Below, one piece after another: positions 1 through 64,000 of a stretch of 64,000 nucleotides of DNA. A model generated the notes under the pieces. The model was not told the DNA's origin, did no database searches, and saw nothing but the letters and a program-made list of their open reading frames with translations. The stretch spans positions 310,301 to 374,300 of the forward strand of contig NZ_WUUS01000001.1 in NCBI RefSeq assembly GCF_009831625.1, in the 5' to 3' direction. Source of the stretch: Halobaculum saliterrae (lineage in GTDB: Archaea > Halobacteriota > Halobacteria > Halobacteriales > Haloferacaceae). The translations under genes were made by a program, and so were the position numbers. Numbering within the stretch: the first letter of the stretch is position 1; every line of letters starts with the position of its first letter.

Positions 1-548
1 GTGATGTTCCCGCCGACGATGAGGACGGAGCCGACCTCGCTGATCGCGCGGCCGAAGCCCGCGAGCACCGCGGTCGCGATGCCGTAGCGCGCCTCCTTGA
101 TCACGACCAGCGCCGTGTCGAGGCGGGTGCCGCCGAGCACGCGAGCGGCGTCGCGGACGTTGTCGCTCACGCCGGTGATGGCCGCGAGACTGATCGCCGT
201 GATCGGCGGCGTCGCGAGCACGAACTGGGACATGATCATCGCCTCCTTGGTGAACACGAGATCCAGCGCGCCCAGCGGCCCCCGATTGGAGACGGCGAAC
301 AGGACGAGCAGCCCGACGACGACGCTCGGGAACCCCATTCCCGTGTTTATCACCGACTTCACGAACTGCTTTCCGGGGAAGTCGGTGAACCCCATCGCGA
401 GCGCGGCCGGGATGCTGAACAGCGTGCTCAGCGCCACCGCGATCACGCTCACGTACAGCGAGACGTAGACGACGCTGGGAACGTAGCCGTCCCGAAACGG
501 GAGATCGAGGAACCCCTGAAGCAGTCCGACGACCGGTTCGAGCGGCAC
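1..548 (-). CDS. tupB: Tungstate/molybdate ABC transporter permease (TupB-like), partial
   Basis: The reverse strand is open from a GTG at 548 to the left edge, so the 3' end of the gene lies outside the window. The translation is strongly hydrophobic, with several membrane helices. It ends, within the window, in a permease EAA-type loop ([16 protein letters not shown]) followed by [18 protein letters not shown], a stretch typical of TupB/WtpB permeases. The GTG lies 2 nt after the stop of the substrate-binding protein gene, so the two are very likely cotranscribed. The inferred role is the inner-membrane channel for tungstate or molybdate. A sulfate or phosphate permease is less likely given the tungstate-type binding protein and the ModE-like neighbour. 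Confidence 0.85.
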
Positions 549-550
549 GC

Positions 551-1513
551 TTACTCGCTGTCCGAGCTATTACTCCAGCCTTCCGGAACGTACTGCTGGA
601 AGTTCGGGTCCTCGGAGACCGCCTCGGGGAAGAACAACTGTTCGCCGTTGACCTGATAGTTCGAGATCGCGTCCTGGGTTCCGGGGCTCGTGATCCAGCC
701 GATGTACGCCATCGCGAGGTCGTAGTTCGCGTTCTCGTGCACACCGGGGTTGACCGCCATGATCCCGTACGGGTTCGCGAGGATCTCCGGGCCGTCCTCG
801 ATGGGACCCTGCACCAGAACGACGAGATCGATCTCCGAGCGCTGGGAGATGAACGTCCCGCGGTCCGAGAGCGTGTACGCGCCCTGCTGGGTGGCGACGT
901 TCAGCGCCTCGCCCATTCCGGTGCCGGTCTCCTGATACCAGTCGCCGCCGGGGTCGACCCCCGCGGCCTCCCAGAGGTTCAACTCCTTCGTGTGGGTTCC
1001 GGAGTTGTCGCCCCGCGAGACGAACGTCGCCCCCGCGTCCGCGATGGTCGCAAGCGCCTCTGTCGCGGAGTCCGCCCCCTCGATTCCCGCGGGGTCGTCC
1101 TCGGGCCCGACGATCACGAAGTCGTTGAACATCAGATCGCGACGATTGATCCCGTAGCCGTTGCGCATGAACTCGTCCTCGAGCCCGCGGGCGTGGACCA
1201 TCACCACGTCCGAGTCGCCGTTGCGGGCCGTCTCCAGCGCGGCGCCGGTCCCCTGCGCGACCGCGTCGACGGTCGCGCCGTACAGGTCCTCGAAGTCGGG
1301 GTGGATCTCGTCGAGCAGCCCCGTGTCGTACGTGCTCGTCGTCGTCGTGAGCGTCAGCGTCTCGCCGGCCACCCCGGGGCGCTGGTCGTCGCTCCGTCCG
1401 CCGCCGAGCCCCACACAGCCCGCGAGCGCGCCCGTGGCGCCGGTCGCCGTCGCGGCCAGAAACGCCCGCCTGCTCGCCGCCCCCTCGCGGCCGCCGGGAC
1501 GTTGTTTCGACAT
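551..1513 (-). CDS. tupA: Tungstate/molybdate-binding lipoprotein (TupA-like)
   Basis: This is a 320-residue periplasmic-type binding protein of an oxyanion ABC importer. The N-terminus has a twin-arginine motif (SRRAFL) and the lipobox LAGC, predicting Tat export and lipid anchoring outside the membrane. The mature part begins [16 protein letters not shown] and contains the [14 protein letters not shown] block, characteristic of the TupA/PBP-like-2 family. The start at 1513 was chosen because it gives the signal peptide directly, and a TATA-like element lies about 27 nt upstream, implying a leaderless transcript. The permease follows 2 nt downstream, and a ModE-type regulator is divergent. 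Specificity for tungstate over molybdate is inferred from family resemblance only. Confidence 0.88.
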
Positions 1514-1536
1514 GGAAACAACGATCGCCCACGACC

Positions 1537-1546
1537 GTATATACTT
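1537..1546 (-). promoter_or_regulatory. TATA box of the tupA-tupB operon
   Basis: An AT-rich GTATATAC core centred near 1541 stands out in GC-rich surroundings. It lies 27-28 nt upstream of the tupA start codon, the usual archaeal TATA-to-TSS distance for a leaderless mRNA. The 170-bp space up to the divergent ModE-like gene probably also holds the regulator's operator, although no clean palindrome was recognised. Confidence 0.6.
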
Positions 1547-1683
1547 GTGGGAATCGGTTACCTCAAATCGTATACACACAAATTCGAAACCGTTTTTGAT
1601 TTCAGCGCCCCGACAGCACAGCCGTGATCGAATAGAACCGCCGCACGCAACGGTTTTCCGCCGAGTCGCCGAACCGGTCGTCG

Positions 1684-2460
1684 ATGCGATCGAACGACGG
1701 GAGCGACGGGGACGGGTCCGGCGGCGACGGCGGCGCGGCGGGGTTCGAGGCGAGTCTCGTCGCCGCCGGCGTGACGTTCGACGGACGCGACGCGACGCTG
1801 TTGCGCGCGATCGCGGACGCGGGATCGGTGAGCGGCGCCGCGAGCGAGCTCGGCAGGTCCCGGGCGCGGGCGCTCTCGCGGCTGGAGACGCTGGAGGACG
1901 CCTTCGGCGACCTCGTCGAGCGGCGCCGCGGCGGCGCAGACGGCGGGGGAAGCAGGCTGACGCGGGGCGCGAGGGCGCTGCTCGCGCGGTTCGACCGCCT
2001 CGCCGCCGCACTCGCCGGGACGGCCGGCGCCGCGGAGTCCGTGTTCGAGGGGGTCGTCGAGGGGCGGGACGGCGAACTCGCGGTCGTCGACACCGACGCC
2101 GGGTCGCTGCGGGCGCTCGCGGTCGGCGACCCGGACCCGGCGGCGGGCGACCGCGTGCAGGTGAGCGTCCGCGCCGACGCCGTGACGCTCCACGACCCCG
2201 ACGGGACGCCCTCCGCGGACGCGACCAGCGCGAGAAACCGGTTCCCGGGCGACGCGATCGGGGTCGACCGCGGGGACGCCGTCGTGGATGTCCGCGTCGA
2301 CGTCGGCGCCGAGGAGCCCCTCGCTGCGCTGGTGACGGTGGACAGCGCCGACCGCCTCGGGCTGCACGAGGGCGGTGCGGTGGTCGCCTCGTTCAAGGCG
2401 ACGGCGACGCGGGCGACCCGGTCGAAGGCCGCCGGCGACGCGGACGAGCGGACCGAGTAG
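1684..2460 (+). CDS. ModE-type transcriptional regulator (HTH plus TOBE domain)
   Basis: This 258-residue protein has an N-terminal winged helix ([20 protein letters not shown], residues about 35-55) of the LysR/ModE type. Its C-terminal half resembles a TOBE/molybdopterin-binding domain ([18 protein letters not shown] and [14 protein letters not shown]). In the family, oxyanion binding by the TOBE part controls DNA binding of the N-terminal part. The gene is divergent from tupA, so it probably senses molybdate or tungstate and controls the importer. The start at 1684 was kept, because most upstream extension runs into the shared promoter region. Confidence 0.82.
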
Positions 2461-2476
2461 GGCTTCGGAACGGAAC

Positions 2477-3358
2477 TCAGAACTCGGCGCGCAGTTCCTC
2501 GAACTCGGCGAGGCGGTCGTCGAGCGCCGCCCTCGCCTCGTCGTCGATCGGGCGGTGGGGCGAGCGGGCGTGCCCCGCCGGCGCCCCGCGCTGACGCATC
2601 GCGTACTTCAGTCCGGGGATGCCGTACTCGCCGGTGACGGAGTGATCCAGATCGACGCACGCGGCGGTGAGTTCGCGAGCGCGCCCGTCGTCGCCGGCCT
2701 CGTGGGCCCCGTAGATCGCGGTCGTCGCCTCCGGCGCGATGTTGGCGAGCGCGAGCACGCCGCCGGTTCCGCCGGCCGCGAGCGCCTGTCCGAGGACGCC
2801 GCCCGAGCCGACCATGAGGTCGAAGTCCGCGTCCGCGGTGCGCTCGCGGATCCGCTGGAACGCCGCGATGTCGCCCGAGGAGTCCTTCATGCCGGCCACG
2901 TTCGGATGCTCGGCGAGCCGGCCGACCGTCTCCGGGTCCAGACCCGTGTCGGTGAACACGGGGACGGAGTAGAGGTACACCGGGATCGGCGACTCGTCGG
3001 CGACCTCCCGGTAGTACGCCTCGAGCGTCGCCTGATCGTGGCCGTAGTAGAACGGCGTGACCACGAGCGCGGCGTCGGCCCCGACGTCGGCGGCGGACTC
3101 GGTCGCCGCGAGCGTCTCCCGCTTCCCGGGGCTGCCCGTGCCGGCCAGCACGGGCACCGAGGCCTCGTCGGCGACGACCTCGATCGTGCGGGCGCGCTCC
3201 TCGGCGGTCATCAGTTCGGCCTCGCTGTTCGACCCGCAGGGGACGAGGAAGTCGACCCCGCGGGACTCGACCCAGCCGACGAGGTCCCGCAGGGCGGCCT
3301 CGTCGAGGGCTCCGTCGGCGTCGAACGGCGTGACGAGCGGCGGTCCGGTACCGTGCAT
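2477..3358 (-). CDS. Dihydrodipicolinate synthase / N-acetylneuraminate lyase family aldolase
   Basis: This 293-residue TIM-barrel class I aldolase starts at MHGTGPPLVTPF, the usual N-terminal strand of the family, which fixes the start at 3358 although an in-frame ATG lies 24 nt upstream. The Schiff-base lysine is in GMKDSSGD, and the tyrosine strand is PVYLYSVP. The usual GTTGE substrate motif is replaced by GSNSEAE, so annotation as DapA (lysine synthesis) is not secure. A 2-keto-3-deoxy-sugar-acid aldolase is equally possible. The gene stands alone and faces the ModE-like gene tail to tail, 16 bp apart. Confidence 0.8.
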   Translation of the reverse strand: MHGTGPPLVTPFDADGALDEAALRDLVGWVESRGVDFLVPCGSNSEAELMTAEERARTIEVVADEASVPVLAGTGSPGKRETLAATESAADVGADAALVVTPFYYGHDQATLEAYYREVADESPIPVYLYSVPVFTDTGLDPETVGRLAEHPNVAGMKDSSGDIAAFQRIRERTADADFDLMVGSGGVLGQALAAGGTGGVLALANIAPEATTAIYGAHEAGDDGRARELTAACVDLDHSVTGEYGIPGLKYAMRQRGAPAGHARSPHRPIDDEARAALDDRLAEFEELRAEF

Positions 3359-3753
3359 ACGAGGTGGGTCGACAGCCCGCATCAAGAGCGTTCCCGTCGA
3401 CTCCAGAGGACGCCCGTCGAGGGGCACGACGCCGCGGCCGGGATCGGGTCGTGCGGGCGTCTGACGCACCGCTTCCGTCTGACGCGTCTTTATGAGACGG
3501 GAGACGAAGTCGCCCGATGGGCGCGAGAACGTCCGCCGACGGCCGATCCCCATCGCGAACCGGATCGCGACGGCGCGTCGCTTCGAACGCCTCACACGCT
3601 CGATCCGGAATCCGCGCCGCGGGCGCGTGGACCCCCCGACGTTCGCCCGTCAGGGCTCCGCCCTGCCTCTTTCCCCCTCTCCGGACGGTCCGCAGACCGC
3701 CGAGCGACGGCTGCCTCGTCGTCGATACGCTCGATCGGCGACCGTCCCGTCGC
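3359..3753. other. Intergenic region without a convincing gene
   Basis: These 395 bp lie between the aldolase and the TrkA-like gene, both on the minus strand. Only arginine-rich antisense-type reading frames occur here. A CATAAAG element near 3488-3495 lies inside a short inverted repeat (CGTCT and AGACG, 3485-3499) and could serve as a promoter for the aldolase with a leader of about 100 nt. Confidence 0.4.
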
Positions 3754-4410
3754 TCAGCCCTCGAGCAGCGCCGTGCGAACGTCGTCGATGCGCTCGGTCT
3801 CGGCGAGCACGGCGAGTCGGTCGCCGGCCTCGACGGCGGTGCCGGGCAGCGGGATCGTCAGCGGCTCCCTGGCGCGACCGTGGGCGTACACGCGCCCCCC
3901 GTCGACGGCGAGGTCGTTGACGTGTCTGCCGATCACGCCGGAGTCGTCGTCGACCATGATCGTCACGAGCTGGAGCCGCTCGGTGAGGTCGCTGATGGCG
4001 TTGAAGTCGCCGCCGAGCATGGCGGTCTTCGCGCCGGCGGCGCCGAGACGCTCCGGGTAGATGATCTCGTCGACCGCGCGCTCGAACTCGTCGTAGATCT
4101 CCTCGTGGAAGTCCTCGGAGACGCGCATCACGGTCCGACAGTCGCTCAGCTCCGTCGCCTCCATGCAGATCTCGAAGTTCAGCTTCGGGTCGCCGGTGAT
4201 CGCCCCGACCGCGTCGGCGTCGGCGACGCCGGCCTCGGCGAGCACCGACGGGTTCGAGCCGTCGCCCTCGACGACCCGGATCCCGCGGGACTGCGCGCGC
4301 TCGACCTTCACGTGGTCGTTATCGACGACTGTCACGTCGTGTCCCTCCTCGTCGAGCACCCGCGCGGTACGGGCGCCGACCCGGCCGTACCCCACGATGA
4401 CGATGTCCAT
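3754..4410 (-). CDS. TrkA-type potassium channel/transporter regulatory protein (RCK_N + RCK_C)
   Basis: This 218-residue cytosolic protein starts with a Rossmann NAD-binding site (IVGYGRVGARTA; acidic residue in VVDND) and continues as a RCK_N domain to about residue 125. A RCK_C domain follows (GVIGRHVNDLAV, then GDRLAVLAE). Such proteins gate K+ uptake systems in response to nucleotides. No transporter gene lies next to it in this window, so the partner must be encoded elsewhere. The length matches the TrkA single-module form. Confidence 0.88.
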   Translation of the reverse strand: MDIVIVGYGRVGARTARVLDEEGHDVTVVDNDHVKVERAQSRGIRVVEGDGSNPSVLAEAGVADADAVGAITGDPKLNFEICMEATELSDCRTVMRVSEDFHEEIYDEFERAVDEIIYPERLGAAGAKTAMLGGDFNAISDLTERLQLVTIMVDDDSGVIGRHVNDLAVDGGRVYAHGRAREPLTIPLPGTAVEAGDRLAVLAETERIDDVRTALLEG

Positions 4411-4537
4411 GTCATGCTATGCTACGTCATACCACATAGCGCTGTCGCCGAACGGGGCCGACGAAGCCCTCCCACGGAGCCCCCACGCTAACACGGGACA
4501 CGTCTCGCTTTTGCGTCTCCGTCGCCTGCGTGTGGCT

Positions 4538-5146
4538 ATGATGGCGACGACCCACGTCCTCGCGGGCGTGGTCGTCGGGCTCGGGACGCTGGCGCTCGTG
4601 CCGGAGGCCGGACCGGTGGTCCTCGCGGGGGCGCTGGGCGGGCTCGCGCCCGACCTCGACCTGCTGGGCGACCACCGGAAGGACCTCCACTTTCCGGGGT
4701 ACGGCAGCGCCGCCGCCGCGGTGGCGGTCCTCGTCGCGGCGGCGGCCCCGTCGCCGGCGACGCTGTCGGTCGCGACGTTCCTCGTCGCGGCCGCGGTCCA
4801 CGCCGTCTCGGACGTCGTCGGCGGGGACCTCACGCTTCGCCCGTGGGAGGCGACGGGGGATCGGGCCGTGTACGAGCACGTCCGCGGGAGGTGGCATCGG
4901 CCGCGGCGGTGGATCCGCTACGACGGCGCCCCGGAGGACTTCCTCGTCGGCGTCGCGCTCGCGCTCCCGGCGCTGGCGACGCTCGACGGTCCCGCCCGCT
5001 GGGGGATCGCGGGCGTGCTCGTCGTCTCCGCGGGCTACGCGCTCGTGCGTCGGTCGCTGGTCGACGCCGGCGAGCGCCTCGTCGCGGCCGCGCCCGACCC
5101 CGTGCTCGCGGCGGTCCCGGAGACGCTGATCGAGGACCTGCGGTGA
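4538..5146 (+). CDS. Membrane-bound metal-dependent hydrolase-like protein (YdjM/DUF457 type)
   Basis: This protein of about 202 residues begins MMATTHVLAGVVVGLGT. An early H, then GGLAPDLDLLGDHRKDLHFPG, gives the H...PDxD...HR pattern of the YdjM/DUF457 family, followed by about four hydrophobic segments. These proteins are predicted integral-membrane metal hydrolases, but their substrates are not established. Two tandem ATGs (4538 and 4541) are both acceptable starts. The gene stands alone; the next gene begins 41 nt downstream. Confidence 0.7.
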   Translation: MMATTHVLAGVVVGLGTLALVPEAGPVVLAGALGGLAPDLDLLGDHRKDLHFPGYGSAAAAVAVLVAAAAPSPATLSVATFLVAAAVHAVSDVVGGDLTLRPWEATGDRAVYEHVRGRWHRPRRWIRYDGAPEDFLVGVALALPALATLDGPARWGIAGVLVVSAGYALVRRSLVDAGERLVAAAPDPVLAAVPETLIEDLR

Positions 5147-5187
5147 CGACCGGTCCACGGCCGGCAGCCTGATATCCGTCCGAGCGA

Positions 5188-6243
5188 GTGTTCAACCCAG
5201 TAGTGTCGTCTCTCTCGTCTTCGATCGTCACGGCCGGGTTCGACGCGCTCCCCGTCGAGATCGCCGTCATCTCGGCCGACGGAACGATCGTGCTGGTGAA
5301 CGACGCCTGGCGTCGGTTCGCCGACGAGAACCACGGGAGCCATCCCGACTACTGGGTCGGTGAGAACTACCTGGAGATCGGAGAGCAAGCGTTCTCCGAC
5401 CCGTACGCGAGCGATTCAATCGAGGGGCTCCGCGCGATACTCGGCGGAGTCGATGAACCGTTGCGGGTCGACTACCCGTGCCACTCTCCCGACGATCACC
5501 GGTGGTTCGCGCTCGAGGCCGCGGCGTTCACCCTGGACGGGGACCGGTACGCGCTCGTCGTTCACCACGATATCACCGCACAGAAGCTCGCCGAGCAACG
5601 GTCCGCGGCCCGAGAGAAGCAGTTGGAGACGCTGGTGGGCGTGCTCAGCCATGACATCCGGAACCCGCTGAACGTGATCGAGGGGTACGCCGACCTGCTG
5701 GCGGCGGAGATCGAGGGAGACGAACGTATCGACGCCATCCGGCGAGCCGCGCTCCGGATCTCCGAGATCGCGGAGGCGACGTTGGCGTTCACGGAGAGCG
5801 GTGCGCTGTCGACGGTCGAGCCCGTCAGAGTGTCCGACCTGGCGCGGGACGCGTGGGAGATGGTGGCGACCGCGGACGCGACGCTGACGGTCGAGCGAAC
5901 GGCCACCATCCACGGCGACCGGTCGCTCCTCCTGCAGTTGCTCGAGAACCTCTTTCGCAACGCCGTCACCCACGCCGGCCCCGATCCCGCCGTCCGGGTC
6001 GGGTCGCTTCCGGACGGCTTCTACGTCGAGGACGACGGCCCGGGGGTTCCCGAGGACCTCCGCGATCGAGCCGTGGAGGCCGACTTCTCGACGGCCGGAA
6101 CCGGCGGACTGGGGCTGGCGATCGTACAAGCGGTCGTCCAGGCACACGGCGGAACGCTGACGATCACGGACGCCGATGGCGGCGGCGCGCGCTTCGAGAT
6201 CAGCGGCGTCGATGTCGCACCCGAACGGGCGACGCCCGAGTGA
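5188..6243 (+). CDS. PAS-domain sensor histidine kinase
   Basis: This 351-residue cytosolic kinase has an N-terminal PAS domain (about residues 15-130; VEIAVISADGTIVLVND) followed by an H-box (LSHDIRNPLNVIEGY, about residue 155). The HATPase domain shows an N-box (LLENLFRNAVTHAG), G1 (EDDGPGVPE) and G2 (GTGGLGLAIV). There is no membrane segment and no receiver domain. It starts with GTG at 5188, and a GTG 15 nt later is also possible. No response regulator is adjacent, which is common for haloarchaeal orphan kinases. Confidence 0.9.
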   Translation: MFNPVVSSLSSSIVTAGFDALPVEIAVISADGTIVLVNDAWRRFADENHGSHPDYWVGENYLEIGEQAFSDPYASDSIEGLRAILGGVDEPLRVDYPCHSPDDHRWFALEAAAFTLDGDRYALVVHHDITAQKLAEQRSAAREKQLETLVGVLSHDIRNPLNVIEGYADLLAAEIEGDERIDAIRRAALRISEIAEATLAFTESGALSTVEPVRVSDLARDAWEMVATADATLTVERTATIHGDRSLLLQLLENLFRNAVTHAGPDPAVRVGSLPDGFYVEDDGPGVPEDLRDRAVEADFSTAGTGGLGLAIVQAVVQAHGGTLTITDADGGGARFEISGVDVAPERATPE

Positions 6244-6309
6244 CCAGCGGCGACGACACCGGCGACGGCGGTCTGGGTACTTTTTGCGCCGGCGTCCCCA
6301 GCCGACGGC

Positions 6310-6768
6310 ATGGAGAAGGTATCCCTCGCGGACGGGTTCGACTCCTTCGAGGAGCCGTGGTCGCCGCGCCTCGCCGCCGAGTTGAACGGGCAGGCCGTGA
6401 AGCTCGCCCGCCTCGACGGCGAGTTCGTCTGGCACAGCCACCCCGACGCCGACGAGCTGTTCTGGGTGATCGAGGGCGGCCCGCTGGACGTCGAGTTCCG
6501 CGACGCCCCGACCGAGACCCTGTCGCCCGGCGAACTGCTCGTCGTCCCCGCGGGCGTCGAACACCGACCCGTCGCGCGCGAGGAGGCCGAGGTGGCGCTG
6601 TTCGAGCCGTCCGGCACCGAGAACACCGGCGACGCCGGCGATACGGGCGACGACCGGGCGAACGACGTGACGGAACTGGAACCGGGCGTGAGCCGAGGAC
6701 GGATCGGCGTCGAGATCGGGGACGGTGAGAGCAGAAACGGCGGGGAGAACGACGAAGCCAGTCGGTGA
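6310..6768 (+). CDS. Small cupin-domain protein
   Basis: This 152-residue protein has a single cupin barrel at about residues 30-100. Metal-binding motif 1 is WHSHPDADELFWVIEGG (H, H, E), and motif 2 is VVPAGVEHRPV (H). The C-terminal 45 residues are acidic and low-complexity. The metal centre looks intact, so it may be an isomerase, dioxygenase or metal-dependent sensor; nothing narrows the substrate. The start ATG is preceded by a T-rich stretch and the spacing suits a short leader. Confidence 0.8.
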   Translation: MEKVSLADGFDSFEEPWSPRLAAELNGQAVKLARLDGEFVWHSHPDADELFWVIEGGPLDVEFRDAPTETLSPGELLVVPAGVEHRPVAREEAEVALFEPSGTENTGDAGDTGDDRANDVTELEPGVSRGRIGVEIGDGESRNGGENDEASR

Positions 6769-6841
6769 CACGGGGGCGAGAAGGCGCCCGGTAACATCGA
6801 TGTCAGCGATCGGCTAAGTGGCCGGCGACCGTACCACTGGT

Positions 6842-7495
6842 ATGGCAACAGACGACCACGACACCGAGGTACCCGCGGACCAGTCGGACGTCCCCGTGAC
6901 CGCCGAGCGACCCGACGACAGCGTGCTGCGGACGACCGGCACCGACCACATCACGCTCATCGGGAGCAACGAGGAGGAGACGGTGAAGTTCTACCGCGAC
7001 GTGCTCGGGATGCCGCTGGTGATGCGCCAGCCGAACCTCGACGCGCCCGAGGTGACGCACCTGTTCTTCGACAGCGGCGACGGGCGCATCATCACGTTCT
7101 TCGTCGAGGAGGACCGCGAGAACGCCCCCGGCCAGCGGCCCGGCGTCGGCGCGGTCCACCACCTCGCCTTCTCGATCGAGGCCGAGGAACTGCCCGAGAT
7201 CAAGTCGGCGCTCTCGGAGCACGGCCACCGCTACAGCGAGTTCGACCGCGGCGCGTTCCACTCGCTGTACACCCGCGACCACAACGGCCTCACCATCGAA
7301 CTCGTCGTCGACAAGTACGAACTGCCCGACGACCGCCGCGGCGAGGTGATGGCGCTCGCGCAGTCGAAGCGCGTCGCCGCCGGCGCGAGCTACGTCGACG
7401 ACGAGCACATGGAGGCGGCCATCGACGAGCTCGGGCTCGACGTGGTGCGAAACGAGGTCCCCGACGCCGCGACGGGAACCGGGATCGACGGATAG
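6842..7495 (+). CDS. VOC-superfamily protein (glyoxalase/ring-cleaving dioxygenase type)
   Basis: This protein of about 217 residues starts at ATG 6842; a GTG 24 nt upstream is in frame but has no better support. The vicinal-oxygen-chelate fold shows DHITL, VHHLAF and GLTIELV, which supply the likely His, His, Glu metal ligands. The C-terminal 60 residues form a helical extension (MALAQSKRVAAGASYVDDEH). Family members include extradiol dioxygenases and glyoxalase I; the reaction cannot be chosen from sequence. It is a monocistronic gene. Confidence 0.78.
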   Translation: MATDDHDTEVPADQSDVPVTAERPDDSVLRTTGTDHITLIGSNEEETVKFYRDVLGMPLVMRQPNLDAPEVTHLFFDSGDGRIITFFVEEDRENAPGQRPGVGAVHHLAFSIEAEELPEIKSALSEHGHRYSEFDRGAFHSLYTRDHNGLTIELVVDKYELPDDRRGEVMALAQSKRVAAGASYVDDEHMEAAIDELGLDVVRNEVPDAATGTGIDG

Positions 7496-7703
7496 GACCA
7501 CTCGATCGAGAGATCGGTCGGTGTATCGATCACGGCCCCGCCGACTGCATACCGTTCTCGACCGGCACTGACCTCATCGTCCCCGAGCCGACTGGCTCGC
7601 CGCGGGCGGGCAAGCCGCCGCGCTCGACGAGATCTTAAGTAGCGAGAGTATCGCAGCCGATTTATCCGGACCGCATAGACTCAAATGAGTGTCATATTAG
7701 ACA

Positions 7704-7716
7704 GAATATTTATAGG
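7704..7716 (+). promoter_or_regulatory. TATA-like element upstream of the UbiA-family gene
   Basis: An AATATTTATAG core lies in a short AT-rich island (about 7680-7718) in the otherwise GC-rich 283-bp gap between the VOC gene and the prenyltransferase. A start of transcription near 7740 would give a leader of about 40 nt to the ATG at 7779. Nothing else was recognised in the gap. Confidence 0.5.
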
Positions 7717-7778
7717 ATCGGCTGGGTGGTACCGCCAAGGCACGCCGGCGGGGTCGCCGTCGGTCGATCCACTGACAC

Positions 7779-8714
7779 ATGTCCCACGAACCAACCTACG
7801 CGCCGGAGGAGGGCGGCGCGACCGGACGGAGGAGTCGGATCGTCGACCTGTTGACCACGTACGGCGAGCGCGCCGGAAACGCGCTCGTGTACAGCTCCGC
7901 GTATCTGGCGGCGATCGCGATGACCGAGGTGGCGATCGCGATGGTGTTGCTGTCGCTGCCGCCGAACCCGGCTCCCGTGGTCGTCGGACTGGTGACGTTC
8001 GCGGTGTACACGAACGACCGGGTCGCCGACGCGGACACCGACGCGGTCTCGGACCCCGATCGGTCGGCGTTCGTTCGGCGACACCGCGGCACCCTCTACC
8101 TGTTGGCGTCGGTGGCGTACGGCCTCGCCGTTGCGATCTCGGTGCTCGGCGGTCCCGTCGCCCTTGCCGTGACGCTGCTTCCCGGGGCGTTCTGGGTGGC
8201 GTACGCCGCCGACTGGGTTCCGAACCTCGCCCCGAGGCTCCGCCGACTGAAGGAGGTGCTCGTCGTCAACTCCCTCGTCGTCGCGCTCGCGTGGGCGACG
8301 ACGGTGACCGCCCTTCCGGTCGCGTTCACCGACGCGGCGGTCACCCCGGCGACGGCAGTGGTGTTCGCGTACTTCCTGCTCCGGTCGTTCGTGGACACCG
8401 AGATCCCGAACGTCGGGGACGTCGAGGCCGACCGCGCGACCGACGTGGCGACGCTGCCGGTCGCGTTCGGCGTCCCGGCGACGCGACGGGCGCTGTACTG
8501 CGTCGACCTGTTCACGGTCGGTCTCGTCGGCGTGGCGGCGTCGACGGGCGTGCTACGGGCCGGACCCGCGGTCGCGCTCGGCGTCGGGGTGGCGTACTCG
8601 CTGGTCGTCACCGGCCTGCTCGGTCGCGCGGACGACGACGCGGTCGCGCTCGCCTCGGAGTGCGAGTACCTCGTCGTCGCGGCCGCGCTGGTCGGGCCGC
8701 TTCTCATCGCGTGA
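7779..8714 (+). CDS. UbiA-family prenyltransferase
   Basis: This 311-residue integral membrane protein has about eight or nine hydrophobic segments. Two aspartate-rich motifs bind Mg-prenyl diphosphate in this family: NDRVADADTD (about residue 73) and DTEIPNVGDVEADR (about residue 205). Haloarchaeal members make menaquinone, archaeal ether lipids (geranylgeranylglyceryl phosphate to DGGGP) or carotenoids. The neighbours do not indicate which. The start codon is supported by its position 40 nt after a predicted TSS. Confidence 0.88.
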   Translation: MSHEPTYAPEEGGATGRRSRIVDLLTTYGERAGNALVYSSAYLAAIAMTEVAIAMVLLSLPPNPAPVVVGLVTFAVYTNDRVADADTDAVSDPDRSAFVRRHRGTLYLLASVAYGLAVAISVLGGPVALAVTLLPGAFWVAYAADWVPNLAPRLRRLKEVLVVNSLVVALAWATTVTALPVAFTDAAVTPATAVVFAYFLLRSFVDTEIPNVGDVEADRATDVATLPVAFGVPATRRALYCVDLFTVGLVGVAASTGVLRAGPAVALGVGVAYSLVVTGLLGRADDDAVALASECEYLVVAAALVGPLLIA

Positions 8715-8798
8715 GCGGGCCGTCCCCCGATCTGCGGGATCGTCGCGCGGCGCGTGACGACGGAATTTATTACGGTTCCCCCCACAGCAGGAGGGGAC

Positions 8799-10496
8799 GT
8801 GCTCTCGCCCGGAACGCTGACGGCGGTGATGCTGCTCACCGTCGTCGTGGGGACGACCGCCGCGCTCCTCGCGTGGCGCGAGCGACGGGAACCCGGCGCG
8901 GTTCCGTTGACGGCCATGTCGGCCGGACAGGTGTGGTGGTCGGTGTTCTTCGTCCTCGAACACCGGGCCGACACCCTCGCGGCGAAGGCGTTCTACTCCG
9001 ACGTTCAGTGGGTCGGGGTCGTGGTGATCCCGGTCGCGTGGCTCCTGTTCGCGCTGGAGTACACGGGGCGGGATCGCTACGTCCGACCGCGGTACGTCGC
9101 GCTGTTGTCGGTCGTTCCGGTCGTCACGGTCGCACTCGCCGCGACGAACGACTACCACGACCTGCTGTATCTCGACACCGAACTCGTCACCGAGGGCGGC
9201 CGGCAGGTGCTCGATCGGGTCGGCGGTCCCTGGTACTGGGTCGTCACCGGCTACACCTACCTGCTCGGGTTGCTCGGGTCGATCCCCCTGTTGGGACTGG
9301 TCCGCAGCGACTCGCTCCCGTTCCGCGGCCAGAGCCTCGGGCTCCTCGTCGGGACGCTCGCCCCGTGGGCGAGCAACGTGCTGTTCCTCGCCGGCGCCGT
9401 CCCGGTCCCGAGCCTCGACCCGACGCCGGTGTTCTTCGCGGTGTCGGGCGTCGCGTACCTCGGCGCTATCACCCGCTTTCGCCTGCTCGGGACGAGCCCC
9501 TCGGCGAACCACCGCGCGCGACGGCTGGTGTTCGAGCGCATGCGCGAGGGCGCCGTCGTCGTCGACAGACACGACTACGTCGTCGACATGAACGAGCAGG
9601 CGGCGGCGATCCTCGACGTCGAGCCGCGGGACGTGCTCGGTGAACCGGCGGCCGAGGTGATCCCCCGGTACGAACACCTGCCGGAGGAGGGGCGCTCCTC
9701 ACGCCACCTCACCCTCGGGGAGGGCCTCCGGAGCCGGCAGTACGACGTGACGGTGACGGCGGTCGCGGACTTTCACGGCCGCTCGCTGGGCGGGGTGATC
9801 TCCTTTCACGACGTGAGCGACCACCTCCGGCGTCAGCAGCGTCTGGAGGTGCTCAACCGCGTGCTCAGACACAACATCCGGACGGAGACGAACCTCATCT
9901 ACGGGAACGCGGACCTCATCGACGCCGAGGGCGCGCACGTCGAGGCGGTGAAGGACGGCGCGATGCGGATCGAGGCGATCAGCGACAAGGCGCGCGACGT
10001 GATCGACATCTTCGAACGGGGCCGCCAGTCCGGGCGGTCGCTGACGCTGTCGGCGGTGCTGGAGGAGTGCGTCGAGGCGGTCCGCGAGGACCACCCGTCG
10101 GTCGCGGTCGACCTCGAGGTCGATCCGGGCGACGACCCCGCGGACGGCACGGCCGTCTCGGTCTCCCCGGTGCTCACCTCGGTGCTGATGAACGTCGTCG
10201 AGAACGCCGCCGAACACAACGACTCGGCCGACCCGTGGGTGGGCGTGCGGGCGACCTGCGCCGACGAGGGCGTGGAGATCAGGGTCGCCGACAACGGTCC
10301 GGGGATCAGCGACCACGAACGGGCCGCCCTCGAGCGGGGGAACGAGACGCCGCTGGAACACGGCAGCGGCCTCGGACTGTGGCTCATCGCCTGGGGGACT
10401 GAACTGGCCGACGGCGACCTGACGATCGACGACCGCGAGGGCGGCGGCACCGTGGTGACGGTGCGCGTCCCGCGGATCGCGTCGGAGGGGGAGTGA
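8799..10496 (+). CDS. Histidine kinase with 7TM N-terminus and PAS domain
   Basis: About 565 residues. The first 220 form roughly seven hydrophobic helices (histidine-kinase-7TM type), followed by a PAS domain (about 235-340; VVDRHDYVVDMNEQAAAIL). The H-box is LRHNIRTETNLIYGNA, and the HATPase has NVVENAAEHN, ADNGPGI and GSGLGLWLI. The GTG at 8799 is preferred because GGAGG precedes it by 4-5 nt and a TTTATTA element lies about 30 nt upstream. An in-frame GTG at 8754 would add 15 residues. It is a membrane-located sensor; no response regulator is adjacent. Confidence 0.88.
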   Translation: MLSPGTLTAVMLLTVVVGTTAALLAWRERREPGAVPLTAMSAGQVWWSVFFVLEHRADTLAAKAFYSDVQWVGVVVIPVAWLLFALEYTGRDRYVRPRYVALLSVVPVVTVALAATNDYHDLLYLDTELVTEGGRQVLDRVGGPWYWVVTGYTYLLGLLGSIPLLGLVRSDSLPFRGQSLGLLVGTLAPWASNVLFLAGAVPVPSLDPTPVFFAVSGVAYLGAITRFRLLGTSPSANHRARRLVFERMREGAVVVDRHDYVVDMNEQAAAILDVEPRDVLGEPAAEVIPRYEHLPEEGRSSRHLTLGEGLRSRQYDVTVTAVADFHGRSLGGVISFHDVSDHLRRQQRLEVLNRVLRHNIRTETNLIYGNADLIDAEGAHVEAVKDGAMRIEAISDKARDVIDIFERGRQSGRSLTLSAVLEECVEAVREDHPSVAVDLEVDPGDDPADGTAVSVSPVLTSVLMNVVENAAEHNDSADPWVGVRATCADEGVEIRVADNGPGISDHERAALERGNETPLEHGSGLGLWLIAWGTELADGDLTIDDREGGGTVVTVRVPRIASEGE

Positions 10497-10556
10497 CGGC
10501 GTCGTCGCCGAACACGCGAGGGACGACGCGGCGGCTGACGGCGTGAGAACGTGAGA

Positions 10557-10599
10557 AGCCTAGGGCGGGATTTGAACCCGCGCTCTCGTCCTTACCAAG
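10557..10599. repeat. attL: left copy of the 43-bp direct repeat (tRNA-Thr 3' fragment)
   Basis: This copy is identical to 46668-46710. It consists of the 3' end of tRNA-Thr (acceptor strand, T arm and the anticodon-stem 3' side, read on the minus strand). The match breaks immediately after CCAAG, where the intact gene continues with GACGCG and this copy with ACGG. It is not a functional tRNA. Confidence 0.95.
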
Positions 10600-10670
10600 A
10601 CGGTGATACGTTTCGTGGCCTGAGAACGCCGATTTGACCGTCCTCAGCCAACACGTTTTTAGTGTGTCTT

Positions 10671-10826
10671 TCAGACCTCGTCGCCGTCCTTGTATTTGCT
10701 GTATATCCGGTTGCTGGCCGGGCTCCTCGTCAACTTAGTATTATCGCGCACCCCCTTCAAACACCGGGCAAGCAGTCTATCGGCCTGCTTGATACCACTA
10801 GCATCGACAACGTCTCCAATACCCAT
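10671..10826 (-). CDS. Small basic protein (51 aa), downstream of the Orc1/Cdc6-like gene
   Basis: The reading frame begins at an ATG 20 nt after the Orc1/Cdc6-like stop, encodes MGIGDVVDASGIKQAD... and ends ...NRIYSKYKDGDEV before TGA. It is Lys/Arg rich in its second half and has no recognised domain. It is the last frame before attL and is in a different frame from the upstream gene. It may be a small DNA-binding accessory protein of replication or excision, but this is inference from position. Its short length makes it uncertain. Confidence 0.45.
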   Translation of the reverse strand: MGIGDVVDASGIKQADRLLARCLKGVRDNTKLTRSPASNRIYSKYKDGDEV

Positions 10827-10845
10827 TCAAAGCTGCCGTAGTGGA

Positions 10846-11655
10846 CTACTCCTCTATGTCGTCGATGACTACTTGTCGCTGTCCTGCCTGATCAGCTTTC
10901 CTGCCTGCACGAAGCAACTGGTTCAAAGCTTGTCGACAGTCCCCGCTTTTCTGTGCAACCTGAGAGGCAATCTCTTCTACTACTTCATCAGGTACTGTGC
11001 CGGGACGGAATGCCTGCTCAACACGCTTTTCCAGTATTTCGATCAGTTCCTGTGTGCTGTAAGGTTTGAACTGGAGTGTCTGGCAGTTCAATCGGCTGCG
11101 GCTGCGCGGATCTAACTTCAGCGTCGAGGGCTGCTGGTTTGACACCATTACAATACCTAACTGATTTTCACTGTCTTCGTTCAGCATTTGCAAGTCGTAG
11201 ATGACTTCGGTTCGTTCCTGTAGTTGGTCGAACTCGTCTAATGCGACTGCTACTCCACGGTTCTTGCTCAACCATTCCTGTATTTTGGAGAGTAGTTCGT
11301 CGACCGGTTTTCCTTTCCGCGGTGCTGGATAACCCAGCTGAATCAATAACTCCGTCAACAAGGAGGGACGGGTGTTGTACTGCCAGCAATTGATGTAAAC
11401 CGCTTTGGAGGTGGTCTCATCCTCCATCCGGTCGAAGACATGGCGTACACAGGTGGTCTTTCCGATACCGGCCGGACCATAGACTAACAGGTTCTCAGGG
11501 CTACGCCGACGCGTAACCGGTTTCACCGCCTCCACAATCCGATTTATCTCCCTGCGTCTTCCTACCGGTTTCTCCGGTTGAAAACCTGTACCGAGATAGG
11601 TTTCGCTTCTAAGTATACTGCGTCCGTCTTCTTGTTTTGATTCAAACGTTGCCAA
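10846..11655 (-). CDS. Orc1/Cdc6-like AAA+ ATPase (short form)
   Basis: 269 residues. Walker A is GPAGIGKTT (about residues 60-68), Walker B is VALDEFDQL, and sensor 1 is VMVSNQQP. The lid domain ends with a region rich in short helices (GDCRQALNQLLRAGRKAD). The C-terminal winged helix of full Orc1/Cdc6 proteins (about 400 aa) is absent, so origin binding would rely on the AAA part or on the partner at 11887. The apparent start is TTG; no ATG or GTG precedes the conserved region. It is divergent from a second Orc1/Cdc6-like gene. Confidence 0.8.
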   Translation of the reverse strand: MATFESKQEDGRSILRSETYLGTGFQPEKPVGRRREINRIVEAVKPVTRRRSPENLLVYGPAGIGKTTCVRHVFDRMEDETTSKAVYINCWQYNTRPSLLTELLIQLGYPAPRKGKPVDELLSKIQEWLSKNRGVAVALDEFDQLQERTEVIYDLQMLNEDSENQLGIVMVSNQQPSTLKLDPRSRSRLNCQTLQFKPYSTQELIEILEKRVEQAFRPGTVPDEVVEEIASQVAQKSGDCRQALNQLLRAGRKADQAGQRQVVIDDIEE

Positions 11656-11886
11656 TAGAATACACCCCCTCGCAGTTTTCCCAGCGAGTAAATTCTACTC
11701 TGGATCAACCATATTCAAAAGAGAGGTCCGGCACCCCGGTTCACTTGATACCACTAAAACAAAGCGTTGTAACCGGAACTCGTGGAACACTCTCGGGTTT
11801 AAATAAATCAGTGATCTCCAGTCTTTTCATTTGAACCAGGGTATCGCTAAACCTGTGTAAAACAACAATTCACAAATCCTGTTTTG
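11656..11886. other. Candidate replication origin between divergent Orc1/Cdc6-like genes
   Basis: This 231-bp AT-richer space separates two divergent initiator-type genes, the usual position of haloarchaeal plasmid origins. It holds an imperfect palindrome at 11681-11703 (CCAGCGAGTA with TACTCTGG), an AT-rich GTTTAAATAAAT run near 11798-11809, and GGAACACTCTCGGGT near 11782-11796, weakly resembling an ORB core. The 13-mer CTTGATACCACTA occurs here and again near 10789. A canonical ORB was not found, so the assignment rests on gene arrangement. Confidence 0.45.
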
Positions 11887-12927
11887 ATGACACGTGAACT
11901 AATCTCCGACCTTGAGCCACTGCAACCAGAATCCGTTCCTGCAGACTTCGTCGACCGTGAGAACACGAAAACCGCTCTCTCCAACCTGATCGGTCCGGAC
12001 AGCAGCAGAAATATTCATCTCCAAGGACCCAAGGGAACCGGTAAAACCCATCTCACACTTCTCCAACTCAACCAACTTGACCAAGCAAACACATGCTATA
12101 TCGACTGTAAAAACAGTGATACACAGTACAAAACCCTGAGACAGATACTTCAATCACTAACCAAGGAACCCGTCAATACTGGGTACCACACATCCGACCT
12201 ACAGAGAAAGATCGAGGAACGGACCGGAGCTGTACACACCGTGATTGTTCTTGATGAAATCGAATTCTTACTGGAGAACGACGGTGACAGCCTTCTCTAC
12301 TTCCTCTCCCGAATGAAAAACCAATCCAAGGTCAACGTCATCACCATCTCCAACCAGAATCTGAATCTGCAAAAACAGGTAGAGGAAAGAACATTCAGCA
12401 GCCTCCAACCATACCCCATTCAACTGGAACCGTATACCGGCGAAGAGGTCTACGACATACTCCTTGAACGAGCACAGAAATCATTGAAACCCCAAACCGT
12501 TCAGAAATCAAGTCTAACCTACATCGCCTCAACAACCACCAACCCTCGACTCGGGATCCAATGGCTGAAAACCGCAGCACAACAGGCGGACAAAATCATC
12601 ACCGAAACACACGTCCAACAAGTCCAAGAGAAAGCCGTTAACGAATACATCAACCAGATCCTCAGTTCTTTCACCGAACACCACCGGCTACTCTTCCAAG
12701 CAATCCAAGAGCTCGCAGAAGACACAGACACCAAAATACGGACCGGAGCCGTCTACAAACGTTACCAAGAACTCTGTCAATCCCAAGAACAGGAATCATT
12801 GAGCAACCGCCGTATCAGCGACCACTTAAAACAACTCGAACACCTCAACCTGATCAAAGCAGAATACCACTACGGCGGCAGCAAAGGTAAAACACGAGAA
12901 ATCCGTCTCAAACAACCAACTCCATAG
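11887..12927 (+). CDS. Orc1/Cdc6-like AAA+ ATPase with winged helix
   Basis: 346 residues, starting at ATG 11887 (a TTG immediately upstream is ignored). Walker A is GPKGTGKTH (about residues 47-55), Walker B is VIVLDEIEFLL, and sensor 1 is ITISNQ. A lid region follows (NPRLGIQWLKTAAQQADK), and a C-terminal winged helix (RISDHLKQLEHLNLIKAEY) lies at about 300-330. This is a complete initiator architecture, about 50 residues shorter than chromosomal Orc1. It probably drives replication of the excised element together with the short paralogue at 10846. Its codon use is AT-richer than that of host genes. Confidence 0.85.
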   Translation: MTRELISDLEPLQPESVPADFVDRENTKTALSNLIGPDSSRNIHLQGPKGTGKTHLTLLQLNQLDQANTCYIDCKNSDTQYKTLRQILQSLTKEPVNTGYHTSDLQRKIEERTGAVHTVIVLDEIEFLLENDGDSLLYFLSRMKNQSKVNVITISNQNLNLQKQVEERTFSSLQPYPIQLEPYTGEEVYDILLERAQKSLKPQTVQKSSLTYIASTTTNPRLGIQWLKTAAQQADKIITETHVQQVQEKAVNEYINQILSSFTEHHRLLFQAIQELAEDTDTKIRTGAVYKRYQELCQSQEQESLSNRRISDHLKQLEHLNLIKAEYHYGGSKGKTREIRLKQPTP

Positions 12928-12935
12928 AAATTCAG

Positions 12936-13358
12936 CTATCTACAAACAGGACAGACACCTTCACGACCGACCTCAGTCCCAAAACAAAAACCGCATTCAC
13001 CACATTCTACCAATTCTGTCTCAGTTGAAAACTGCGGAGACTCCGTAGGCGTACCTCCAAAATCAATTCCGCCAGTAGACTCAAACCCTATATCAGACAA
13101 AGCCTCTTCAAGCATCTCCTCAGCAAGATCATACAGCTCACCTTGTTGAACAGAATGCGCATATCCACGCTGTTCACCAGTCATAAACCGGTCTAACTCA
13201 GCAATAAACCCACAATAAGGACAACGCAGATTCCGGAAACCACTGTCCTCATATCTTTCTCTGTCAACAGTGAAACGTCCTTGACAGCGAGGACACTCCC
13301 TCCCAATCATTCCCCCGTCGTCGGGGAATTCGATCGAAATTTGTTTCGAGACTCTCAT
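12936..13358 (-). CDS. Double zinc-ribbon protein, coupled to the wHTH-PLD-like gene
   Basis: About 140 residues. The N-terminal ribbon has CPRC and CPYC about 30 residues apart, and a C-terminal ribbon has CGEC and CPVC; the middle is acidic and helical. The start at 13358 overlaps the previous gene's stop as ATGA, and GGAGGT lies just upstream, so translation is coupled. The function is unknown. The pairing with a winged-helix/PLD-like protein suggests a nucleic-acid-binding partner in one complex. The first ribbon contains a histidine-free Cys4 site; neither ribbon is fused to an enzyme. Confidence 0.7.
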   Translation of the reverse strand: MRVSKQISIEFPDDGGMIGRECPRCQGRFTVDRERYEDSGFRNLRCPYCGFIAELDRFMTGEQRGYAHSVQQGELYDLAEEMLEEALSDIGFESTGGIDFGGTPTESPQFSTETELVECGECGFCFGTEVGREGVCPVCR

Positions 13359-14356
13359 TGGACCTCCTCTGCGTCTTCCCAAGCACTATCAAATTTCTCC
13401 AAATCTGATTCTACATTTACTGGACGCATCTCACTGATGGTATGATGCTTCGTACCGGAATGAGCAAAGGTATGACCCCAAACCCAGCCTTCACTGCGAT
13501 CAACAAACAGAAGCCGGTCGTGGAAAGGCCACTCACCACTCCGATAATCCAAGTATCGTAGCTCCGTGCCACCCGTCCGATCCTCGGATAACTGATTGAA
13601 CTTCTCCCTATTCTCTTCATCAATTTCTTGGTCAGTACATAGGACCTTGATATCAACAACATCAGGTACGTCACACAACATTTCAGTATACAATTTGCCC
13701 TGAGCAAACGGGTCAACAACAAGAACTTCCTCTCCCGCTAACTCTACGATATCTCTGAAAAGATTGAATGCAGTCTCCTCATCACCCTTCTCAACTGAAT
13801 ACTGTGCCCACTGGGTCAACTCCTTTGAACGCGGAATCGGAATACCATCATCCCGATACTCCTCAAACATATTACGTCCCTGTGCCGTGATCTCAAGATA
13901 ATCCCCGGCTTTATTTTCGATCAGGTCTTTTTGATTCAAATAATATATATTTACTTTGAACTCCTGTTCGTCTACATCCAGTTCATCGAGAATATCACTA
14001 CGGCCAACACCGTAACTGGAACTGGTAATGTTCTCTCGATCATGGATATACAGTTTCCCCAAAATTACGTAACGAAGATCATCTTTCAAAATCGTGTCAT
14101 ACCCTTTTTCATCCAACCTCTCGATCCCGGCGGCAGTGATCTCTACAGAATTAATCGGGTTTCCGAGTCCACCTTTAGTTTCAACAAGCCGGTCATCATC
14201 CATCCGCGATAAATGATACACAACGTCCTCAACGTCAAAATTCAAGCTGTCACATATCTCTTCAAAACCAGCACGATAACGAATACTCTGACTATGTATC
14301 CTGTATACCTTGGCAAGAATCTCACGACGAATCCGTCCATCACTACCTGAGGCCAT
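13355..14356 (-). CDS. Winged-helix protein with PLD-like C-terminal domain
   Basis: About 333 residues. Two tandem winged helices (about 1-85 and 95-155: SRMDDDRLVETKGGLGN, YLNQKDLIENKAGDYL) precede a C-terminal domain of about 150 residues. That domain has EVLVVDPFA, FHDRLLFVD and WGHTFAHSGTKHHTISEM. The latter two resemble the HDR-D and GxS-K parts of phospholipase-D-like proteins found in mobile elements, although a second full HxK motif is not evident. ATG 14356 is preferred over 14374 because a TTATTATTATAA box lies 25 nt upstream (leaderless). It forms an operon with the zinc-ribbon gene. Confidence 0.68.
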   Translation of the reverse strand: MASGSDGRIRREILAKVYRIHSQSIRYRAGFEEICDSLNFDVEDVVYHLSRMDDDRLVETKGGLGNPINSVEITAAGIERLDEKGYDTILKDDLRYVILGKLYIHDRENITSSSYGVGRSDILDELDVDEQEFKVNIYYLNQKDLIENKAGDYLEITAQGRNMFEEYRDDGIPIPRSKELTQWAQYSVEKGDEETAFNLFRDIVELAGEEVLVVDPFAQGKLYTEMLCDVPDVVDIKVLCTDQEIDEENREKFNQLSEDRTGGTELRYLDYRSGEWPFHDRLLFVDRSEGWVWGHTFAHSGTKHHTISEMRPVNVESDLEKFDSAWEDAEEVQ

Positions 14357-14375
14357 ACAAGACCGACTATACATT

Positions 14376-14388
14376 ATAATAATAAGAA
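14376..14388 (-). promoter_or_regulatory. TATA box of the wHTH-PLD / zinc-ribbon operon
   Basis: On the minus strand an AT-only TTATTATTATAA run is centred near 14381, about 25 nt from the ATG at 14356. This implies a leaderless transcript and an independent promoter for the two-gene unit. Confidence 0.6.
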
Positions 14389-14444
14389 ACTAACCAACAA
14401 TCAGTATACAGTAGAATTTTCCAGCAGAAGCCCGTCCGCGAGCG

Positions 14445-14834
14445 TTAGAATAGTTCGTCAAGCAGGTTTTCGCTACTTAATTCATCGATACTGCGGAGTA
14501 GATCTCTCCGTTCTTGTTCCAGCTCCTGTTTATCACACCAGTGCTGCTGCTTCTCGTTCCGTAGTTGCCGATAAAACAAGGTGATTTGATTCTTCAATTG
14601 GCTTCTTTCAGCAGCCTTTCCTCGTCTCTGCTTGTACAAGTCTTCTAATCGATTTTTGTACCAATCAAGTTTCGACTCCAGTTCGTCGACGACTTCCCTG
14701 TGTACCTGATTTCGTTCCTCTAACTGCTGTTCGATCCGCTTCAGTTCCTCTTCCAATCGATCCTGCTGCTGTTCTTTGCTCTCCTGTAGTAGCTCTTTCA
14801 GCTCAAGATCCCAGTCGTCATCCAGGTAATCCAT
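14445..14834 (-). CDS. Coiled-coil protein of unknown function
   Basis: 129 residues, almost entirely helical with heptad-like Leu/Glu/Gln/Arg patterning (QQDRLEEELKRIEQQLEERN; LDWYKNRLEDLYKQR). There are no catalytic motifs and no membrane segment. It lies between the PLD-like operon and a short helical gene on the same strand (32 bp gap to the latter). It may be a structural or oligomerisation partner of a neighbour; nothing more specific can be said. Confidence 0.6.
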   Translation of the reverse strand: MDYLDDDWDLELKELLQESKEQQQDRLEEELKRIEQQLEERNQVHREVVDELESKLDWYKNRLEDLYKQRRGKAAERSQLKNQITLFYRQLRNEKQQHWCDKQELEQERRDLLRSIDELSSENLLDELF

Positions 14835-14866
14835 AAAAAATAATTGGTATTAGGGAGTGTTACTGG

Positions 14867-15019
14867 TTATTCCTCGCCGGGTTGCAGTAGACTCCGGTAT
14901 TCCTTTGCCTTCTCTCTGTAGAACTGGGGTAGTTGTTCGATCTCGTTGTCGGTCCAGTTCTGTACTTTTTTGAGTAGTTTGTCGGCTTCTGATAGTTCTC
15001 TTGGAGTGGCGCGTCCCAT
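14867..15019 (-). CDS. Small helical protein (50 aa)
   Basis: The frame MGRATPRELSEADKLL... ends ...YREKAKEYRSLLQPGEE. It is amphipathic and charged, with a predicted helix over most of its length. It begins 41 bp after the HEPN gene and precedes the coiled-coil gene on the same strand, so the group may be one transcript. The function is unknown; the small size lowers confidence. Confidence 0.5.
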   Translation of the reverse strand: MGRATPRELSEADKLLKKVQNWTDNEIEQLPQFYREKAKEYRSLLQPGEE

Positions 15020-15060
15020 CACTGGTTTGGTGGAGATCTGAATCTTTAGATTGGGAAGGG

Positions 15061-15555
15061 TTAGGCGGTGTTGCAGATGCATTCGTGGCTTTCGCCTGCT
15101 AATTGGAGTACATGACTGTGGACGGCTTTGGCGAGTTCCAGCATTTTCCTGGCTCGTTCTTCGGTTGCGATTCCTTCTCTGTAGTATGTGTCTGATCGGT
15201 TGTTTCGCCAGAGGTTGGTGAGTTTGCCGGCGAATTCCTTGGTGTAGAGCCCTGCGTCTTCTCCCATCTGGTAGACGTTTTCGTGGTTGATGTATTCGTC
15301 TTCGTGAAGCAAGCCTGTGTCGAGAAGGTAGAACTGTATGGTTCGTTCTATCGCAGAGAAACTGGCTTCGATTACAACGGTGTAGTATCCGTCTTCTTGT
15401 TGGAGGAACTGTGCGGCATCGATCATGCGACATGCTTTCTTGAGTTGTAACAGGGTGGGGTCGTCGACGTCGAGTCCTTCTTCGAACTGGTTGCCTGGTC
15501 TTTCGAACAGGGTTGTGGCTTCGTCCAGTAGGTCTTCTACGTCGCTGTCGTCCAT
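15061..15555 (-). CDS. HEPN-domain protein, probable toxin of a HEPN/MNT pair
   Basis: 164 residues, all-helical. The region LTNLWRNNRSDTYY (about residues 113-126) resembles the RNxxxxxY active-site motif of HEPN RNases that pair with MNT antitoxins. The gene starts immediately after the MNT stop codon (no gap), as in hepT/mntA modules. In such systems the MNT protein blocks HEPN by adding AMP to a tyrosine near the RNase site, and a YY pair is present here. Its role as an addiction or phage-defence module is inferred from family and context. Confidence 0.72.
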   Translation of the reverse strand: MDDSDVEDLLDEATTLFERPGNQFEEGLDVDDPTLLQLKKACRMIDAAQFLQQEDGYYTVVIEASFSAIERTIQFYLLDTGLLHEDEYINHENVYQMGEDAGLYTKEFAGKLTNLWRNNRSDTYYREGIATEERARKMLELAKAVHSHVLQLAGESHECICNTA

Positions 15556-16209
15556 TTAGAAGACTGCCTCCTTGATTTCGTCCAGTTTACTGGTGGAGTG
15601 GAGTATGATGCCTTCTGAGAAGATCTGCTGTAGTTTCTCGCCGTAGTTTTCCGCAGACTCGACGGATTCTACTAGGAGTTGGATTTCGTATCGTTGTCCG
15701 TCGAACTTCTTGTTCTCGACTTCTTGTCTAAGGTCTTGGAGTGTGCGTCGGGATTCGAGGAGGTCGTCTTCCACGATTACTTGGATGTCGATGTCGCTGG
15801 CTCTGTCTGCTTCTCCTCGTGCGACGCTTCCGAACAGTATGATTCCAACAGTGTTGATGTCGGTTTGTTTTATTTGTTCGAGTAGTGTTTTGACGGGGTT
15901 TCTGAATTCTTTTTGAGGTATTTGGAGCAGTGGGTCGTCGGGTTTCTGGATTTGGTCTTGTTGGATCTGTATCAGTGAGCTTCGCCCTTGTTTTGTTTTG
16001 GTGATGAGGTGGAGGTTTTCTAGGATTTTGACGGCGTTGTCTACTGATTTTCCGCCGTGTCCTGTGGTTTCTCGTAGTTGTGTGATTGTGAATTCGGTGT
16101 GAGGGTTGTTGTAGAGCAGTTCGAGTATGTCGTCTGCTGCTTGGTATCGGAATACTTGTTTTTCGGGTAGGGGTAGTGGGAGGAACACACCCGAAGTTTC
16201 GTCACTCAT
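15556..16209 (-). CDS. MNT-type nucleotidyltransferase with winged helix, probable antitoxin
   Basis: About 217 residues from ATG 16209. The N-terminal winged helix (FTITQLRETTGHGGKSVDNAV, about residues 37-60) is followed by a minimal nucleotidyltransferase with GSVARGEADRASDIDIQVIV, the GS...DxD signature. Unlike the usual 100-residue MntA it carries its own DNA-binding domain, suggesting direct autoregulation. A 7-bp inverted repeat lies just upstream of the start. It is directly followed by the HEPN gene. A GTG at 16224 would add five residues but would place the start inside the operator. Confidence 0.78.
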   Translation of the reverse strand: MSDETSGVFLPLPLPEKQVFRYQAADDILELLYNNPHTEFTITQLRETTGHGGKSVDNAVKILENLHLITKTKQGRSSLIQIQQDQIQKPDDPLLQIPQKEFRNPVKTLLEQIKQTDINTVGIILFGSVARGEADRASDIDIQVIVEDDLLESRRTLQDLRQEVENKKFDGQRYEIQLLVESVESAENYGEKLQQIFSEGIILHSTSKLDEIKEAVF

Positions 16210-16218
16210 AGTGGTACA

Positions 16219-16235
16219 AGTCACTCTTAGTGACT
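16219..16235. promoter_or_regulatory. Palindromic operator at the HEPN/MNT promoter
   Basis: A perfect 7-bp inverted repeat, AGTCACT-CTT-AGTGACT, lies between the TATA-like CTATAAAAAC (16239-16248, minus strand) and the ATG at 16209. It therefore covers the expected transcription start. The winged-helix part of the MNT protein is the obvious candidate ligand. Confidence 0.65.
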
Positions 16236-16263
16236 AAAGTTTTTATAGGTGATGGGAGAGTAC

Positions 16264-17496
16264 TCAGTCTTCCAAACTTTTCAGCTTCTCCAAAACACCA
16301 TTCTCCTCCAGTTCAGACAGACGCTCCAGTACTTCCTGCTTATCTTGTTTCTCCGCCTGCTTCTTGAGACTGAGAGGTCGCCCACATTTCCTGCATTGAC
16401 TGTGCTCATTCTGATTCTCGGTACCGCAGAACGAACATGAAATCGGTTTATCCTCCTCTGAGTCGGTTTCAAGCCCGTACTGATCTCGGATCGCCTGGTT
16501 CACATCGTCGTTGTTCAAGTGGACATAGACCTTGGCTCGGTCGCTTCCAGGGGTCCAGCCAGCAAACTTGTTCAACTGCTCATACCCCATGAATGTCGCT
16601 ACCTCTGTCAATCGGGTATGACGCAGGTTGTACGGACGACGCTTGGATTCAGGGATATCAGCCCGTTCACATGCTTTCTTGAAACGACGGAGGAAAGCAG
16701 CGTATTTCATCGGATCCGCGGCATCCGGTTCATAATTACAGTTGTCACTATGGGTTTGCGGAGTATCACCGCAGTTCCGGCAGGCTTGCTGTTCCAATTT
16801 TACCCATAGAGGAGCGTTCACATCCTCTATATCTCCGATCTCACCTCCCAACGGATGCAATGAAACCCATTCACGGAGAGCACGGCCAGACCGAACCAGT
16901 TGGTTTGTCCGATCAGGAGTACCTTTCAATCCTTCCAAGAAAATGAACTCGCCTTTCTCATTCACAGTGAAATCCCCTATGTTACGAGAAAGCAGTTCGC
17001 CAGGACGTGCTGCTGACTCGTACAGTACGTAGACCATTGCTCGGTCACGAGTGTTGTTAAAGCTGCTAAGCAGTCGTTTCAACTCCTCTTTCGTGAACAG
17101 GTCTTCCCGGGTAACAGAGGTGGGCTTACTGCTTTGATGGACTGAAAAGAATTGGACCTTGTCCGGGTGTTCTCCACTGTTTTCTACTTTGTACAGCTTC
17201 TTGATCGAGGCTCTGAACTTGTGCTTTGTAGGTTCAGCGTAGTCGCTTCGGTTGATATTAGCGACTAATTCCTTGAGTTCGGATTCGGAGGCACCACGGA
17301 TTTTGAAATCATACGGTGCGAATTTTTTCAAGGCGGTCTTCCAAGCATAGATAATCCGTCGTTGCTGGCTGTCTCCTATTCCTTCGGCAGCACAGTGGTT
17401 GATAAGGCTGTTTACGGCTTGGTAGTTTTCTTGGCCGACTTCGTCTTCCAGTTTTTGAAGTGATCTATTGATATCGATGTATTCTGTAGTAGTCAT
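16264..17496 (-). CDS. Tyrosine recombinase with C-terminal zinc ribbon (XerC/D-like)
   Basis: 410 residues. A SAM-like N-terminal DNA-binding domain (about 10-115) precedes the catalytic domain with ESAARPGELL (Arg I), YNLRHTRLTEVA (His-x-x-Arg), AGWTPGSDRAKVYVHL (Trp at the His/Trp position, then the nucleophile Tyr). A zinc ribbon (CSFCG...CRKCG) sits at about 357-377. This architecture is frequent in haloarchaeal elements. It lies deep inside the element, 29 kb from the att-proximal integrase, so it is probably a resolvase or an additional invertase rather than the integrase of this att pair. Confidence 0.86.
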   Translation of the reverse strand: MTTTEYIDINRSLQKLEDEVGQENYQAVNSLINHCAAEGIGDSQQRRIIYAWKTALKKFAPYDFKIRGASESELKELVANINRSDYAEPTKHKFRASIKKLYKVENSGEHPDKVQFFSVHQSSKPTSVTREDLFTKEELKRLLSSFNNTRDRAMVYVLYESAARPGELLSRNIGDFTVNEKGEFIFLEGLKGTPDRTNQLVRSGRALREWVSLHPLGGEIGDIEDVNAPLWVKLEQQACRNCGDTPQTHSDNCNYEPDAADPMKYAAFLRRFKKACERADIPESKRRPYNLRHTRLTEVATFMGYEQLNKFAGWTPGSDRAKVYVHLNNDDVNQAIRDQYGLETDSEEDKPISCSFCGTENQNEHSQCRKCGRPLSLKKQAEKQDKQEVLERLSELEENGVLEKLKSLED

Positions 17497-17804
17497 GGTT
17501 GTGTTTCACGTCTCGAAGATGGAAGGAATGAGAGGAAACACACCACTTCATTTGGGGTTCAATGGACAGCCCGACATCTAAACCAAGGGTCAAGTGGTCT
17601 GTTCCGGAAGCCGGGACAGGTTTCTTTTGGACCCTGTCTCGGTTGGAGTCCACTCAACCGTTGATTAGGTGGACGAAGAGTCCAAGCTATTATTGGTTCA
17701 GTGGTCTTCGTTGAGTGGCTTTACGCCTCTCCTTCCTTCGTTTGAGTTTTCAAGTGAAAATTGATCTAGAATCTTTAAATAAGTTAAATATTTGATAATT
17801 AGAT
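17497..17804. other. Structured intergenic region (nested hairpins)
   Basis: These 308 bp contain no gene. A 9-bp stem with a 3-nt loop (17598-17618, one G-T pair) is enclosed by AGGGTC (17585-17590) and GACCCT (17629-17634). A second hairpin follows at 17640-17660 (CGGTTGGAGT and ACTCAACCG). It lies between the internal recombinase and the histone-like gene, so it could be a recombination site or a structured RNA. Confidence 0.5.
17774..17782 (+). promoter_or_regulatory. TATA box of the histone-like gene
   Basis: TTTAAATAA is centred 27 nt upstream of the ATG at 17805, implying a leaderless mRNA. The flanking sequence is unusually AT-rich. Confidence 0.6.
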
Positions 17805-18041
17805 ATGGAATTCTCGATCCGATCTATGAGTATTTTACTTAAACAAGAGACCGATAAACGAGTATCTGAATCCGCAGCAAATCAGCTTGGAGAAGTTCTA
17901 GAGAAATTCAGTGAAGACATCGCCAGCGACGCAATATCTCTTGCTGCCGAAGAGGGCTACCAAACAGTCAAACAAGAACACATCAAAACTGCCCTGGACC
18001 AATACCTAGATCGAGAGATACAGCAGTCGTATTTCTCTTAA
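17805..18041 (+). CDS. Single histone-fold protein
   Basis: 78 residues. The pattern KRVSESAANQLGEVLEKF, EDIASDAISLAAEEGY, TVKQEHIKTALDQYL matches the helix-loop-helix order of archaeal histones (alpha1 RVS...A, alpha2 with the SEDIASDAI core, loop 2 with TVKQEHI, alpha3). The N-terminal extension (MEFSIRSMSILLKQET) replaces the usual short tail and the IAPIGRII segment. Haloarchaeal chromosomal histones are normally tandem doublets, so a singlet on a mobile element is notable. It could wrap the element's DNA or act as a regulator. It is leaderless and monocistronic. Confidence 0.75.
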   Translation: MEFSIRSMSILLKQETDKRVSESAANQLGEVLEKFSEDIASDAISLAAEEGYQTVKQEHIKTALDQYLDREIQQSYFS

Positions 18042-18091
18042 TACAGATATCCAAGATGATATATTTCGATACGGCGAAACTGTAGAACTCC

Positions 18092-20077
18092 CTACAGCTG
18101 TGGAAGCTGCTCGCTGTTGAACTCCCGAAACAGTCGAAACACGATTCTATCATCTTCTAAATTGTTCTCAGCTAATCTCTGCCGTAAACCTTCCCGAACT
18201 TCCTTGTTACGGCAGGCGATCCAGACGCTGTCGAAACGGTCCAAGTGTTCTTCAACATGTTTGATTTCTCGGGGATTATCTCCCATCGCGACCTCAACCA
18301 CTAACTCCGTGTTTCCCATGTTGACGTAGACATCCGCATCGAATTTCTCGAAGAACGCAGACCAGCCCATTTCTTCAAACAAATCTTTGATCCGATGCTG
18401 CCAAAACCGGTGTACAACTCCGCCACGACCCCTTCGCTTCACCTCCAACCCCAGTTCACTTTCTGCGTAGTTACGGCCTTTCTCAGTCAACTGCAACAGC
18501 TTCCGCTTACCCTTCTGAGTGTGGACCTTTCTCTCAACTACAACACCGTTGTCGACAAGCATATTCTTCACCTTGTTACCCTTGTAACTACTCGGAAAAT
18601 CACCATATCGGTCGGTCAAGCCACGGAATGGATTCTCCACTACGTCCTTGAGGAACCGGTCTGCATCACCACTCAAATCTAGTTCTCCTTGTGGGTCCTC
18701 AACGATCTCCGGATTCTCGACCTCATCTGAACGACCGGGAGCAACTAGTGATTTGAAATCCGGTGTCAAGCTCCGAGGTTCATATGAAAGACTGGTCCAG
18801 TTATCAGCTTGTCTTCGCTCCAAGTCTTCATCCGAAACCTGCTTCTCCAAACTGTAATCATCCAAACTCACCGGTACCGGACTACCGTTACCAACCTGGA
18901 CAACCGCTTCACCAGTACCCAATCCCTGGGCAAACTCTCGCTGCCGCTCAGACAGGTTCAAACTGTCTGCAACCTCGTCAAACTGCCGCCGATCATCCAT
19001 TGGCAGCAGGAACTTGGTGTACGTGTTAGCCTTGATAGAATCCGTCAACTTACCAGGCTCCTGATCGCCCACAACCAATCCTTCACCGAACTCCCGCATC
19101 TTCGCCGTCAACTCATCAATTTCAGGGATGCCAGAAGCACTCTGCCTCTCCTTGTAAACCGAGAAGACTTGTTTCCCTTCATCCAAGAAGAACAGATGCC
19201 GCAAACCACTGTCTCGCTGGTTACTGGCTAACCTGTATTCAAACACGTAGGCAAACAAGACTTCCATCAAGAAATTCTGGACATCACGACTCAGTCCGTC
19301 AAACTCAAACACCACATCCCGCTTCAACAACTCCTCCAAGTCGTAGCCCTGACTACAATCAAAAACCGTTCCCGCAGTAAGAGTCATCGCCTCCAAACGA
19401 TTCAAAACCGTATCACGATAATTCGACGACTTCCGCATATAACTCATAGAATCAGCCTCAATCAAAGCCTGGAGCTCAAACAAACTCGGGTAAGGCGGAG
19501 AAACACACTCGAATAGATTGTACGCCTGGTAGAGCTTGATCACCGACTTCAGCAAATAATTCTTAGAACCACTCAACAACGCCGTAGAGTGGCTAAACAT
19601 TTCACTGAATACCTGAGCCCATCTTCTCGGAGGTACTCCTTCAGGCGGCCGTAACGGATTCAAACGCAGCTTAGACCACGGCAACACCAACAACTCATGG
19701 TTCTGTGAGAGATGGCGGTAGTCCTGCTTTAGATCAAAGAACCAGACCGGCACACCCACCTCTCGATACAGATTATAGAACAACGTCGTCTTCCCCGAAC
19801 CACTCTGACCCACCGCCAACAAATGCTGATTCAAACCCTCTTCATCTAAGCGAACCGGGAAGCCGCTATAGCTTCGTCCCACCTCCACACCTCCGGATAA
19901 CATCTCAGAGCTGCTGAACGGGAACTCTTGATTCCGCAGATCCTGAACCGCCGCTAACCGTCCAGCACAGTTCAACAAGAACTCATTATCCGAAGCAACA
20001 GCTGCCTCCACCAAATCACGTAGCTCACCGTCAACACGATTCTCCTCCAACAAACGCAGCAAAGACTCCTTCCTCAC
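18092..20077 (-). CDS. HerA/VirD4-type ATPase with C-terminal nuclease-like domain
   Basis: 661 residues, GTG start. The RecA-like core has Walker A GQSGSGKTT (about residues 90-98), WFFDLKQDYRHL and Walker B HLFFLDEGKQVF (about 295). After a winged-helix-like linker (VKNMLVDNGVVVERKVHTQ), the last 110 residues show DADVYVNMGNTELVVEVAMG, compatible with a PD-(D/E)xK nuclease fold. Similar proteins occur in archaeal plasmids as DNA translocases. It follows hsdR by 53 bp on the same strand and could belong to the restriction operon or act in conjugation. The exact role is not determinable here. Confidence 0.72.
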   Translation of the reverse strand: MRKESLLRLLEENRVDGELRDLVEAAVASDNEFLLNCAGRLAAVQDLRNQEFPFSSSEMLSGGVEVGRSYSGFPVRLDEEGLNQHLLAVGQSGSGKTTLFYNLYREVGVPVWFFDLKQDYRHLSQNHELLVLPWSKLRLNPLRPPEGVPPRRWAQVFSEMFSHSTALLSGSKNYLLKSVIKLYQAYNLFECVSPPYPSLFELQALIEADSMSYMRKSSNYRDTVLNRLEAMTLTAGTVFDCSQGYDLEELLKRDVVFEFDGLSRDVQNFLMEVLFAYVFEYRLASNQRDSGLRHLFFLDEGKQVFSVYKERQSASGIPEIDELTAKMREFGEGLVVGDQEPGKLTDSIKANTYTKFLLPMDDRRQFDEVADSLNLSERQREFAQGLGTGEAVVQVGNGSPVPVSLDDYSLEKQVSDEDLERRQADNWTSLSYEPRSLTPDFKSLVAPGRSDEVENPEIVEDPQGELDLSGDADRFLKDVVENPFRGLTDRYGDFPSSYKGNKVKNMLVDNGVVVERKVHTQKGKRKLLQLTEKGRNYAESELGLEVKRRGRGGVVHRFWQHRIKDLFEEMGWSAFFEKFDADVYVNMGNTELVVEVAMGDNPREIKHVEEHLDRFDSVWIACRNKEVREGLRQRLAENNLEDDRIVFRLFREFNSEQLPQL

Positions 20078-20130
20078 AAAGACAACTCTACAACAAGAAC
20101 AAAATTCAGTCTAAGCGAACACCACGTCTC

Positions 20131-23121
20131 CTATGCCGCAGCCCCGCCATAGAAAGCCTCAGCCTGCGAAACAATCGGATCAACCAAGCCATCATACTTG
20201 TACAAACTCAAACCATTACTTCGCAGAACAGCCTTAACCTCCGTCTTGATCTCAGCACGGATCTTCTCACGATTCGTCCAGTCCACCTCAGTACTATCCT
20301 TCAAATTCTGCTTCAACTCACGAGCAATAGTCTTCAACGTCTCCTCATCGATTTCAGAATCCGTATTCGAGGAGATAGCCGAGTAGAAAGCATACTCCTC
20401 GTCACTCAAGCCAAGCTCATCCTGCTGATCATCCGTCTCCTGAATCCTATCAGCGTAATCCCGCAACTCATCGATAACTTGCTGCGTTGAGATGAAGCCC
20501 TCGTTGTATTCGTTAATCGTCTCCTCCAGTTCCTCCTCGAAGGATTCGTACTTCGCTAAGTTCGTCTGCTTCCGGGTCGTGATCTCATTTTCCAATAGCT
20601 GCCGAAGCATCTTCACCTGCAAGTTCTCGAATTCGACCTCCTCGACATCCTCCAAGAACTCATCGCTCAACACCGGCTTCTCCTTCTCCCACTTGTCAAA
20701 GCCAGTTACCTCTATCAAATCCTCAATACCGACGCCCTCAGCAACAAGCTCCTTCATGGCCGAATCCACGTCCTCGACCTCGTCCGGATTACCGGAGTTA
20801 TCGATACTGTTGATAGCACCTAAGACAGCTTCAAAGAACGCTACGTCTGCCCGGATATCACTTGCCGCGGAATGAGGCGAAACCAATGAATGAGCCTTCT
20901 TTAACCCCTTCATCGATTCACGGAACTTATCCTCACGCTCCTCAGTAACCAATACCTCGTTCTGTGCCTTGTACAGCAATCGCTGGCGATCCGTCTTGTT
21001 CAGCTGCGGCCAATCATTGTATTCGATAGCAGCGAAGAAGTCGGCAACCTCCTGATGCTTCTCCCGCATCACTTGGACCGCTTCCTCAATATCCAGCATC
21101 GCATCATTCCGGACCTCAGACGTGTACTTATCCAACGCCTGCTTCAACCGCTCACTGATACCGATATAATCAACGATCAAACCACCAGGCTTGTCCTTGT
21201 ACACCCGGTTAACCCGGCCGATAGCCTGCAACAGGTTGTGGTTCTTCATCGGCTTATCGACGTACAACGTGTGCAGATGCGGGGCGTCAAACCCGGTCAA
21301 CCACTTATCACAGACAACAGCGATCTCGAACGGGTCATCAGGATCTTTGAAACGCCGCTTCAACTCATCATTCGAAATCGGGTTGTCGATATAGTCTTCT
21401 GCACCGGACATGACTACCCGTGTCTCAGGTGCATCCGAGTTCTCCCTGATCTTCTCAGCCAAGTTCATCGCTGCCTGACGACTGATAGCAACCACCATCG
21501 CCTTCCCCTCGATCTCACGATTATTGTAGTGGTCTACAATGTCGTCAGCAATCATCTCAGTCCGCTCCTCACTGTTCTCAATAACCCGGCGGAGCTGAGT
21601 CCACTTCTTCTTCATCTCATTCTTCAACTCGTCCGACTTCGACTCCATCAACTCGTTAAACCGGTCCTCTATCTCCGGATCATTAACCTGGAGCTTCGCC
21701 AAACGACTCTCATAATAAATCGGGACTGTGGAACCATCCTTCTCAGATTCCTTAATCGTGTACTGGCTGATATAACCGCCAAACGTGTTCGTTGTCGACC
21801 GATCCTCCTTCTCAATCGGAGTAGCAGTAAAGCCGAGATGTGACGCGTTCGGCAGCCCGTCACGGACATTCGTCGCTAAACTCTTATACTGAGTTCGGTG
21901 GGCCTCGTCCGCAACCACGATCACATTCTCACGGTCGTTGACCTCCGGATACTGTACTTCATCATCCGTGGTCTGGAACTTCTGAATCGTCGCGAAAATG
22001 ATGCCGCCAGCCTCCCGATCTAACCGGTCACGAAGCTGAACCCGGTTATCACTGTCTGCCCATTCAGCATCCAAACCGTGCTTCCTGAACTCCTTATACA
22101 GCTGATCATCCAAATCATTCCTATCCGTGAGATAGACCAGCGTCGGGTTCTCCATCTCGCTTACACGCCGAATCTTCTTCGCATAGAACACCATAGAGAG
22201 CGATTTCCCAGACCCCTGAGTATGCCACACCAAGCCGATACGATCCTCATCAGGATTCGGAACTACCTGCCGACTGCTCTCCACCGCGCTATTCACTGCA
22301 TAGAACTGGTGGTACGCAGCCAGCTTCTTACCCAGCTTTCCATCCTCATCAGCATACAATACAAAATTCTGGATAAGATCGAGAACCCGTGACTTATCGA
22401 ACGCACCACGGATCAACACCTCAGACGGAGGCAAATCCCCGGTAGCATCCTCTTCCTCATCGATATACCGCCACGGAGAGAACCACTCCCAGCCAGCAGA
22501 CAGACAACCCAGCTTCGCATTATTCATATCTAAAATCCCGATCAACTCATTATAGTGAAACAGGTCCGGAATATCGTTCACATACCGGTCTGTGACCTGC
22601 TTGTACGCATTACCCATCGACGCCTGCGGATTCGTCGGATCCTTCAACTCCAAGACACCCAGAGGTAGCCCGTTGACAAACACGATGATATCCGGCCGGC
22701 GCTGCGGACCCTCGCCAATCTGAATAACCACCTGATTAGAGACCAGAAAATCGTTCGCCTCAGGGTTCTCAAAGTCAATTACGTCTACAAAATCACCGCG
22801 AGTCTCACCGTTGACCTCGTACTCAACCTGAATCCCGTTAACCAGTTTCTCGTGGAAATTCTTGTTATTCTTTAGCAGTTTCGTCGAGTTGAAACCGAGA
22901 AGCTGAGAAATCGCATCCTCGATCGCCTCATCCGGCATAGACGGATTAAACTCCTGAAGCTTCCGCTCAAGACGGCCACGCAGAACTACGTCTGAAAGCG
23001 ACTGCCGCTCAGGATCATCACTATTCGGCCCCAATTCAGAACCGTGTTTGTAGTCATATCCAATATCCTGGAAAGCCTGTAGGGCCGGCTTCTCCGCCAA
23101 CTCCATCTCATTCAAAGACAT
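20131..23121 (-). CDS. hsdR: Type I restriction endonuclease subunit R
   Basis: 996 residues. The N-terminal nuclease region has RRPDIIVFVNGLPLGVLELK (about 142-161; PD...ExK). The SF2 translocase follows with HTQGSGKS (Walker A, about 290), VVADEAHRTQ (DEAH, about 405), FTATP, and motif VI AIGRVNR. The C-terminal 250 residues are helical and contact the methylase. It is the last gene of hsdM-hsdS-hsdR. HsdR uses ATP to pull DNA through the complex and cuts unmethylated DNA far from the recognition site. All motifs look intact. Confidence 0.94.
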   Translation of the reverse strand: MSLNEMELAEKPALQAFQDIGYDYKHGSELGPNSDDPERQSLSDVVLRGRLERKLQEFNPSMPDEAIEDAISQLLGFNSTKLLKNNKNFHEKLVNGIQVEYEVNGETRGDFVDVIDFENPEANDFLVSNQVVIQIGEGPQRRPDIIVFVNGLPLGVLELKDPTNPQASMGNAYKQVTDRYVNDIPDLFHYNELIGILDMNNAKLGCLSAGWEWFSPWRYIDEEEDATGDLPPSEVLIRGAFDKSRVLDLIQNFVLYADEDGKLGKKLAAYHQFYAVNSAVESSRQVVPNPDEDRIGLVWHTQGSGKSLSMVFYAKKIRRVSEMENPTLVYLTDRNDLDDQLYKEFRKHGLDAEWADSDNRVQLRDRLDREAGGIIFATIQKFQTTDDEVQYPEVNDRENVIVVADEAHRTQYKSLATNVRDGLPNASHLGFTATPIEKEDRSTTNTFGGYISQYTIKESEKDGSTVPIYYESRLAKLQVNDPEIEDRFNELMESKSDELKNEMKKKWTQLRRVIENSEERTEMIADDIVDHYNNREIEGKAMVVAISRQAAMNLAEKIRENSDAPETRVVMSGAEDYIDNPISNDELKRRFKDPDDPFEIAVVCDKWLTGFDAPHLHTLYVDKPMKNHNLLQAIGRVNRVYKDKPGGLIVDYIGISERLKQALDKYTSEVRNDAMLDIEEAVQVMREKHQEVADFFAAIEYNDWPQLNKTDRQRLLYKAQNEVLVTEEREDKFRESMKGLKKAHSLVSPHSAASDIRADVAFFEAVLGAINSIDNSGNPDEVEDVDSAMKELVAEGVGIEDLIEVTGFDKWEKEKPVLSDEFLEDVEEVEFENLQVKMLRQLLENEITTRKQTNLAKYESFEEELEETINEYNEGFISTQQVIDELRDYADRIQETDDQQDELGLSDEEYAFYSAISSNTDSEIDEETLKTIARELKQNLKDSTEVDWTNREKIRAEIKTEVKAVLRSNGLSLYKYDGLVDPIVSQAEAFYGGAAA

Positions 23122-23127
23122 ACCACA

Positions 23128-24378
23128 TCAGACCTCACTATCAACCTCTAAATCATCCAAGTTAATGTCATTAACCCTGACCTCACCCGACATCAACTTC
23201 GGAAGCAAAGAATCCCTGAGTTCGGAAAGTTCTTGGTTTTCTTCTACGTTATCGTTGATCATTTCTTTCATCGAGGAAGTTAATGTATTGAATCGCTCAA
23301 TATCTTTCTTCGGCGGGAGTGCCACAGGGAAGTTCTGAATATCTGTTTTATTGATTGAGTTAAATGTTGTTCCTGATTTGTACTTTTCCCAATTTGGCTT
23401 ATTTGCTTTCAGCAAATGGTATAGATATTCGTTTTCAAACTCAGCCATTCGTAGAGCAGTAACCCCACGCCCTACAACGCATTTTTCACCTGCCCTATTT
23501 ACATCACCAACCGGTGCTCGGATACTGATTAATACATCATCTTCTTGAGCTACCTTCTTTTTTTTCGTACACCATCTCTCTACCTTGGGATATCTAAGTC
23601 CGAAATTTTTGCTACCTTGGAAAAACGGCAACCCTTCCCCCTCTTCATTGTAATGTTCAGATTTCGGTGAATTACCTAGTATGATCTCGGCAAATTCAGA
23701 TATGGTTTTTACTTCGAAACTCTCAGGAATCCGCCCTATATCAGAATTTTTGAAGTCATCATATGGAGAGAAGTCAACAAACCAATTCCTGAAGATAGTT
23801 TGTTCTATCTCTTCCAATACAGAATTTATTTCCCTATTTGTATTTATTTTCTTGTCTATATTTGTGAGAATAGTTGCGATCGTCTTCTGTTCTTCAATCG
23901 GAGGTATAGCAATAGTCTCCTCGTAGAATTCATCTCGATTTAAACCAGGAACGGCAGAACCGCTCTTCAGCCGATCAAGATCAAAATCTAAGAAATTATA
24001 ATAGAGATATCGGAGATCCACCTCAGATATCTTTAGAGAATCTGGATTAATATAGTAGGCAGTATCGATCACATTGAAATTAGTGTCGCTCCATTCAATC
24101 CCGAGATTCACTCCCTTTCTGCCAACAATAATTCCAGGAGCATCAACGTGATATTCTGAGTGCCATCCTGAACGACCATTTGAGCCAAAAACAGGATATG
24201 GCCCTTCTTCGCGTTCTTTTTTGGGTAAAGAGCTACCGTATTCTAATTCAAGCAATTCGCCGATCGGAGAGATTTTCCAGGAATTTGGCTTCTCTACACC
24301 CTGTCTTTGTAGGATGTACGGCTTGCTGAGGCCTTCTACTTTTTTTATTTCCGACAGAGTCCGCTGTTCGGAGTTCAA
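23128..24378 (-). CDS. hsdS: Type I restriction-modification specificity subunit S
   Basis: 416 residues. Two target-recognition domains (about 30-150 and 215-345) are each followed by a conserved helical spacer (PPIEEQKTIATILTNIDKKI at about 160; PPKKDIERFNTLTSSMKEMI at about 360). TRD1 starts WKISPIGELLELEYG, and TRD2 starts FEVKTISEFAEIILGN. It overlaps the hsdM stop by 4 nt and precedes hsdR by 6 nt. The central part is markedly more AT-rich than its flanking genes, as is common for exchanged recognition domains. Confidence 0.93.
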   Translation of the reverse strand: MNSEQRTLSEIKKVEGLSKPYILQRQGVEKPNSWKISPIGELLELEYGSSLPKKEREEGPYPVFGSNGRSGWHSEYHVDAPGIIVGRKGVNLGIEWSDTNFNVIDTAYYINPDSLKISEVDLRYLYYNFLDFDLDRLKSGSAVPGLNRDEFYEETIAIPPIEEQKTIATILTNIDKKINTNREINSVLEEIEQTIFRNWFVDFSPYDDFKNSDIGRIPESFEVKTISEFAEIILGNSPKSEHYNEEGEGLPFFQGSKNFGLRYPKVERWCTKKKKVAQEDDVLISIRAPVGDVNRAGEKCVVGRGVTALRMAEFENEYLYHLLKANKPNWEKYKSGTTFNSINKTDIQNFPVALPPKKDIERFNTLTSSMKEMINDNVEENQELSELRDSLLPKLMSGEVRVNDINLDDLEVDSEV

Positions 24379-25955
24379 AATCCCACCTCTTGAAGGCTTT
24401 TATCTATCTTCTTCTGCAATTCTTCTGATTTTTGGAAGTTCTCACGAAGGTCAGCAGCGAGTCTCTCCATTTTGTTTTGGAATATCTCTGTATCTTCACT
24501 ATCCGTTTCGACACCAACGTATCTGCTGGGTGTTACAATATATCTATTATCAGCTATTTCTTTTGTTTGTACTACTTTACAGAACCCGGTATCATCCTCA
24601 TAATTATTTGCCTGATCTTCTCCACGATATGCTCTTACGGTATTGGCTATCTTTTGTATATGATTCTTCTCCAACCGATTTTGGGTTCGGTTGACAGTTT
24701 CATAGAGATCTCTTGCATCAATAAACAGGGTCTCATTCTTTCTGTCACGATATTTATCTTCTCTCTTCCCTTTGCTGAGAATGAATATACAGGCCGGTAT
24801 ACTAGTTGTATAGAATAGCTCCTTCGGAAGGGCAATAACAGCATCCAGTAGGTCATCTTCTACAATACCTTTCCTAATTTCTCCTTCGTTATTTTGAGCA
24901 GACATTGCGCCGTTTGCCATGACTGTGGCTGCCATCCCGGTGTCGTTGAGATGGTGGATCATGTGCTGGATGAAGGCGTAGTTGGCATTGTTGGAGGGAG
25001 GCACCCCGTATTTGAATCGAGGATCGTCATCCGCTATCTGGTCCTTGCCCCATTCGCTCATGTTGAATGGAGGATTGGTGAGTATGTAGTCTGCTTCAAG
25101 TCCTTTGTGTTGGTCATTGAGGATGCTGTCTCCTTGTTTGATGTTACCGTCTAGACCGCGGAGGTAGAGGTTCATCTTGGAGATTTGGAGGGTGCTTTCC
25201 TTGATTTCTTGGCCGTAGATAGAGATCTTGTCGGTGTCTCCTCCGTGGCTTTCTATGAATTTCTGGCTCTGGACGAACATTCCGCCTGAGCCGCTGAATG
25301 GGTCGAAGATCCGGCCTTCGTAGGGCTCTAAGATTTCGACCATTAGTTCGACGACGCTTTTGGGAGTGTAGAATTCGCCTCCTTTCTGCCCGCCTTCCAT
25401 CGCGAACTGCTTAATGAAGTATTCGTAGATACGGCCGAAGACGTCCTCATCCTTGTCTCCGTTCCCTGCTTCCATGTTCAGATCTGCAAACAGATTGATC
25501 AGACCTTCTAAGGCGTCAGAAGAGTTGTCGGAGAGAGAAGATCGGGAGTATCCTTTCGGGAGAATTCCTTTGAGACGCGGATTTTCGTCTTCTATTGCAC
25601 GCATTGCGTCGTCGATCTTCTTCCCGATCTGAGGGTTAGTGGCGTTGTTGACGAAGTACTGCCAGCGTGCTTCTTCAGGGATGTAGAATACGTTTTCTCG
25701 GTTGTACTCGTCCTTGTCCGAGAGAATGTACTCCCGTTCTTTCTCGTCTTCGGTATAGTATCGAGAATCGGAGTCGCGGGTTTTCTCTTCGAGTTCCTGT
25801 CGTCGCGCCTCAAAGGAGTCAGACATACTCTTGAGGAAGAGCAGACCGAGCGCAAAGTCCTTGTATTCAGAGGGGTCGACAGGTCCTCTCAGTTTTTCTG
25901 CAGTTTCCCAGAGTTTCTTTTCAAGCTCACCGTTAGAATTCCCCGCAATAGCCAT
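24375..25955 (-). CDS. hsdM: Type I restriction-modification DNA methyltransferase subunit M
   Basis: 526 residues. An N-terminal helical HsdM domain (about 1-150) is followed by a gamma-class N6-adenine methylase with motif I DPFSGSGGMF (about 218-227) and motif IV NPPFNMSEW (about 294-302). It is the first gene of the operon; the hsdS start overlaps its stop by 4 nt. With HsdS it methylates the recognition site and protects the element's host. The start ATG at 25955 fits the family N-terminus. Confidence 0.95.
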   Translation of the reverse strand: MAIAGNSNGELEKKLWETAEKLRGPVDPSEYKDFALGLLFLKSMSDSFEARRQELEEKTRDSDSRYYTEDEKEREYILSDKDEYNRENVFYIPEEARWQYFVNNATNPQIGKKIDDAMRAIEDENPRLKGILPKGYSRSSLSDNSSDALEGLINLFADLNMEAGNGDKDEDVFGRIYEYFIKQFAMEGGQKGGEFYTPKSVVELMVEILEPYEGRIFDPFSGSGGMFVQSQKFIESHGGDTDKISIYGQEIKESTLQISKMNLYLRGLDGNIKQGDSILNDQHKGLEADYILTNPPFNMSEWGKDQIADDDPRFKYGVPPSNNANYAFIQHMIHHLNDTGMAATVMANGAMSAQNNEGEIRKGIVEDDLLDAVIALPKELFYTTSIPACIFILSKGKREDKYRDRKNETLFIDARDLYETVNRTQNRLEKNHIQKIANTVRAYRGEDQANNYEDDTGFCKVVQTKEIADNRYIVTPSRYVGVETDSEDTEIFQNKMERLAADLRENFQKSEELQKKIDKSLQEVGF

Positions 25956-26018
25956 GCACAGTAGTGCTAAGGAAACACTGATAATGGTTGTGTTGAACCA
26001 GAGGCCACCGACAACGAA

Positions 26019-26555
26019 CTAACCTATCTGCAGAATCTGAGCTTGGAGATGTGATTCAGACTTTTTCGCTTCTTCCCTGCTTATTGTACCGCTAATAATT
26101 GATTTGCCGCTTGCAAATATGAGCATCACTGTTCCGAGTTCCGGTGGTCGATAAATGACGCCAGGAAACTGCTCAGGTTCATACTCAACGTTCTCAAGGC
26201 CTAAATGGATCGCTAAAGTTTCTAATTGGATCTCAGTTCCGAAGTCCGCGAGATAGACAGCGTTGTTCTGCCTGAACGGCACTTCATCAAACTCTACACC
26301 GATCTCTTGTAGAGCATCTAGTAGGTCTTCCTTGGCTTCAAACAAAGCTTCACGACTTTCTGTCCCTCTAATTTGGAAACTTCCCGTACGATATAGAGTG
26401 AATGCCGGACCTCCCTCTTCTAAACGTATCGTAACCGTCGAGTCGCCGTGAGTATTGGCCTCTATATCGAACTCAGCAGAGAGAGCCTCAATTATCTCTG
26501 ATAGCTCTATTTCCCTACCAAGTTCTCCACTACCCATCGTACTCACTACATGCAT
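26019..26555 (-). CDS. Diverged TATA-box-binding protein paralogue
   Basis: 178 residues in two TBP half-repeats. The second is clear: EYEPEQFPGVIYRPPELGTVMLIFASGKSI then SGTISREEA. The first is strongly diverged (GPAFTLYRTGSFQIRGTESREA), with phenylalanines and the RPP/LxFxSGK signature partly lost. The start at 26555 preserves the VVST...GRELELSE-type first strand. Haloarchaea use multiple TBPs, and an element-borne copy could direct transcription of element promoters. It follows the restriction operon upstream and has no adjacent TFB gene. Confidence 0.82.
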   Translation of the reverse strand: MHVVSTMGSGELGREIELSEIIEALSAEFDIEANTHGDSTVTIRLEEGGPAFTLYRTGSFQIRGTESREALFEAKEDLLDALQEIGVEFDEVPFRQNNAVYLADFGTEIQLETLAIHLGLENVEYEPEQFPGVIYRPPELGTVMLIFASGKSIISGTISREEAKKSESHLQAQILQIG

Positions 26556-26629
26556 CCAGGTTACTTCTTCAGAGAGGACCGCTCCTCTTTATTCCACTCG
26601 TTTTCAGCCCCTTCTGTTTTCTCGCTATA

Positions 26630-26758
26630 TTACCAGTCTGACAACCCGAACTGTTCGGTCAAGACCTCGATTGCCTCCTCGACTTTCTTAGATTTCCGCA
26701 GCTCCGGACCGGTGTACTGTTCTTTCCAATATTGCAGATCAAACCAATTCTCGTTACC
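26630..26758 (-). pseudogene. Remnant coding fragment downstream of the methyltransferase
   Basis: An open frame without ATG, GTG or TTG start reads GNENWFDLQYWKEQY... and ends VEEAIEVLTEQFGLSDW before TAA. The ending closely matches the C-terminus of the 142-aa protein at 27466 (IEDAVEVLTSQSGIQDF, then stop). It overlaps the methyltransferase stop by a few bases in another frame. It looks like the tail of a duplicated gene truncated when the methyltransferase was inserted. Confidence 0.5.
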
Positions 26759-27446
26759 AGTCCTGCTGTAGGGAGCGTTGGTTGAGTCTTGTCCGTGCTG
26801 TTTCGACGTACTCGTGTTTTTGTTCTATTCCAAGGTATTGTCTTCCGAGCTGCTGAGCTACCACACAAACCGTGCCGGAGCCGGCGAACGGATCAACGAC
26901 CAGGTCTTCTGGCTTGGTCCACCACTTGATTAGTGTGGAGATGACTTCTTCTGGTTTCTGTGTCGGATGATCGGTGTTGGGTCCACGGTTCTGTATTGAG
27001 GAGTGGATTACGTTGTGGTGTTGTCCGCGTTGGTCCTGGAAGCCGTGTCCTTTGCCTTCGTTGACAGTGGCTATGATGATTTCTTCGACTGCTTCCTGCC
27101 ATTTCACGCCGTAGAGTTGAGGTACAGGGTTGGTTTTGTGCCAGTATGCTTTCTGCCGGAATTCGAGCCCTGCCTGGGTGAGTGCGGCGAGTAGTTCGTG
27201 GGTTCTACGGTTGTTGTAGAAAGTGATCAGGGTGCCGTTGTCGTTCAGTATCCGGGCGATTTCCGGTACCCAGTCATTCGGTGTGATCTGGTTGTCGTCC
27301 CATTCGCCGAAGTCATGAGAGATACTGGATCGGCTTGGAAAATCGGCTTCGAAGTTTGAGGAGAGGTTGTACGGCGGATCAGTCAACACCAAATCCACCG
27401 ACCCAGTTTCTACCTGCTTCAAGATTTCTCGGCAGTCACCATGCAC
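26754..27446 (-). CDS. Orphan DNA methyltransferase (N4-cytosine/N6-adenine, beta-type order)
   Basis: 230 residues. Motif IV DPPYNLSSN lies near the N-terminus (about residue 23) and motif I DPFAGSGT near the C-terminus (about 196), the order of beta-class methylases. The sequence starts MHGDCREIL, as in small phage and plasmid enzymes. No matching restriction gene is adjacent (hsdRMS is a separate system). It could protect the element against host nucleases or regulate replication. Downstream lies a gene fragment in another frame. Confidence 0.87.
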   Translation of the reverse strand: MHGDCREILKQVETGSVDLVLTDPPYNLSSNFEADFPSRSSISHDFGEWDDNQITPNDWVPEIARILNDNGTLITFYNNRRTHELLAALTQAGLEFRQKAYWHKTNPVPQLYGVKWQEAVEEIIIATVNEGKGHGFQDQRGQHHNVIHSSIQNRGPNTDHPTQKPEEVISTLIKWWTKPEDLVVDPFAGSGTVCVVAQQLGRQYLGIEQKHEYVETARTRLNQRSLQQDW

Positions 27447-27465
27447 TACCTGCCCTGGCTCGATC

Positions 27466-27894
27466 TCAGAAGTCTTGGATCCCGCTTTGACTGGTTAAGA
27501 CCTCCACAGCATCCTCGATTTTCTCGACACGGGCTTTGTACAAGCTGAAACCCTCGTACATCTCCTGAGTGTTTGAGTTGCTTCGTGTGTCCAGATAGTC
27601 TTCTGCCTCGGTTGTTGAACCGAAGAACGGGTCGGCCTCCTCACCGTTCACCTCCGTATGGTACAATGCGGCCCCCGTATCCGGATTCAACCAATAATAA
27701 ACCGTGTTCCGTCGGCCATCCGTATGCAGATTCGATTTCCCACCATCCAACACGACCTCCTCATCACCCTCTAATTCCTTCAAGGATTTTCTGTAATGGG
27801 CTTCTGGAAAGTAGTTCTCCAGTTTGAATCGGAGCATGCCGGAGAACGTGGTGCCTCCGGTCAAGTTCATCCAGTACGGCTTCTCCTCTTCCAC
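27466..27894 (-). CDS. Hypothetical protein (142 aa)
   Basis: Acidic globular protein with no recognised domain. It starts with GTG at 27894, supported by GGAGGAG 8 nt upstream. The reading frame remains open further upstream, to a TGA, but without start codons. It has a C-terminal helix VEKIEDAVEVLTSQSGIQDF that recurs as a fragment at 26630. It lies in a same-strand group with the 111-aa and DUF932 genes; the gap to the former is 35 bp. Confidence 0.6.
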   Translation of the reverse strand: MEEEKPYWMNLTGGTTFSGMLRFKLENYFPEAHYRKSLKELEGDEEVVLDGGKSNLHTDGRRNTVYYWLNPDTGAALYHTEVNGEEADPFFGSTTEAEDYLDTRSNSNTQEMYEGFSLYKARVEKIEDAVEVLTSQSGIQDF

Positions 27895-27929
27895 AAACCG
27901 CTTCTCCTCCAGTATTTCTTCAACAGATT

Positions 27930-28265
27930 CTATAATCCATCACCTCTCTCATCGTTTTCAAGCAAGGCGTTGAGCTCTGTCTCGTACAGCTGCGAAACCT
28001 GGTAGCCGCCGTCCGGAAACAACTCCCCATCCGGATCATCGTCGAACTCGTCGTCAACACGGTACGCTCCTGCCTGCTTCAACTGATCCTTAGTGAAGTA
28101 GCCGTACTCCCACTGATCGAAGGTATTCGGGCTTTTCACACGGCCAAAATACAGGTCGTCTTCGGTTTTGTCGTACGCCTCCCACTTCCAGTTAGGAAGG
28201 AACGCCGCCTCCCAAGCAGCTAACGGCTCCTCATCACTGTAATCATCTGCCACAACAGATTCCAC
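27930..28265 (-). CDS. Hypothetical protein (111 aa), in operon with DUF932 gene
   Basis: Very acidic, Trp/Tyr rich (AFLPNWKWEAYDKTEDDLYFG; FDQWEYGYFT). The GTG start lies 1 bp from the stop of the DUF932 gene, so the two are almost certainly cotranscribed. No catalytic motif or membrane segment is visible. Its size and charge resemble single-strand-DNA mimics or plasmid partner proteins, but this is speculation. Confidence 0.6.
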   Translation of the reverse strand: MESVVADDYSDEEPLAAWEAAFLPNWKWEAYDKTEDDLYFGRVKSPNTFDQWEYGYFTKDQLKQAGAYRVDDEFDDDPDGELFPDGGYQVSQLYETELNALLENDERGDGL

Positions 28266-28266
28266 C

Positions 28267-29136
28267 TTATGCGCCGAGGCCGTGCAGCCCGCGTAGCTCT
28301 CTCAAGGTTTCAACTTCGCCATCCCAGTACGGTTCCGCGCCACCTCGTTCAATCAACTGGCGGCTTCGAGACTCAACCGCAACCCGGCCAACCTGCTCAG
28401 GGTCAGGGATACTGTTCGAACCATTCTCCAACAGTTGAGCAGCCGATTCAAACCCGTCAGCCAACCGGTGCCGCGAAACACTGTCATCCGTGTAATGGGT
28501 TAGTACACGAGTTGCAGCATTGTACGTCTCCCAAAGCGACGGACTATCCGGATCATCTACCTCCTCATACAAACCGTTCAACAAGTCAGGAACCGGGTTA
28601 TCCAAGAACCGGCCGACACCAGACTCCAGTAAGACCAATAGGGCCTCCTCCTGGTTCATGAACTCCCTGTTCTGAGCCTGAGCTAACCGGTGCTCAACTT
28701 CAGCGGGGCTCTCAGCTACAGCATCAACCGCGTTATACGCCAATCCGGGATCGAACGGATCGCCGTGAGTCTGCTCAAAACCTAGTTCAGATACAAACGC
28801 GGTCATACCGTTACTGCAGACCTCACGTTCCGCACCGACATCATACTTCAAACCGTGGAAACCACTGTGTCCGCTTCTAACCTGTAAACCTAGTTTGATC
28901 GGGTCATCTTGGTCTGCGTAAACCGTTGTCCCGTCGAAATCGATGTCAGCTATCATCTTATGCGCGGTCGGGGAAACAGAGACACTGCCGCTCGGAGAGA
29001 TACCGTGGCGATCAACCGCATCACCAACCGTCTCCAAGACATCCCCGTACTGGATAACGTTGTAGAAGTCATCGTTACTGGACACTACACCTGTGGTCCG
29101 ACCATCATCCGTCCACAAACTATCCCTGTACGGCAC
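28267..29136 (-). CDS. DUF932 family protein (phage/plasmid-type)
   Basis: At least 289 residues. The core GLQVRSGHSGFHGLKYDV...REVCSNGMTAF matches the DUF932 signature (GL...NS/SGH...G and R..CSNG). DUF932 proteins are widespread on plasmids and phages with unproven function. The coordinates use the first standard start (GTG 29136). Protein-like sequence continues in frame upstream to 29325 (WFCKGDFEIKGEQYSF..., SRHDVYAHHTES...), so the real protein is probably about 55-60 residues longer with a non-standard start. Confidence 0.75.
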   Translation of the reverse strand: MPYRDSLWTDDGRTTGVVSSNDDFYNVIQYGDVLETVGDAVDRHGISPSGSVSVSPTAHKMIADIDFDGTTVYADQDDPIKLGLQVRSGHSGFHGLKYDVGAEREVCSNGMTAFVSELGFEQTHGDPFDPGLAYNAVDAVAESPAEVEHRLAQAQNREFMNQEEALLVLLESGVGRFLDNPVPDLLNGLYEEVDDPDSPSLWETYNAATRVLTHYTDDSVSRHRLADGFESAAQLLENGSNSIPDPEQVGRVAVESRSRQLIERGGAEPYWDGEVETLRELRGLHGLGA

Positions 29137-29325
29137 ACTTTCCCACTCATCACTCTCAGTGTGATGTGCGTAGACGTCATGCCGACTTACTTCAGGAAGC
29201 TCTTCTGCGGTTTCATAGAGTTGTTCTAAACTGTCGAAGCTGTACTGTTCTCCTTTGATCTCGAAATCACCCTTACAAAACCATACATAGGGAGAAACAA
29301 TGTACCGGATAGGACAGACCCCGTT

Positions 29326-30954
29326 TCAATTGGAACTTCTTCGTATTGCCGACTTCCGGCTACTAAGACTAGGGTGGACACCGGACAAAGCAAAGCTCCC
29401 GTAGTAGAACCCAAATATGGACTCTAACAGACCGCGGGGAGTATTGACACTGAAGTTTGTCACCGTCGGAGAGAGCCCTGCCGCACTCCCTGGATTCTCT
29501 CGATATTCAACTTCTTGAAGCCTGTTCAACGCAGCTACTACTGCGTCCTCACCCACCTCGTCCACAGCATATCGATCAGCACGGAACTCCCGGCTACGGA
29601 ACTCCAAGACACCGAACAGCACATTCCGACCAGTGAAGATAAACGAAGCCAGCAAACCAGCCAAAAGCGCCAACCAAGCATCACTGTAGTGGAAATGACC
29701 TTCCTCGTGGACAACAACCGCCTCCAACTCACTCTGGCTAAGCTCATCCACCAATCCCTGAGAAACCACAACAAAACGCGTGAAACCCAAATGTACAGCA
29801 CCCGCCGTACAAACCTCAGAATCCACAATACGCAGAGGAACACTCCGATCTAAACCCAGATCCACAGGCTCCGACTTAACCGCAAGAACAGCATTGTCGT
29901 AGAGAAAACTGGAAAACTGATAGACAACACCACCCATATAATAAAAAATCGGGGCTACAGCCGTCAAAACCACTAAATAGACGGCGAATTGACCGGTTTC
30001 AGCTGCGAAATTCAATCCACTCACCATTAGATATCCTGAGTAGAGTGCAAAAATGATAGACCAAGAGACCACGAGAAATGTAGTGACCACAAGCTTGGAC
30101 AAGGGGATCTCTATCTGTTTTCCCAAATCTAAATGCGTAGAGACAATTCGATGAGTCAGTTGGACTCCATTGTATGTGGCGTAGATCAGGAATAAGAATA
30201 GTCCGATGAGAAGTGAAGAGAAGAGAATAGGCGAACTGTTGAATACACTACTAAAGTCGCCAGAAACAACCACCAGACACAGTGTTTCGATTAATAGAAA
30301 CGCAAAAATACTGATACAGTATGCCAATACAATCTTCGGAATAGCTTTGATGAGATCCCGGATTTTCCGCTGCCACCTGGTCGTCCGCTCTACAACAATA
30401 TCTTGATACTCCCAATAGAACCGCGATAAAAATAGGAATATAAATGGACAAAATATCTTATAGAACGAATCGATCACCGATAGAGGAGCCAGTAATACGA
30501 CCCCAATTAACAACGTTATCAACTGATTGGCGTAGAACCGGTTATCGCCTTTATCAAAAATGTCTCTTACAGGGCTTTGATCAGCACCATATCCACTCAG
30601 CGAATATAGGATAGAAGCGGACAAGATCACAACTCCGAAATTAAGTAACACAAATATACCCGAGAGAAGCTCAACGATGGTCAGACCAAATAATAATACA
30701 GAGCTCGTGAATACGAGTGCCGCAAAAAAGTAGACAGAAGCATACTTCTTTTCGATCAACCGATAACTGCCCTCCGTGGGAATAAGCCTCCAATTGAAAC
30801 GGATACCGAACAACAGCTTTGACTCCAGTTTGGTGAATTCAAGATCCTCTTCTGAGCCGGTTTCTACAGCATCATTCGGTAGTTCCGAACGAATTTCTAG
30901 CGGGGTGAACTCTACATCAGCTTCGGATTGCTGAAGAAGTAGCCGTTCGGTCAT
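29326..30954 (-). CDS. Membrane M48-family metalloprotease
   Basis: 542 residues. Two clusters of hydrophobic segments (about residues 70-260 and 290-345) precede the zinc protease domain with VVHEEGHFHYSD (HExxH at about 416) and the third ligand in EFRADRYA. Substrate-entry and C-terminal parts resemble HtpX/BlaR1-type enzymes. It starts directly at the stop of the AbrB-like gene (no gap). It probably cleaves a membrane or regulatory protein, perhaps in response to stress or infection. The N-terminal 60 residues are acidic and cytosolic. Confidence 0.82.
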   Translation of the reverse strand: MTERLLLQQSEADVEFTPLEIRSELPNDAVETGSEEDLEFTKLESKLLFGIRFNWRLIPTEGSYRLIEKKYASVYFFAALVFTSSVLLFGLTIVELLSGIFVLLNFGVVILSASILYSLSGYGADQSPVRDIFDKGDNRFYANQLITLLIGVVLLAPLSVIDSFYKIFCPFIFLFLSRFYWEYQDIVVERTTRWQRKIRDLIKAIPKIVLAYCISIFAFLLIETLCLVVVSGDFSSVFNSSPILFSSLLIGLFLFLIYATYNGVQLTHRIVSTHLDLGKQIEIPLSKLVVTTFLVVSWSIIFALYSGYLMVSGLNFAAETGQFAVYLVVLTAVAPIFYYMGGVVYQFSSFLYDNAVLAVKSEPVDLGLDRSVPLRIVDSEVCTAGAVHLGFTRFVVVSQGLVDELSQSELEAVVVHEEGHFHYSDAWLALLAGLLASFIFTGRNVLFGVLEFRSREFRADRYAVDEVGEDAVVAALNRLQEVEYRENPGSAAGLSPTVTNFSVNTPRGLLESIFGFYYGSFALSGVHPSLSSRKSAIRRSSN

Positions 30955-31443
30955 TCAGTGAAATTTAGGTACTTGTTCGATTTCCCTGAGCTGGTCTGAG
31001 TCCGAGAACCGTTGGTTGAACTGATCTTCAGTCAGAACGTAACACGACTTTTTGCTTCCTTCAGTCATTCTGTCGTGGAATACGAAGTGAAGCCAACCGT
31101 CCCGTGGTAAATCAATCTTTTCCGCTGCTCGTGGCTTCATTTTGGGTTCCCCTCTGCCTTTGAAGTCATCGAAGAACGCTTTCGGAATCCCACAGGTATA
31201 CTCACTGTCTCCTGCCCGGAAGTTACGGGATTCACCACTGTATTCGTAATTGGGTTCCTCTAGCTCTTGGCGTGTAGCGATAAGAACTCCAACTGTTTTT
31301 TCGTAGTGCCAAAGCACAGGAAAACCCGGTTTCAAAATAGATTCTTCACGGAAAACTCGGTCCGGGATACGAACATACCTACTGCCGCTGCCTTTGATCT
31401 TAGAAACGCCCGCGTGCGTCCACGACCGGTCGTCTTCACGCAT
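30955..31443 (-). CDS. AbrB/SpoVT-like N-terminal domain protein, coupled to the M48 protease
   Basis: 162 residues. The first 50 (KIKGSGSRYVRIPDRVF, ILKPGFPVLWHYE) resemble a swapped-hairpin AbrB strand order (SGSRYVRIP...V). The rest (IPKAFFDDFKGRG, WLHFVFHDRMTEGSKKSCYVLT) is unrecognised. The gene ends where the protease begins, implying translational coupling. It could be a DNA-binding regulator of the pair or the protease's substrate. Confidence 0.6.
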   Translation of the reverse strand: MREDDRSWTHAGVSKIKGSGSRYVRIPDRVFREESILKPGFPVLWHYEKTVGVLIATRQELEEPNYEYSGESRNFRAGDSEYTCGIPKAFFDDFKGRGEPKMKPRAAEKIDLPRDGWLHFVFHDRMTEGSKKSCYVLTEDQFNQRFSDSDQLREIEQVPKFH

Positions 31444-31544
31444 ATTTAGGTTACAGACCGATAGTACGGGAAGCCGTTGGTAAATAATGGTATGGTGGAA
31501 AACAGGTAAAGAAGAGAGGAGTTCGAGAGGAAGGGAGGAGGTGG

Positions 31545-32078
31545 TTACTCCAAGTATGACTGTACTGGCTGTCTTACTGACTCGTTGATTCTGTATGCCT
31601 CCTCTGCTGCAGCACCCATCTCCTCAAAAGCAGATTCAAGACTTTGTTCGTCGTAGTCCCAAGGAACATTCAAAGATAGAAGATCGTAGTTGAGGTTGTC
31701 CCCCGACGCTGTAGACAAGTATTCCGATTCTGTGTGTTGTTCTGCGATAGCGTTGTATACTTTTGAAAGCTGGCTCTCGAAGGAGTCTTCTGCCGGCATT
31801 CTGTTGCTGTGAGGTTCCGGAATAACTGTTTGCCTTAGTCGTCCGGTCAAAGCTGCATCCCATTCTTCAGAGGGCATCATTGTTCTGAGGATGCTGTCTG
31901 TGCTATTGTGTACGTAATCCAGTTCGGATATTCTTCCTTCTGATGCTGTTTCAGCTGCATCCTCTTGTGAAAGCCTAGAGTCCTGTTTTACATCCCATTC
32001 GGCCAGGTCTTCGATTGTATTGGTTAGTGTTTGGAAGTATTCTGCGTCGACTTCTCCGAATCCATCAACAAATATCAT
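31545..32078 (-). CDS. Hypothetical acidic protein (177 aa)
   Basis: Helical, strongly acidic, no recognised motif; starts MIFVDGFGEVDAEYFQTL. A TATA-like TTTAAAAAAG (32101-32110, minus strand) lies 26 nt before the ATG, indicating a leaderless transcript separate from the secretion operon opposite. It is upstream of the AbrB-like/M48 pair by 100 bp on the same strand. Confidence 0.6.
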   Translation of the reverse strand: MIFVDGFGEVDAEYFQTLTNTIEDLAEWDVKQDSRLSQEDAAETASEGRISELDYVHNSTDSILRTMMPSEEWDAALTGRLRQTVIPEPHSNRMPAEDSFESQLSKVYNAIAEQHTESEYLSTASGDNLNYDLLSLNVPWDYDEQSLESAFEEMGAAAEEAYRINESVRQPVQSYLE

Positions 32079-32276
32079 AATTGTTACCTTTTGGTGCTAA
32101 CTTTTTTAAATGTTCTTCCGGGTGGGAGGCGAATTCCAACACCATACCCAACCAGTGAAACGCCGGGCAGTAGTCGAACACAGGCATAAATCACAGAATC
32201 TGCAATCATCACAGAATCCGGATTTTCCACCGAACAGCCCAGATCAAAAGACCCCTCAAAAATAGACAATTCGGAC

Positions 32277-32286
32277 ATATATAATA
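32277..32286 (+). promoter_or_regulatory. Promoter (TATA box) of the conjugation operon
   Basis: ATATATAATA is centred near 32281. The expected transcription start (about 32307) gives a leader of about 18 nt to the first gene at 32325. The genes from 32325 to 39295 overlap or abut, so this is probably the main promoter of the secretion operon. Confidence 0.55.
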
Positions 32287-32324
32287 CTCGACTAACATGT
32301 CAGCCCCCAAATCTCGGACTTGCA

Positions 32325-32675
32325 ATGCCCCGAAAAATCCAGTTCGTGACTGCGATCACGGCACTGATCCTGACCGCATCCGCGCCCGCATCAGCAAGCC
32401 ACGGCACGTTGAAATGTGAGGTCCCGTCATCGCTCCTTCCGTTGTTCGACCTGCTGCACACCCTGACTGATGTTGCGTTCTTAATGGGTGTTGGACTGGC
32501 CACCTTGGGATTCACTGTTGCTGGTATCCTGATTGCTGGCCCGTTCGGTGACGACTACACTCAGCACGGTAAGAGAACGGTGAAACGCGTGTTCATCGGG
32601 ACCGTGCTGTTGCTGTCGGCAGGAATGATTGTCTCGTTCCTGACCAGCCAGATGGGAGGTACCTTCTGCACATGA
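32325..32675 (+). CDS. VirB2/TrbC-like pilin-type membrane protein
   Basis: 116 residues. A signal peptide (FVTAITALILTASAPASA, cleavage near residue 24) is followed by a short Cys-containing loop and two membrane helices (about 45-72 and 88-110) joined by a basic loop (QHGKRTVKR). This is the layout of VirB2/TrbC pilins. It is the first gene of the secretion operon and overlaps the next by 4 nt. Two cysteines (LKCEV and TFCT at the end) could form a disulfide. The family assignment rests on topology and context. Confidence 0.6.
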   Translation: MPRKIQFVTAITALILTASAPASASHGTLKCEVPSSLLPLFDLLHTLTDVAFLMGVGLATLGFTVAGILIAGPFGDDYTQHGKRTVKRVFIGTVLLLSAGMIVSFLTSQMGGTFCT

Positions 32676-33784
32676 ACCCGTTCAAAACTCTGGTAGTCGT
32701 ATTGCTGATCACCGGATTAGCAGTACCAGCAACCGCTACAACACCCACCCCTGAGAACGATGAAGAATCCGAAGAGGATGATTCGGATACTGTTATCGAC
32801 TTCTCCGGGTTGAGCTCAGCTATTGATGACCTCGTCGATGAATTAGCCGACTTCACCGGGTCCTGGGATGCTACACTCGAGGACCTGCTGATCGCGGTGT
32901 TGTTTAAACCGTTTCAGACCTTGGCACAACAACTGGTTCGACAGTTCACACTCGTACTGACAAACACACCGACGATCTATCCCAACCCGGTCGTCGAGGA
33001 AGTCCACCGAGACACATTACTGGTGGCCTATGCCGTTGCCGGTGTAGTGCTTCCTGCGACAGGGATTCTGTATATGTATGGCTCCGTTCTCGGTGTGAGC
33101 TACCGCGAGGTCCGAATGATCTTACCGCGGTTCATCACCGCACTAGTCTTCGCCACGATCTCACTGCCCCTGCTTCAGTACACGGTCGAGTTCTCGGATG
33201 CGTTGGTGTACGCGTTCGCACCAACCGGATTGACGATGTCCACAACCCAGCTCGCCGGGTTATCAGTGGCACTGGTACTGGTCTGGGTGATAAACGCGTC
33301 TCTCCTACTCGTATTAGTTGCCGTCTTCATCATTCGGAACGTCTACATCCTGTTCGTAGCCGCGATCAGCCCATTACTGGCCTTAGCCTGGGCGTTCCCG
33401 ACTACCAAGCGATACGCGGATACGTTCATCTCCGGGTACTGGACCGCGTTAGCGATGGCACCGCTCGACGTACTTGTACTGAAATTCATTTTCTCACTGT
33501 TAAACGCTCAAGGCAGCGGAGTACAAGGAGTATCCAACTGGGTTCTAGGTGTCGCCGGGTTCACCCTGCTGCTCTGGGTTCCTTACCAGTTGTACGGAGC
33601 AAGCCAGGCGATCCTCGGTCAAGCCTACATGGTCTCACGAGGGGTCAAAACACGGGTCAAACAAAGAAAACAGGCGAGGAAACGGGAGGAGTACCGTGAG
33701 AAACGCTTGAAGCAGGGACGACACGAGAACCGTCGAAAGCGGAGCAAGTTCCGATTTGAGGATGAGGAGGACGATGATGATTAA
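32672..33784 (+). CDS. VirB6/TrbL-like polytopic conjugation channel protein
   Basis: 370 residues. A cleavable N-terminus (VVVLLITGLAVPATA) and an acidic linker are followed by about six membrane segments (about 110-310) and a highly basic C-terminal tail (KTRVKQRKQARKREE). The size and topology match VirB6/TrbL channel subunits. It overlaps its upstream neighbour (ATGA) and the VirB4-like gene downstream. It probably forms the inner-membrane part of the transfer channel. Confidence 0.68.
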   Translation: MNPFKTLVVVLLITGLAVPATATTPTPENDEESEEDDSDTVIDFSGLSSAIDDLVDELADFTGSWDATLEDLLIAVLFKPFQTLAQQLVRQFTLVLTNTPTIYPNPVVEEVHRDTLLVAYAVAGVVLPATGILYMYGSVLGVSYREVRMILPRFITALVFATISLPLLQYTVEFSDALVYAFAPTGLTMSTTQLAGLSVALVLVWVINASLLLVLVAVFIIRNVYILFVAAISPLLALAWAFPTTKRYADTFISGYWTALAMAPLDVLVLKFIFSLLNAQGSGVQGVSNWVLGVAGFTLLLWVPYQLYGASQAILGQAYMVSRGVKTRVKQRKQARKREEYREKRLKQGRHENRRKRSKFRFEDEEDDDD

Positions 33785-35993
33785 GTTCAGTATTCCGCGG
33801 AATACCGCTACACCGGTCAAGTTCCTTGGCTACTTCACGGTCAAAGACATTGCCCGGTTGCTGATTCCGACAGCGATCATAGCCGGGTTCACGTACAACC
33901 CTGTTGACTTGATCAGTACACTGCTCGGTGTCCTTGCAGGGTTGCTTATCGGGTTGTCACTGGTGTTTCTCCAGATCGAGGGAGACACCGTTGATGTTCA
34001 CTGCTACCACTTCCTGCGTCAGAGACTGGTGGAGAAATTCAGTGAACCTGTTGAGATAGACAGTGTAAGCGACGGGTATGTGCTGACCTCCACTGGTACT
34101 GCTGTTGGAGTGGTGAAGGTCCAGCCTGTACCGCTTAGCATGCAGGGTGAAGCCCAGCAGAAAGCCTTGCACAGCATCCTCACAGAGCTTTACGAAACGA
34201 TCTCCTTCCCCATCGAGGTCCACTCCCGGCAGCTACCACTAAAACTCGATACCTACATCGAGAAAATCGCTGACAACAACCAATCCAGTCATCTCCAAGA
34301 CTACACTCAGTACCTCGAAAACCTGAACCAAGGGAACGCCACAACCACCCACCACTACATCGTCATCCGGGCAGACAAACCCGGTGAAACCCAGCTCCGA
34401 GAGATACTTCAGAACATCCGGGAACAGTACCCAGAGTTAGAACCGGTCTTCGAAAAAATAGAACCCTACATCGAACTTGAAGCCGAGACAGAATCCGATA
34501 ATTCAGAAACAGTAGCAAAACTGAACCACAGGCTCGACGTCGTCGTCGATCAACTCAACCGGGGAAGCTTAGAAGCCCAGCAAGTCACCGGATTAGAACT
34601 CCAGCAATACGCATACAGCTTCAACAAACAACCAAGCCACGACACCCAGACCTACCAACTCCCCTACTCACAGATAGGAGGCTACCGTCGACTACTCTAC
34701 CTCACCGAATACCCGGCCTCCGCAGAACTCGGCTGGCCAGTCACACTGCTAAACCAATCTAGCAACGGCCGAATCGACATCATACAGAGAATCGAACCCC
34801 GGGACCAGTCCAAAACAGTTCGAAAACTGGAAAGACATATCGACCGGTTAGACGCAGAAATCAACTCACGGCTCGGAGGCGGCCTGATCAAGGACATCGC
34901 AGAACTCCGGACCCGACGAGAAGACGCTGAAAACATGGTTAGCTTAGCTGCTGACAACAACCAGTCCCTGATCGACTACAGCACCTACATCATCGCCCAC
35001 GGAGACACACCACAGCAGCGAAAACACGCATACACCCAGGTAAAAACCCGACTCGACACCCTGCTTGCAGAATACCAGTCACCGGTTTTCCGGACCGATC
35101 AAGCGGTTAAAACAGAGTCAATCCTCTACAACGACCTCTTGAACCAGTCCCGGATCATGCCGAGTAGTTCAGCAGCCAGCGGCTTCACATTCGCCACCTC
35201 CAACCAGAACGAAGGCTCCGGGATCATCTACGGAACCTCAACTGAAGACCAATCACCAGTCCTCCTCGACCTCTGGAACTGGAGCAGCCACAGCCTTGCC
35301 ATCCTCGGAAAGACCGGGTCCGGCAAAAGCTTCTACGCCAAAACACTGCTTCTACGCTGGAAACTCGCCTACCCCGACCTCGAACAAGTCATCGTCGTCG
35401 ACCCGAAAAACGAGTACGGCAAAGTCATCAAACAGCTCAACGGCTCCACAACCACTCTCAACGACGAGAAGGATTACCAGTTCAACGAAGGGGTACAGGG
35501 CTTCCAAGTCGAAACCCGTGGCGGCGAAGATAACGCTGAGAACCTGGTAAAACTAGTTAGAGAGATCTACAGTCACACCTCCCAGAACACGGGTAAGACA
35601 TTCGTCATAATCGACGAGGCCCACAACATTCTACGCCGGAAAAAGGGACGGGAAGCACTCGAACAGTTCGTCCGTGAAGCGAGAGACACCCAGACCTCGG
35701 TCGTGATGATCTCGCAGAACGCCGATGACTTCGCATCCAACCTGGAGGGTCGAAACATCCTGAAAAACTTGGAAGCCACCTTCCTGATGCGGCACAGCGA
35801 GGTCGCAGAAGACGTTATAGAATTCTTCCAGCTCTCCACTCAGGAGACCACTGAACTACAGAAACTGAAGACAGGTACCAAGTCGGACTACAGCGAGGCA
35901 TTGATGAAAATCAGTGACCGCCTCGACTCCAAAGTCCGTATCACCGCCACTGACACCGAATACTCCACGATCACAGAAAGGGAGGGCGAATAA
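33777..35993 (+). CDS. VirB4/TraE-like secretion ATPase with PrgI-type N-terminus
   Basis: About 738 residues from ATG 33777, chosen because GGAGG lies 6 nt upstream; other in-frame ATGs lie at 33756 and 33774. Two membrane segments near residues 20-65 (VKFLGYFTVKDIARLLIP, then a second) recall the PrgI/VirB3 fusion in archaeal and Gram-positive systems. The ATPase has Walker A GKTGSGKSF (about 511-519) and Walker B FVIIDEAHN (about 609-617). It energises the type IV secretion channel. The stop overlaps the next ATG by 1 nt. Confidence 0.9.
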   Translation: MIKFSIPRNTATPVKFLGYFTVKDIARLLIPTAIIAGFTYNPVDLISTLLGVLAGLLIGLSLVFLQIEGDTVDVHCYHFLRQRLVEKFSEPVEIDSVSDGYVLTSTGTAVGVVKVQPVPLSMQGEAQQKALHSILTELYETISFPIEVHSRQLPLKLDTYIEKIADNNQSSHLQDYTQYLENLNQGNATTTHHYIVIRADKPGETQLREILQNIREQYPELEPVFEKIEPYIELEAETESDNSETVAKLNHRLDVVVDQLNRGSLEAQQVTGLELQQYAYSFNKQPSHDTQTYQLPYSQIGGYRRLLYLTEYPASAELGWPVTLLNQSSNGRIDIIQRIEPRDQSKTVRKLERHIDRLDAEINSRLGGGLIKDIAELRTRREDAENMVSLAADNNQSLIDYSTYIIAHGDTPQQRKHAYTQVKTRLDTLLAEYQSPVFRTDQAVKTESILYNDLLNQSRIMPSSSAASGFTFATSNQNEGSGIIYGTSTEDQSPVLLDLWNWSSHSLAILGKTGSGKSFYAKTLLLRWKLAYPDLEQVIVVDPKNEYGKVIKQLNGSTTTLNDEKDYQFNEGVQGFQVETRGGEDNAENLVKLVREIYSHTSQNTGKTFVIIDEAHNILRRKKGREALEQFVREARDTQTSVVMISQNADDFASNLEGRNILKNLEATFLMRHSEVAEDVIEFFQLSTQETTELQKLKTGTKSDYSEALMKISDRLDSKVRITATDTEYSTITEREGE

Positions 35994-36970
35994 TGGGTGT
36001 CTTCGACTTCCTGCGGTCAAACCACGTAACCCTGAACGAGGAAGAAGCAGAACGGCTGCAAAATCCTTCGAAGCCTTGGTACAGTGTCGAGGTTCTCCCA
36101 CCCCGGAACCAAGACACGCCATCGACCTTGCCGTACTTCGTCTCCGGCATACTGGAAATACAGAACAAGTGGCTTGGACTCAGGAATACCTCGCCCACAG
36201 TCAGCTACGAAATACGGAGAGCACAGAACAACCAGTTGCGGTTCCAGTACTCGGTACCCACCAAACGACTTGAGCGTAAAGTCCGAACCCAGTTAGCCGA
36301 TGAAATACCTGAGGTCAAGTTCAGGGATGGAGTCAACGGGCTACCGGTCTACAACGGTGAAACACTGGGTGGTGGTCTGCTCCACCTCGGAGACAGCGAC
36401 TGGTACACGTTGAACACTGAGCATGATTCACCGCCTATCAACGCGGTTACAGCGCTTCTGCACCGGCACTCGATGCAGAACACTAAGTTCGTAATCCAAG
36501 TCCTGTTCCAGCCAATCGCAGCCAAAACACTCCGGAAGTGGTGGTGGCGGAAAAAGGCTGTTCAGCAACGCAACTACCTCAAAAAAGAGAAACAAGGTAT
36601 CTGGGGGTCGACCCAACCCACCCGCAGAGAAAAGAGTCAAGCACACAGCATCAACAAGAAAATCGGGAACGCCCGATACTGGACCAGTATCCGCTTCCTG
36701 ATCATCAACGGAAAGGAGTACACACCAAGTCGAATCAAAGAACTGGCAGGCGGGTTCAACCGATTCGAGAACCCGGAAACCAACCAGTACTTCAACACGG
36801 TTACTTTCCAACCCCTGTTGGAAAAACGGCTTCTCAGCTACGCAGAAACCGTTCGTAACCGAGAATTCGGTGGGTGGAGCCGGAAATTCCGTACCACCCA
36901 AGGAGAGCTTGCCAGCCTCGTCACAATCCCTGACCGCAACCAAGAGAACATTCAGACAGCTCAGCCATGA
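35993..36970 (+). CDS. Conjugation-associated protein of unknown function
   Basis: 325 residues, soluble, with basic stretches (KWWWRKKAVQQRNYLKK) between two globular parts. It lies between VirB4-like and VirD4-like genes with 1- and 4-nt overlaps, so it is an obligate part of the transfer operon. No Walker motifs and no relaxase HUH or MOB motif are seen. By position it may be an adaptor between the channel and the coupling protein. Confidence 0.68.
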   Translation: MGVFDFLRSNHVTLNEEEAERLQNPSKPWYSVEVLPPRNQDTPSTLPYFVSGILEIQNKWLGLRNTSPTVSYEIRRAQNNQLRFQYSVPTKRLERKVRTQLADEIPEVKFRDGVNGLPVYNGETLGGGLLHLGDSDWYTLNTEHDSPPINAVTALLHRHSMQNTKFVIQVLFQPIAAKTLRKWWWRKKAVQQRNYLKKEKQGIWGSTQPTRREKSQAHSINKKIGNARYWTSIRFLIINGKEYTPSRIKELAGGFNRFENPETNQYFNTVTFQPLLEKRLLSYAETVRNREFGGWSRKFRTTQGELASLVTIPDRNQENIQTAQP

Positions 36971-38889
36971 AACCCGGAGAAGCCAAACAACTCATCGAAC
37001 GTACCGGTCAGCTCCAAACCACCTACCTCGGCAGCCGAACATCCACCCTCGGAGTCGAGGAGAACGTCGGTATCGAAGACCAGTACAGACGGACACACGT
37101 CCTCAACATCGGAGCAACAGGCGGCGGCAAAACACAGCTCATGACCCACGCTGCACTCCAAGACGCATACAAAGACACTGGGTTCGCCGTCATCAACCCG
37201 AAAGGCGGACTCATCGACGAACTCATCGAGAAGCTGCCGGAAGACCGGCTCAACGATATTATCTACATCAATCCCGGGAAGGAGCCTGTTCCCGGAATCA
37301 ACGTCCTGCAGCCACAGATCAACGAGGACATGACAGAGGCACAGGTCGAAAACCAGAAAGAGATCATCGTCTCCGACCTCATCGACCTGTTCAAACGTCA
37401 AAGCGAAAACTGGGGTGACAGATTCGGACGAGTACTCGAAACACTGCTCCGAGCACACATCAACCTGAACATCCAGAAAAACAGTGAGAAGACGCTTCTA
37501 CACGTCTTCAAAACCGTAGTCAACGACGAAGCTCTTGAAGAACTGATCGACGAAACACAAGATCCTGTTGTCCGAGAGGAACTTGTCCGGGTCCGCGAAG
37601 ACCTCAGTTCCAGTCAACTCGAACCGCTGCAACGTCGACTGAACGACTTCGTGATGAATCCGACCATCAGGAAGGTTATCGCAGCCAAACAGTCCAGCTT
37701 CGATATCAAGGACGCTATCGACAACCAGCGGATCATCCTTGTCGAAGTCCAGAAAGGCGATGTCGGCGGACAAGTCTCCCGATTGGTTGGCAGCATCATC
37801 ATCACCAAGATCTGGGCGGCCGCACAAAGCCGGATCAGCCAACCCGAGGAACAACGGGACCCGTTCCATCTCTACGTCGATGAACTCGACAACTTCGCTG
37901 GCGAAGGAAGCAACTTCACCACTATACTCTCTGAGGCACGGGAATACAGGCTTGGCTGCTGGCTCGCCACACAGTACCTCGACCAATTACCCACAAGGAT
38001 GCAGCAGGCAGTTACCAACAACTGCCGGACCAAGATCGCCCTACACCCCGGTGACGGAGAAAACACAGCGAGCATCACCCGGATGTTCAACAACATCAAC
38101 CAATCCCAGTTGAAGTCACTGGGGAACTACCGAGCCGTCATCCAGAAACCAGGACAAAAACAGCAACAGAACGCCGTTATCTTCGACACCTACCCGCCCT
38201 GGGAACCTGAAAACACTCGTGACATCAACCGTGTGAAACGGCGGCAGACACCGGCTAAGAAGACGAAGCAGGTCGAACTTGAGGTAGAGCAGTCACTTGG
38301 AAACTCTGCAAACGCTGGCGGCGACGAACACTTGGAGATGCTGGCCGCAGCCAAAGAGGAATTGGAAACTCGTGGCTTCCAGGTCAATCTGCTGTACCAG
38401 GACAGCGGTGATGAGAAACCCGACGGCCACGTCTTCCTGCCTGACAACGACATCGCACACTTAGAGGCTGAACTCTCCACGTTAACCAAGCCCGCAAAAG
38501 TCCTGGAAAACCTGCGGCGAGGCATCAAAGAAAACCGGGAGGTGTTCTTCGTCGTGAAGAACGGTGATGCAGCGAAACTGGAGAACATTATCTCCGACCC
38601 GGTGAACCGTCGAGGCAGCGAACACACCGACAGCAATGGGGGATTCAGCTACTACAAGGACAGCGACGGCCAACCTGTGAAAGACACCGAACAACTGCAG
38701 AACGCGGAATACCGGGTGCTCGAGCTCGACGGAGACAGTCTGCAAGAGATAGAAGAACCCGAGACAGACTGCCCGCAGATCGACGACGGATTCGATGAAG
38801 AAGAGCTCGAAGACTTCTGCCTGTACCGAGAAGAGGACGGATACTGTTCCGAACTGGGCCAAGAATGCGTGATCACCACTAATGACTGA
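36967..38889 (+). CDS. VirD4/TraD-like type IV coupling protein with nuclease-like C-terminus
   Basis: 640 residues. Walker A is IGATGGGKTQ (about 48-57), followed by VINPKGGLIDEL and Walker B LYVDELDNFAGEG, the TraD/VirD4 signature region. No N-terminal membrane anchor is present. The C-terminal 200 residues include DGHVFLPDND, AHLEAELSTLTKPAKVLENL and VFFVVKN, resembling the restriction-endonuclease-like domain often fused in archaeal coupling proteins. It recruits and pumps DNA during conjugation. It overlaps neighbours on both sides by 4-8 nt. Confidence 0.88.
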   Translation: MKPGEAKQLIERTGQLQTTYLGSRTSTLGVEENVGIEDQYRRTHVLNIGATGGGKTQLMTHAALQDAYKDTGFAVINPKGGLIDELIEKLPEDRLNDIIYINPGKEPVPGINVLQPQINEDMTEAQVENQKEIIVSDLIDLFKRQSENWGDRFGRVLETLLRAHINLNIQKNSEKTLLHVFKTVVNDEALEELIDETQDPVVREELVRVREDLSSSQLEPLQRRLNDFVMNPTIRKVIAAKQSSFDIKDAIDNQRIILVEVQKGDVGGQVSRLVGSIIITKIWAAAQSRISQPEEQRDPFHLYVDELDNFAGEGSNFTTILSEAREYRLGCWLATQYLDQLPTRMQQAVTNNCRTKIALHPGDGENTASITRMFNNINQSQLKSLGNYRAVIQKPGQKQQQNAVIFDTYPPWEPENTRDINRVKRRQTPAKKTKQVELEVEQSLGNSANAGGDEHLEMLAAAKEELETRGFQVNLLYQDSGDEKPDGHVFLPDNDIAHLEAELSTLTKPAKVLENLRRGIKENREVFFVVKNGDAAKLENIISDPVNRRGSEHTDSNGGFSYYKDSDGQPVKDTEQLQNAEYRVLELDGDSLQEIEEPETDCPQIDDGFDEEELEDFCLYREEDGYCSELGQECVITTND

Positions 38890-39295
38890 CGTACAAAACC
38901 AGCTACGGGACAAAGACAAGGCCGTACTCAGAAACATCGCCGACGGAAACAACGACGTCCAGAAAATCACGGCAAACACGACCTTGGAAAACCACCACGT
39001 CACCTACGCCTTCCAGAAACTCGAAGAACTAGAGCTGCTCGAAATCTCAAAACCAGACGGAAACGTCGAACGAATCATCAACGGACAGAAACGCGTCTTC
39101 CAACACCCAAAACAAGCCGAACTAACCAATGAAGGAGAAACCGCTGTCGACACTCTGGACGAAGACTCAGGCAGCCACTACAATGATCTGACCCACAAAG
39201 AGCTTGTTCAGAAACTCAATCAGCTAGAAGCTCGTATAGACTCTCTTGATCGAGCATTGGATACATTCAAAGATCAGATCCAACAGAAACTATAG
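38882..39295 (+). CDS. Winged-helix protein with C-terminal coiled coil
   Basis: 137 residues. A winged helix (KAVLRNIADGN, KITANTTLENHHVTYAFQKL, LELLEISKPDGNVERI) is followed by a leucine-heptad helix (KLNQLEARIDSLDRALDTF). It overlaps the coupling-protein gene by 8 nt and closes the transfer operon. It is likely the operon's regulator or a DNA-binding accessory protein of transfer. It meets the leftward five-gene operon tail to tail. Confidence 0.7.
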   Translation: MTDVQNQLRDKDKAVLRNIADGNNDVQKITANTTLENHHVTYAFQKLEELELLEISKPDGNVERIINGQKRVFQHPKQAELTNEGETAVDTLDEDSGSHYNDLTHKELVQKLNQLEARIDSLDRALDTFKDQIQQKL

Positions 39296-39300
39296 TTCGA

Positions 39301-39747
39301 TTAAACGTCAGTCTGGTATGGTTCGTCTTTTGCGTCCTGAACATCTTCATCCTCCTCTATCTCAGAGCCAGAGCGACTCTTATTCACCCTAGCAACTTCT
39401 CTAAGCGATTCTCTGCGATCGTCAAATCCGTCACGCAGCTTCGATAGACCGTTACTCAGACCTCTTGAGAATCGTCTTCCCTTCTCCGTGATTCTAAACC
39501 GGTGAGGTTCCTCATCTTCGTCAACTTCTGCCATATCAAGATCTTCATATGACTGCATCCGACTGGAAAAACCGGGATCCAGCGGTCCGTGCTCCTCTCT
39601 TCTGAACGCCCAGTCTTCAGAACCAGACTCAGAGTTCCGGTACTGATAGAGGGATTTGTGGAACTTCAACCGGCCCTCAATCTCACCGCCGAAATCATCC
39701 AACATCATCAGCCGGGGATGAAACATCTCATCATCTTCGTCGCTCAT
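39301..39747 (-). CDS. Small acidic protein, last gene of the AAA-SMC operon
   Basis: 148 residues. A possible winged-helix-like first half (HPRLMMLDDFGGEIEGRLKFHKSLYQY; RFRITEKGRRFSRGL) is followed by a charged tail rich in Asp/Glu/Arg. It overlaps the SMC-like gene by 4 nt (ATGA). No known family was recognised. Given its position it may be a regulatory or substrate-recognition partner of the SMC-like ATPase. Confidence 0.62.
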   Translation of the reverse strand: MSDEDDEMFHPRLMMLDDFGGEIEGRLKFHKSLYQYRNSESGSEDWAFRREEHGPLDPGFSSRMQSYEDLDMAEVDEDEEPHRFRITEKGRRFSRGLSNGLSKLRDGFDDRRESLREVARVNKSRSGSEIEEDEDVQDAKDEPYQTDV

Positions 39748-41453
39748 GTGAACTCACCCAGTCGAGTCTGAAGCGCCTCACGACTCAACACTTCCACATT
39801 CTCAAACCGGCCATCCAGAGAATCATCCGAACTCGTCGCAATCACCTGTTTGTCCATACTCAGGATATATTCAATAGCCGCTTCCCGGTTTTCTGGTTCT
39901 TGAAGATTAGAGAACGGTTCGTCGAGAACCACTGTATCCCACTCTGTAGCCTCGCTTTCAGTTGCAAACATGGCTAAAGTACAGGCAAACGAAATATTGA
40001 GTAAGTGGAGCTCTGATCCGCTCAAGTTCCCACCTCTATCGTATTCTCTCACGTTGTTTCGACCAGGGAACTGGATAGTACCTTCTGGATCAATATCGAT
40101 CTCCAGCTCAAGGCTGGAATTCATCTCATTGTATATCTCCTCCCACTTCTCACTGAACTCCTGAATACCTGCCTCAAAGCTCTCCTGCGTCAATTCCTCC
40201 ACCTGCTCCGACGCAGACACCAGAGATTCTTGGTATGCTTCCAACCTGTCTTCTGCATTCTCCTGCTTCTCCTGCAACCTCTGCTCCTCAGCTCGTGCTT
40301 CCTCCAAGCTCTGTACTACGTTCTCCAGTTCCTCTTCGACATGGTCCCGAAGCAGATCTAAATCATGGTCGAACCGATCCAATCTGCGTTTGACAAACCC
40401 GTCAAGATCTCCGATCTCAGGCCTATCATCTCTAATCTTCTCGATGTCTTGGTCGACTTGATCCCGCTGGCTCTGTAGCTCCTCAATCTCGGTCTCAAGC
40501 TCAGAAAGCAAATCATCAGAACGGTTGATTCGCTCGCTAATCTGCTCTTTCAGTCCTTCAAGCGAATGATCTCGACCGCAGTAAGGGCAATTACCTGTCT
40601 GAATACGGTTCTTAGCCTTCTCGGTGGTAATACGGCGGTCGCACGTTGGACAGACAAAATCGTTGACCGCTTCAGCAATAATCTGGTTGACCTCTGAATC
40701 GTAGTTCTGCTGCTTCCGTTTCTTACGATGCAGCTTTCGTAGCTGTTTCCTCAAGCCTTCTTTCTCCCTGAACAGTTGGTCCAACCGGGACTCAAGATCC
40801 TCATCACGTAGAAGCCGCTCACTGAGATCAGCTAACTCTCCTGAATCAATTTTGGACTCGATATCTTCGTACTTCTCTTTCTGGGACTCAAGACTCTGGA
40901 TCTCGCGTTGGATCTCCTCTAAATTCTCGGTTGCACGTCGCTTCTCGTCTTCTGTCTCAATAACTAGCTCTTCCAGCTGCTCTTCTGCGTCTTCAAACCT
41001 GGACAGACGCTGTCTCAATTCATCATTGGTAACCGCTCTAATTAGAGATATCCGGTCATCCTTACCCAAATCGTCTAGAGGCATCTTGCCTAGGTGAGAA
41101 TGGACAAAGTGTGACTTGATGAGATCAGTATCTCCTAATAGCTCAGAGAATTCGTCGGATGCATCACCACCCGTCAGTACTTCTCCTCCGTTTTCGAACT
41201 CCGCCCTTGGATTACCTCTGAAGAATCGTGTTCCGTTGGTGAATCTTAGTTCAACTTCGTTCTGTCGGCCTGTCGCTAAATCGACTGTATGGCGAGCACC
41301 GAGGAGATTGTATAGTATGGCGTTGAATGTAAGCGTCTTCCCGGTGCGGCTGCCGCCTCGGAAGAGGAATGAGTCGCCTTGGACGTTCTGAACAGTTTTC
41401 CCGCGGTGTTCTCCGCTGGCGAATTCCTCGATATCCAGAGTCTTAATTCTCAT
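39744..41453 (-). CDS. SMC/Rad50-like ATPase with zinc hook
   Basis: 569 residues. Walker A is FRGGSRTGKT (about 31-40). Coiled coils (about 145-255 and 300-420) flank a zinc hook with Cys268, Cys271, Cys289, Cys292. The signature motif is LSGSELHLLNISFACTL, and Walker B is TVVLDEPFSNLQ. The usual switch histidine is replaced (IATSSDD). It is shorter than Rad50 or SMC (about 900-1,200 aa) and resembles archaea-specific SMC-related proteins. Its operon partners are a membrane protein 3 bp upstream and a small acidic protein overlapping downstream; no Mre11-like nuclease is present. Confidence 0.85.
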   Translation of the reverse strand: MRIKTLDIEEFASGEHRGKTVQNVQGDSFLFRGGSRTGKTLTFNAILYNLLGARHTVDLATGRQNEVELRFTNGTRFFRGNPRAEFENGGEVLTGGDASDEFSELLGDTDLIKSHFVHSHLGKMPLDDLGKDDRISLIRAVTNDELRQRLSRFEDAEEQLEELVIETEDEKRRATENLEEIQREIQSLESQKEKYEDIESKIDSGELADLSERLLRDEDLESRLDQLFREKEGLRKQLRKLHRKKRKQQNYDSEVNQIIAEAVNDFVCPTCDRRITTEKAKNRIQTGNCPYCGRDHSLEGLKEQISERINRSDDLLSELETEIEELQSQRDQVDQDIEKIRDDRPEIGDLDGFVKRRLDRFDHDLDLLRDHVEEELENVVQSLEEARAEEQRLQEKQENAEDRLEAYQESLVSASEQVEELTQESFEAGIQEFSEKWEEIYNEMNSSLELEIDIDPEGTIQFPGRNNVREYDRGGNLSGSELHLLNISFACTLAMFATESEATEWDTVVLDEPFSNLQEPENREAAIEYILSMDKQVIATSSDDSLDGRFENVEVLSREALQTRLGEFT

Positions 41454-41456
41454 TTG

Positions 41457-41960
41457 TTAATCATACAACTTCACTGAACTTTTAACTACTTGTCGGAGGT
41501 TACGTAACTCTCTGATGCTGAACAAATAAAGGACGATCAGAGACCCTCCTACAGCTCCTGCAGACTCCAGAGCCCCGAACTCATAATAAACAATGAACGG
41601 AAGAGAGAGCGCAATCCCAATACCAGTCAAAATCGTGACTAAATGCTTGTGAGCCCTCTCATCCATGCCATCAATCGACTCTTTCGTCTCCGCGTCTGAA
41701 TCCCAGTAGAACTCCTCGTCGCCAGTCCGCTCGTCAATCGCTTTGAATGCTTCCTCGATCTCCTTACCAACGAAAAACTCCATCAACTCATCATTGAATA
41801 CCGAGCTCAAGAACACCAGTATGACAGGCGGAGCTGCCGCTAAAGCGTAAAGAGAGTACAAAGTGGGATCCCCCACGAACAAGTATAGGACACCAGCAGA
41901 GTACAGATACAGGATTAAAGCCCCAATCCCGCTCTGCTGAATCCTGTCAACCGTCGACAT
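41457..41960 (-). CDS. Membrane protein of the AAA-SMC operon
   Basis: About 167 residues from ATG 41960 (a TTG start would add three). It has two hydrophobic helices near residues 13-55, a cytosolic acidic loop (about 60-105; EEAFKAIDERTGDEEFYWD) and two more near 110-150. No catalytic motif is evident. It ends 3 bp before the SMC-like gene, so the two are translationally linked. By analogy with multi-gene defence operons it may be the membrane effector or anchor; this is inference. Confidence 0.68.
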   Translation of the reverse strand: MSTVDRIQQSGIGALILYLYSAGVLYLFVGDPTLYSLYALAAAPPVILVFLSSVFNDELMEFFVGKEIEEAFKAIDERTGDEEFYWDSDAETKESIDGMDERAHKHLVTILTGIGIALSLPFIVYYEFGALESAGAVGGSLIVLYLFSIRELRNLRQVVKSSVKLYD

Positions 41961-42034
41961 AACAAACAATTCCGAACCAAACAGTTAGGAAACTTTCCCC
42001 TTACTCTCTCAAAACCAAATGTCAAATATCAGTA

Positions 42035-43348
42035 TCACCAGTACAGGGCCACAGCTTTCGCCTCAATTCGGAACACATCATCTTCATCCGAGGAACTCCC
42101 TACGTTATCACTCCGAGCCGAATTCATAGCATCGGACCGCAACTCCTGACGTTTTTCTTCACCGATAGGATCTAGACCGAACATCTCGACGAATGCGTCT
42201 GTGTAGGCGTTAAGAACCCTCTTACGTTGCGCTGTTTGACTGATTTCATCACCAAGATCAACAGTACCCATCGCCTCTACAATCAACTGCTCCTGTTCCT
42301 CCTCAGAGACATCTTGACCATATTCATCCCCCAGAGATTCAGTATACTGGTGGATGTCTTGGCTCCACTGCATAGTTGAGTCATTAGACCAGTCAGTGAA
42401 ATCTTGGAGCTCGGATAACTGGCTTCTTGTCTCCTTTAGACCCCGCCGGAACTCTTGGTTCAAATTCTTCGCCGCGGGTTTTGAGAGACTGTTAATTGCA
42501 CGAGTAACTTTCAGTGGATACCAACGGTCAATATCCACGTCTTCCACTCTACAGTAGATCACGAAACGATCGTTATTGAACAAGGTCTGTATCGGATCTA
42601 CCCACAGACTATCCAAGTTCAGCAGCGTAACGATGGCTAAATCCTCTGCTTCCTCTTCCTCATCGCTATCCAGTTGATCACTACGTTTGATCGTCTTCTC
42701 CTCTTCATGATCCTTGACGACTTTGTAGTCCACAGCCTCACCGACAACTGGAATACGATTACCAAGACTGCTACCGATCAACTCCAGCATTTCCTCCGTC
42801 TCAGAATCAATCTGATCTTCAAACGAATCAGCGAAATAACCGATAGTCCTGTACAGCCTGAACAGGAGGTTTGCTGAAAGGTTCACTCGGAGCTCAACTA
42901 CATCACCACGGCTCAAATCGGATGCGGCAAGGCCTGAAAACGGTTCTTCCGCAGGTTCATCTTCTATTGGTATTTGATCCAATGAGAGCTTCTTCTCTAC
43001 TACATTGCTCTTGTACAGTCTCGTGAACTTTGACTGAATCAGGTCATAGTTCCGCGTCTCAATTTTTGTCTCCTGCTGCTCACTCTGCTCTGAAACTTTT
43101 GCGTTGACGGAGGCAGGGCCAGTCGATACCGAACCACCAACACTAGATCCAGAACGTCTTCTACGCATCTCTTCGTCGACTGTCTCAGATACAATACCGC
43201 CTTCCCCTGTTGAAGCCAGTAAACTCCTCACACTAATCTCGTCAAGGTAAACGAATTCACGGAGATCATCAAACTGGTTTTTAGCAAGCCAGCGCTGTAG
43301 CCAAGCAATCCCTGAGTGTAGTCTTTGACGGATTTTTAGATAACTCAT
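42035..43348 (-). CDS. DUF6414-like protein
   Basis: 437 residues, soluble. The N-terminal part REFVYLDEISVRSLLASTG, then EGGIVSE, resembles the conserved start of DUF6414 proteins (YLD...V.SLL.Q); a beta-rich domain and an acidic linker follow. It starts in a 4-nt overlap with the AAA gene, showing tight coupling. The last 50 residues are Ser/Asp rich and end VFRIEAKAVALYW. The function is unknown; the family often appears in accessory regions. It may be a substrate or adaptor of the AAA+ unfoldase. Confidence 0.65.
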   Translation of the reverse strand: MSYLKIRQRLHSGIAWLQRWLAKNQFDDLREFVYLDEISVRSLLASTGEGGIVSETVDEEMRRRRSGSSVGGSVSTGPASVNAKVSEQSEQQETKIETRNYDLIQSKFTRLYKSNVVEKKLSLDQIPIEDEPAEEPFSGLAASDLSRGDVVELRVNLSANLLFRLYRTIGYFADSFEDQIDSETEEMLELIGSSLGNRIPVVGEAVDYKVVKDHEEEKTIKRSDQLDSDEEEEAEDLAIVTLLNLDSLWVDPIQTLFNNDRFVIYCRVEDVDIDRWYPLKVTRAINSLSKPAAKNLNQEFRRGLKETRSQLSELQDFTDWSNDSTMQWSQDIHQYTESLGDEYGQDVSEEEQEQLIVEAMGTVDLGDEISQTAQRKRVLNAYTDAFVEMFGLDPIGEEKRQELRSDAMNSARSDNVGSSSDEDDVFRIEAKAVALYW

Positions 43349-44637
43349 TCCTGTTCCCTCACTTCTTTTATCTGCTGGCGTTTGGCCTCGCGTTGCTCAT
43401 CAAATCTCTCAAGCGCAATCAAGAAATCCTCATGGTGAACCTGCGGCCGGTCATCCTTGACAGCGATGAGTCCGGCTTTCTTTACGATAGATTCTAGGTC
43501 GGCTCCCGACCATCCACGAGTCCGCTCTGCTATATCCTGAAAATCCACAGAAGAAGAGGCTGGCATATCGTCTGAGTGAACTTCGAGGATTTTTCTTCGT
43601 TCTATGGTGTCTGGTAGAGTGAATTCGATCTCCTCGTCAAATCGTCCTGGCCGGCGTACCGCTGGATCAATTACCTCAATCAAGTTGGTTGCACCAATGA
43701 CGATAATATCTCCTCGATCCTCTAATCCGTCGAGCTCGCTTAGGAACTGTGCAACGATCCGACGTTCAGTCTCATCTGCACGATCCCGGCGTGGTACGAC
43801 ACTGTCGATTTCGTCAATGAAAACTACCGCAGGCTCGTCTTCCTCCTCTGCCTTCTTTTTGGCAGCTTCGAAAATATTCCGGATTTGACGTTCGCTTTCA
43901 CCGTAGTATTTACTCACAATTTCTGGGCCGCCGATATGGAAGAATGAATCAGATGAACCCCATTCGTTTGCGGCTGCCTTTGCCAACATTGTCTTACCCG
44001 TGCCTGGAGGCCCGTAGAACAGAATTCCGAATCGTCCCTCAAGATCAAACTTCTCCATCTCATCGGGTTTTTCTATTGGTAAGCTCACAGCCTCTATTAG
44101 TCGATCTTTGGCGTCCTGCAACCCGATTACATCATCAAATGAGACTTCTCCGATGTTCTCGGGTTGGTATAAACCCTCAGCTTCCTCATTTTCTTCTTCC
44201 TCGTCTTCGTCAGATCCTAGGTTCAGATTGATCGCATCGACTTCGAGGTCTGGTTTCGATTCAATTTCAATCGGCTCTTCACCCATTACACCGCCAAAAG
44301 ACTGGGACGGAGTTACCGCGATAGTATATCCTTCTTCTACAGTTTCCTCAGGGCGCTCAATTTCAATCAGTCCATTTTCAGTTCGTACTGCAAGTTTATC
44401 GTCAAACACCGCCTCAACAACAGCCACAGATTTTCCTCGGTCATAACCTCCCTTTTTGACTACTTCGACCACCTCCTCTCCTCTATAATTGACTTCTTCA
44501 ACAGCTACTATATCGCCGACTTCTGCATCCCCTGTATTGTCCGGCAACGTATCTTTCCCAGCCCCGTCTAGAAATCCTAAAATGAGATCACCATTATCTG
44601 CGATCTCGTTAACGAGAGCCAAGTCCCTATCGCTCAT
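43345..44637 (-). CDS. PAN/Cdc48-like AAA+ ATPase, first gene of the AAA-SMC operon
   Basis: 430 residues. The N-terminal half has two OB-like beta segments (about 40-125) and an acidic linker. The single AAA module has Walker A GPPGTGKTM (about 209-217), pore loop KYYGESER, Walker B VVFIDEIDSV (about 272-281), sensor GATNLIEVIDP and Arg fingers RRPGRFDEEIE. It resembles proteasome-activating nucleotidase but lacks the N-terminal coiled coil and a C-terminal HbYX tail (ends REQE), so docking to the 20S core is doubtful. It leads a five-gene leftward operon. Confidence 0.88.
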   Translation of the reverse strand: MSDRDLALVNEIADNGDLILGFLDGAGKDTLPDNTGDAEVGDIVAVEEVNYRGEEVVEVVKKGGYDRGKSVAVVEAVFDDKLAVRTENGLIEIERPEETVEEGYTIAVTPSQSFGGVMGEEPIEIESKPDLEVDAINLNLGSDEDEEEENEEAEGLYQPENIGEVSFDDVIGLQDAKDRLIEAVSLPIEKPDEMEKFDLEGRFGILFYGPPGTGKTMLAKAAANEWGSSDSFFHIGGPEIVSKYYGESERQIRNIFEAAKKKAEEEDEPAVVFIDEIDSVVPRRDRADETERRIVAQFLSELDGLEDRGDIIVIGATNLIEVIDPAVRRPGRFDEEIEFTLPDTIERRKILEVHSDDMPASSSVDFQDIAERTRGWSGADLESIVKKAGLIAVKDDRPQVHHEDFLIALERFDEQREAKRQQIKEVREQE

Positions 44638-44768
44638 AATGAAATATCATATCTCGTACTTTCTTGAATCTACTTGATGAACTCCGCTACTCAAGAGGTC
44701 TCACTCAGGCCACTAACGCGGTAGGACAACTTAGTTAACATCTTCCTCAGAAGTGTGAGTATAGATCG

Positions 44769-45143
44769 ATGGGAGCACCGACAGGAGAAGATGGTTTAAC
44801 AAGAGCAGTCGAGTTCGTACTGCCTTCAGCAGGAGTTATTATAGCGGTCGCATTGACTAAGGAGTTTCTTGGTGGGGCTGCAGCAGGCCTGATCTATCTT
44901 CTTCTATGGGGGGTTATTCTGTTCGGGATATACACATCTGCCACCTACTGGAATATTTCTTATACGGCTAGTTTCGTGGTCTCTGGCGCCGTTCTCTGGA
45001 TAATAACGCCTGGTGTGATCTCTGAGATGATACACCCGGTATTCGGAGTGATTGGTTCAGTGATGGGTCTGGTGTTCTTCATGGGGATGGTGGTCTTGTT
45101 GGTGAGGAAGGCTGGACTCGATGATGTTCTAAGCGAATTGTAG
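44769..45143 (+). CDS. Small polytopic membrane protein
   Basis: 124 residues with four predicted helices (about 17-35, 38-58, 65-85, 90-113) and short charged ends. It is divergent from the AAA gene across a 131-bp space and convergent with the integrase. The family is not recognised. The location next to the AAA-SMC operon makes it a possible extra component, but it is on the opposite strand with its own promoter. Confidence 0.6.
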   Translation: MGAPTGEDGLTRAVEFVLPSAGVIIAVALTKEFLGGAAAGLIYLLLWGVILFGIYTSATYWNISYTASFVVSGAVLWIITPGVISEMIHPVFGVIGSVMGLVFFMGMVVLLVRKAGLDDVLSEL

Positions 45144-45203
45144 ATAACCCGGGTTGGGATTGAGGCTTTGAGTCAGGGTAGAATACTCTGGACAGGTCCG
45201 GAA

Positions 45204-45269
45204 ATCAGGTCTGAGTCAGGTTTGATCTCTATCTGTTTGCTTGGACTACCGGGTTTGGATCAGGTTTGA
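45204..45269. repeat. Direct repeats (RTCAGGTYTGA) near the integrase 3' end
   Basis: Three copies of an 11-mer: ATCAGGTCTGA (45204-45214), GTCAGGTTTGA (45215-45225) and ATCAGGTTTGA (45259-45269). A partial copy, AGTCAGGGT, lies near 45171. The first two are adjacent and the third starts 44 bp after the second. They could bind a recombination directionality factor, the integrase arm domain, or a replication protein. Confidence 0.55.
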
Positions 45270-45346
45270 AACGTGGAACGACTTACTGCTGTATCCGGGT
45301 TTTCCACGCAACAAGAGAGGAGAGGGTGGGGAGATGAGGGAGGGGG

Positions 45347-46471
45347 TTAGTCTATGTTGTTGACTGCGTCTTGTTGTCGGGTCGTACTACTGTGTTCGTA
45401 TTTTTCCGTGGTGCGTTTGGATTTGTGGCGGCATTGTTGGGCGGCGACTGCGAGTCCTTCTTGTTCGGCGATGTAGGTGGCTGTGCTGTGGCGGATGCTG
45501 TAGGGTGTGAGGTCTCGGTTTTCTAAGTCGAGTTCTGCTTCGGATGCGATTTTGCGGAAGACGTCTCTGAAGCTGTCTTTGTTGTACCTGTTTTCGTACA
45601 TGGTGAGCCAGAGTGCGTCTCGGCTGTCGTACTTCTCCCGCGTCTCCCTCTCGTCGAGCCAGCGTTTCAAGATCTGAGTGGTTTCTTCTTTGAGTGCGAC
45701 TATCCAGTTCTCCCGGTTCTTACTGGATTCTTCTCGTGGTATCCGTAGTACTCCGTTTTCGGTGTCGACCCAGTGAACATTACTGCGCTTAATCTCGATA
45801 GGACGTAGACCCGCATCGAGTGCGACATGGATCATCGAGGTGTATTTGAAGGAGTTGGCTTTCTGCCAGTCCTTCATCGTGACTTCTTCTTTCGGTTTCT
45901 GCAGCCGCTGAGAAAGATACGTCTTCCATTTGTCGCGTTCGCTGGGTGTTACACTGTTGTAGTGGGGTACACTTCCGTACTCCATGGATGCTTCCCTCAT
46001 TTTCCGCCGATCTTCTTTGGTTAGGTAGTCACGTGGAGTATACGTTGTACTGGGATCGCTGTACTCGATCTCCGGCTCCCATTCGACGTCCTTGTTCCGG
46101 GCTTCTCGTTTCCACTTGAACAAGGAGTATACGGCTTTCTGGTAGTGGTTTTTCGTAGATTCTTTCATCTCCTCGGTGGCGAGGTGACGCATCCAGGTAT
46201 CCGCGTCGTCCGTAGTCAGTTCCTGGGTGTACCGGCCTCGACGGTTCCAGATAAAGCGGTAGAACAGGTCTAAGCGGTTCATCCTGTTCTTTGTCGTTGA
46301 GTGGCTGTAGCCCGTGGCTTTGTCCGGGTTTTTGCCGAGGGCCAGCATCCATTCACAGAGTTCGCGTCGGTGCTCGCGGTAGGTAACTTCCTGTCTCGGG
46401 TTTAGATACTCGCGCGCGTCTTCGGAGACGAGGACGATCCCGTCTACTTTGTTGTCTTCACTGTGCGTCAT
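45347..46471 (-). CDS. Tyrosine integrase of the element
   Basis: About 374 residues from ATG 46471 (SD-like AGAGGTG 6 nt upstream). The SAM-like N-terminal domain (about 35-125) is followed by the catalytic domain with DAGLRPIEIK (Arg I), SIRHSTATYIA (Arg and the His-x-x-x region), QCRHKSKRTTEKYEH (His and nucleophile Tyr). It sits 190 bp from attR and is the obvious enzyme for tRNA-Thr integration. Its promoter has a strong TATA box and an inverted repeat over the TSS, suggesting autoregulation. Confidence 0.9.
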   Translation of the reverse strand: MTHSEDNKVDGIVLVSEDAREYLNPRQEVTYREHRRELCEWMLALGKNPDKATGYSHSTTKNRMNRLDLFYRFIWNRRGRYTQELTTDDADTWMRHLATEEMKESTKNHYQKAVYSLFKWKREARNKDVEWEPEIEYSDPSTTYTPRDYLTKEDRRKMREASMEYGSVPHYNSVTPSERDKWKTYLSQRLQKPKEEVTMKDWQKANSFKYTSMIHVALDAGLRPIEIKRSNVHWVDTENGVLRIPREESSKNRENWIVALKEETTQILKRWLDERETREKYDSRDALWLTMYENRYNKDSFRDVFRKIASEAELDLENRDLTPYSIRHSTATYIAEQEGLAVAAQQCRHKSKRTTEKYEHSSTTRQQDAVNNID

Positions 46472-46485
46472 TCTCGACACCTCTG

Positions 46486-46498
46486 TCTAGAAACTAGA
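46486..46498. promoter_or_regulatory. Inverted repeat at the integrase promoter
   Basis: TCTAG-AAA-CTAGA lies 26 nt downstream of the centre of a minus-strand TATA box (46515-46529, AT-only) and 15 nt upstream of the start codon, so it covers the expected TSS. The geometry matches a repressor operator. Confidence 0.55.
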
Positions 46499-46667
46499 TC
46501 GTTTGCGCGACAAGTTTTAAATATATAATGTAATATGCCTGTCTTTTCTTGAAAAACGCGTGACTGCGTCGGGGTACCCAGAATAGGACCGGGTACTCGT
46601 TCTTGCGTGGTGCTCATTGTTTCACCGACGAAGAACCCGGTAACTACCGGACGTAGCAACGAGAGAC

Positions 46668-46710
46668 AGCCTAGGGCGGGATTTGAACCCGCGCTCTCGT
46701 CCTTACCAAG
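46668..46710. repeat. attR: right copy of the 43-bp direct repeat
   Basis: Identical to 10557-10599. It forms the 3' part of the intact tRNA-Thr gene from the anticodon-stem 3' side to the discriminator base. The repeat begins at the discriminator, so integration regenerates the gene. Confidence 0.95.
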
Positions 46711-46739
46711 GACGCGCTTTACCGCTAAGCTACCCAGGC
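46668..46739 (-). tRNA. tRNA-Thr (GGT)
   Basis: 72 nt. The acceptor stem GCCTGGG pairs with CCTAGGC (one G-U). D arm AGCTTAGCGGTAAAGC; anticodon loop TTGGTAA with anticodon GGT; T arm GCGGG-TTCAAAT-CCCGC. The discriminator is T and CCA is not encoded. It is the integration target of the element and lies at its right border in functional form. Confidence 0.95.
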
Positions 46740-46848
46740 GCGGTTACGGATAGCCGGGAGTCGTCTTTAGGCGTTACGATCAGACGCCGCGGGGGACACG
46801 CAGTATCACGGGACGCCGACCGGGTCGACCGTGGGTTCCGAACCCCCC

Positions 46849-47514
46849 TCACGAGTCCGCCGAGGACGCCACGCGCTCCTCGTCCGCGAGGGCGGCGATC
46901 CGATCGCCCGTCGACTCGGGGAGCGCGCTCACTGGGGGCATGCGGTCGTCGTCGTCGGCGGCGAGCTCGGCGGCGTACGACAGCAGGTCCGCCGGCGCGG
47001 ACGCGCCGACGGCGGCCGTCCCGGCGACGACCGCGAGCTCGAACACGTCGGCCTCGAGGTTGCGGTCCAGCGCCGCCGCGTTCTCGGCGTCGGCCTCGCG
47101 GCGGAGCGTCTGGTCGCGGCCGAACGACCGGACCGTCTCGACGGCCTTCCCCGCGGCGGCGGTCCTGGCGAGGAGGTAGAAGCCCCGCGAGACGGAGACG
47201 TCCGCCGCGAGCACGTCGAGGTCGGCGTCGATGTCGCCGGCGGCGTCGAGGTCGACGCCGGCCCACGGCTCCGTCTGTGAGAGCTCGCGGGTGAGCCGCA
47301 GTCCCTCGTAGATCAGCTGGACGCCGGCGGCGTGGTCCTCGACGCCGGACAGGTCGACGTCGGGGTCGAGCGCGCGGGCCGACAGCAGCGTGAGCGCTCC
47401 GGGCGTCATCTCCGCGTCGTCGAAGCGGTCGGTCAGCGCGCTCCGGAGCGCCGCCGGCTCGACGTCGGCGACCGACCGCTCCGCGGCGGCCCGAGTCCGC
47501 ACGGCGTCATCCAT
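46849..47514 (-). CDS. Conserved haloarchaeal helical protein (DUF7114-like)
   Basis: About 221 residues from ATG 47514 (MDDAVRTRAAAERS). All-alpha, Ala/Asp rich. DADLDVLAADVSVSRGFYLLART and YEGLRLTRELS recall the helical core of HepS-like prenyl-synthetase partner subunits, although DDxxD catalytic motifs are absent. It is divergent from an enoyl-CoA hydratase gene, 60 bp apart. The function is not established. Confidence 0.6.
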   Translation of the reverse strand: MDDAVRTRAAAERSVADVEPAALRSALTDRFDDAEMTPGALTLLSARALDPDVDLSGVEDHAAGVQLIYEGLRLTRELSQTEPWAGVDLDAAGDIDADLDVLAADVSVSRGFYLLARTAAAGKAVETVRSFGRDQTLRREADAENAAALDRNLEADVFELAVVAGTAAVGASAPADLLSYAAELAADDDDRMPPVSALPESTGDRIAALADEERVASSADS

Positions 47515-47574
47515 CGACACGCGATAGACCGGGCACACGCAAAGACCTTTGGAAACGGGGGGCTATCGCGTCCC

Positions 47575-48255
47575 GTGATACGCGCCGAACGGGCCGACGA
47601 CGGGGAGTACCGGACCGTGACGATCGACCGCCCCGAGGCGCGAAACGCCCTCACGCCGGAGGCCCTCGACGCGCTGGAGCGGGCCGTCGTCGACGCGACG
47701 GAACCGGTGGTGCTGCTTCGGGGCGCCGGCTCCGCCTTCTGCGCCGGCGCCGACCTCGGCGTCGTCGAGTCGCTCGAGGACCCGGCCGCGTTCGCGGGGC
47801 ACGGGCAGCGCGTCGCCGACGCGATCGAGTCCGCCGACCCGGTCGTGATCGCCGGCGTCGACGGGGCGGCCCGCGGCGGCGGCGTGGAGCTGGCGCTCGC
47901 GTGCGACCTCCGGGTCGCGACGTCGGAGGCGACGTTCGCCGAGTCGGGGGTCTCCATCGGGCTGTTCGGCGCGTGGGGCGGCACCGCCCGCCTCCCGCGC
48001 GTCGTCGGCGAGGGCGTCGCGCTCGACATCGCCTGCTCCGCGCGGGTCGTCGACGCCGAGGAGGCGCGGGAGATCGGTCTCGTCTCTCGGGTCGTGGACG
48101 ATCCCGCCGCCGTCGCCCGGGAGGTCGCCGACAACGACCCCGGGGCGCTCGGCGCCGTGAAGCGGCTCGTCCGCGCCGGCGCCCGCGGCGCGGAGACGGC
48201 GGCCGACGAGCGGGCGGCGTTCGAGCGACTTCACGCGGAGCGCTTCGGGGAGTGA
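47575..48255 (+). CDS. Enoyl-CoA hydratase/isomerase family protein
   Basis: 226 residues from GTG 47575. The crotonase fold has the oxyanion-hole motifs AFCAGADLG and GAARGGGVELALACDLR; the glutamate of FAESGVSIGLF fits the catalytic position. The C-terminus is shorter than in typical hydratases (about 260 aa). It probably acts in CoA-linked fatty-acid or amino-acid catabolism. The genes on both sides are unrelated, so the substrate is open. Confidence 0.82.
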   Translation: MIRAERADDGEYRTVTIDRPEARNALTPEALDALERAVVDATEPVVLLRGAGSAFCAGADLGVVESLEDPAAFAGHGQRVADAIESADPVVIAGVDGAARGGGVELALACDLRVATSEATFAESGVSIGLFGAWGGTARLPRVVGEGVALDIACSARVVDAEEAREIGLVSRVVDDPAAVAREVADNDPGALGAVKRLVRAGARGAETAADERAAFERLHAERFGE

Positions 48256-48300
48256 CCCGGCACCACAACAGTTGAAACCTCCCGGGCGTGTACCTCGGGT

Positions 48301-48882
48301 ATGACCGACGGACACGACCTCGCGGAACGCTCCTCGCTCTCCAGACGCCGGACGCTCGGCGTCGTCGGCGCCGGCGCGGTCGCCGCGCTCGCCGGCTGTC
48401 TCGGGGGCGGCGGCGGCGACACCTCGCTGCCCGAGAACGGCGACCCGGACCTCCTCGCGGACGTGGAGTCGTTCCCCAACGAGGGGAACGAACACGTCCA
48501 GCGCGGAACCGAGGTCGACTACGGCACCCGGCCGCCCACCTCCGGGCCCCACTACGGCGGGGTCGTCGAGGCGGGGTTCTACGAGGAGCCACAGCCCATG
48601 GGCGACATCGTCCACACGCTCGAACACGGCGCGATCGTCGCGTACTACGCGCCGGACGCGCTGACCGACGAGGCCCGATCGAACCTCCAGTCGTGGGCGA
48701 ACGCCCACACCGGCACGTGGAAGAGCTTCGTCGCGATGCCGTACCCGTACGACGACCCGGAGGCGCCGTACGCCCTCACCGCGTGGCGTCACCTCCTCCG
48801 GATGGACGAGTACGACGCCGACGTCGTCCAAGCGTTCGCCGCCGAGTACATGGGGCGCGGTCCGGAGAACCCGGTTCGGTAA
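48301..48882 (+). CDS. DUF3105 Tat lipoprotein
   Basis: 193 residues. An N-terminal SRRRTLGVVGAGAVAALAGC supplies both Tat motif and lipobox. The mature domain has NEGNEHVQRG, PPTSGPHYGG and HTLEHGAIV, the histidine-rich signature of DUF3105. It is anchored on the outer side of the membrane. The histidines suggest metal binding, but no activity is established for the family. The gene follows the hydratase by 45 bp and may share its transcript. Confidence 0.8.
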   Translation: MTDGHDLAERSSLSRRRTLGVVGAGAVAALAGCLGGGGGDTSLPENGDPDLLADVESFPNEGNEHVQRGTEVDYGTRPPTSGPHYGGVVEAGFYEEPQPMGDIVHTLEHGAIVAYYAPDALTDEARSNLQSWANAHTGTWKSFVAMPYPYDDPEAPYALTAWRHLLRMDEYDADVVQAFAAEYMGRGPENPVR

Positions 48883-48916
48883 CGGAGTCGAGAGGACGGT
48901 TCGGCGACCCGACCGC

Positions 48917-50275
48917 TCACGCCGTGGTTCGACGCTCCGGGGTCGACGCCGGCCGGTCGGGACCGACGCTGGCCCCGCCGAGGAGGTACAGCGGGACCGC
49001 CGCGACGACGAACGCGACGGCCGCGAGCGTCAGCAGGACGGGACCGATCAGGAACAGCGTCCCGCCCAGCGCTGTCAGCGGGGCGAGCGCGAGGAGCGCC
49101 ACGAACAGCGCGACCGCCAGCACGACGACCGTTCGGGTGCCGTCGCTCCCGCTCGCGTCCGCACGCCCGAGCGCCGCGACCGCCGGCAGGAGCGCCCCGC
49201 CCAGCGCGAGCGTGGCGTGGAGGTCGCCGCCGAACGCGCGGGCGCCGCCCGCGGCGACCAGCGCGCCGAGAACGACGCTGACGCCGAGCAGCCGACGGAC
49301 GCTGAGCGTTCGCCGTGCCGCAGGGACGGCAACGGCCGCTCCGAGTCCGAGCGGGACGGTTCCGACGGCGACGCCGAGAAGGAGGTTCCCCGTGACGCCG
49401 AGGAGTGCATCGCCCTCGGCGACGACCGTCGCGACGACGACGGCCGCCCCGCCGACGGCGACGCCGGCACCGAGGCGCCGCGGGTCACGGTCGCGGGCGG
49501 GACCTGCGATCCGACGGAGCGCGATCAGCCCGCCGACCGCGACGCCGCCGGGGACGAGGACGAACGCGAGGAGGTTGCGGGCGACGACGCCGGCGAGCGT
49601 CCCCAGAACCGCGAGGCCCCCGACGAGTCCCGGGGCGGGCGTTCCAGCGGGAGCGAAGACGACGAACGGCCCGTCGCGCACGTCCGGGAGCGCGGTCGCG
49701 GTCATCCGGCGGCCGTCGATCTCGCCGAACCCGCGGGCGACTGTGGTTCCCTCGGGGCCGACGACGGTCAGTTCGTCCGCGCCCAGATCTGTGTAGATGT
49801 ACGCGCCGGGGTCGTCGCGGAAGTAGGTCAGCAGGCTCGTTCCGAGCGGCCCCTCCTCGACGACGCCGGACGTGCGGTACCGGATCAGGAACGCGCCGTC
49901 GCGCACGTCGGCCGCGAGGAGCCGGTGGTCGATCCCGCCGCCGTAGCGGACGCCGAAGCTGTCGCCGGCGACGGCGCGGGCGAGCGACTCGTTCTCGGCG
50001 AGGCGGTTCAGCGCGGACTCGTCCGTCGGGACGACGCGGACCCGCCACGTCGCGGAGTCGTTGCGGTGGACGCGGACGGTCGCCTCGCTCTCGGCGACGG
50101 CGGTTTCGAGGCCGTGTTCCGCGGCGGCCTGAACGAACCCGTCGTCGCACGGCGGACACGCCGAGACCGGGGCCGGGCTGGCGAGCGCCGGGACGGCGAC
50201 GCCGCCGGCGACCAACAGGGCCGCAATCACGAGCGCGACGGCCGTACGGAGGGAGGGGGGACGGAAGCGGGACAC
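48917..50275 (-). CDS. Polytopic membrane protein with extracytoplasmic N-terminal domain
   Basis: 452 residues. The signal segment (TAVALVIAALLVAGGVAVPALA) is followed by an external domain of about 190 residues with CPPCDDG near its start. About eight membrane helices follow (about 215-440). This is typical of haloarchaeal conserved membrane proteins of unknown function. The CxxC pair could be redox-active or bind metal. It is monocistronic. Confidence 0.65.
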   Translation of the reverse strand: MSRFRPPSLRTAVALVIAALLVAGGVAVPALASPAPVSACPPCDDGFVQAAAEHGLETAVAESEATVRVHRNDSATWRVRVVPTDESALNRLAENESLARAVAGDSFGVRYGGGIDHRLLAADVRDGAFLIRYRTSGVVEEGPLGTSLLTYFRDDPGAYIYTDLGADELTVVGPEGTTVARGFGEIDGRRMTATALPDVRDGPFVVFAPAGTPAPGLVGGLAVLGTLAGVVARNLLAFVLVPGGVAVGGLIALRRIAGPARDRDPRRLGAGVAVGGAAVVVATVVAEGDALLGVTGNLLLGVAVGTVPLGLGAAVAVPAARRTLSVRRLLGVSVVLGALVAAGGARAFGGDLHATLALGGALLPAVAALGRADASGSDGTRTVVVLAVALFVALLALAPLTALGGTLFLIGPVLLTLAAVAFVVAAVPLYLLGGASVGPDRPASTPERRTTA

Positions 50276-50399
50276 GCCGGGCAGGTCCGCTCCAAGCGGT
50301 AAATCCTTTCTCCCGGAACCCGGGCAGTCGGGGTCAGGTGGAGGAGAGGGAGACGGAAATGGAGAGGAGATCGACGCGACCCCGACGCGTCCGGCGACG

Positions 50400-51233
50400 C
50401 TACAGCGACAACTCGGCGGGCGCGGGCGGCATCGCGCGCTTGTGTTTCGAGGACTCGTACAGCTCCTCGACGCGGGCGACCTCCTCGGCCGTCACGTCGA
50501 GCGCGCGGACGGTCGCGGCCGTGGACAGCGGTCCGTCGACGTGGAGCGCGAGCACGGCGTCGAGAGTGTCGTAGTCGAGGCCCAGCTCCTCCTCGTCGGT
50601 CTGTCCCGTCCACATCTCGGCGGAGGGCGTCTTCATCACCAGATCCCGGGGGACGCCGGCGTGGGCGGCGAGCTGGCGTACCTGCTGTTTGTAGAGGTTC
50701 CCGATCGGGTTGCAGTCGACCGCCTGATCGCCGTACTTGGTGAAGTACCCCGTGAGCGCCTCGCTGCGGTTTCCAGTCCCGAGCACGAGGCGCCCGTCGG
50801 CGTTCGCGGCGAAGTAGTTGAGGACGGCCCGAACGCGCACGCGGACGTTGCTCTCGGCCATCCGCTCGTCGGACGCCCCCGGCAGGGCCTCGTAGAACGC
50901 CTCGGCGATGGGTTCGATCTCGATCACGTCGTACTCGATGCCGAGGTCCTCGGCGACGCGCTCGGCGTCGCTCATGTTCTCGTCGGTGTTGACCGACCCC
51001 GGCATCACCAGGCCGCGGAGGTACTCGGCGCCGAGGGCGTCGACCGCGAGGTACGCGACCGTCGTCGAGTCGATCCCGCCGGAGAGCCCGAGCACCGCGC
51101 CCTCGGCGCCCGCGGCGTCGACCTGTTCGGCGATGAAGTCGGTGACGTGTCCGTGCACCCGGTCGAGTTCGTCGTCGGAGAGGCGAAGATCCAACGGGGT
51201 CGATTCCTCCTCCAGCAGGACGGATTCGCTCAT
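50400..51233 (-). CDS. nadE: NH3-dependent NAD+ synthetase
   Basis: 277 residues from ATG 51233 (MSESVLLEEE). The ATP pyrophosphatase P-loop is LGLSGGIDSTTVAYLAV (about residues 50-66); further conserved blocks are VLGTGNRSEALTGYFTKYGDQ and TPSAEMWTGQTDEEELG. It amidates deamido-NAD using ATP and ammonia; no glutaminase domain is fused. An ATG at 51254 would add seven residues, but a CTATTTGT element 25-30 nt upstream favours a leaderless start at 51233. Confidence 0.93.
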   Translation of the reverse strand: MSESVLLEEESTPLDLRLSDDELDRVHGHVTDFIAEQVDAAGAEGAVLGLSGGIDSTTVAYLAVDALGAEYLRGLVMPGSVNTDENMSDAERVAEDLGIEYDVIEIEPIAEAFYEALPGASDERMAESNVRVRVRAVLNYFAANADGRLVLGTGNRSEALTGYFTKYGDQAVDCNPIGNLYKQQVRQLAAHAGVPRDLVMKTPSAEMWTGQTDEEELGLDYDTLDAVLALHVDGPLSTAATVRALDVTAEEVARVEELYESSKHKRAMPPAPAELSL

Positions 51234-51528
51234 CGCCGCAGGGTAAGTCGTCATCGAACAAATAGCTCCCTCGTGTCCGCGGATCGTGGACGCGTGTCCA
51301 GTTCCGTGGCGACGCCGGCGACCGATTAGTTGAAGTGTTGCGATGGGAAAGAACCTAACACACACGAGCGCCTCGCTGGTCGGGGACCCCGGGCAGACGA
51401 GCGCCGTTGGTGAGCGATTCCGGAGGAATCGCGAGCCTCGGGGCGCGAGTGAGTGAAACGAACGAGCGCGCCGTTGCGTTACGGAGCGAAGCGACGTAAC
51501 GCTCGGGGCGAACGCACGAAGTAAGTGA

Positions 51529-51599
51529 GCGCCGTTGGTCCAGTGGTAGGACATTAGCTTCCCAAGCTAATAGCCCGGGTTCAATTCCCGGACGGCGCA
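51529..51599 (+). tRNA. tRNA-Gly (CCC)
   Basis: 71 nt. Acceptor GCGCCGT pairs with ACGGCGC, D arm GTCCAGTGGTAGGAC, anticodon loop TTCCCAA (anticodon CCC), T stem CCGGG-TTCAATT-CCCGG, discriminator A. No intron. A 7-bp inverted repeat (CGTTACG/CGTAACG, 51477-51501) lies just upstream; the rest of the 295-bp gap to nadE shows nothing else. Confidence 0.95.
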
Positions 51600-51707
51600 C
51601 TCCTCCCGACACTCGAACAGGACAGCGACGGCGTCGTCGGCCGTGACGCCGATCGGCCCATTTCACCGGCGCCAACCTATATCATCCCGACGGGACCACA
51701 GCGACGT

Positions 51708-51968
51708 ATGCCACACCGAACCGGCGTCTCCCACGCCGTCGCCGCGCTGGCGGCGATGGTGTCCGCCTCGTACCTGAAGGACGTACTGAAGCACCTCGTG
51801 AGCGCCCGCGACCTCGTCGCGTACGCCAACGCTGTGGGGGTCCAACTCGCCGACCAAGTCGGCGTGGCGAGCGCGACGGACACGGTGGCGGGCGTGGCCG
51901 CAGTGGGACTCCTGGTCGTGCTCACCTTCGTGTGGGGGTGGGCCTACCACCACAGCGTGATCGGGTAG
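51708..51968 (+). CDS. Small membrane protein (86 aa)
   Basis: Starts MPHRTGVSHAVAALAA. Two hydrophobic stretches occur (about 9-25 and 58-78), with a short amphipathic helix between. A CCTATATCA TATA-like element near 51676-51684 fits a leaderless start at 51708. The family is unrecognised but has the features of haloarchaeal small membrane proteins. Confidence 0.6.
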   Translation: MPHRTGVSHAVAALAAMVSASYLKDVLKHLVSARDLVAYANAVGVQLADQVGVASATDTVAGVAAVGLLVVLTFVWGWAYHHSVIG

Positions 51969-52008
51969 CGATCGTCGTCAGCGAGTCCGCCGGAACAACC
52001 GTTTCAGG

Positions 52009-52737
52009 TCACGCGGGCCAGTCCGCCGGGTCCGTATCGATCCGATCGCGCAGCGTCGCGGCCGCGTCGGCGTCGTAGCGGAGGACGCGACGCCACCACG
52101 GACCCCTCCCCGAGTCGTTCGAGAGCTCGGTGACCAGCCGGTTCGCGTCGGCGCCGCCGGCGGGCGTCGACAGCGGGACCGCACCCTCGAACAGCCGCGA
52201 GCCGTCGGGGTCCCCGCGGACGAGCACGGCCGCGTCGAACGACTCCCGCCGGGCGTGCGCGTTCGAGGCGAACCGGTCCCGGGTCGCGGCGTCGGCCTCC
52301 CGGTACTCGTCGCCGTCGAGCAGCTCCGCGACGCGGAACTCCCCGATCAGAAAGCAGCCCCACTCCGGCGGGAGCCAGTCGGCCCGGTCGTCGCTCTCGC
52401 CCCCATCGTGGACGGTCAACGTCGCGTAGAACAGGAGTCGAGCGCCCGGCTCCAGCCCCGAGATCGGCCCGGCCTTCACGCCGTGCGGGTCGCCGTAGGT
52501 GTACGCCTCGCGGCCGAGCGCGCCCGCGAACTCCGGGTCGAGGTGAACCGGGAGATCGACCGCGTCGTCGGGGACGTACGCCGCGAGGTCGAGGTCGTCG
52601 TAGGTGGGGGCCGGCTCGGCGGTCGGCTCACGTTCGGGGATCGGGACGTAGACGAACGAGCCGTCCGGATACACCGGCCCGCGGCGACCCGGGAGGTTCG
52701 TGTTGGCGGCGACGTTGATGGCGACCGCGCGGGGCAT
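52009..52737 (-). CDS. Nmad3-like (nucleotide modification associated) protein
   Basis: 242 residues. The N-terminal AINVAANTNLPGRRGPVYPDGSFVYVPIPE and the later VHLDPEFAG, YTYGDPHG, LLFYATL blocks match the pattern of Nmad3-type proteins (INV...P.F.DGSFE..PIPE, DPEF, YGD, LFFYA.L). The family is predicted to act on modified nucleotides, but no reaction is proven. It is adjacent to, but separated from, the Ham1 gene by 157 bp. Confidence 0.55.
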   Translation of the reverse strand: MPRAVAINVAANTNLPGRRGPVYPDGSFVYVPIPEREPTAEPAPTYDDLDLAAYVPDDAVDLPVHLDPEFAGALGREAYTYGDPHGVKAGPISGLEPGARLLFYATLTVHDGGESDDRADWLPPEWGCFLIGEFRVAELLDGDEYREADAATRDRFASNAHARRESFDAAVLVRGDPDGSRLFEGAVPLSTPAGGADANRLVTELSNDSGRGPWWRRVLRYDADAAATLRDRIDTDPADWPA

Positions 52738-52894
52738 GCGATCGCGTTGCGGCGGCGACGGCTTAGCGTCGGCGCTCGCGGCGTTCGGCCTCTCGCTTCG
52801 GTCGGGTCTCGTCCGCTATCAGTCGCTGCGCCCCTGAGACCTGCGCGAGACGACGTTCGCTACGCTCGCGCTGCGACTCGCGCGGTTCGCCTCG

Positions 52895-53530
52895 CTATCG
52901 CTCGGCGAACCACTCCCCGAACTTCTCCAACGCCCGCCCGCGGTGGGAGATCGCGTTCTTCTCGGCTGCGTCCATCTCGGCGAGCGTCGACCCGTCGTAC
53001 TCGAAGATCGGGTCGTAGCCGAAGCCGCCGTCGCCGCGCGCCTCGACGATCTCGCCGCGAACGACGCCCTCGAACAGCTTCACCGGGAGCGGCTCGGTCT
53101 CCTCGCCGTCGCGCTCGGCCCCGGTCGCGGCCGCGGCGACGCGTTCGTCGCGGTCGACGGGGTCCGGACTGGCCTCGAACGGCTCGCCGTCGCAGTACGC
53201 GAGCACGCAGCGGAACGCGGCGCGGCGGTCGTCGAGCTCGGCGTCGACGAGGCGTCGAACCGCCTCGACGCCGAGGGTGTCCTCGGCGTACGCGGAGTAG
53301 GGACCGGGGAAGCCGTCGAAGCCGCGAACGAACAGCCCCGCGTCGTCGACAAGGACGGGCTCGCCGGCGTGGCGGTACGCCTCGCGGGCGCCGCGGGCGG
53401 CGATCGGCGCGAGATCGGCGGCCTGGATCTCGGGGTAGTCGAAGTCGAGCTGGGAGACGGCGTCCCCGAGGTACTCGCGGGCCTCGCGGACCTTCCCGGG
53501 GTTCGTCGTGACGTAACGGAGCACACTCAC
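52895..53530 (-). CDS. XTP/dITP pyrophosphatase (Ham1/RdgB)
   Basis: 211 residues. VTTNPGKVREAREYLG (substrate loop), LVDDAGLFVRGFDGFPGPYSAY, GFGYDPIFEY and ISHRGRALEKF are the classical Ham1 motifs. The enzyme removes deaminated purine nucleotides from the pool by hydrolysing XTP, ITP and dITP to monophosphates. An internal acidic insertion (about residues 130-147) is a haloarchaeal feature. All catalytic residues appear present. Confidence 0.93.
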   Translation of the reverse strand: MSVLRYVTTNPGKVREAREYLGDAVSQLDFDYPEIQAADLAPIAARGAREAYRHAGEPVLVDDAGLFVRGFDGFPGPYSAYAEDTLGVEAVRRLVDAELDDRRAAFRCVLAYCDGEPFEASPDPVDRDERVAAAATGAERDGEETEPLPVKLFEGVVRGEIVEARGDGGFGYDPIFEYDGSTLAEMDAAEKNAISHRGRALEKFGEWFAER

Positions 53531-53727
53531 GCTCGGGTCGCCCGCGGCAAAGCGGCGTCGATGCGGACGGCGCCGGCGGCGGCGTCACGGTGGCATGCCG
53601 GGACGGTCGGAGTGGAGCAGGTGCGCCCTGGAGCGGGGGACCGGAGGGTCCGTCACCCCGTCACAGATCACGGCGAGATGCACCACCCCCGAGAGCCTTT
53701 TGCCCCGCCGGAACGCACCTGCCCGCA

Positions 53728-54423
53728 ATGAGCGACGAACGGCCCGACGGCGCCCGCGATCGGGCCGAATCGCTGTGGCATCCGGCCGACCGCGAGGCCG
53801 AGGTGGGCGAGCCGGTCGTCCGCGGCGACCCGGCCGTCACCGGCGAGCGCGCCGAGCGGGCCGCGCGCTTCGACCCCGACGACCCCGAGAGTCTCGAACG
53901 GGCGGCCGACACGGTTCGACGGTTCGCCAGCGAGGCCGTCGCCGGCGACGACAACGTCGTCATGCTTCGCGGGGCGGCCGCCTGCGCCGCGCTCGTTCGC
54001 GGGCACGGATCGTACAAGGCCGCCGCCGAGGCCGCCGGCGACGGCGTACAGGTGTCGTTCATCCGCAAGTGGGCGCGCGTCCACGACCTGCCCGAGTCCG
54101 TCCGCCGGCACGTCGCCCGCGGGCACATCGCGCCGACGGCCGCGAAACATATCGCGCGCGTCGCCGGCGACGCACGCTTCGATCTCGCGTGGGCCGTGCT
54201 CGATGCGGACCTCACCGTCCGCGAGGTGCGCCGCGCGGCCAGCGCGATCAACGACGGCACCTCGCCGGAAGCGGCCCTCCGAGCCGAGGGCGTCGCCGCG
54301 GGCAGGCTCGAGGTCGACCTCCCGCTCGACGTGTACCGTCGGCTCCGCGACCGCGCGTCCCTCGAGAACCGCGAGCCCGGCGACGTGATCGCGGACGCGC
54401 TCGACGGATACCGGGACCTCTGA
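53728..54423 (+). CDS. Conserved haloarchaeal DNA-binding-like protein (DUF7119-like)
   Basis: 231 residues from ATG 53728. The central HTH-like region is ACAALVRGHGSYKAAAEAAG, VSFIRKWARVHDLPESVRR, HIAPTAAKHIARVAG, similar to the ParB/KorB DNA-recognition helices. The C-terminal 50 residues (LEVDLPLDVYRRLRDRA) look like a ribbon-helix-helix dimerisation motif. This gives it a probable role in DNA binding; the target is unknown. It is monocistronic and convergent with the M20 peptidase gene. Confidence 0.7.
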   Translation: MSDERPDGARDRAESLWHPADREAEVGEPVVRGDPAVTGERAERAARFDPDDPESLERAADTVRRFASEAVAGDDNVVMLRGAAACAALVRGHGSYKAAAEAAGDGVQVSFIRKWARVHDLPESVRRHVARGHIAPTAAKHIARVAGDARFDLAWAVLDADLTVREVRRAASAINDGTSPEAALRAEGVAAGRLEVDLPLDVYRRLRDRASLENREPGDVIADALDGYRDL

Positions 54424-54443
54424 ATCTCTCTGGAACGTCCGAG

Positions 54444-55763
54444 CTATCGCGGAACGTCGTTTTGTCGGGCGTTCGCCTCACCACGGCCATCGATCCCGTT
54501 GCCGCCGAGAAAGCGCTCGGCGGTGTCCCGGATCACGTCCCGTGCCGTCTCCACGTCCGCCCAGCGAATGGTCTCGTCGGGGAAGTGAGCCTGATCGATG
54601 TTCCCGGGACCGAACACGACCGTCGGAATCCCGGCGGCGATGTAGTGGCGGTTGTCCGCGCCGTACGTCGCCCCGGTCGGGGCGGTGTCCGACAGACCGG
54701 AATCGGTCATCGCCGCCTGCAACGACCGGACGACCGGCTCGTCGGCGTCGATCTCCGCGGGCTCGAACATGATCGAGAAGCGGTCGAACTCGGGCGGGTG
54801 CTCGGAGAGCCAGTCGTCGTCCGCGACCACCTCGGCGAGTCGCGTCTCGAACGCCGCCTCGACCTCGTCGACCGTCTCGCCGGGCGCGACCCCGATCCGC
54901 CACTCGGCGGTCAGCGTCCCCGGCACGGTCGACGCCCACGATCCCGCCTCGACCCGACCGCAGACGATCGGCCACGGAACGTCGAACGCCTCGTACAGCG
55001 GGTGAGTGACGCGCTCGCACCGTTCGGCTTCCAGTTCCGTGAACGCCCCCCTGATCCGCTCGAACAGCGGGAGCGTGTCGACGCCGTTCCACCGCGTCGC
55101 GGCGTGGGCGCTCCGGCCCGCGATCCGCAGGCGCTTCATCACGGTTCCCTCCGTCGCGGTGACGGGGCGGAGCTCCGTCGGCTCCGCGACGAGGCCGGCG
55201 TCGCGGTCGAACGGGTACGGCGAGTCGAGCGCCGCCGCGGCCGCGCCGAGACCGCCCTCCTCCTCGCCGGCGACCGCCTCGACGACGACCCGACCGTCGA
55301 GGTCGAGGTCGCCGGATCCGACCGCCTCGCGGAGGTCGACGGCGGCGTGGACGCAGGCGGCGACGGCGGCCTTCATGTCGACGGCGCCGCGGCAGGTGAG
55401 CGTCTCAGCGCCGTCGTCGGCCTCGCCCCACACGGGGTCGAACGGATCGCTCGTCCAGAGGTCGTCGTCCGCGGGCACCACGTCGAGGTGGCCGTTGAGC
55501 ACGATCGTCCGACCGGCGTCGGGATCGCCGAACTCCACCACGCCCGCGACGCTCGGACGTCCCGTGGCGTCGATTGCGGCGGGGTCGTCCGGAAACGACG
55601 GGTGTCCCGCGAGTCGTTCGGGGTCGGCCTCCCACGTGTACGTCTCGAAGCCGGCGTCCGCGAGCCGGTCGCGGAGCCACTCTGCGGCGGGCGCCTCGGC
55701 GCCGTCCGTCGTCTCGAATTCGCACAGTCGGGTCGTGAGGTCCCGCAGGTCCGGAACGGTCAT
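54444..55763 (-). CDS. M20-family peptidase/deacylase (ArgE/DapE type)
   Basis: 439 residues from ATG 55763. Zinc-site motifs are LNGHLDVVPADD (His/Asp), RGAVDMKAAV (Asp), GEEEGG (catalytic Glu and ligand) and IDQAHFPDE (His). The dimerisation domain is at about 185-305. Family members include N-acetylornithine deacetylase, succinyl-diaminopimelate desuccinylase and carboxypeptidases; no neighbour settles the substrate. The active site looks intact. Confidence 0.85.
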   Translation of the reverse strand: MTVPDLRDLTTRLCEFETTDGAEAPAAEWLRDRLADAGFETYTWEADPERLAGHPSFPDDPAAIDATGRPSVAGVVEFGDPDAGRTIVLNGHLDVVPADDDLWTSDPFDPVWGEADDGAETLTCRGAVDMKAAVAACVHAAVDLREAVGSGDLDLDGRVVVEAVAGEEEGGLGAAAAALDSPYPFDRDAGLVAEPTELRPVTATEGTVMKRLRIAGRSAHAATRWNGVDTLPLFERIRGAFTELEAERCERVTHPLYEAFDVPWPIVCGRVEAGSWASTVPGTLTAEWRIGVAPGETVDEVEAAFETRLAEVVADDDWLSEHPPEFDRFSIMFEPAEIDADEPVVRSLQAAMTDSGLSDTAPTGATYGADNRHYIAAGIPTVVFGPGNIDQAHFPDETIRWADVETARDVIRDTAERFLGGNGIDGRGEANARQNDVPR

Positions 55764-55883
55764 GCGGCGTCGATCGACGGCCGGCGACAAGGGCGTGTGG
55801 GTGGCGGCGCCGCGGGCATCGATGACTTCGCCGGCGTCGACGTTCGTAAACGCTTATGAGCGCACGACAGTAAGTCCGGGCGA

Positions 55884-55991
55884 GGGCTGGTAGCTCAGTT
55901 AGGGAGAGCGTCCGGCTTTTAGCCCGTTCGAACAGCGCGTGCGTGCGGGGAAGTCACCGGACGGTCGGGGGTTCGAATCCCTCCCAGCCCG
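55884..55991 (+). tRNA. tRNA-Lys (TTT) with a 34-nt intron
   Basis: Acceptor GGGCTGG/CCAGCCC, D arm AGCTCAGTTAGGGAGAGC, anticodon stem TCCGG/CCGGA, T stem GGGGG-TTCGAAT-CCCTC, discriminator G. The 7-nt anticodon loop CTTTTAA is interrupted after A37 by an intron at 55922-55955. The junctions form a regular bulge-helix-bulge: a 4-bp helix (CTTT with GAAG), 3-nt bulges cut as TA^G and TC^A, and an outer CCCG/CGGG helix. Confidence 0.93.
55922..55955 (+). other. tRNA-Lys intron (bulge-helix-bulge)
   Basis: 34 nt between positions 37 and 38 of the tRNA. Its ends pair as described for the gene (CCCG with CGGG), giving the canonical substrate of the archaeal splicing endonuclease. The loop holds a GCGCGTGCGTG stretch without further structure. 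Confidence 0.85.
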
Positions 55992-56082
55992 CTTTCTCTG
56001 GTAGTCCACCACTGAGTACCGTCTCTTCGTACACTTTCGCTTCGGGGCTCATCCTAAATTAGGTCTACTACCACGTGTAGTT

Positions 56083-56478
56083 GTGACAGACATTGAACCG
56101 CCGCCACCTGGTGTCGAGCCCCCAGAGGATACCGAGTGGGAGGACTTGACTGCCTTCCAGCGCTGGTATCTGAAAAACAAGGATGACCACAAGGAGACGG
56201 TGAGGTCACGGAAGCAGGAACTGGTAAGATGGGTCAAAGACCTCCGTGCAGATTTCAAGTGTCAAGAGTGTGCTGAATCCCACCCCGCTTGTGTTCAGTT
56301 ACACCACACAGAGGCGAATGAGCACGGTTTGCGTCTGAGTAATATGGCGCGAGAAGGGTACAGCAAACAAACTATCCGGAACGAAGTCGACAGGGGAAGG
56401 GTTCTCTGTGCAAACAGTCACAGAAAACTTCATTACGAGCGTGGAGACGGGCCGTGGACTTCAGCAAAGGAACGCTGA
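56083..56478 (+). CDS. Small HNH-nuclease-like protein
   Basis: 131 residues, GTG start. FKCQECAES and VLCANSHRKLHYERG supply a Cys4-like pair of knuckles around VQLHHTEANEHG, the layout of HNH endonucleases (HH in the first strand, N and H in the helix). The base composition is more AT-rich than both neighbours, and the gene sits directly downstream of tRNA-Lys, suggesting horizontal gain. A role as a homing or restriction-type nuclease is plausible but unproven. Confidence 0.68.
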   Translation: MTDIEPPPPGVEPPEDTEWEDLTAFQRWYLKNKDDHKETVRSRKQELVRWVKDLRADFKCQECAESHPACVQLHHTEANEHGLRLSNMAREGYSKQTIRNEVDRGRVLCANSHRKLHYERGDGPWTSAKER

Positions 56479-56518
56479 ATCCACCGTTGTGTCGGGGTGA
56501 TCGGAACTATTGTTCCGC

Positions 56519-56977
56519 CTATCCCTCCCCGTGATACGTTCCGTCGTAGCGACCCTCGTGGTCGGCGGCCGCGAGGACGAACTGCGCCACGCGGGCGCCG
56601 GGTTCGATCTCGATCCGGTGGCCGACCTGAAGGAGCCCCTCCCCCCGGCCCTCGTAGCCGGCGTCCCACACCGCGGTGTTCAACATACAGGAGTTGCGAA
56701 GCAGCGTCGACCGCGGGTAGACGAAGCCGACGTGGTCGTCCGGGATCCGCAGGCGCTCGCCGTACTGGAGGACGTACGCGCCGGGGTCGAGCCGGTACAG
56801 GCCGTCCTCGGGATCGATCTCCGTCCGGTCGCCGACGCGTTTCCCCTCGCGGGTGATTCGCCCGGCTTCGCGCTGTTCGTACAACGCGTCGACGGTCAGG
56901 TCGACGCCGTTCGGCTGGATCTGGTCGTCGTCGACGGGGTCGACGTGGTCCGCGACGGTCCGTCCCGACTCGAACAT
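56519..56977 (-). CDS. dUTPase / dCTP deaminase-like protein
   Basis: 152 residues from ATG 56977 (MFESGRTVADHVDP). QIQPNGVDLTVD, YPRSTLLRNSC and DAGYEGRGEGLLQV are the conserved dCTP deaminase/dUTPase blocks. The length is shorter than bifunctional Dcd (about 190 aa) and suits a dUTPase. It hydrolyses dUTP and keeps uracil out of DNA. Its stop lies 40 bp from the HNH gene's stop (convergent). Confidence 0.85.
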   Translation of the reverse strand: MFESGRTVADHVDPVDDDQIQPNGVDLTVDALYEQREAGRITREGKRVGDRTEIDPEDGLYRLDPGAYVLQYGERLRIPDDHVGFVYPRSTLLRNSCMLNTAVWDAGYEGRGEGLLQVGHRIEIEPGARVAQFVLAAADHEGRYDGTYHGEG

Positions 56978-57206
56978 ACCCGAGGGAGAGACAGGCCGAC
57001 CGAAAAGCCCGCCGGTCGACAACCGACCGGCGAGAGCTGAATCCGACCGTTCACGAACGGCGATTCAGAGAGATCATTCGAACAGATGCGGAGGCAATAC
57101 TCGCGCCGACTGTGCAATAATTACCGGACGGAGCGGTGGTCTATCACGAACGTCGGGGTGGAAACTCGCCGGATTTATATCCGCCGAGCGAGGATACGCG
57201 GACGAT

Positions 57207-59192
57207 ATGGGACAGACAATTACGGAGCAGATTCTCGGCGATCACCTCGTCGAGGGCGAGCTGACACCCGGCGAGGAGATCGGGATCGAGATCGACCAGG
57301 TCCTCACGCAGGACACGACGGGGACGATGGTGTGGCTGCAGTTCGAGGCGCTGGACCTCGACGAGGTCCAGACGGAGCTGGCCGCGCAGTACTGTGACCA
57401 CCAGACGTACCAGTTCGACTTCAAGAACACCGACGACCACCGCTTCCTCCGCTCGGCCGCGGGCACCTTCGGCGCGTACTTCTCCCGCCCCGGCAACGGC
57501 ATCTGCCACCAGGTCCACAAGGAGAACTTCGCGGCCCCCGGCAAGACGCTGCTCGGCTCGGACTCGCACACGCCGACCCCCGGCGGACTCGGCCAGTTCG
57601 CCATCGGCGCGGGCGGCCTCGACATCGCGGTCGCCATGGGCGGCGGCCCCTACTACGTCGAGATGCCCGAGGTCGTGAACGTGCAGCTCGAGGGCGAGCT
57701 CCCCGACTGGGCGACGGCGAAGGACGTCGCGCTCCACCTGCTGGGCGAGCTGACCGTCAAGGGCGGCGTCGGCAAGGTGCTCGAGTACACCGGGCCCGGC
57801 GTCGAGAACCTCACCATCCCCGAGCGGACGACCATCACGAACCTCGGCACCGAGCTGGGCGCGACCTCCTCGATCTTCGGCACCGACGAGAAGACGAAGG
57901 ACTGGCTCGCGCGCCAGGACCGCGAGGAGGAGTACGTCGAGCTGACGCCCGACGAGGACGCCGAGTACGCCGAGACCATCGAGGTCGACCTCTCCGAGCT
58001 GGAGCCGCTCATCGCCAAGCCGTCGATGCCCGACAACGTCGTGCCCGTCCGCGAGGTCGCGGGCGAGGACGTCGAGCAGGTCATCATCGGCTCCTGTACG
58101 AACGGCGCCTACGAGGACATCCTCCCCGGCGCGAAGATGCTGGAGGGCCGCGAGGTCGCCAAGAAGACCGAGATGATCGTCGCGCCCGGCTCCAAGCAGG
58201 CCTCCGAGATGCTGGCCCGCGAGGGCTGGACCGCGGAGATGATGGCCGCCGGCGTCAACTTCTCCGAGGCGACGTGTGGTGCCTGTATCGGCATCGGCCA
58301 CGTGCCCGCCTCCGACTCCGTCTCGCTGCGCACCTTCAACCGCAACTTCGAGGGCCGCTCGGGCATCGAGGACGACTCGGTGTACCTCTGCTCGCCCGAG
58401 GTCGCGACCGCCGCGGCCATCACCGGCAAGATCGTCGACCCGCGCGACCTGGCCGACGATCTCGGCGACCTCGAGGCGCCCGGCCTCGAGATGGGAACGA
58501 AGTACGGTCCCGGCATGGGCGAGTCCGACCCGGACATCATCAGCCCCGACGAGGCCGTCGACGACGGCCTCATCAAGGGCCCGAACATCGGCGACGTCCC
58601 CCTGAAGGACGAGCTCGCCTCCGACATCGAGGGCGAGGCGCTCCTGAAGATGGAGGACAACATCACGACCGACCACATCATCCCGGCGACGGCGGACATC
58701 CTCAAGTTCCGCTCGAACATCGAGAAGCTCTCGGAGTTCACCCTGAGCCGCGTCGACGACACGTTCGCACAGCGCGCGCTGGACGCCGACGGCGGCTTCC
58801 TCGTGGCCGGCGAGAACTACGGGCAGGGCTCCTCGCGTGAGCACGCGGCCCTGTGCCCGATGTTCCTCGGCGTCGAGGGCGTGCTCGCGGAGAGCTTCGC
58901 CCGCATCCACAAGGCGAACCTGTTCAACTTCGGGCTCGTCCCGCTCACCATCGACTCGGAGACGTACGAGCGGATCGATCAGGGCGACGACATCGAGATC
59001 GTCGACGACGTGGGCAAGGGCGTCCGCAACGGCCAGACCGAGTTCACGGTCCGCGTGAACGACGACTGGGAGGCGACGGCGCACCTCGACGCCTCCGAGC
59101 GCGAGCGCGACATTCTCGCCGCCGGCGGCAAGCTCTCGTGGACGAAGCAGCAGCACGACTCCGGCAGCGGCGCGGCGCCGGCTGACGACTAA
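57207..59192 (+). CDS. Aconitate hydratase
   Basis: 661 residues. Fe-S cysteines are in IIGSCTNGAYED and EATCGACIGIGH; LLGSDSHTPTPGGLG and GENYGQGSSREHAAL carry substrate-binding residues of the large and C-terminal swivel domains. The single-chain arrangement is the mitochondrial/IPMI-like class found in haloarchaea. It converts citrate to isocitrate in the TCA cycle. A GATTTATATCC TATA box (57172-57182) lies 28 nt upstream, consistent with a leaderless transcript. Confidence 0.93.
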   Translation: MGQTITEQILGDHLVEGELTPGEEIGIEIDQVLTQDTTGTMVWLQFEALDLDEVQTELAAQYCDHQTYQFDFKNTDDHRFLRSAAGTFGAYFSRPGNGICHQVHKENFAAPGKTLLGSDSHTPTPGGLGQFAIGAGGLDIAVAMGGGPYYVEMPEVVNVQLEGELPDWATAKDVALHLLGELTVKGGVGKVLEYTGPGVENLTIPERTTITNLGTELGATSSIFGTDEKTKDWLARQDREEEYVELTPDEDAEYAETIEVDLSELEPLIAKPSMPDNVVPVREVAGEDVEQVIIGSCTNGAYEDILPGAKMLEGREVAKKTEMIVAPGSKQASEMLAREGWTAEMMAAGVNFSEATCGACIGIGHVPASDSVSLRTFNRNFEGRSGIEDDSVYLCSPEVATAAAITGKIVDPRDLADDLGDLEAPGLEMGTKYGPGMGESDPDIISPDEAVDDGLIKGPNIGDVPLKDELASDIEGEALLKMEDNITTDHIIPATADILKFRSNIEKLSEFTLSRVDDTFAQRALDADGGFLVAGENYGQGSSREHAALCPMFLGVEGVLAESFARIHKANLFNFGLVPLTIDSETYERIDQGDDIEIVDDVGKGVRNGQTEFTVRVNDDWEATAHLDASERERDILAAGGKLSWTKQQHDSGSGAAPADD

Positions 59193-59198
59193 GAACCG

Positions 59199-59253
59199 CT
59201 TTTTCGGATGAGGGTTTCCTCGGCCGCCTCCGGCGGCCTGCGGGAACCCTCAT
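59199..59253 (+). terminator. T-tract plus long hairpin after the aconitase gene
   Basis: CTTTTT (59199-59204) lies 7 nt after the aconitase stop, a typical archaeal intrinsic termination signal. It is followed by a long inverted repeat (ATGAGGGTTTCC at 59208-59219 with GGGAACCCTCAT at 59242-59253), with a perfect 7-bp inner stem GGCCGCC/GGCGGCC. The hairpin is unusually long for an archaeal terminator. Confidence 0.55.
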
Positions 59254-59415
59254 TGAAAACCCGTTCATCACAAAACTGCCGCTCGCTCGGGCCTGACGGC
59301 CCCCGCTCGCGGTACGATACGTCGGCCGCACCGGACCACGGTCACCGATTCGGCATCGCGGCTTCGCCCCTCGTCCGCCAGTTGACTTATCCCTGCGAAC
59401 TCCAAAGGCCGGGTC

Positions 59416-59994
59416 GTGACCACCTCGCGCGGCTCGGCCCCCGGCGACGGCACCGACGGCGAGGCTCGGATCCGCCCGGCCGATCGGGCGGACCTGCTCG
59501 GCGTGTTTCGCATCGAGAAGGCCGTGTTCACGCAGCCGTGGCCGTTTGCCGCGTTCGAGGGACTGCTCGACGCGCCCGGCTTCCTCGTCGCCGAGGGCGA
59601 CGCGGACGGGCACCGCGGCGACCGGGGGAACCCCGACGGCGCCGCGAGCATCGACGCCGGCGACGTGCTCGGCTACGTCGTCGGCGACGTGACGCCGAAC
59701 CACGGCCGGGACATCGGCCACATCAAGGACCTCGCCGTTCGTCCCGACGCACAGGGCGATGGACTCGGCCGCCGGCTGCTCCGGGCGTCGCTGTCGGAAC
59801 TGGCGGCGGCGGGCGCCGGCGGCGTGAAGCTGGAGGTCCGCGAGACCAACGACCGCGCGCAGTCGCTGTACGCCGACGAGGGATTCCGGCCGGCGCGGCG
59901 GATCCCGCGGTACTACGGCGACGGCGAGGCGGCGTTCGTGATGCGGCTGGATCTGGGCGAGTGGGTCCGCGAACGCAACGCCGACGGGACGTAG
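59416..59994 (+). CDS. rimI: GNAT acetyltransferase (RimI-like)
   Basis: 192 residues, GTG start. RPADRADLLGVFRIEKAVF opens the GNAT fold, motif A is IKDLAVRPDAQGDGLGRRLL (acetyl-CoA loop Q-x-x-G-x-G/A) and motif B is EVRETNDRAQSLYADEGF, which is characteristic of RimI/Naa10 protein N-terminal acetyltransferases. An internal low-complexity insertion (about residues 65-80) separates strands. It probably acetylates ribosomal or other protein N-termini. Confidence 0.85.
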   Translation: MTTSRGSAPGDGTDGEARIRPADRADLLGVFRIEKAVFTQPWPFAAFEGLLDAPGFLVAEGDADGHRGDRGNPDGAASIDAGDVLGYVVGDVTPNHGRDIGHIKDLAVRPDAQGDGLGRRLLRASLSELAAAGAGGVKLEVRETNDRAQSLYADEGFRPARRIPRYYGDGEAAFVMRLDLGEWVRERNADGT

Positions 59995-60104
59995 GTCGTC
60001 GATCGGCCGGTGTCGCGGCCGGCGGCGATCCAGGGGGGTTCGCCGCCGCTTCGGGGGCGATCGCGGACGGCAGCCGTTTTCACGCTCGGCACCCCAGTCG
60101 AGGT

Positions 60105-60569
60105 ATGGGATACGCCTGTCCGGTGTGCGAGACGCCCCAGCGCGACGGCGAGCACCTCGCGAACCACCTGGCGTTCACGGCGATGCTCCACGGCGACGAG
60201 CACGAGGACTGGCTGGACGAGCACGTCGACGACTGGGGCGACCGCACTCCGGTGGACCTGGCGTCCTCGGTGACCGAGTTCGCCGAGGAGACGGAGTACG
60301 ACGAGGTGTTCGAGGACACGACCGGTTCGGGGTCGACCGGCGGACACGGGCACTCCCACGACCACGGAGGTCAGGATCGCCCGGACGTCGCCGGCGGCGG
60401 TAGCATCGCCGAGGCGGTGACCGACGAGGCGGTCGAGTCGGTGCTCTCGGAGGCGCGAGAGCTCACCGAGGAGATGTACGGCGCCGACGCGTCGGAGAGC
60501 GAGAGCGCGGGGAGCGACGACGGTGAGGCGGCGGATTCCACGGACGAGGGACACGGCGACGGGGAGTGA
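60105..60569 (+). CDS. DUF5810 family zinc-finger-like protein
   Basis: 154 residues from ATG 60105. MGYACPVCETPQRDGEHLANHLA forms a C2H2-like unit (C5, C8, H17, H21). The rest is acidic with a His-rich GGHGHSHDHGG segment. It lies close to the DUF5809 gene, as usual for these haloarchaeal families. No function is known; the His stretch may bind metal. Confidence 0.75.
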   Translation: MGYACPVCETPQRDGEHLANHLAFTAMLHGDEHEDWLDEHVDDWGDRTPVDLASSVTEFAEETEYDEVFEDTTGSGSTGGHGHSHDHGGQDRPDVAGGGSIAEAVTDEAVESVLSEARELTEEMYGADASESESAGSDDGEAADSTDEGHGDGE

Positions 60570-60647
60570 GCCGGCCGCTATCCGGCGGTCGACACGCGTG
60601 AAAAACGGACTTCGGTCGGCCGGCGAGTGCTCCGGCCGTTCGTCGCC

Positions 60648-60923
60648 TCAGAACGAGGAGAGCCCCTGCCTGACCTTCCGGACGAGGTCCTTCTGCTGCA
60701 GATAGCCCGCCGCCGCGAACATGGTCGGTGCCCACAGGCCCACGAAGATGCCGCCCTGCTTGTCCCCTTTGACGTAGAACTTGTACCAGGCGAACAGCAC
60801 CGATCCCGCCCCGAGGGCGGCGATCGGGTCGCCCCCGGACATGGGCACCGAGTCCGACACCTCCTCGGCCTTCTTCTCGATCTTCTCGCTCGAATCCGCC
60901 TGCTGCTGTTGGAACAGGTCCAT
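60648..60923 (-). CDS. Small membrane protein (91 aa)
   Basis: Starts MDLFQQQQADSSEKIEKK, a charged N-terminus followed by GGDPIAALGAGSVLFAWYKFYV and a second hydrophobic stretch (FVGLWAPTMFAAAGYL). It is a two-helix membrane protein without known motifs. It lies between DUF5810 and DUF5809 on the opposite strand, a conserved-looking local order in haloarchaea. Confidence 0.7.
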   Translation of the reverse strand: MDLFQQQQADSSEKIEKKAEEVSDSVPMSGGDPIAALGAGSVLFAWYKFYVKGDKQGGIFVGLWAPTMFAAAGYLQQKDLVRKVRQGLSSF

Positions 60924-61080
60924 AGCGTCCGTACCGAGGTTCGGAACGCGACTCAGTGTTGTGCCGTCACCTGCAAGCCCGTTTTCATGTCCCCCGTCTC
61001 CCGACCGGCGGCGTCCGACGGGTCGGCGGTCGGTCGCCCGAAGGGAACGACTCTTGGCTCGCACGCCCCCAGCGACGGGC

Positions 61081-61572
61081 ATGGACACCGAAGGAACGCT
61101 CGCGCCGGCGACGCCGGCGGACGCGCGCGAGGAGTACGCCACGCTCGTGCCCGCCGCGAAGGTCGCCGTCCGCGAGGCGACGAAGGCGATGTCGTTCGAC
61201 CGCGAGGAGTACGCCGAACGCGTCACCGGCGAGGTGATCGAGACCGTCCGCGACGCCCTGTTCGCGTCGCTGCTTCGCGTCCACGTCGGCACGCGCGAGG
61301 AGTACGAGGCGTGGCTCGACGACCACCCGGAGTACGAGTCCGACATGGCCGGCAGCGACAACGTGGACAACGTCGTCTGGCACCCGGTCGCGTTCGCGCC
61401 AGACGGCGACGGCCCCAAGCCCGTCGTCGCGGCGACGTGGCAGGCGGAGCGCGAGGCCGCGCTGGGAACGCTCCGGCGGCGCGCGTTCGGCCGCGCGTAC
61501 CGACCGGTCGTCACCGGCGACGACGAGGACGGAACCGAGCCGGAACCGACCGACGAGGCGGGGGAGCCGTAA
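61081..61572 (+). CDS. DUF5809 family protein
   Basis: 163 residues starting MDTEGTLAPATPADAREEY. Mostly alpha-helical, acidic, with WLDDHPEYESDMAGSDNVDNVVWHPVAF as the most distinctive block and a charged low-complexity C-terminus. Neighbouring DUF5810 supports the assignment. Function unknown; cytosolic. The following small protein starts 31 bp later. Confidence 0.75.
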   Translation: MDTEGTLAPATPADAREEYATLVPAAKVAVREATKAMSFDREEYAERVTGEVIETVRDALFASLLRVHVGTREEYEAWLDDHPEYESDMAGSDNVDNVVWHPVAFAPDGDGPKPVVAATWQAEREAALGTLRRRAFGRAYRPVVTGDDEDGTEPEPTDEAGEP

Positions 61573-61603
61573 CCGGTTTTCGCCGTCGGCCCCTACCGCG
61601 CCC

Positions 61604-62005
61604 ATGCGACCGGCTACGCGGACGTTCCTCGCGGCGGTCCTCGTCGTGCTCGTCGGACTGCTCGCGCTCGGGGCGCTCCCCTCGTATCTCGGCTCCGGCG
61701 ACCCGTACTACCTGGAGGCGACCCCCGTGGCCGAGGCCGACGGCCCCGCCTACGAGTTGAACGCGACCGAGGGCGGCGTCGCCGAACGGCGGTTCCAGTA
61801 CTTCCTCTCGGCGGTCGAGTCGACCGACGGGCGCTCGAAGGCGTATCAGCGGGGCCCGTACGGGCTGAAGGAGGAGTTCAGCCACTCGCCGTTCGACGAG
61901 GTGGCGACGTTCCGGGAGTTCGCGCCGGCGGACGCCGTCGACGGCGACGCGGTCCTCGTCCGGTACAACGATACGCGTTACCGCGTAACCGTCGTCCAAC
62001 CGTGA
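61604..62005 (+). CDS. Signal-anchored protein with small extracytoplasmic domain
   Basis: 133 residues. One N-terminal hydrophobic helix (FLAAVLVVLVGLLALGALPSYL) is followed by a folded domain with YELNATEGGVAERRFQYFLSA and VLVRYNDTRYRVTVVQP. Its stop overlaps the NUDIX start as GTGA, so the two are translationally coupled. No family is known for certain. Confidence 0.68.
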   Translation: MRPATRTFLAAVLVVLVGLLALGALPSYLGSGDPYYLEATPVAEADGPAYELNATEGGVAERRFQYFLSAVESTDGRSKAYQRGPYGLKEEFSHSPFDEVATFREFAPADAVDGDAVLVRYNDTRYRVTVVQP

Positions 62006-62613
62006 GCGACGACACCCCTGCCGACGGGAACTGGACCTCCGACGAACCCGACTTCGGCGACGGCCGCCGCCACGACTGGCCGGGCGAGCCCGACTGGCCC
62101 GTGCTGGAGACGGTCGTGGAGTACGAGACCGGCTGGCAGACCGCCGGCTACGACCTGGTCGAACACCCCGACGGCTCGACGAAGAAGTACTACTGGTCGG
62201 AGTTAGCGACGGCCGTGGTCGTCGTCGCCCGCGCCGGCGACGACCTCCTCGTGGTCGAGCAGTACCGCCCGACCGTCCGCAACACGCAACTGGAACTCCC
62301 CGCGGGCATCGTCGAGGGCGGGGAGTCGTACACCGAGGCCGGCCGGCGGGAGCTCCGCGAGGAGACCGGCTTCGACGCCGGATCGCTGTCGCTGCTCGGG
62401 GAGGTGCAGTGCACGACCGGACTGCTCCGGCACACGCGCGGGTTCGTCTTCGCGGAGGGGCTGGAGCCGGTCGGACAGGAGTTGGACGACAACGAGTACA
62501 TCGTTCCGCGAACCGTCCCCGTCGACGAGGCGGTCGACGTGGTTCGATCGCCGCCGACGAACGACGCGACGCTCGAGGGGGTCCTGCTGGCCCGCGAGGA
62601 GGGGTTGCTGTAG
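62002..62613 (+). CDS. NUDIX hydrolase (ADP-ribose pyrophosphatase type)
   Basis: 203 residues, GTG start overlapping the previous gene. The Nudix box GGESYTEAGRRELREETGFD (G-x5-E-x7-REUxEExGU) is complete and preceded by VVEQYRPTVRNTQLELPAG, typical of ADP-ribose pyrophosphatases. The protein hydrolyses nucleoside diphosphate derivatives. The first 60 residues are acidic and probably disordered. Confidence 0.85.
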   Translation: MSDDTPADGNWTSDEPDFGDGRRHDWPGEPDWPVLETVVEYETGWQTAGYDLVEHPDGSTKKYYWSELATAVVVVARAGDDLLVVEQYRPTVRNTQLELPAGIVEGGESYTEAGRRELREETGFDAGSLSLLGEVQCTTGLLRHTRGFVFAEGLEPVGQELDDNEYIVPRTVPVDEAVDVVRSPPTNDATLEGVLLAREEGLL

Positions 62614-62723
62614 CGACAGCGTCTCGGGCCGGACGCCGCGACTGTCGACCCCACGGTCTCGACGGAGCGTCACGGATCGCCGGCGGCGGAGCCCTTTTCA
62701 CCGGGCGACGGCACCCCACGGGC

Positions 62724-63089
62724 ATGGACGGCGAGATCACACCGGAGGAGGTCGAGCGACTCCTCGCGGACGGCGCGGACGTCCGCGTCGTCGACATCCG
62801 CTCGCCGGGGGCGTACGCGCGCGGACACATCCCCGGCTCCGAGAACGTCCCGTTTCAGGAGCTCCCCGACCGGGTGGAGTCGCTGACCGGGAGCGAGCAC
62901 ATCGTGACGGTGTGCCCGCACGGGAAGGCGAGCGTACAGGCCGCCCAGCTGATCGGCTCGTTCGAGGGGACGGCCGACGCCCGCGTCGAGAGCATGGCCG
63001 GCGGGCTGGAGGCGTGGACCGGCGACCTCGACGACGGGGGCGACGGAACGGAGGCGGCGGCCGACGAGGGGTCGCAGTCGCCGTTCTGA
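62724..63089 (+). CDS. Rhodanese-domain protein
   Basis: 121 residues. VRVVDIRSPGAYARGHIPGS is the CH2A-like signature, and the catalytic loop is VCPHGKAS with Cys64. GGLEAW closes the domain. A C-terminal acidic tail follows. It transfers sulfane sulfur, possibly for tRNA thiolation or detoxification; no partner gene is adjacent. Confidence 0.85.
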   Translation: MDGEITPEEVERLLADGADVRVVDIRSPGAYARGHIPGSENVPFQELPDRVESLTGSEHIVTVCPHGKASVQAAQLIGSFEGTADARVESMAGGLEAWTGDLDDGGDGTEAAADEGSQSPF

Positions 63090-63099
63090 CCGCCCGATC

Positions 63100-64000
63100 T
63101 CACTCTCCCGATCGACGACGACCGACACCGAGCAGCGCCGCGAGCGCCACCAGCAACGCCGTCGCGGCCGTGACGGCGCCGAATCCGGGCGTCCGCGTCG
63201 AGGAGGTGTCCGTCGCCGTCGCCGTCGATGGCTCGCTCACCGTCACCGTCAGCGTCCGGTTCCCGACCGTCACCGTGCGCCGTCCCGGCTCGTCGAACGC
63301 GACCGGGATCGTGAGCGTCGCGGTCGCGTCCGGGGCGACGCGGACGCGTTCCGTCCCGACCGGCTCCCCGTCGACGCGGACCGTCACCTCGCCGTCGGCC
63401 GGAACCGCCCCCTCGGCGACGACTTCGGCGGTGAGGAGCACCGACTCGCCGGCCTCGACGGCCGTCCGGTCGGCCGACAGCGAGCCGACCCGCGGGGTTG
63501 ACGGCTCGCGCACCCGCACCTCGTACGTCCGGCCGTCCAGCGACAGCTCGTACGTCCCGGGCTCGGCGGCCGTCCACGAGGGCCGCACGGTCGTGTTCGT
63601 CCCCGGCTCCAGCGTCCCGTTCGCCGCGTCGACGGTCCGGTTGTCGACCGTCAACGCCACGCGGTAGTCGCCGGCGGCGCCGCCCCTGTTCGTGACGGTC
63701 GTCGGCACGGTCACCGTCTCCCCGACGGCGACGGTCGCGGGCGACGTGCGGAGGTCGCCGTCACGATACGGACCGCCGATCTCGACCGCCGCCGGCGGCG
63801 CGACGTCCATCCACGGCGCGAGGGTGCCGAACGCCGCCTCGTGGCTGTCGGCGTCCCACACCGCCGGCGCCGCGTCGGTGCGGGCGTAGCGGTCGGACGC
63901 GTCGCCGACCGACTCGTTGGCGGCGGCGACGACCAGCTCGCGGAGGCGGTCGCCGGTGACCGGTTCGCCCTCGGCGTTCAGCCGGGCGAACACCGTCGCG
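63100..64000 (-). CDS. PGF-CTERM surface protein, partial
   Basis: The reading frame runs off the right edge; an internal GTG at 63993 is not a likely start. Two or three CARDB/Ig-like beta domains (TVAVGETVTVPTTVTNRGG; RTVEAGESVLLTAEVVAEGA-like blocks) are followed by a Thr-rich linker and the C-terminal TPGFGAVTAATALLVALAAL plus RRR. That is a PGF-CTERM signal for archaeosortase ArtA processing and lipid anchoring. The domain content upstream is unknown. Confidence 0.78.
   Translation of the reverse strand, partial: ATVFARLNAEGEPVTGDRLRELVVAAANESVGDASDRYARTDAAPAVWDADSHEAAFGTLAPWMDVAPPAAVEIGGPYRDGDLRTSPATVAVGETVTVPTTVTNRGGAAGDYRVALTVDNRTVDAANGTLEPGTNTTVRPSWTAAEPGTYELSLDGRTYEVRVREPSTPRVGSLSADRTAVEAGESVLLTAEVVAEGAVPADGEVTVRVDGEPVGTERVRVAPDATATLTIPVAFDEPGRRTVTVGNRTLTVTVSEPSTATATDTSSTRTPGFGAVTAATALLVALAALLGVGRRRSGE

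Follow-up and report, generated by a model that had tools for sequence, protein, structure and literature searches.

A winged-helix PLD-fold protein and a twin zinc ribbon form a candidate abortive-infection-like defence pair on mobile DNA in Halobacteria

The systems labelled PDC in PADLOC are candidate systems, and two of them are close counterparts of the gene pair described here: PDC-M14, which consists of M14A and M14B, and PDC-S05, which is labelled a single-gene candidate. A literature search by the name PDC-M14 found no paper, and the accessible part of PMC12988326 names PDC-S05 in its methods only. Proteins of related fold include Nuc, NucT and the nuclease domain of SauUSI, as well as TrmB and TrmBL2, in which a winged helix is followed by a PLD-fold domain; a literature search that combined TrmB, phospholipase D and the winged helix found no paper. 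AbiJ-NTD, according to the available text of PMC3710099, is a single N-terminal module joined to HEPN, HKD/PLD, TIR and other effectors. It follows the same logic of one module and many effectors as the zinc ribbon considered below, but the module is distinct from the zinc ribbon and the two are compared by logic alone.

The pair was found in the window, the whole stretch of 64,000 nucleotides of Halobaculum saliterrae DNA that was analysed, and its features and surroundings are listed in Table 1. Gene 2 is a member of the zinc-ribbon family of M14A, matching PDC-M14A of PADLOC at 7.8e-14 over positions 5–127 of the 152 in the profile, but in the window it is paired with a winged-helix PLD protein, in the opposite gene order to PDC-M14. 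A scan of ten window proteins gave no match to M14B at E up to 1, and two M14B models found nothing at 0.001 in the whole genome. The PLD domain of gene 1 matches PDLC04869 (2.4e-7) and PDLC04879 of PDC-S05, and the HDR motif is common to gene 1 and an Azotobacter member. However, the match is limited to profile positions 177–292 of 306, and gene 1 differs in its two additional winged helices and its constant partner. The sequence-only reading had not recognised the unit as any named system. Each half does match a PADLOC candidate, but the pair is neither PDC-M14, because M14B is absent, nor the whole of PDC-S05, because the match is partial.

Table 1. Features of the gene pair and of the element that carries it (window positions)
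Feature	Position	Strand	Remark
Integrated element carrying the pair, 36 kb	10557..46710	.	exact 43-bp direct repeat at both ends
Two orc1/cdc6 genes	10846-11655 and 11884-12927		
Gene 2: twin four-cysteine zinc-ribbon protein, PDC-M14A-like	12936..13358	-	140 aa
Gene 1: two winged-helix domains and PLD-fold domain	13355..14356	-	333 aa; in 12 other haloarchaeal records
ATGA start/stop overlap of gene 1 and gene 2	13355..13358	-	read from sequence
GGAGGT Shine-Dalgarno, within gene 1, 3 nt before gene 2 ATG	13362..13367	-	
PLD-fold domain, residues 179-333	13355..13822	-	VIA Z 12.7-13.2 to nucleases; PDC-S05 2.4e-7
H279-x-R281-x4-D286, variant of HxKx4D active-site motif	13499..13522	-	relatives' alignment
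Winged-helix domain 2, residues 91-172	13841..14086	-	VIA Z about 11 to MarR-type regulators
Winged-helix domain 1, residues 1-87	14096..14356	-	VIA Z 11.5 to AF1382 2qvo, 81 residues
TATA-like box TTATTATTATA	14375..14385	-	about 27 nt before ATG 14356
Nucleotidyltransferase, PDC-M05A type	15556-16224		1.5e-14 (PADLOC)
Histone-fold protein	17805-18041		
Type I restriction system	20131-25955		R, M by search; S by eye
DNA methylase	26754-27446		
VirB4/HerA-like and TraG-like ATPases	33756-35993, 36967-38889		
Tyrosine recombinase	45347-46480		beside intact tRNA

Three signals that had been read from the letters of this stretch were recovered: the stop of gene 1 and the start of gene 2 overlap in ATGA, the ribosome-binding sequence GGAGGT is strong, and the pair has its own promoter element, here called TATA-like. 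An alternative in-frame ATG at 14374 would extend the product of gene 1 to 339 aa. The archaeal rule for the spacing between TATA box and start was used to choose between the two, and because ATG 14374 sits directly at the TATA-like box, a leaderless transcript starting translation at ATG 14356 is more likely. A scan for promoters of the sigma-70 style, which is unsuited to archaea, was set aside. At its end the pair lies 9 nt away from the stop codon of the convergent orc1/cdc6 gene (TIGR02928) at 11884-12927.

The structure of gene 1 was modelled with AlphaFold2 from four sequences (pLDDT 67.3, pTM 0.47), so that its fine detail is not trustworthy. Even at this middling confidence, structure comparison upheld the proposed PLD-like fold. 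The C-terminal domain aligned with NucT (VIA Z 13.2, 144 residues, rmsd 3.3), Nuc (VIA Z 12.7, 142 residues, rmsd 3.1), SauUSI (VIA Z 12.7, 140 residues, rmsd 2.8) and Zucchini (VIA Z 12.0), and gene 1 aligned with TrmB 2f5t at VIA Z 11.3. A whole-chain Foldseek search placed TrmBL2 first (2.3e-6), followed by TrmB (7.5e-5) and Nuc (5.1e-4). Single-protein sequence searches of the PDB gave no useful match, and a profile of 11 gene 1 relatives searched against PDB sequences gave weak matches to TrmBL2 (0.034) and Nuc (0.34). Winged-helix domain 2 had a weak match to HTH_45 in Pfam, below the cut-off. The N-terminal domain family of VPA1262 (NF040700) matched with 29.3 bits over positions 306–453 of 478, under its curated cut-off of 80 bits.

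The HDR-D motif that had been noted in gene 1 held up as H279-x-R281-x4-D286, which is unchanged in all 11 full-length haloarchaeal relatives. Compared with the HxKx4D motif, H and D are invariant and Arg replaces Lys in each of these 11. The H-x-R-x4-D pattern was found in 16/16 proteins with the domain, with the last D replaced by N in two. Gene 1 shares the fold and the H and D of the motif with Nuc, NucT and the SauUSI nuclease domain, but it has Arg for Lys, is fused to two winged helices and is 8–16 percent identical to them. The order of winged helix and PLD-fold domain is like that of TrmB and TrmBL2, but the TrmBL2 stretch aligned to the motif is without H and R and gene 1 had no match to the Pfam TrmB family at E up to 1. 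The GxxSGxK-like block also described by the sequence-only reading stood in part, with F297, G301, H305 and T306 invariant across the relatives; the K of SGTK varies, and a nucleotide-binding (Walker-type) role was ruled out for this reason. The Azotobacter relative (PDC-S05 at 1.1e-14, HDR motif present) adjoins type I restriction genes and matches PLDc_2 of Pfam at 1.4e-4, below the family cut-off.

Gene 2 proved to be the predicted double zinc ribbon, with four CxxC and eight Cys in 13/13 haloarchaeal copies, all of which end in CPxCR; the copy at one locus (L030) has an inner stop. Its nearest Pfam match was Zn_ribbon_4, below the cut-off. A second M14A match in the same genome (window 40569-40781, 3.2e-4) was taken as a chance CxxC. 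It lies inside a 569-aa coiled-coil ATPase-like ORF (window 39744-41453) whose middle has, by eye, a zinc-hook-like CxxC.

Strong matches to gene 2 were present in 10 of the 391 Halobacteria genomes searched, and strong matches to the PLD domain in the same 10. In every pair read the genes were adjacent and on one strand, and the conservation of the pairing, on which the initial interpretation depended, was therefore confirmed. Since the order and the overlap recur in other Halobacteria, the pair is more than a chance arrangement. The overlap was 4 nt in eight and 8 nt in three of 11 haloarchaeal pairs. An eleventh gene 2 match, in genome G360 at 2e-4, was rejected as a relative. Three further PLD-domain matches (3e-5 to 6e-4) were to other proteins. 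G043 was rejected as a relative, being an ion-channel-like ORF by eye, and the PLD matches in G161 and G360 are different proteins of 516–535 aa with HDRFILTN. Haloarchaeal proteins of this last size, with a C-terminal HDRFILTN PLD-like domain, were seen at L048 190-1740 and L049 1423-3030, and that of L048 had no convincing family match. They are possibly a separate candidate family.

The 13 haloarchaeal records comprise the 10 genomes, G090, and plasmids from Haloplanus and Halorientalis (the Natrinema plasmid is G216). Halorientalis has two copies of the pair. In the Halorientalis marina plasmid NZ_CP095490.1 (L052, L053), the two copies lie about 113 kb from each other, each with its neighbours, and encode the same gene 1 protein; this doubling is a recent segmental duplication. 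One gene was broken in three of the 13 records. Gene 1 was split by a transposase insert in G006 and interrupted in G090, with gene 2 intact in both, while G154 had a stop in gene 2 and an intact gene 1. In four close pairs dN/dS was 0.105–0.147 for gene 1 and 0.048–0.182 for gene 2, and both genes are under purifying selection. Distances for the two genes were correlated (r 0.96, with 0/9,999 permutations as high), to which host descent may contribute. Gene 1 had no match in phage records. The haloarchaeal profiles and the Azotobacter protein likewise found nothing in viral contigs.

When 14 loci were compared, only gene 1 and gene 2 were common to all, and the other neighbours varied. An orc1/cdc6-type cluster (c3) was near the pair in five, including the window, and absent from the stretch in nine. 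This variation bears out the suggestion that the unit is separate from replication genes. Seven of ten large neighbours, picked by size from eight of the 14 loci with no control set, matched PADLOC models at 1e-6 or better, a descriptive figure; the matches include HmaB, HmaC, TmtA (2.5e-96), LmuB, QatA/PifA and a ZorD/type IV-like nuclease. On plasmids, neighbours were also read from the annotation. Three similar loci (L020 3699-4882, L028 6602-7785 and L034 5678-6854) share a gene for a protein of 175–184 aa, some 10 nt upstream of gene 1, and also have a divergent gene for a protein of 213–215 aa that appears membrane-like by eye. This arrangement is a possible extended operon.

In the window, the carrier of the pair has the look of an integrated element of conjugative or plasmid-like type, and is a likely haloarchaeal integrative conjugative element. 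The copies of the 43-bp repeat (10557-10599 and 46668-46710) are part of a tRNA-Thr gene (46668-46739). G+C is about 45–53 percent between the repeats and about 63–75 percent outside them, with 56.5 in the 2-kb bin that spans the left border. One of the two orc1/cdc6 proteins, of 269 aa, had no match to the winged-helix family Cdc6_C among the 25 families listed, and the other has one. At window 15061-16224, a MarR-like and nucleotidyltransferase protein adjoins a small protein with a weak M05B match (0.02), and these genes are a probable MNT/HEPN-type pair.

Relatives of the zinc module in bacteria have other partners. In a Chloroflexota relative (L056) and in Emticicia the module is fused to a C-terminal domain. 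The L056 query found matches in 22 plasmid records, and neighbourhoods were compared for 12 of these (three haloarchaeal, Emticicia and eight more), with H10, H13-H16, H18-H21 and H28 left out. In plasmids of Curtobacterium, Kocuria, Microbacterium and Arthrobacter, an unfused zinc gene comes immediately after a TIR gene (PF10137 at 4e-26, 1e-25, 4e-24 and 9e-27, respectively). Three Rhodococcus plasmids have a TIR gene, labelled from annotation and similarity by eye, followed by a zinc gene with an ATGA overlap, in the same order as in the window pair. The arrangement was found in seven actinobacterial plasmids in total, and the TIR is of the CAP12/Pycsar type. These units share with the window pair the zinc partner, the order and, in Rhodococcus, the overlap, but the effector is a TIR and not a PLD nuclease, and in the zinc protein three of the four CxxC are kept and one is altered. 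Two of the zinc genes after TIR (L060 3504-3965 and L063 3498-3962) are missing from the plasmid gene table, and such partners are easily overlooked. In Lysinibacillus, M14A (1.3e-52) is beside M14B (3.7e-91).

Comparison of the haloarchaeal zinc profile with that of the TIR-paired proteins gave 99.0 percent (E 5.8e-18) and with that of the fused proteins 99.6 percent (E 1e-23). The fused proteins contain RHxxxH in 8/8, invariant in two alignments. According to the portion of PMC3710099 available, the HEPN motif is Rx4-6H with a polar residue after R, and the fused C-terminal domain has both. Its model (pLDDT 89.6, pTM 0.85) retrieved HEPN toxin-antitoxin chains as the top 13 matches in Foldseek (best E 4.3e-3), and the first matches by VIA were nearly all HEPN, at a Z of 10.2; for helical bundles, VIA values below 13 call for caution. 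The HEPN-like domain had no match in Pfam, and the fused-family profile found no HEPN entry in the PDB. The fused form was present in three loci of a viral-contig collection (L068-L070); a fourth (L071) was left out as its ORF stops before the HEPN-like domain. The TIR-paired profile found nothing in viral contigs.

On balance, we consider it somewhat probable that the pair is a two-gene, abortive-infection-like defence unit on mobile DNA. Gene 1 would be a nuclease, to judge from the PLD fold and HxRx4D, held on nucleic acid by its two winged helices, and the overlapping start would allow gene 2 to be made in a fixed ratio. The zinc ribbon may sense an infection cue, or it may hold and release the nuclease; on the cue, the complex would cut invader or host-cell nucleic acid. 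That gene 1 is catalytic, that the two proteins form a complex, that the zinc ribbon acts as sensor or switch and that the outcome is defence are inferred. The strict pairing, the PLD fold, the invariant motif and cysteines, the selection on both genes, the mobile setting with restriction genes and other PADLOC matches, and the exchange of partners by the zinc module support this reading. It is weakened by the change of Lys to Arg, the pLDDT of 67, the TrmBL2/TrmB-like architecture, the lack of a match in phage records and the mostly unproven candidate status of the PDC labels themselves. As the zinc module accompanies PLD, TIR, HEPN-like or M14B proteins on mobile DNA, we suggest, tentatively and with less assurance than for defence itself, that the M14A-like twin zinc ribbon could be the shared sensor of infection, or the shared switch of the effector, in a cross-domain immune family with an exchangeable killing part. 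This part would be a PLD nuclease in Halobacteria, TIR in Actinobacteria, a fused HEPN-like RNase in several bacterial phyla and M14B in Bacilli, and the window pair would be the archaeal nuclease branch.

The closest rival is a toxin-antitoxin system for plasmid maintenance, with gene 1 as a PLD toxin, autoregulated via its winged helices, and gene 2 as the antitoxin that blocks it. Such a system would account for an overlapping gene pair on plasmids and elements, for the toxin-like partners of the relatives and for the DNA-binding domains in gene 1, and in G006 and G090 it is gene 1 that is broken, as if it were harmful. Nevertheless, we regard this as unlikely, since a labile antitoxin would be a separate protein, whereas several bacteria have the zinc module fused to a HEPN-like domain, and the intact gene 1 of G154 beside a gene 2 with a stop would be disallowed for a strict toxin; moreover, toxin-antitoxin function and abortive defence overlap in practice.

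The next rival, which we consider somewhat less likely again, is that gene 1 is a TrmB/TrmBL2-like regulator with the PLD fold as its sensor and gene 2 as its partner or co-factor, controlling genes of the element. The leading Foldseek matches and the profile match to TrmBL2 agree with this, but the HxR missing from the aligned TrmBL2 is invariant in the gene 1 family, the Pfam TrmB match is absent, the best single-domain structural matches are nucleases and the zinc-ribbon partners elsewhere are TIR and HEPN-like proteins. It is highly improbable that the pair serves in housekeeping of the element, aiding plasmid replication, partition or transfer by nicking or processing. A nicking role would be compatible with winged helices and a PLD nuclease fold, and orc1/cdc6-type genes are near the pair in five of the 14 loci; however, the stretch is without such a gene in the other nine, the pair is sporadic among the 391 genomes and TIR partners on other plasmids fit replication poorly.

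Archaeal antiviral systems beyond CRISPR and restriction are described as poorly known in the accessible part of PMC12988326. The zinc partner shared across killer proteins suggests an unrecognised family of anti-virus systems with exchangeable effectors. If this reading is true, the pair offers a simple two-protein haloarchaeal system for testing, and should nuclease, TIR and HEPN effectors all be controlled by one zinc-ribbon protein, its cue would explain several unnamed systems.

Follow-up and report, generated by a model that had tools for sequence, protein, structure and literature searches.

The multiplicity of haloarchaeal TBPs is a long-standing question, and the TbpC-like forms among them had been suspected to be dead. 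These proteins, in which the N-terminal Phe pair is lost, were judged to be non-functional or highly specialised (Becker et al., 2014; PMC4230888), and tbpC was found to be dispensable in Halobacterium NRC-1 (PMC2121645). TBPs are also present in the bacterial TOTE and TALON conflict systems, as described in PMC12458937, which cites Aravind, Iyer et al. (2022). The TBP gene described here lies in a stretch of 64,000 nucleotides of the Halobaculum saliterrae genome (contig NZ_WUUS01000001.1), which is referred to as the window.

A divergent TBP gene precedes the genes of an intact Type I restriction-modification system

An initial annotation of the window had called the TBP gene element-borne, and this is borne out by two 43-bp direct repeats at a tRNA-Thr gene, which bound a 36.1-kb integrated segment. 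The GC content of this element is mostly 45-53%, compared to about 70% for the chromosome, and it carries tyrosine integrases together with VirB4- and VirD4-like genes. Within it, hsdM, hsdS and hsdR are all present and intact and represent a complete Type I restriction-modification operon (Pfam, PADLOC), with the TBP gene located 63 bp upstream. The features are listed below by their positions in the window.

10557-10599 (no strand): left copy of the 43-bp direct repeat (attachment site), from repeat comparison
18092-20077 (minus): HerA/FtsK-like ATPase (DUF87)
20131-23121 (minus): hsdR, Type I restriction subunit (HSDR_N, SWI2_SNF2, T1RH-like_C; PADLOC REase_I)
23128-24378 (minus): hsdS, Type I specificity subunit (Methylase_S 2.5e-36; PADLOC Specificity_I)
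24375-25955 (minus): hsdM, Type I methyltransferase subunit (N6_Mtase 6e-106, HsdM_N; PADLOC MTase_I)
25956-25997 (minus): conserved non-coding block, candidate promoter of hsdM, from a comparison of 13 hsdM loci
26019-26555 (minus): divergent (TbpC-like) TBP, 178 aa, repeat 1 altered and repeat 2 near-canonical
26588-26593 (minus): AATAAA, weak candidate for the TBP gene's own TATA element, of the ordinary kind, from an upstream comparison by eye
26754-27446 (minus): N4/N6 DNA methyltransferase (N6_N4_Mtase 3.5e-37)
27466-29136 (minus): three genes (unknown, unknown, DUF932), from tblastn of relatives
45347-46480 (minus): tyrosine integrase of the element (Phage_integrase 2e-21)
46668-46710: right repeat copy (43 bp), coinciding with the 3' end of tRNA-Thr (tRNA 46668-46739)

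Several neighbours of the TBP gene recur in related loci. In some relatives (L126, L134) an N4/N6 methyltransferase gene likewise lies upstream of the TBP, the three genes at 27466-29136 are kept upstream of the TBP and restriction-modification unit in several relatives (tblastn), and the HerA/FtsK-like ATPase gene is kept downstream of hsdR in five. The ATPase bears a weak resemblance to the MADS defence protein Mad8. The element encodes a further tyrosine recombinase in its interior (16264-17496), which ends in a C-terminal zinc ribbon and is distinct from the integrase next to the tRNA. The host also has a second divergent TBP on another contig (G000:C14:14949-15470, L156), where roughly 15 bp separate it from the preceding gene, which encodes a large N6-type DNA methyltransferase.

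The TBP is intact and its first repeat is re-specialised

The ORF at 26019-26555 starts with an ATG, is uninterrupted and encodes 178 amino acids. It matches the TBP family (PF00352) in two stretches with an E-value of 6.6e-29 in Pfam, and solved archaeal TBPs match it at about 1e-26 (PDB sequences). The two tandem repeats with a saddle fold are present (Pfam, AF2, Foldseek); the AlphaFold model is confident along its whole length (mean pLDDT 92.8), and its top PDB matches in Foldseek are archaeal and eukaryotic TBPs with a TM-score of about 0.8. In a whole-genome search, repeat 2 scored 72.2 bits and repeat 1 30.7 bits, compared to about 100-106 bits per repeat for the two canonical TBPs of the host, so that repeat 1 is the divergent half, as the initial annotation had stated. 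An alignment with 19 archaeal TBPs showed that repeat 2 retains EYEPEQFPGVIYRP and LIFASGK, whereas in repeat 1 FPG is changed to DST, FRSGK to YRTGS and VVCTG to FQIRG. The positions S5, M7, D38, Y55, Q61 and R63 of the window TBP are those that we take to correspond to the yeast contacts N69, V71, F99, F116, V122 and T124. Mapping of the contact phenylalanines, which had been suggested earlier, found the intercalating pair complete in repeat 2 (F130/F147) and replaced by D38 and Y55 in repeat 1. A Phe pair in each repeat is needed for canonical DNA binding, not for Pfam membership, and repeat 1 lacks it. At residue level the TFB-contact stirrup of repeat 2 (EYEPEQFPG) is complete.

A recently decayed copy that had lost its contact residues, considered in the initial annotation, is rejected in view of low dN/dS in both repeats and of derived residues that are conserved across genera. 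Against its two nearest relatives, dN/dS of the window TBP is 0.05-0.08 in repeat 1 and 0.04 in repeat 2, values which are approximate as dS is near saturation, and Y55, Q61 and R63 are invariant among its closest kin (the core clade defined below). Together with the confident AlphaFold fold this shows that repeat 1 is re-specialised rather than decayed, and that the gene encodes a real, intact and specialised TBP.

Divergent TBPs form one clade that is linked to defence systems

In Halonotius, Halosimplex, Halobellus and Haloarcula, the TBPs closest to that of the window (85-66% identity) each precede hsdM. A profile made from ten hsdM-preceding TBPs was searched against 391 Halobacteria genomes and set 20 core TBPs (at least 228 bits) apart from the remaining matches, none of which exceeded 172 bits. 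For 19 core and 60 lower-scoring divergent TBPs (n = 79), the surrounding 20 kb or so were compared with 40 control regions, consisting of 20 canonical TBP loci and 20 same-contig stretches at a distance of 60 kb. Loci were picked by TBP similarity alone, disregarding neighbours, and defence clusters were first identified among the case loci and then counted across all groups. DNA methyltransferases formed the largest neighbour cluster and were found at 19/19 core loci and at 15/20 and 32/40 lower-scoring loci, compared to 0/20 canonical TBP regions and 1/20 same-contig regions. They adjoin 66 of the 79 divergent TBPs and 1 of the 40 controls (one-sided Fisher 6e-19, indicative since the loci are partly related). 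Any listed defence gene (restriction-modification, BREX, helicase-methylase) was present at 74/79 divergent loci versus 0/20 canonical and 1/20 same-contig controls.

The partners include several kinds of Type I restriction-modification system, BREX (PglX, PglZ, BrxB), SNF2 helicases with a methyltransferase and Eco57I-like methyltransferases; PADLOC describes the operon of strain NRC-1 as a BrxHII/DrmD-like helicase with a DrmMI-like methyltransferase. The orientation of the TBP gene to the defence genes varies among loci (upstream, convergent or divergent), and the TBPs of relatives stay with restriction-modification or other defence genes across differing element and plasmid backgrounds. 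Several defence loci (L127, L128, L129-L131, L136, L137, L139, L144) have two different divergent TBPs, which often flank the defence system, one on each side. In the open-access literature searched, this link between divergent haloarchaeal TBPs and defence systems was unreported. The PADLOC release searched contains no model matching the window TBP, and a divergent TBP can serve as a marker in searches for archaeal defence systems.

A tree of 129 TBPs places every one of the 103 divergent TBPs in a single group (SH-aLRT 100), and 97 of these are labelled with defence neighbours. Two types of hsdM gene are distinguished here, type A (13 genes, 70-100% identity to that of the window) and type B (62-66% identity), and the window TBP sits in a subclade of nine rows (support 100), all upstream of type-A hsdM, with a signature of its own (MGSGxLGRE, YRTGxxQIRG). 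The subclades correspond to kinds of defence system; their inner order is unsure, as the tree was made by a quick method and has some long branches. The NRC-1 protein (P0002) was left out of the tree, and its close relative from a Halorubrum lacusprofundi plasmid (L207) shares the large clade with the window TBP. Both N-terminal phenylalanines are lost in 96/103 divergent TBPs and both C-terminal ones retained in 99/103, the window TBP being included in either count. Tyr occupies the F116 position in 92/103, and the acidic TFB-contact residues E124/E126/E128 are almost invariant. The window TBP is thus almost certainly a member of a defence-linked haloarchaeal clade, and a large clade of divergent TBPs is now tied to antiviral systems. 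A viral origin of the core clade was considered and rejected, as an IMG/VR scan gave only relatives with 27-37% identity and three phage records had other TBPs (about 39%). The haloarchaeal tailed viruses MZ334505 (HRTV-9) and MZ334513 (HJTV-2) encode TBPs of about 39% identity.

It is very unlikely that the TBP is a passenger, a non-functional or near-neutral copy hitch-hiking in defence islands. TbpC was earlier suspected to be non-functional, was easily deleted and gave no detected transcript (PMC4230888; PMC2121645), and the gene has been lost at some loci (in G310 and G403, and the upstream copy in G199), but low dN/dS in both repeats, the tight adjacency to defence genes and the match between tree subclades and kinds of system all argue against this. 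On pNRC100, the TbpC-like gene (WP_010890481), which judging from its residues is probably tbpC, comes third in a methyltransferase-SNF2 helicase-TBP operon (L283:382-9438). The methyltransferase ORF of this operon appears to be split in two by ISH27-2, which may account for the missing phenotype of the tbpC deletion.

The association of divergent TBPs with many mechanistically different systems could also mean that they are direct immune components, as the TBPs of bacterial TOTE/TALON systems may be, for example by sensing the promoters of an invader or by marking them for a restriction or BREX complex. The TBP gene ends the methyltransferase-helicase-TBP operon with a 4-bp overlap, and bacterial TOTE and TALON systems contain TBPs (PMC12458937). 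Nevertheless, such a role is unlikely: Type I HsdRMS, BREX and similar systems are known to function without a TBP, the TFB-binding surface is retained although it would be superfluous for a mere DNA sensor, the variable gene orientation is that expected of a trans-acting regulator, and no fused effector domains were seen.

Conserved non-canonical boxes precede hsdM and other defence genes

Upstream of hsdM lies the box CAACACAACCATTATCAG (25978-25995, minus strand), of which TTATCAG begins 29 nt before the ATG of hsdM. In leaderless haloarchaeal mRNAs the TATA box is located around -28/-29. In the 13 type-A loci, conservation begins at -42 and extends up to the start codon (tcAaC.cAAcc.TTAaCAG.GTtTCc as consensus), with a mean pairwise identity of 0.64 at -42 to -21 compared to 0.26-0.30 further upstream, and an information content of 1.01 compared to 0.22 for a rotated-row null (maximum 0.32 in 2000). 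TTAWCAG starts at -28/-29 in 11/13 type-A loci and TTGAAG is found at -28 to -31 in 7/8 type-B loci, whereas the control promoter regions contain TTAWCAG in 0/177 and TTGAAG in 1/177 cases. Identity around TTGAAG is 0.63, a value to which the anchoring of the comparison on this box contributes. That the type-A block encodes the N-terminus of hsdM was considered and rejected, as 9/11 loci have no in-frame ATG/GTG/TTG and two have stops near the start.

Boxes are also seen by eye upstream of other partners: ATTGAAG in 3/4 BREX pglX genes and TTTTGATGG in one methyltransferase group. In the hsdM, pglX and methyltransferase boxes the 5' half is T-rich and the 3' half is unusual. As the N-terminal repeat of TBP overlies the 3' half of the box, the unusual half fits the altered repeat 1, and the two may be matched to each other. 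Upstream of the TBP gene itself, the AATAAA candidate is common to the Halonotius and Halosimplex orthologues (by eye), and A/T-type TATA candidates precede 9/14 TBP genes versus 1/20 hsdM genes, a pattern picked after inspection.

The hsdM box has a single perfect match in the whole genome (25978-25995) and was not found elsewhere within the element. A second genomic site, with one mismatch and near glycosyltransferase-like and kinase-like ORFs, was set aside as of no evident relevance. The initial annotation had proposed that the TBP could recognise unusual promoters of the element, and had named TATA boxes at 32277 and 46515 for a binding test; the stretches near these positions are A/T-rich and TATA-like in the ordinary way. 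Both a TBP and a candidate box do exist, but the box upstream of hsdM is the candidate target rather than these stretches, and the gene travels with the restriction-modification operon and not with the whole element. The TBP is carried by the element and might therefore serve promoters across it or redirect host transcription; this is highly improbable, because the TBPs of relatives stay with defence genes in differing element and plasmid backgrounds and the box is absent from the rest of the element. For the redirection of host transcription that the initial annotation had also raised, no support was obtained.

Selective retention of the TFB-contact face combined with loss of the N-terminal intercalating pair in 96/103 proteins would also suit a dominant-negative or shut-off factor, which would titrate TFB and lower transcription of the host or of a virus in an abortive response, or repress its own operon. 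We consider this quite improbable, since the DNA-facing residues of repeat 1 are re-conserved (Y55, Q61 and R63, invariant in the core clade) and not just lost, the C-terminal Phe pair is retained, and the conserved unusual boxes suggest activation at a site.

A strict rule linking each TBP subclade to one box was rejected, as boxes track the hsdM lineage instead, and TTGAAG occurs alongside two TBP subclades. Three genomes (G199, G310, G403) retain the type-A box without a TBP upstream of hsdM; G199 has another divergent TBP after hsdR, and in G310 and G403 other parts of the genome encode TBPs with a divergent-like score. Likewise, the second hsdM of G001 (type B) has a box and no adjacent TBP, with a TBP of divergent or similar score elsewhere. 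Since the box thus tracks the hsdM lineage, it may be bound by another factor. The conserved upstream element of helicase-methylase operons consists of a palindrome and a TATA-like sequence. Eight operons (L158, L207, L209, L212, L223, L224, L229, L241) open with an ORF of about 63 amino acids upstream of the methyltransferase gene, AbrB-like by eye and with no Pfam match, and the conserved palindromic element AGTCTAAGTAAAGACTATAT precedes this ORF.

A proposed dedicated TBP for the defence operon

We propose that the window TBP is a dedicated, defence-linked TBP and initiates transcription of the defence operon next to it, a reading to which we give an even chance. It is favoured because defence genes adjoin 74/79 divergent TBPs versus 1/40 controls, because the 103 divergent TBPs form one clade in which the TFB contacts and the C-terminal Phe pair are almost always retained, and because purifying selection acts on both repeats. 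Further arguments are that a conserved, non-coding and non-canonical box, rare in controls, lies at the TATA position, that the hsdM box has its only perfect match in the genome there, and that the sole type-B locus without a box is that of G280, a genome with canonical-scoring TBPs alone. Against it speak the box following the hsdM lineage rather than the TBP subclade, and the palindrome with TATA-like sequence upstream of helicase-methylase operons.

In the proposed mechanism, the host machinery would transcribe the TBP gene from an ordinary A/T-type promoter, and the product, with its stirrup retained, would recruit host TFB and RNA polymerase. Using its near-canonical repeat 2 together with the altered repeat 1, it would then read the non-canonical box (CAACNCAACNNTTAWCAG) that stands at the TATA position before hsdM, a promoter recognition that is about as likely as not. 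The hsdMSR operon would hence depend on a factor encoded alongside it. After transfer to a new host, this two-step order could delay and couple the expression of restriction, a function comparable to that of bacterial restriction-modification controller (C) proteins.

More generally, haloarchaeal defence systems of several kinds may use a private branch of basal transcription, in which a clade of TBP paralogues diversified alongside them and reads system-specific, non-canonical core promoters or takes part in the direct recognition of invaders, a view that could go either way. If true, archaeal defence loci carry portable core-promoter factors, the basal-factor counterpart of bacterial C proteins, and immunity is coupled to a general transcription factor.

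Comparison with known systems

With canonical archaeal TBPs (TbpE type; PDB 1ais, 1mp9) the window TBP shares the fold (TM about 0.8), repeat 2 and the TFB stirrup, but identity is about 24-38%, the DNA face of repeat 1 is replaced and the gene is mobile. The nearest precedent for a TBP encoded inside an antiviral or conflict locus is offered by TOTE/TALON, which are bacterial and have TPR-OB/CSD proteins, whereas the present locus belongs to an archaeon with a working TBP/TFB apparatus and has standard restriction-modification or BREX partners; no TPR or OB Pfam matches were found among the nine genes scanned around the window TBP. Like the TbpC-like TBPs (PMC4230888), the window TBP is haloarchaeal, has lost the N-terminal Phe pair and kept the C-terminal one, and is of a dispensable, plasmid- or element-borne kind. 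That study gives no genomic context or function, while the group described here is larger and is tied to defence systems and unusual promoter boxes. In its proposed role, the TBP resembles the C proteins, being a regulator next to restriction-modification genes that would act on a specific box in their promoter. The comparison concerns this role alone, as C proteins are small HTH repressor-like proteins and the window protein is a basal factor with a TBP fold (Pfam, AlphaFold).
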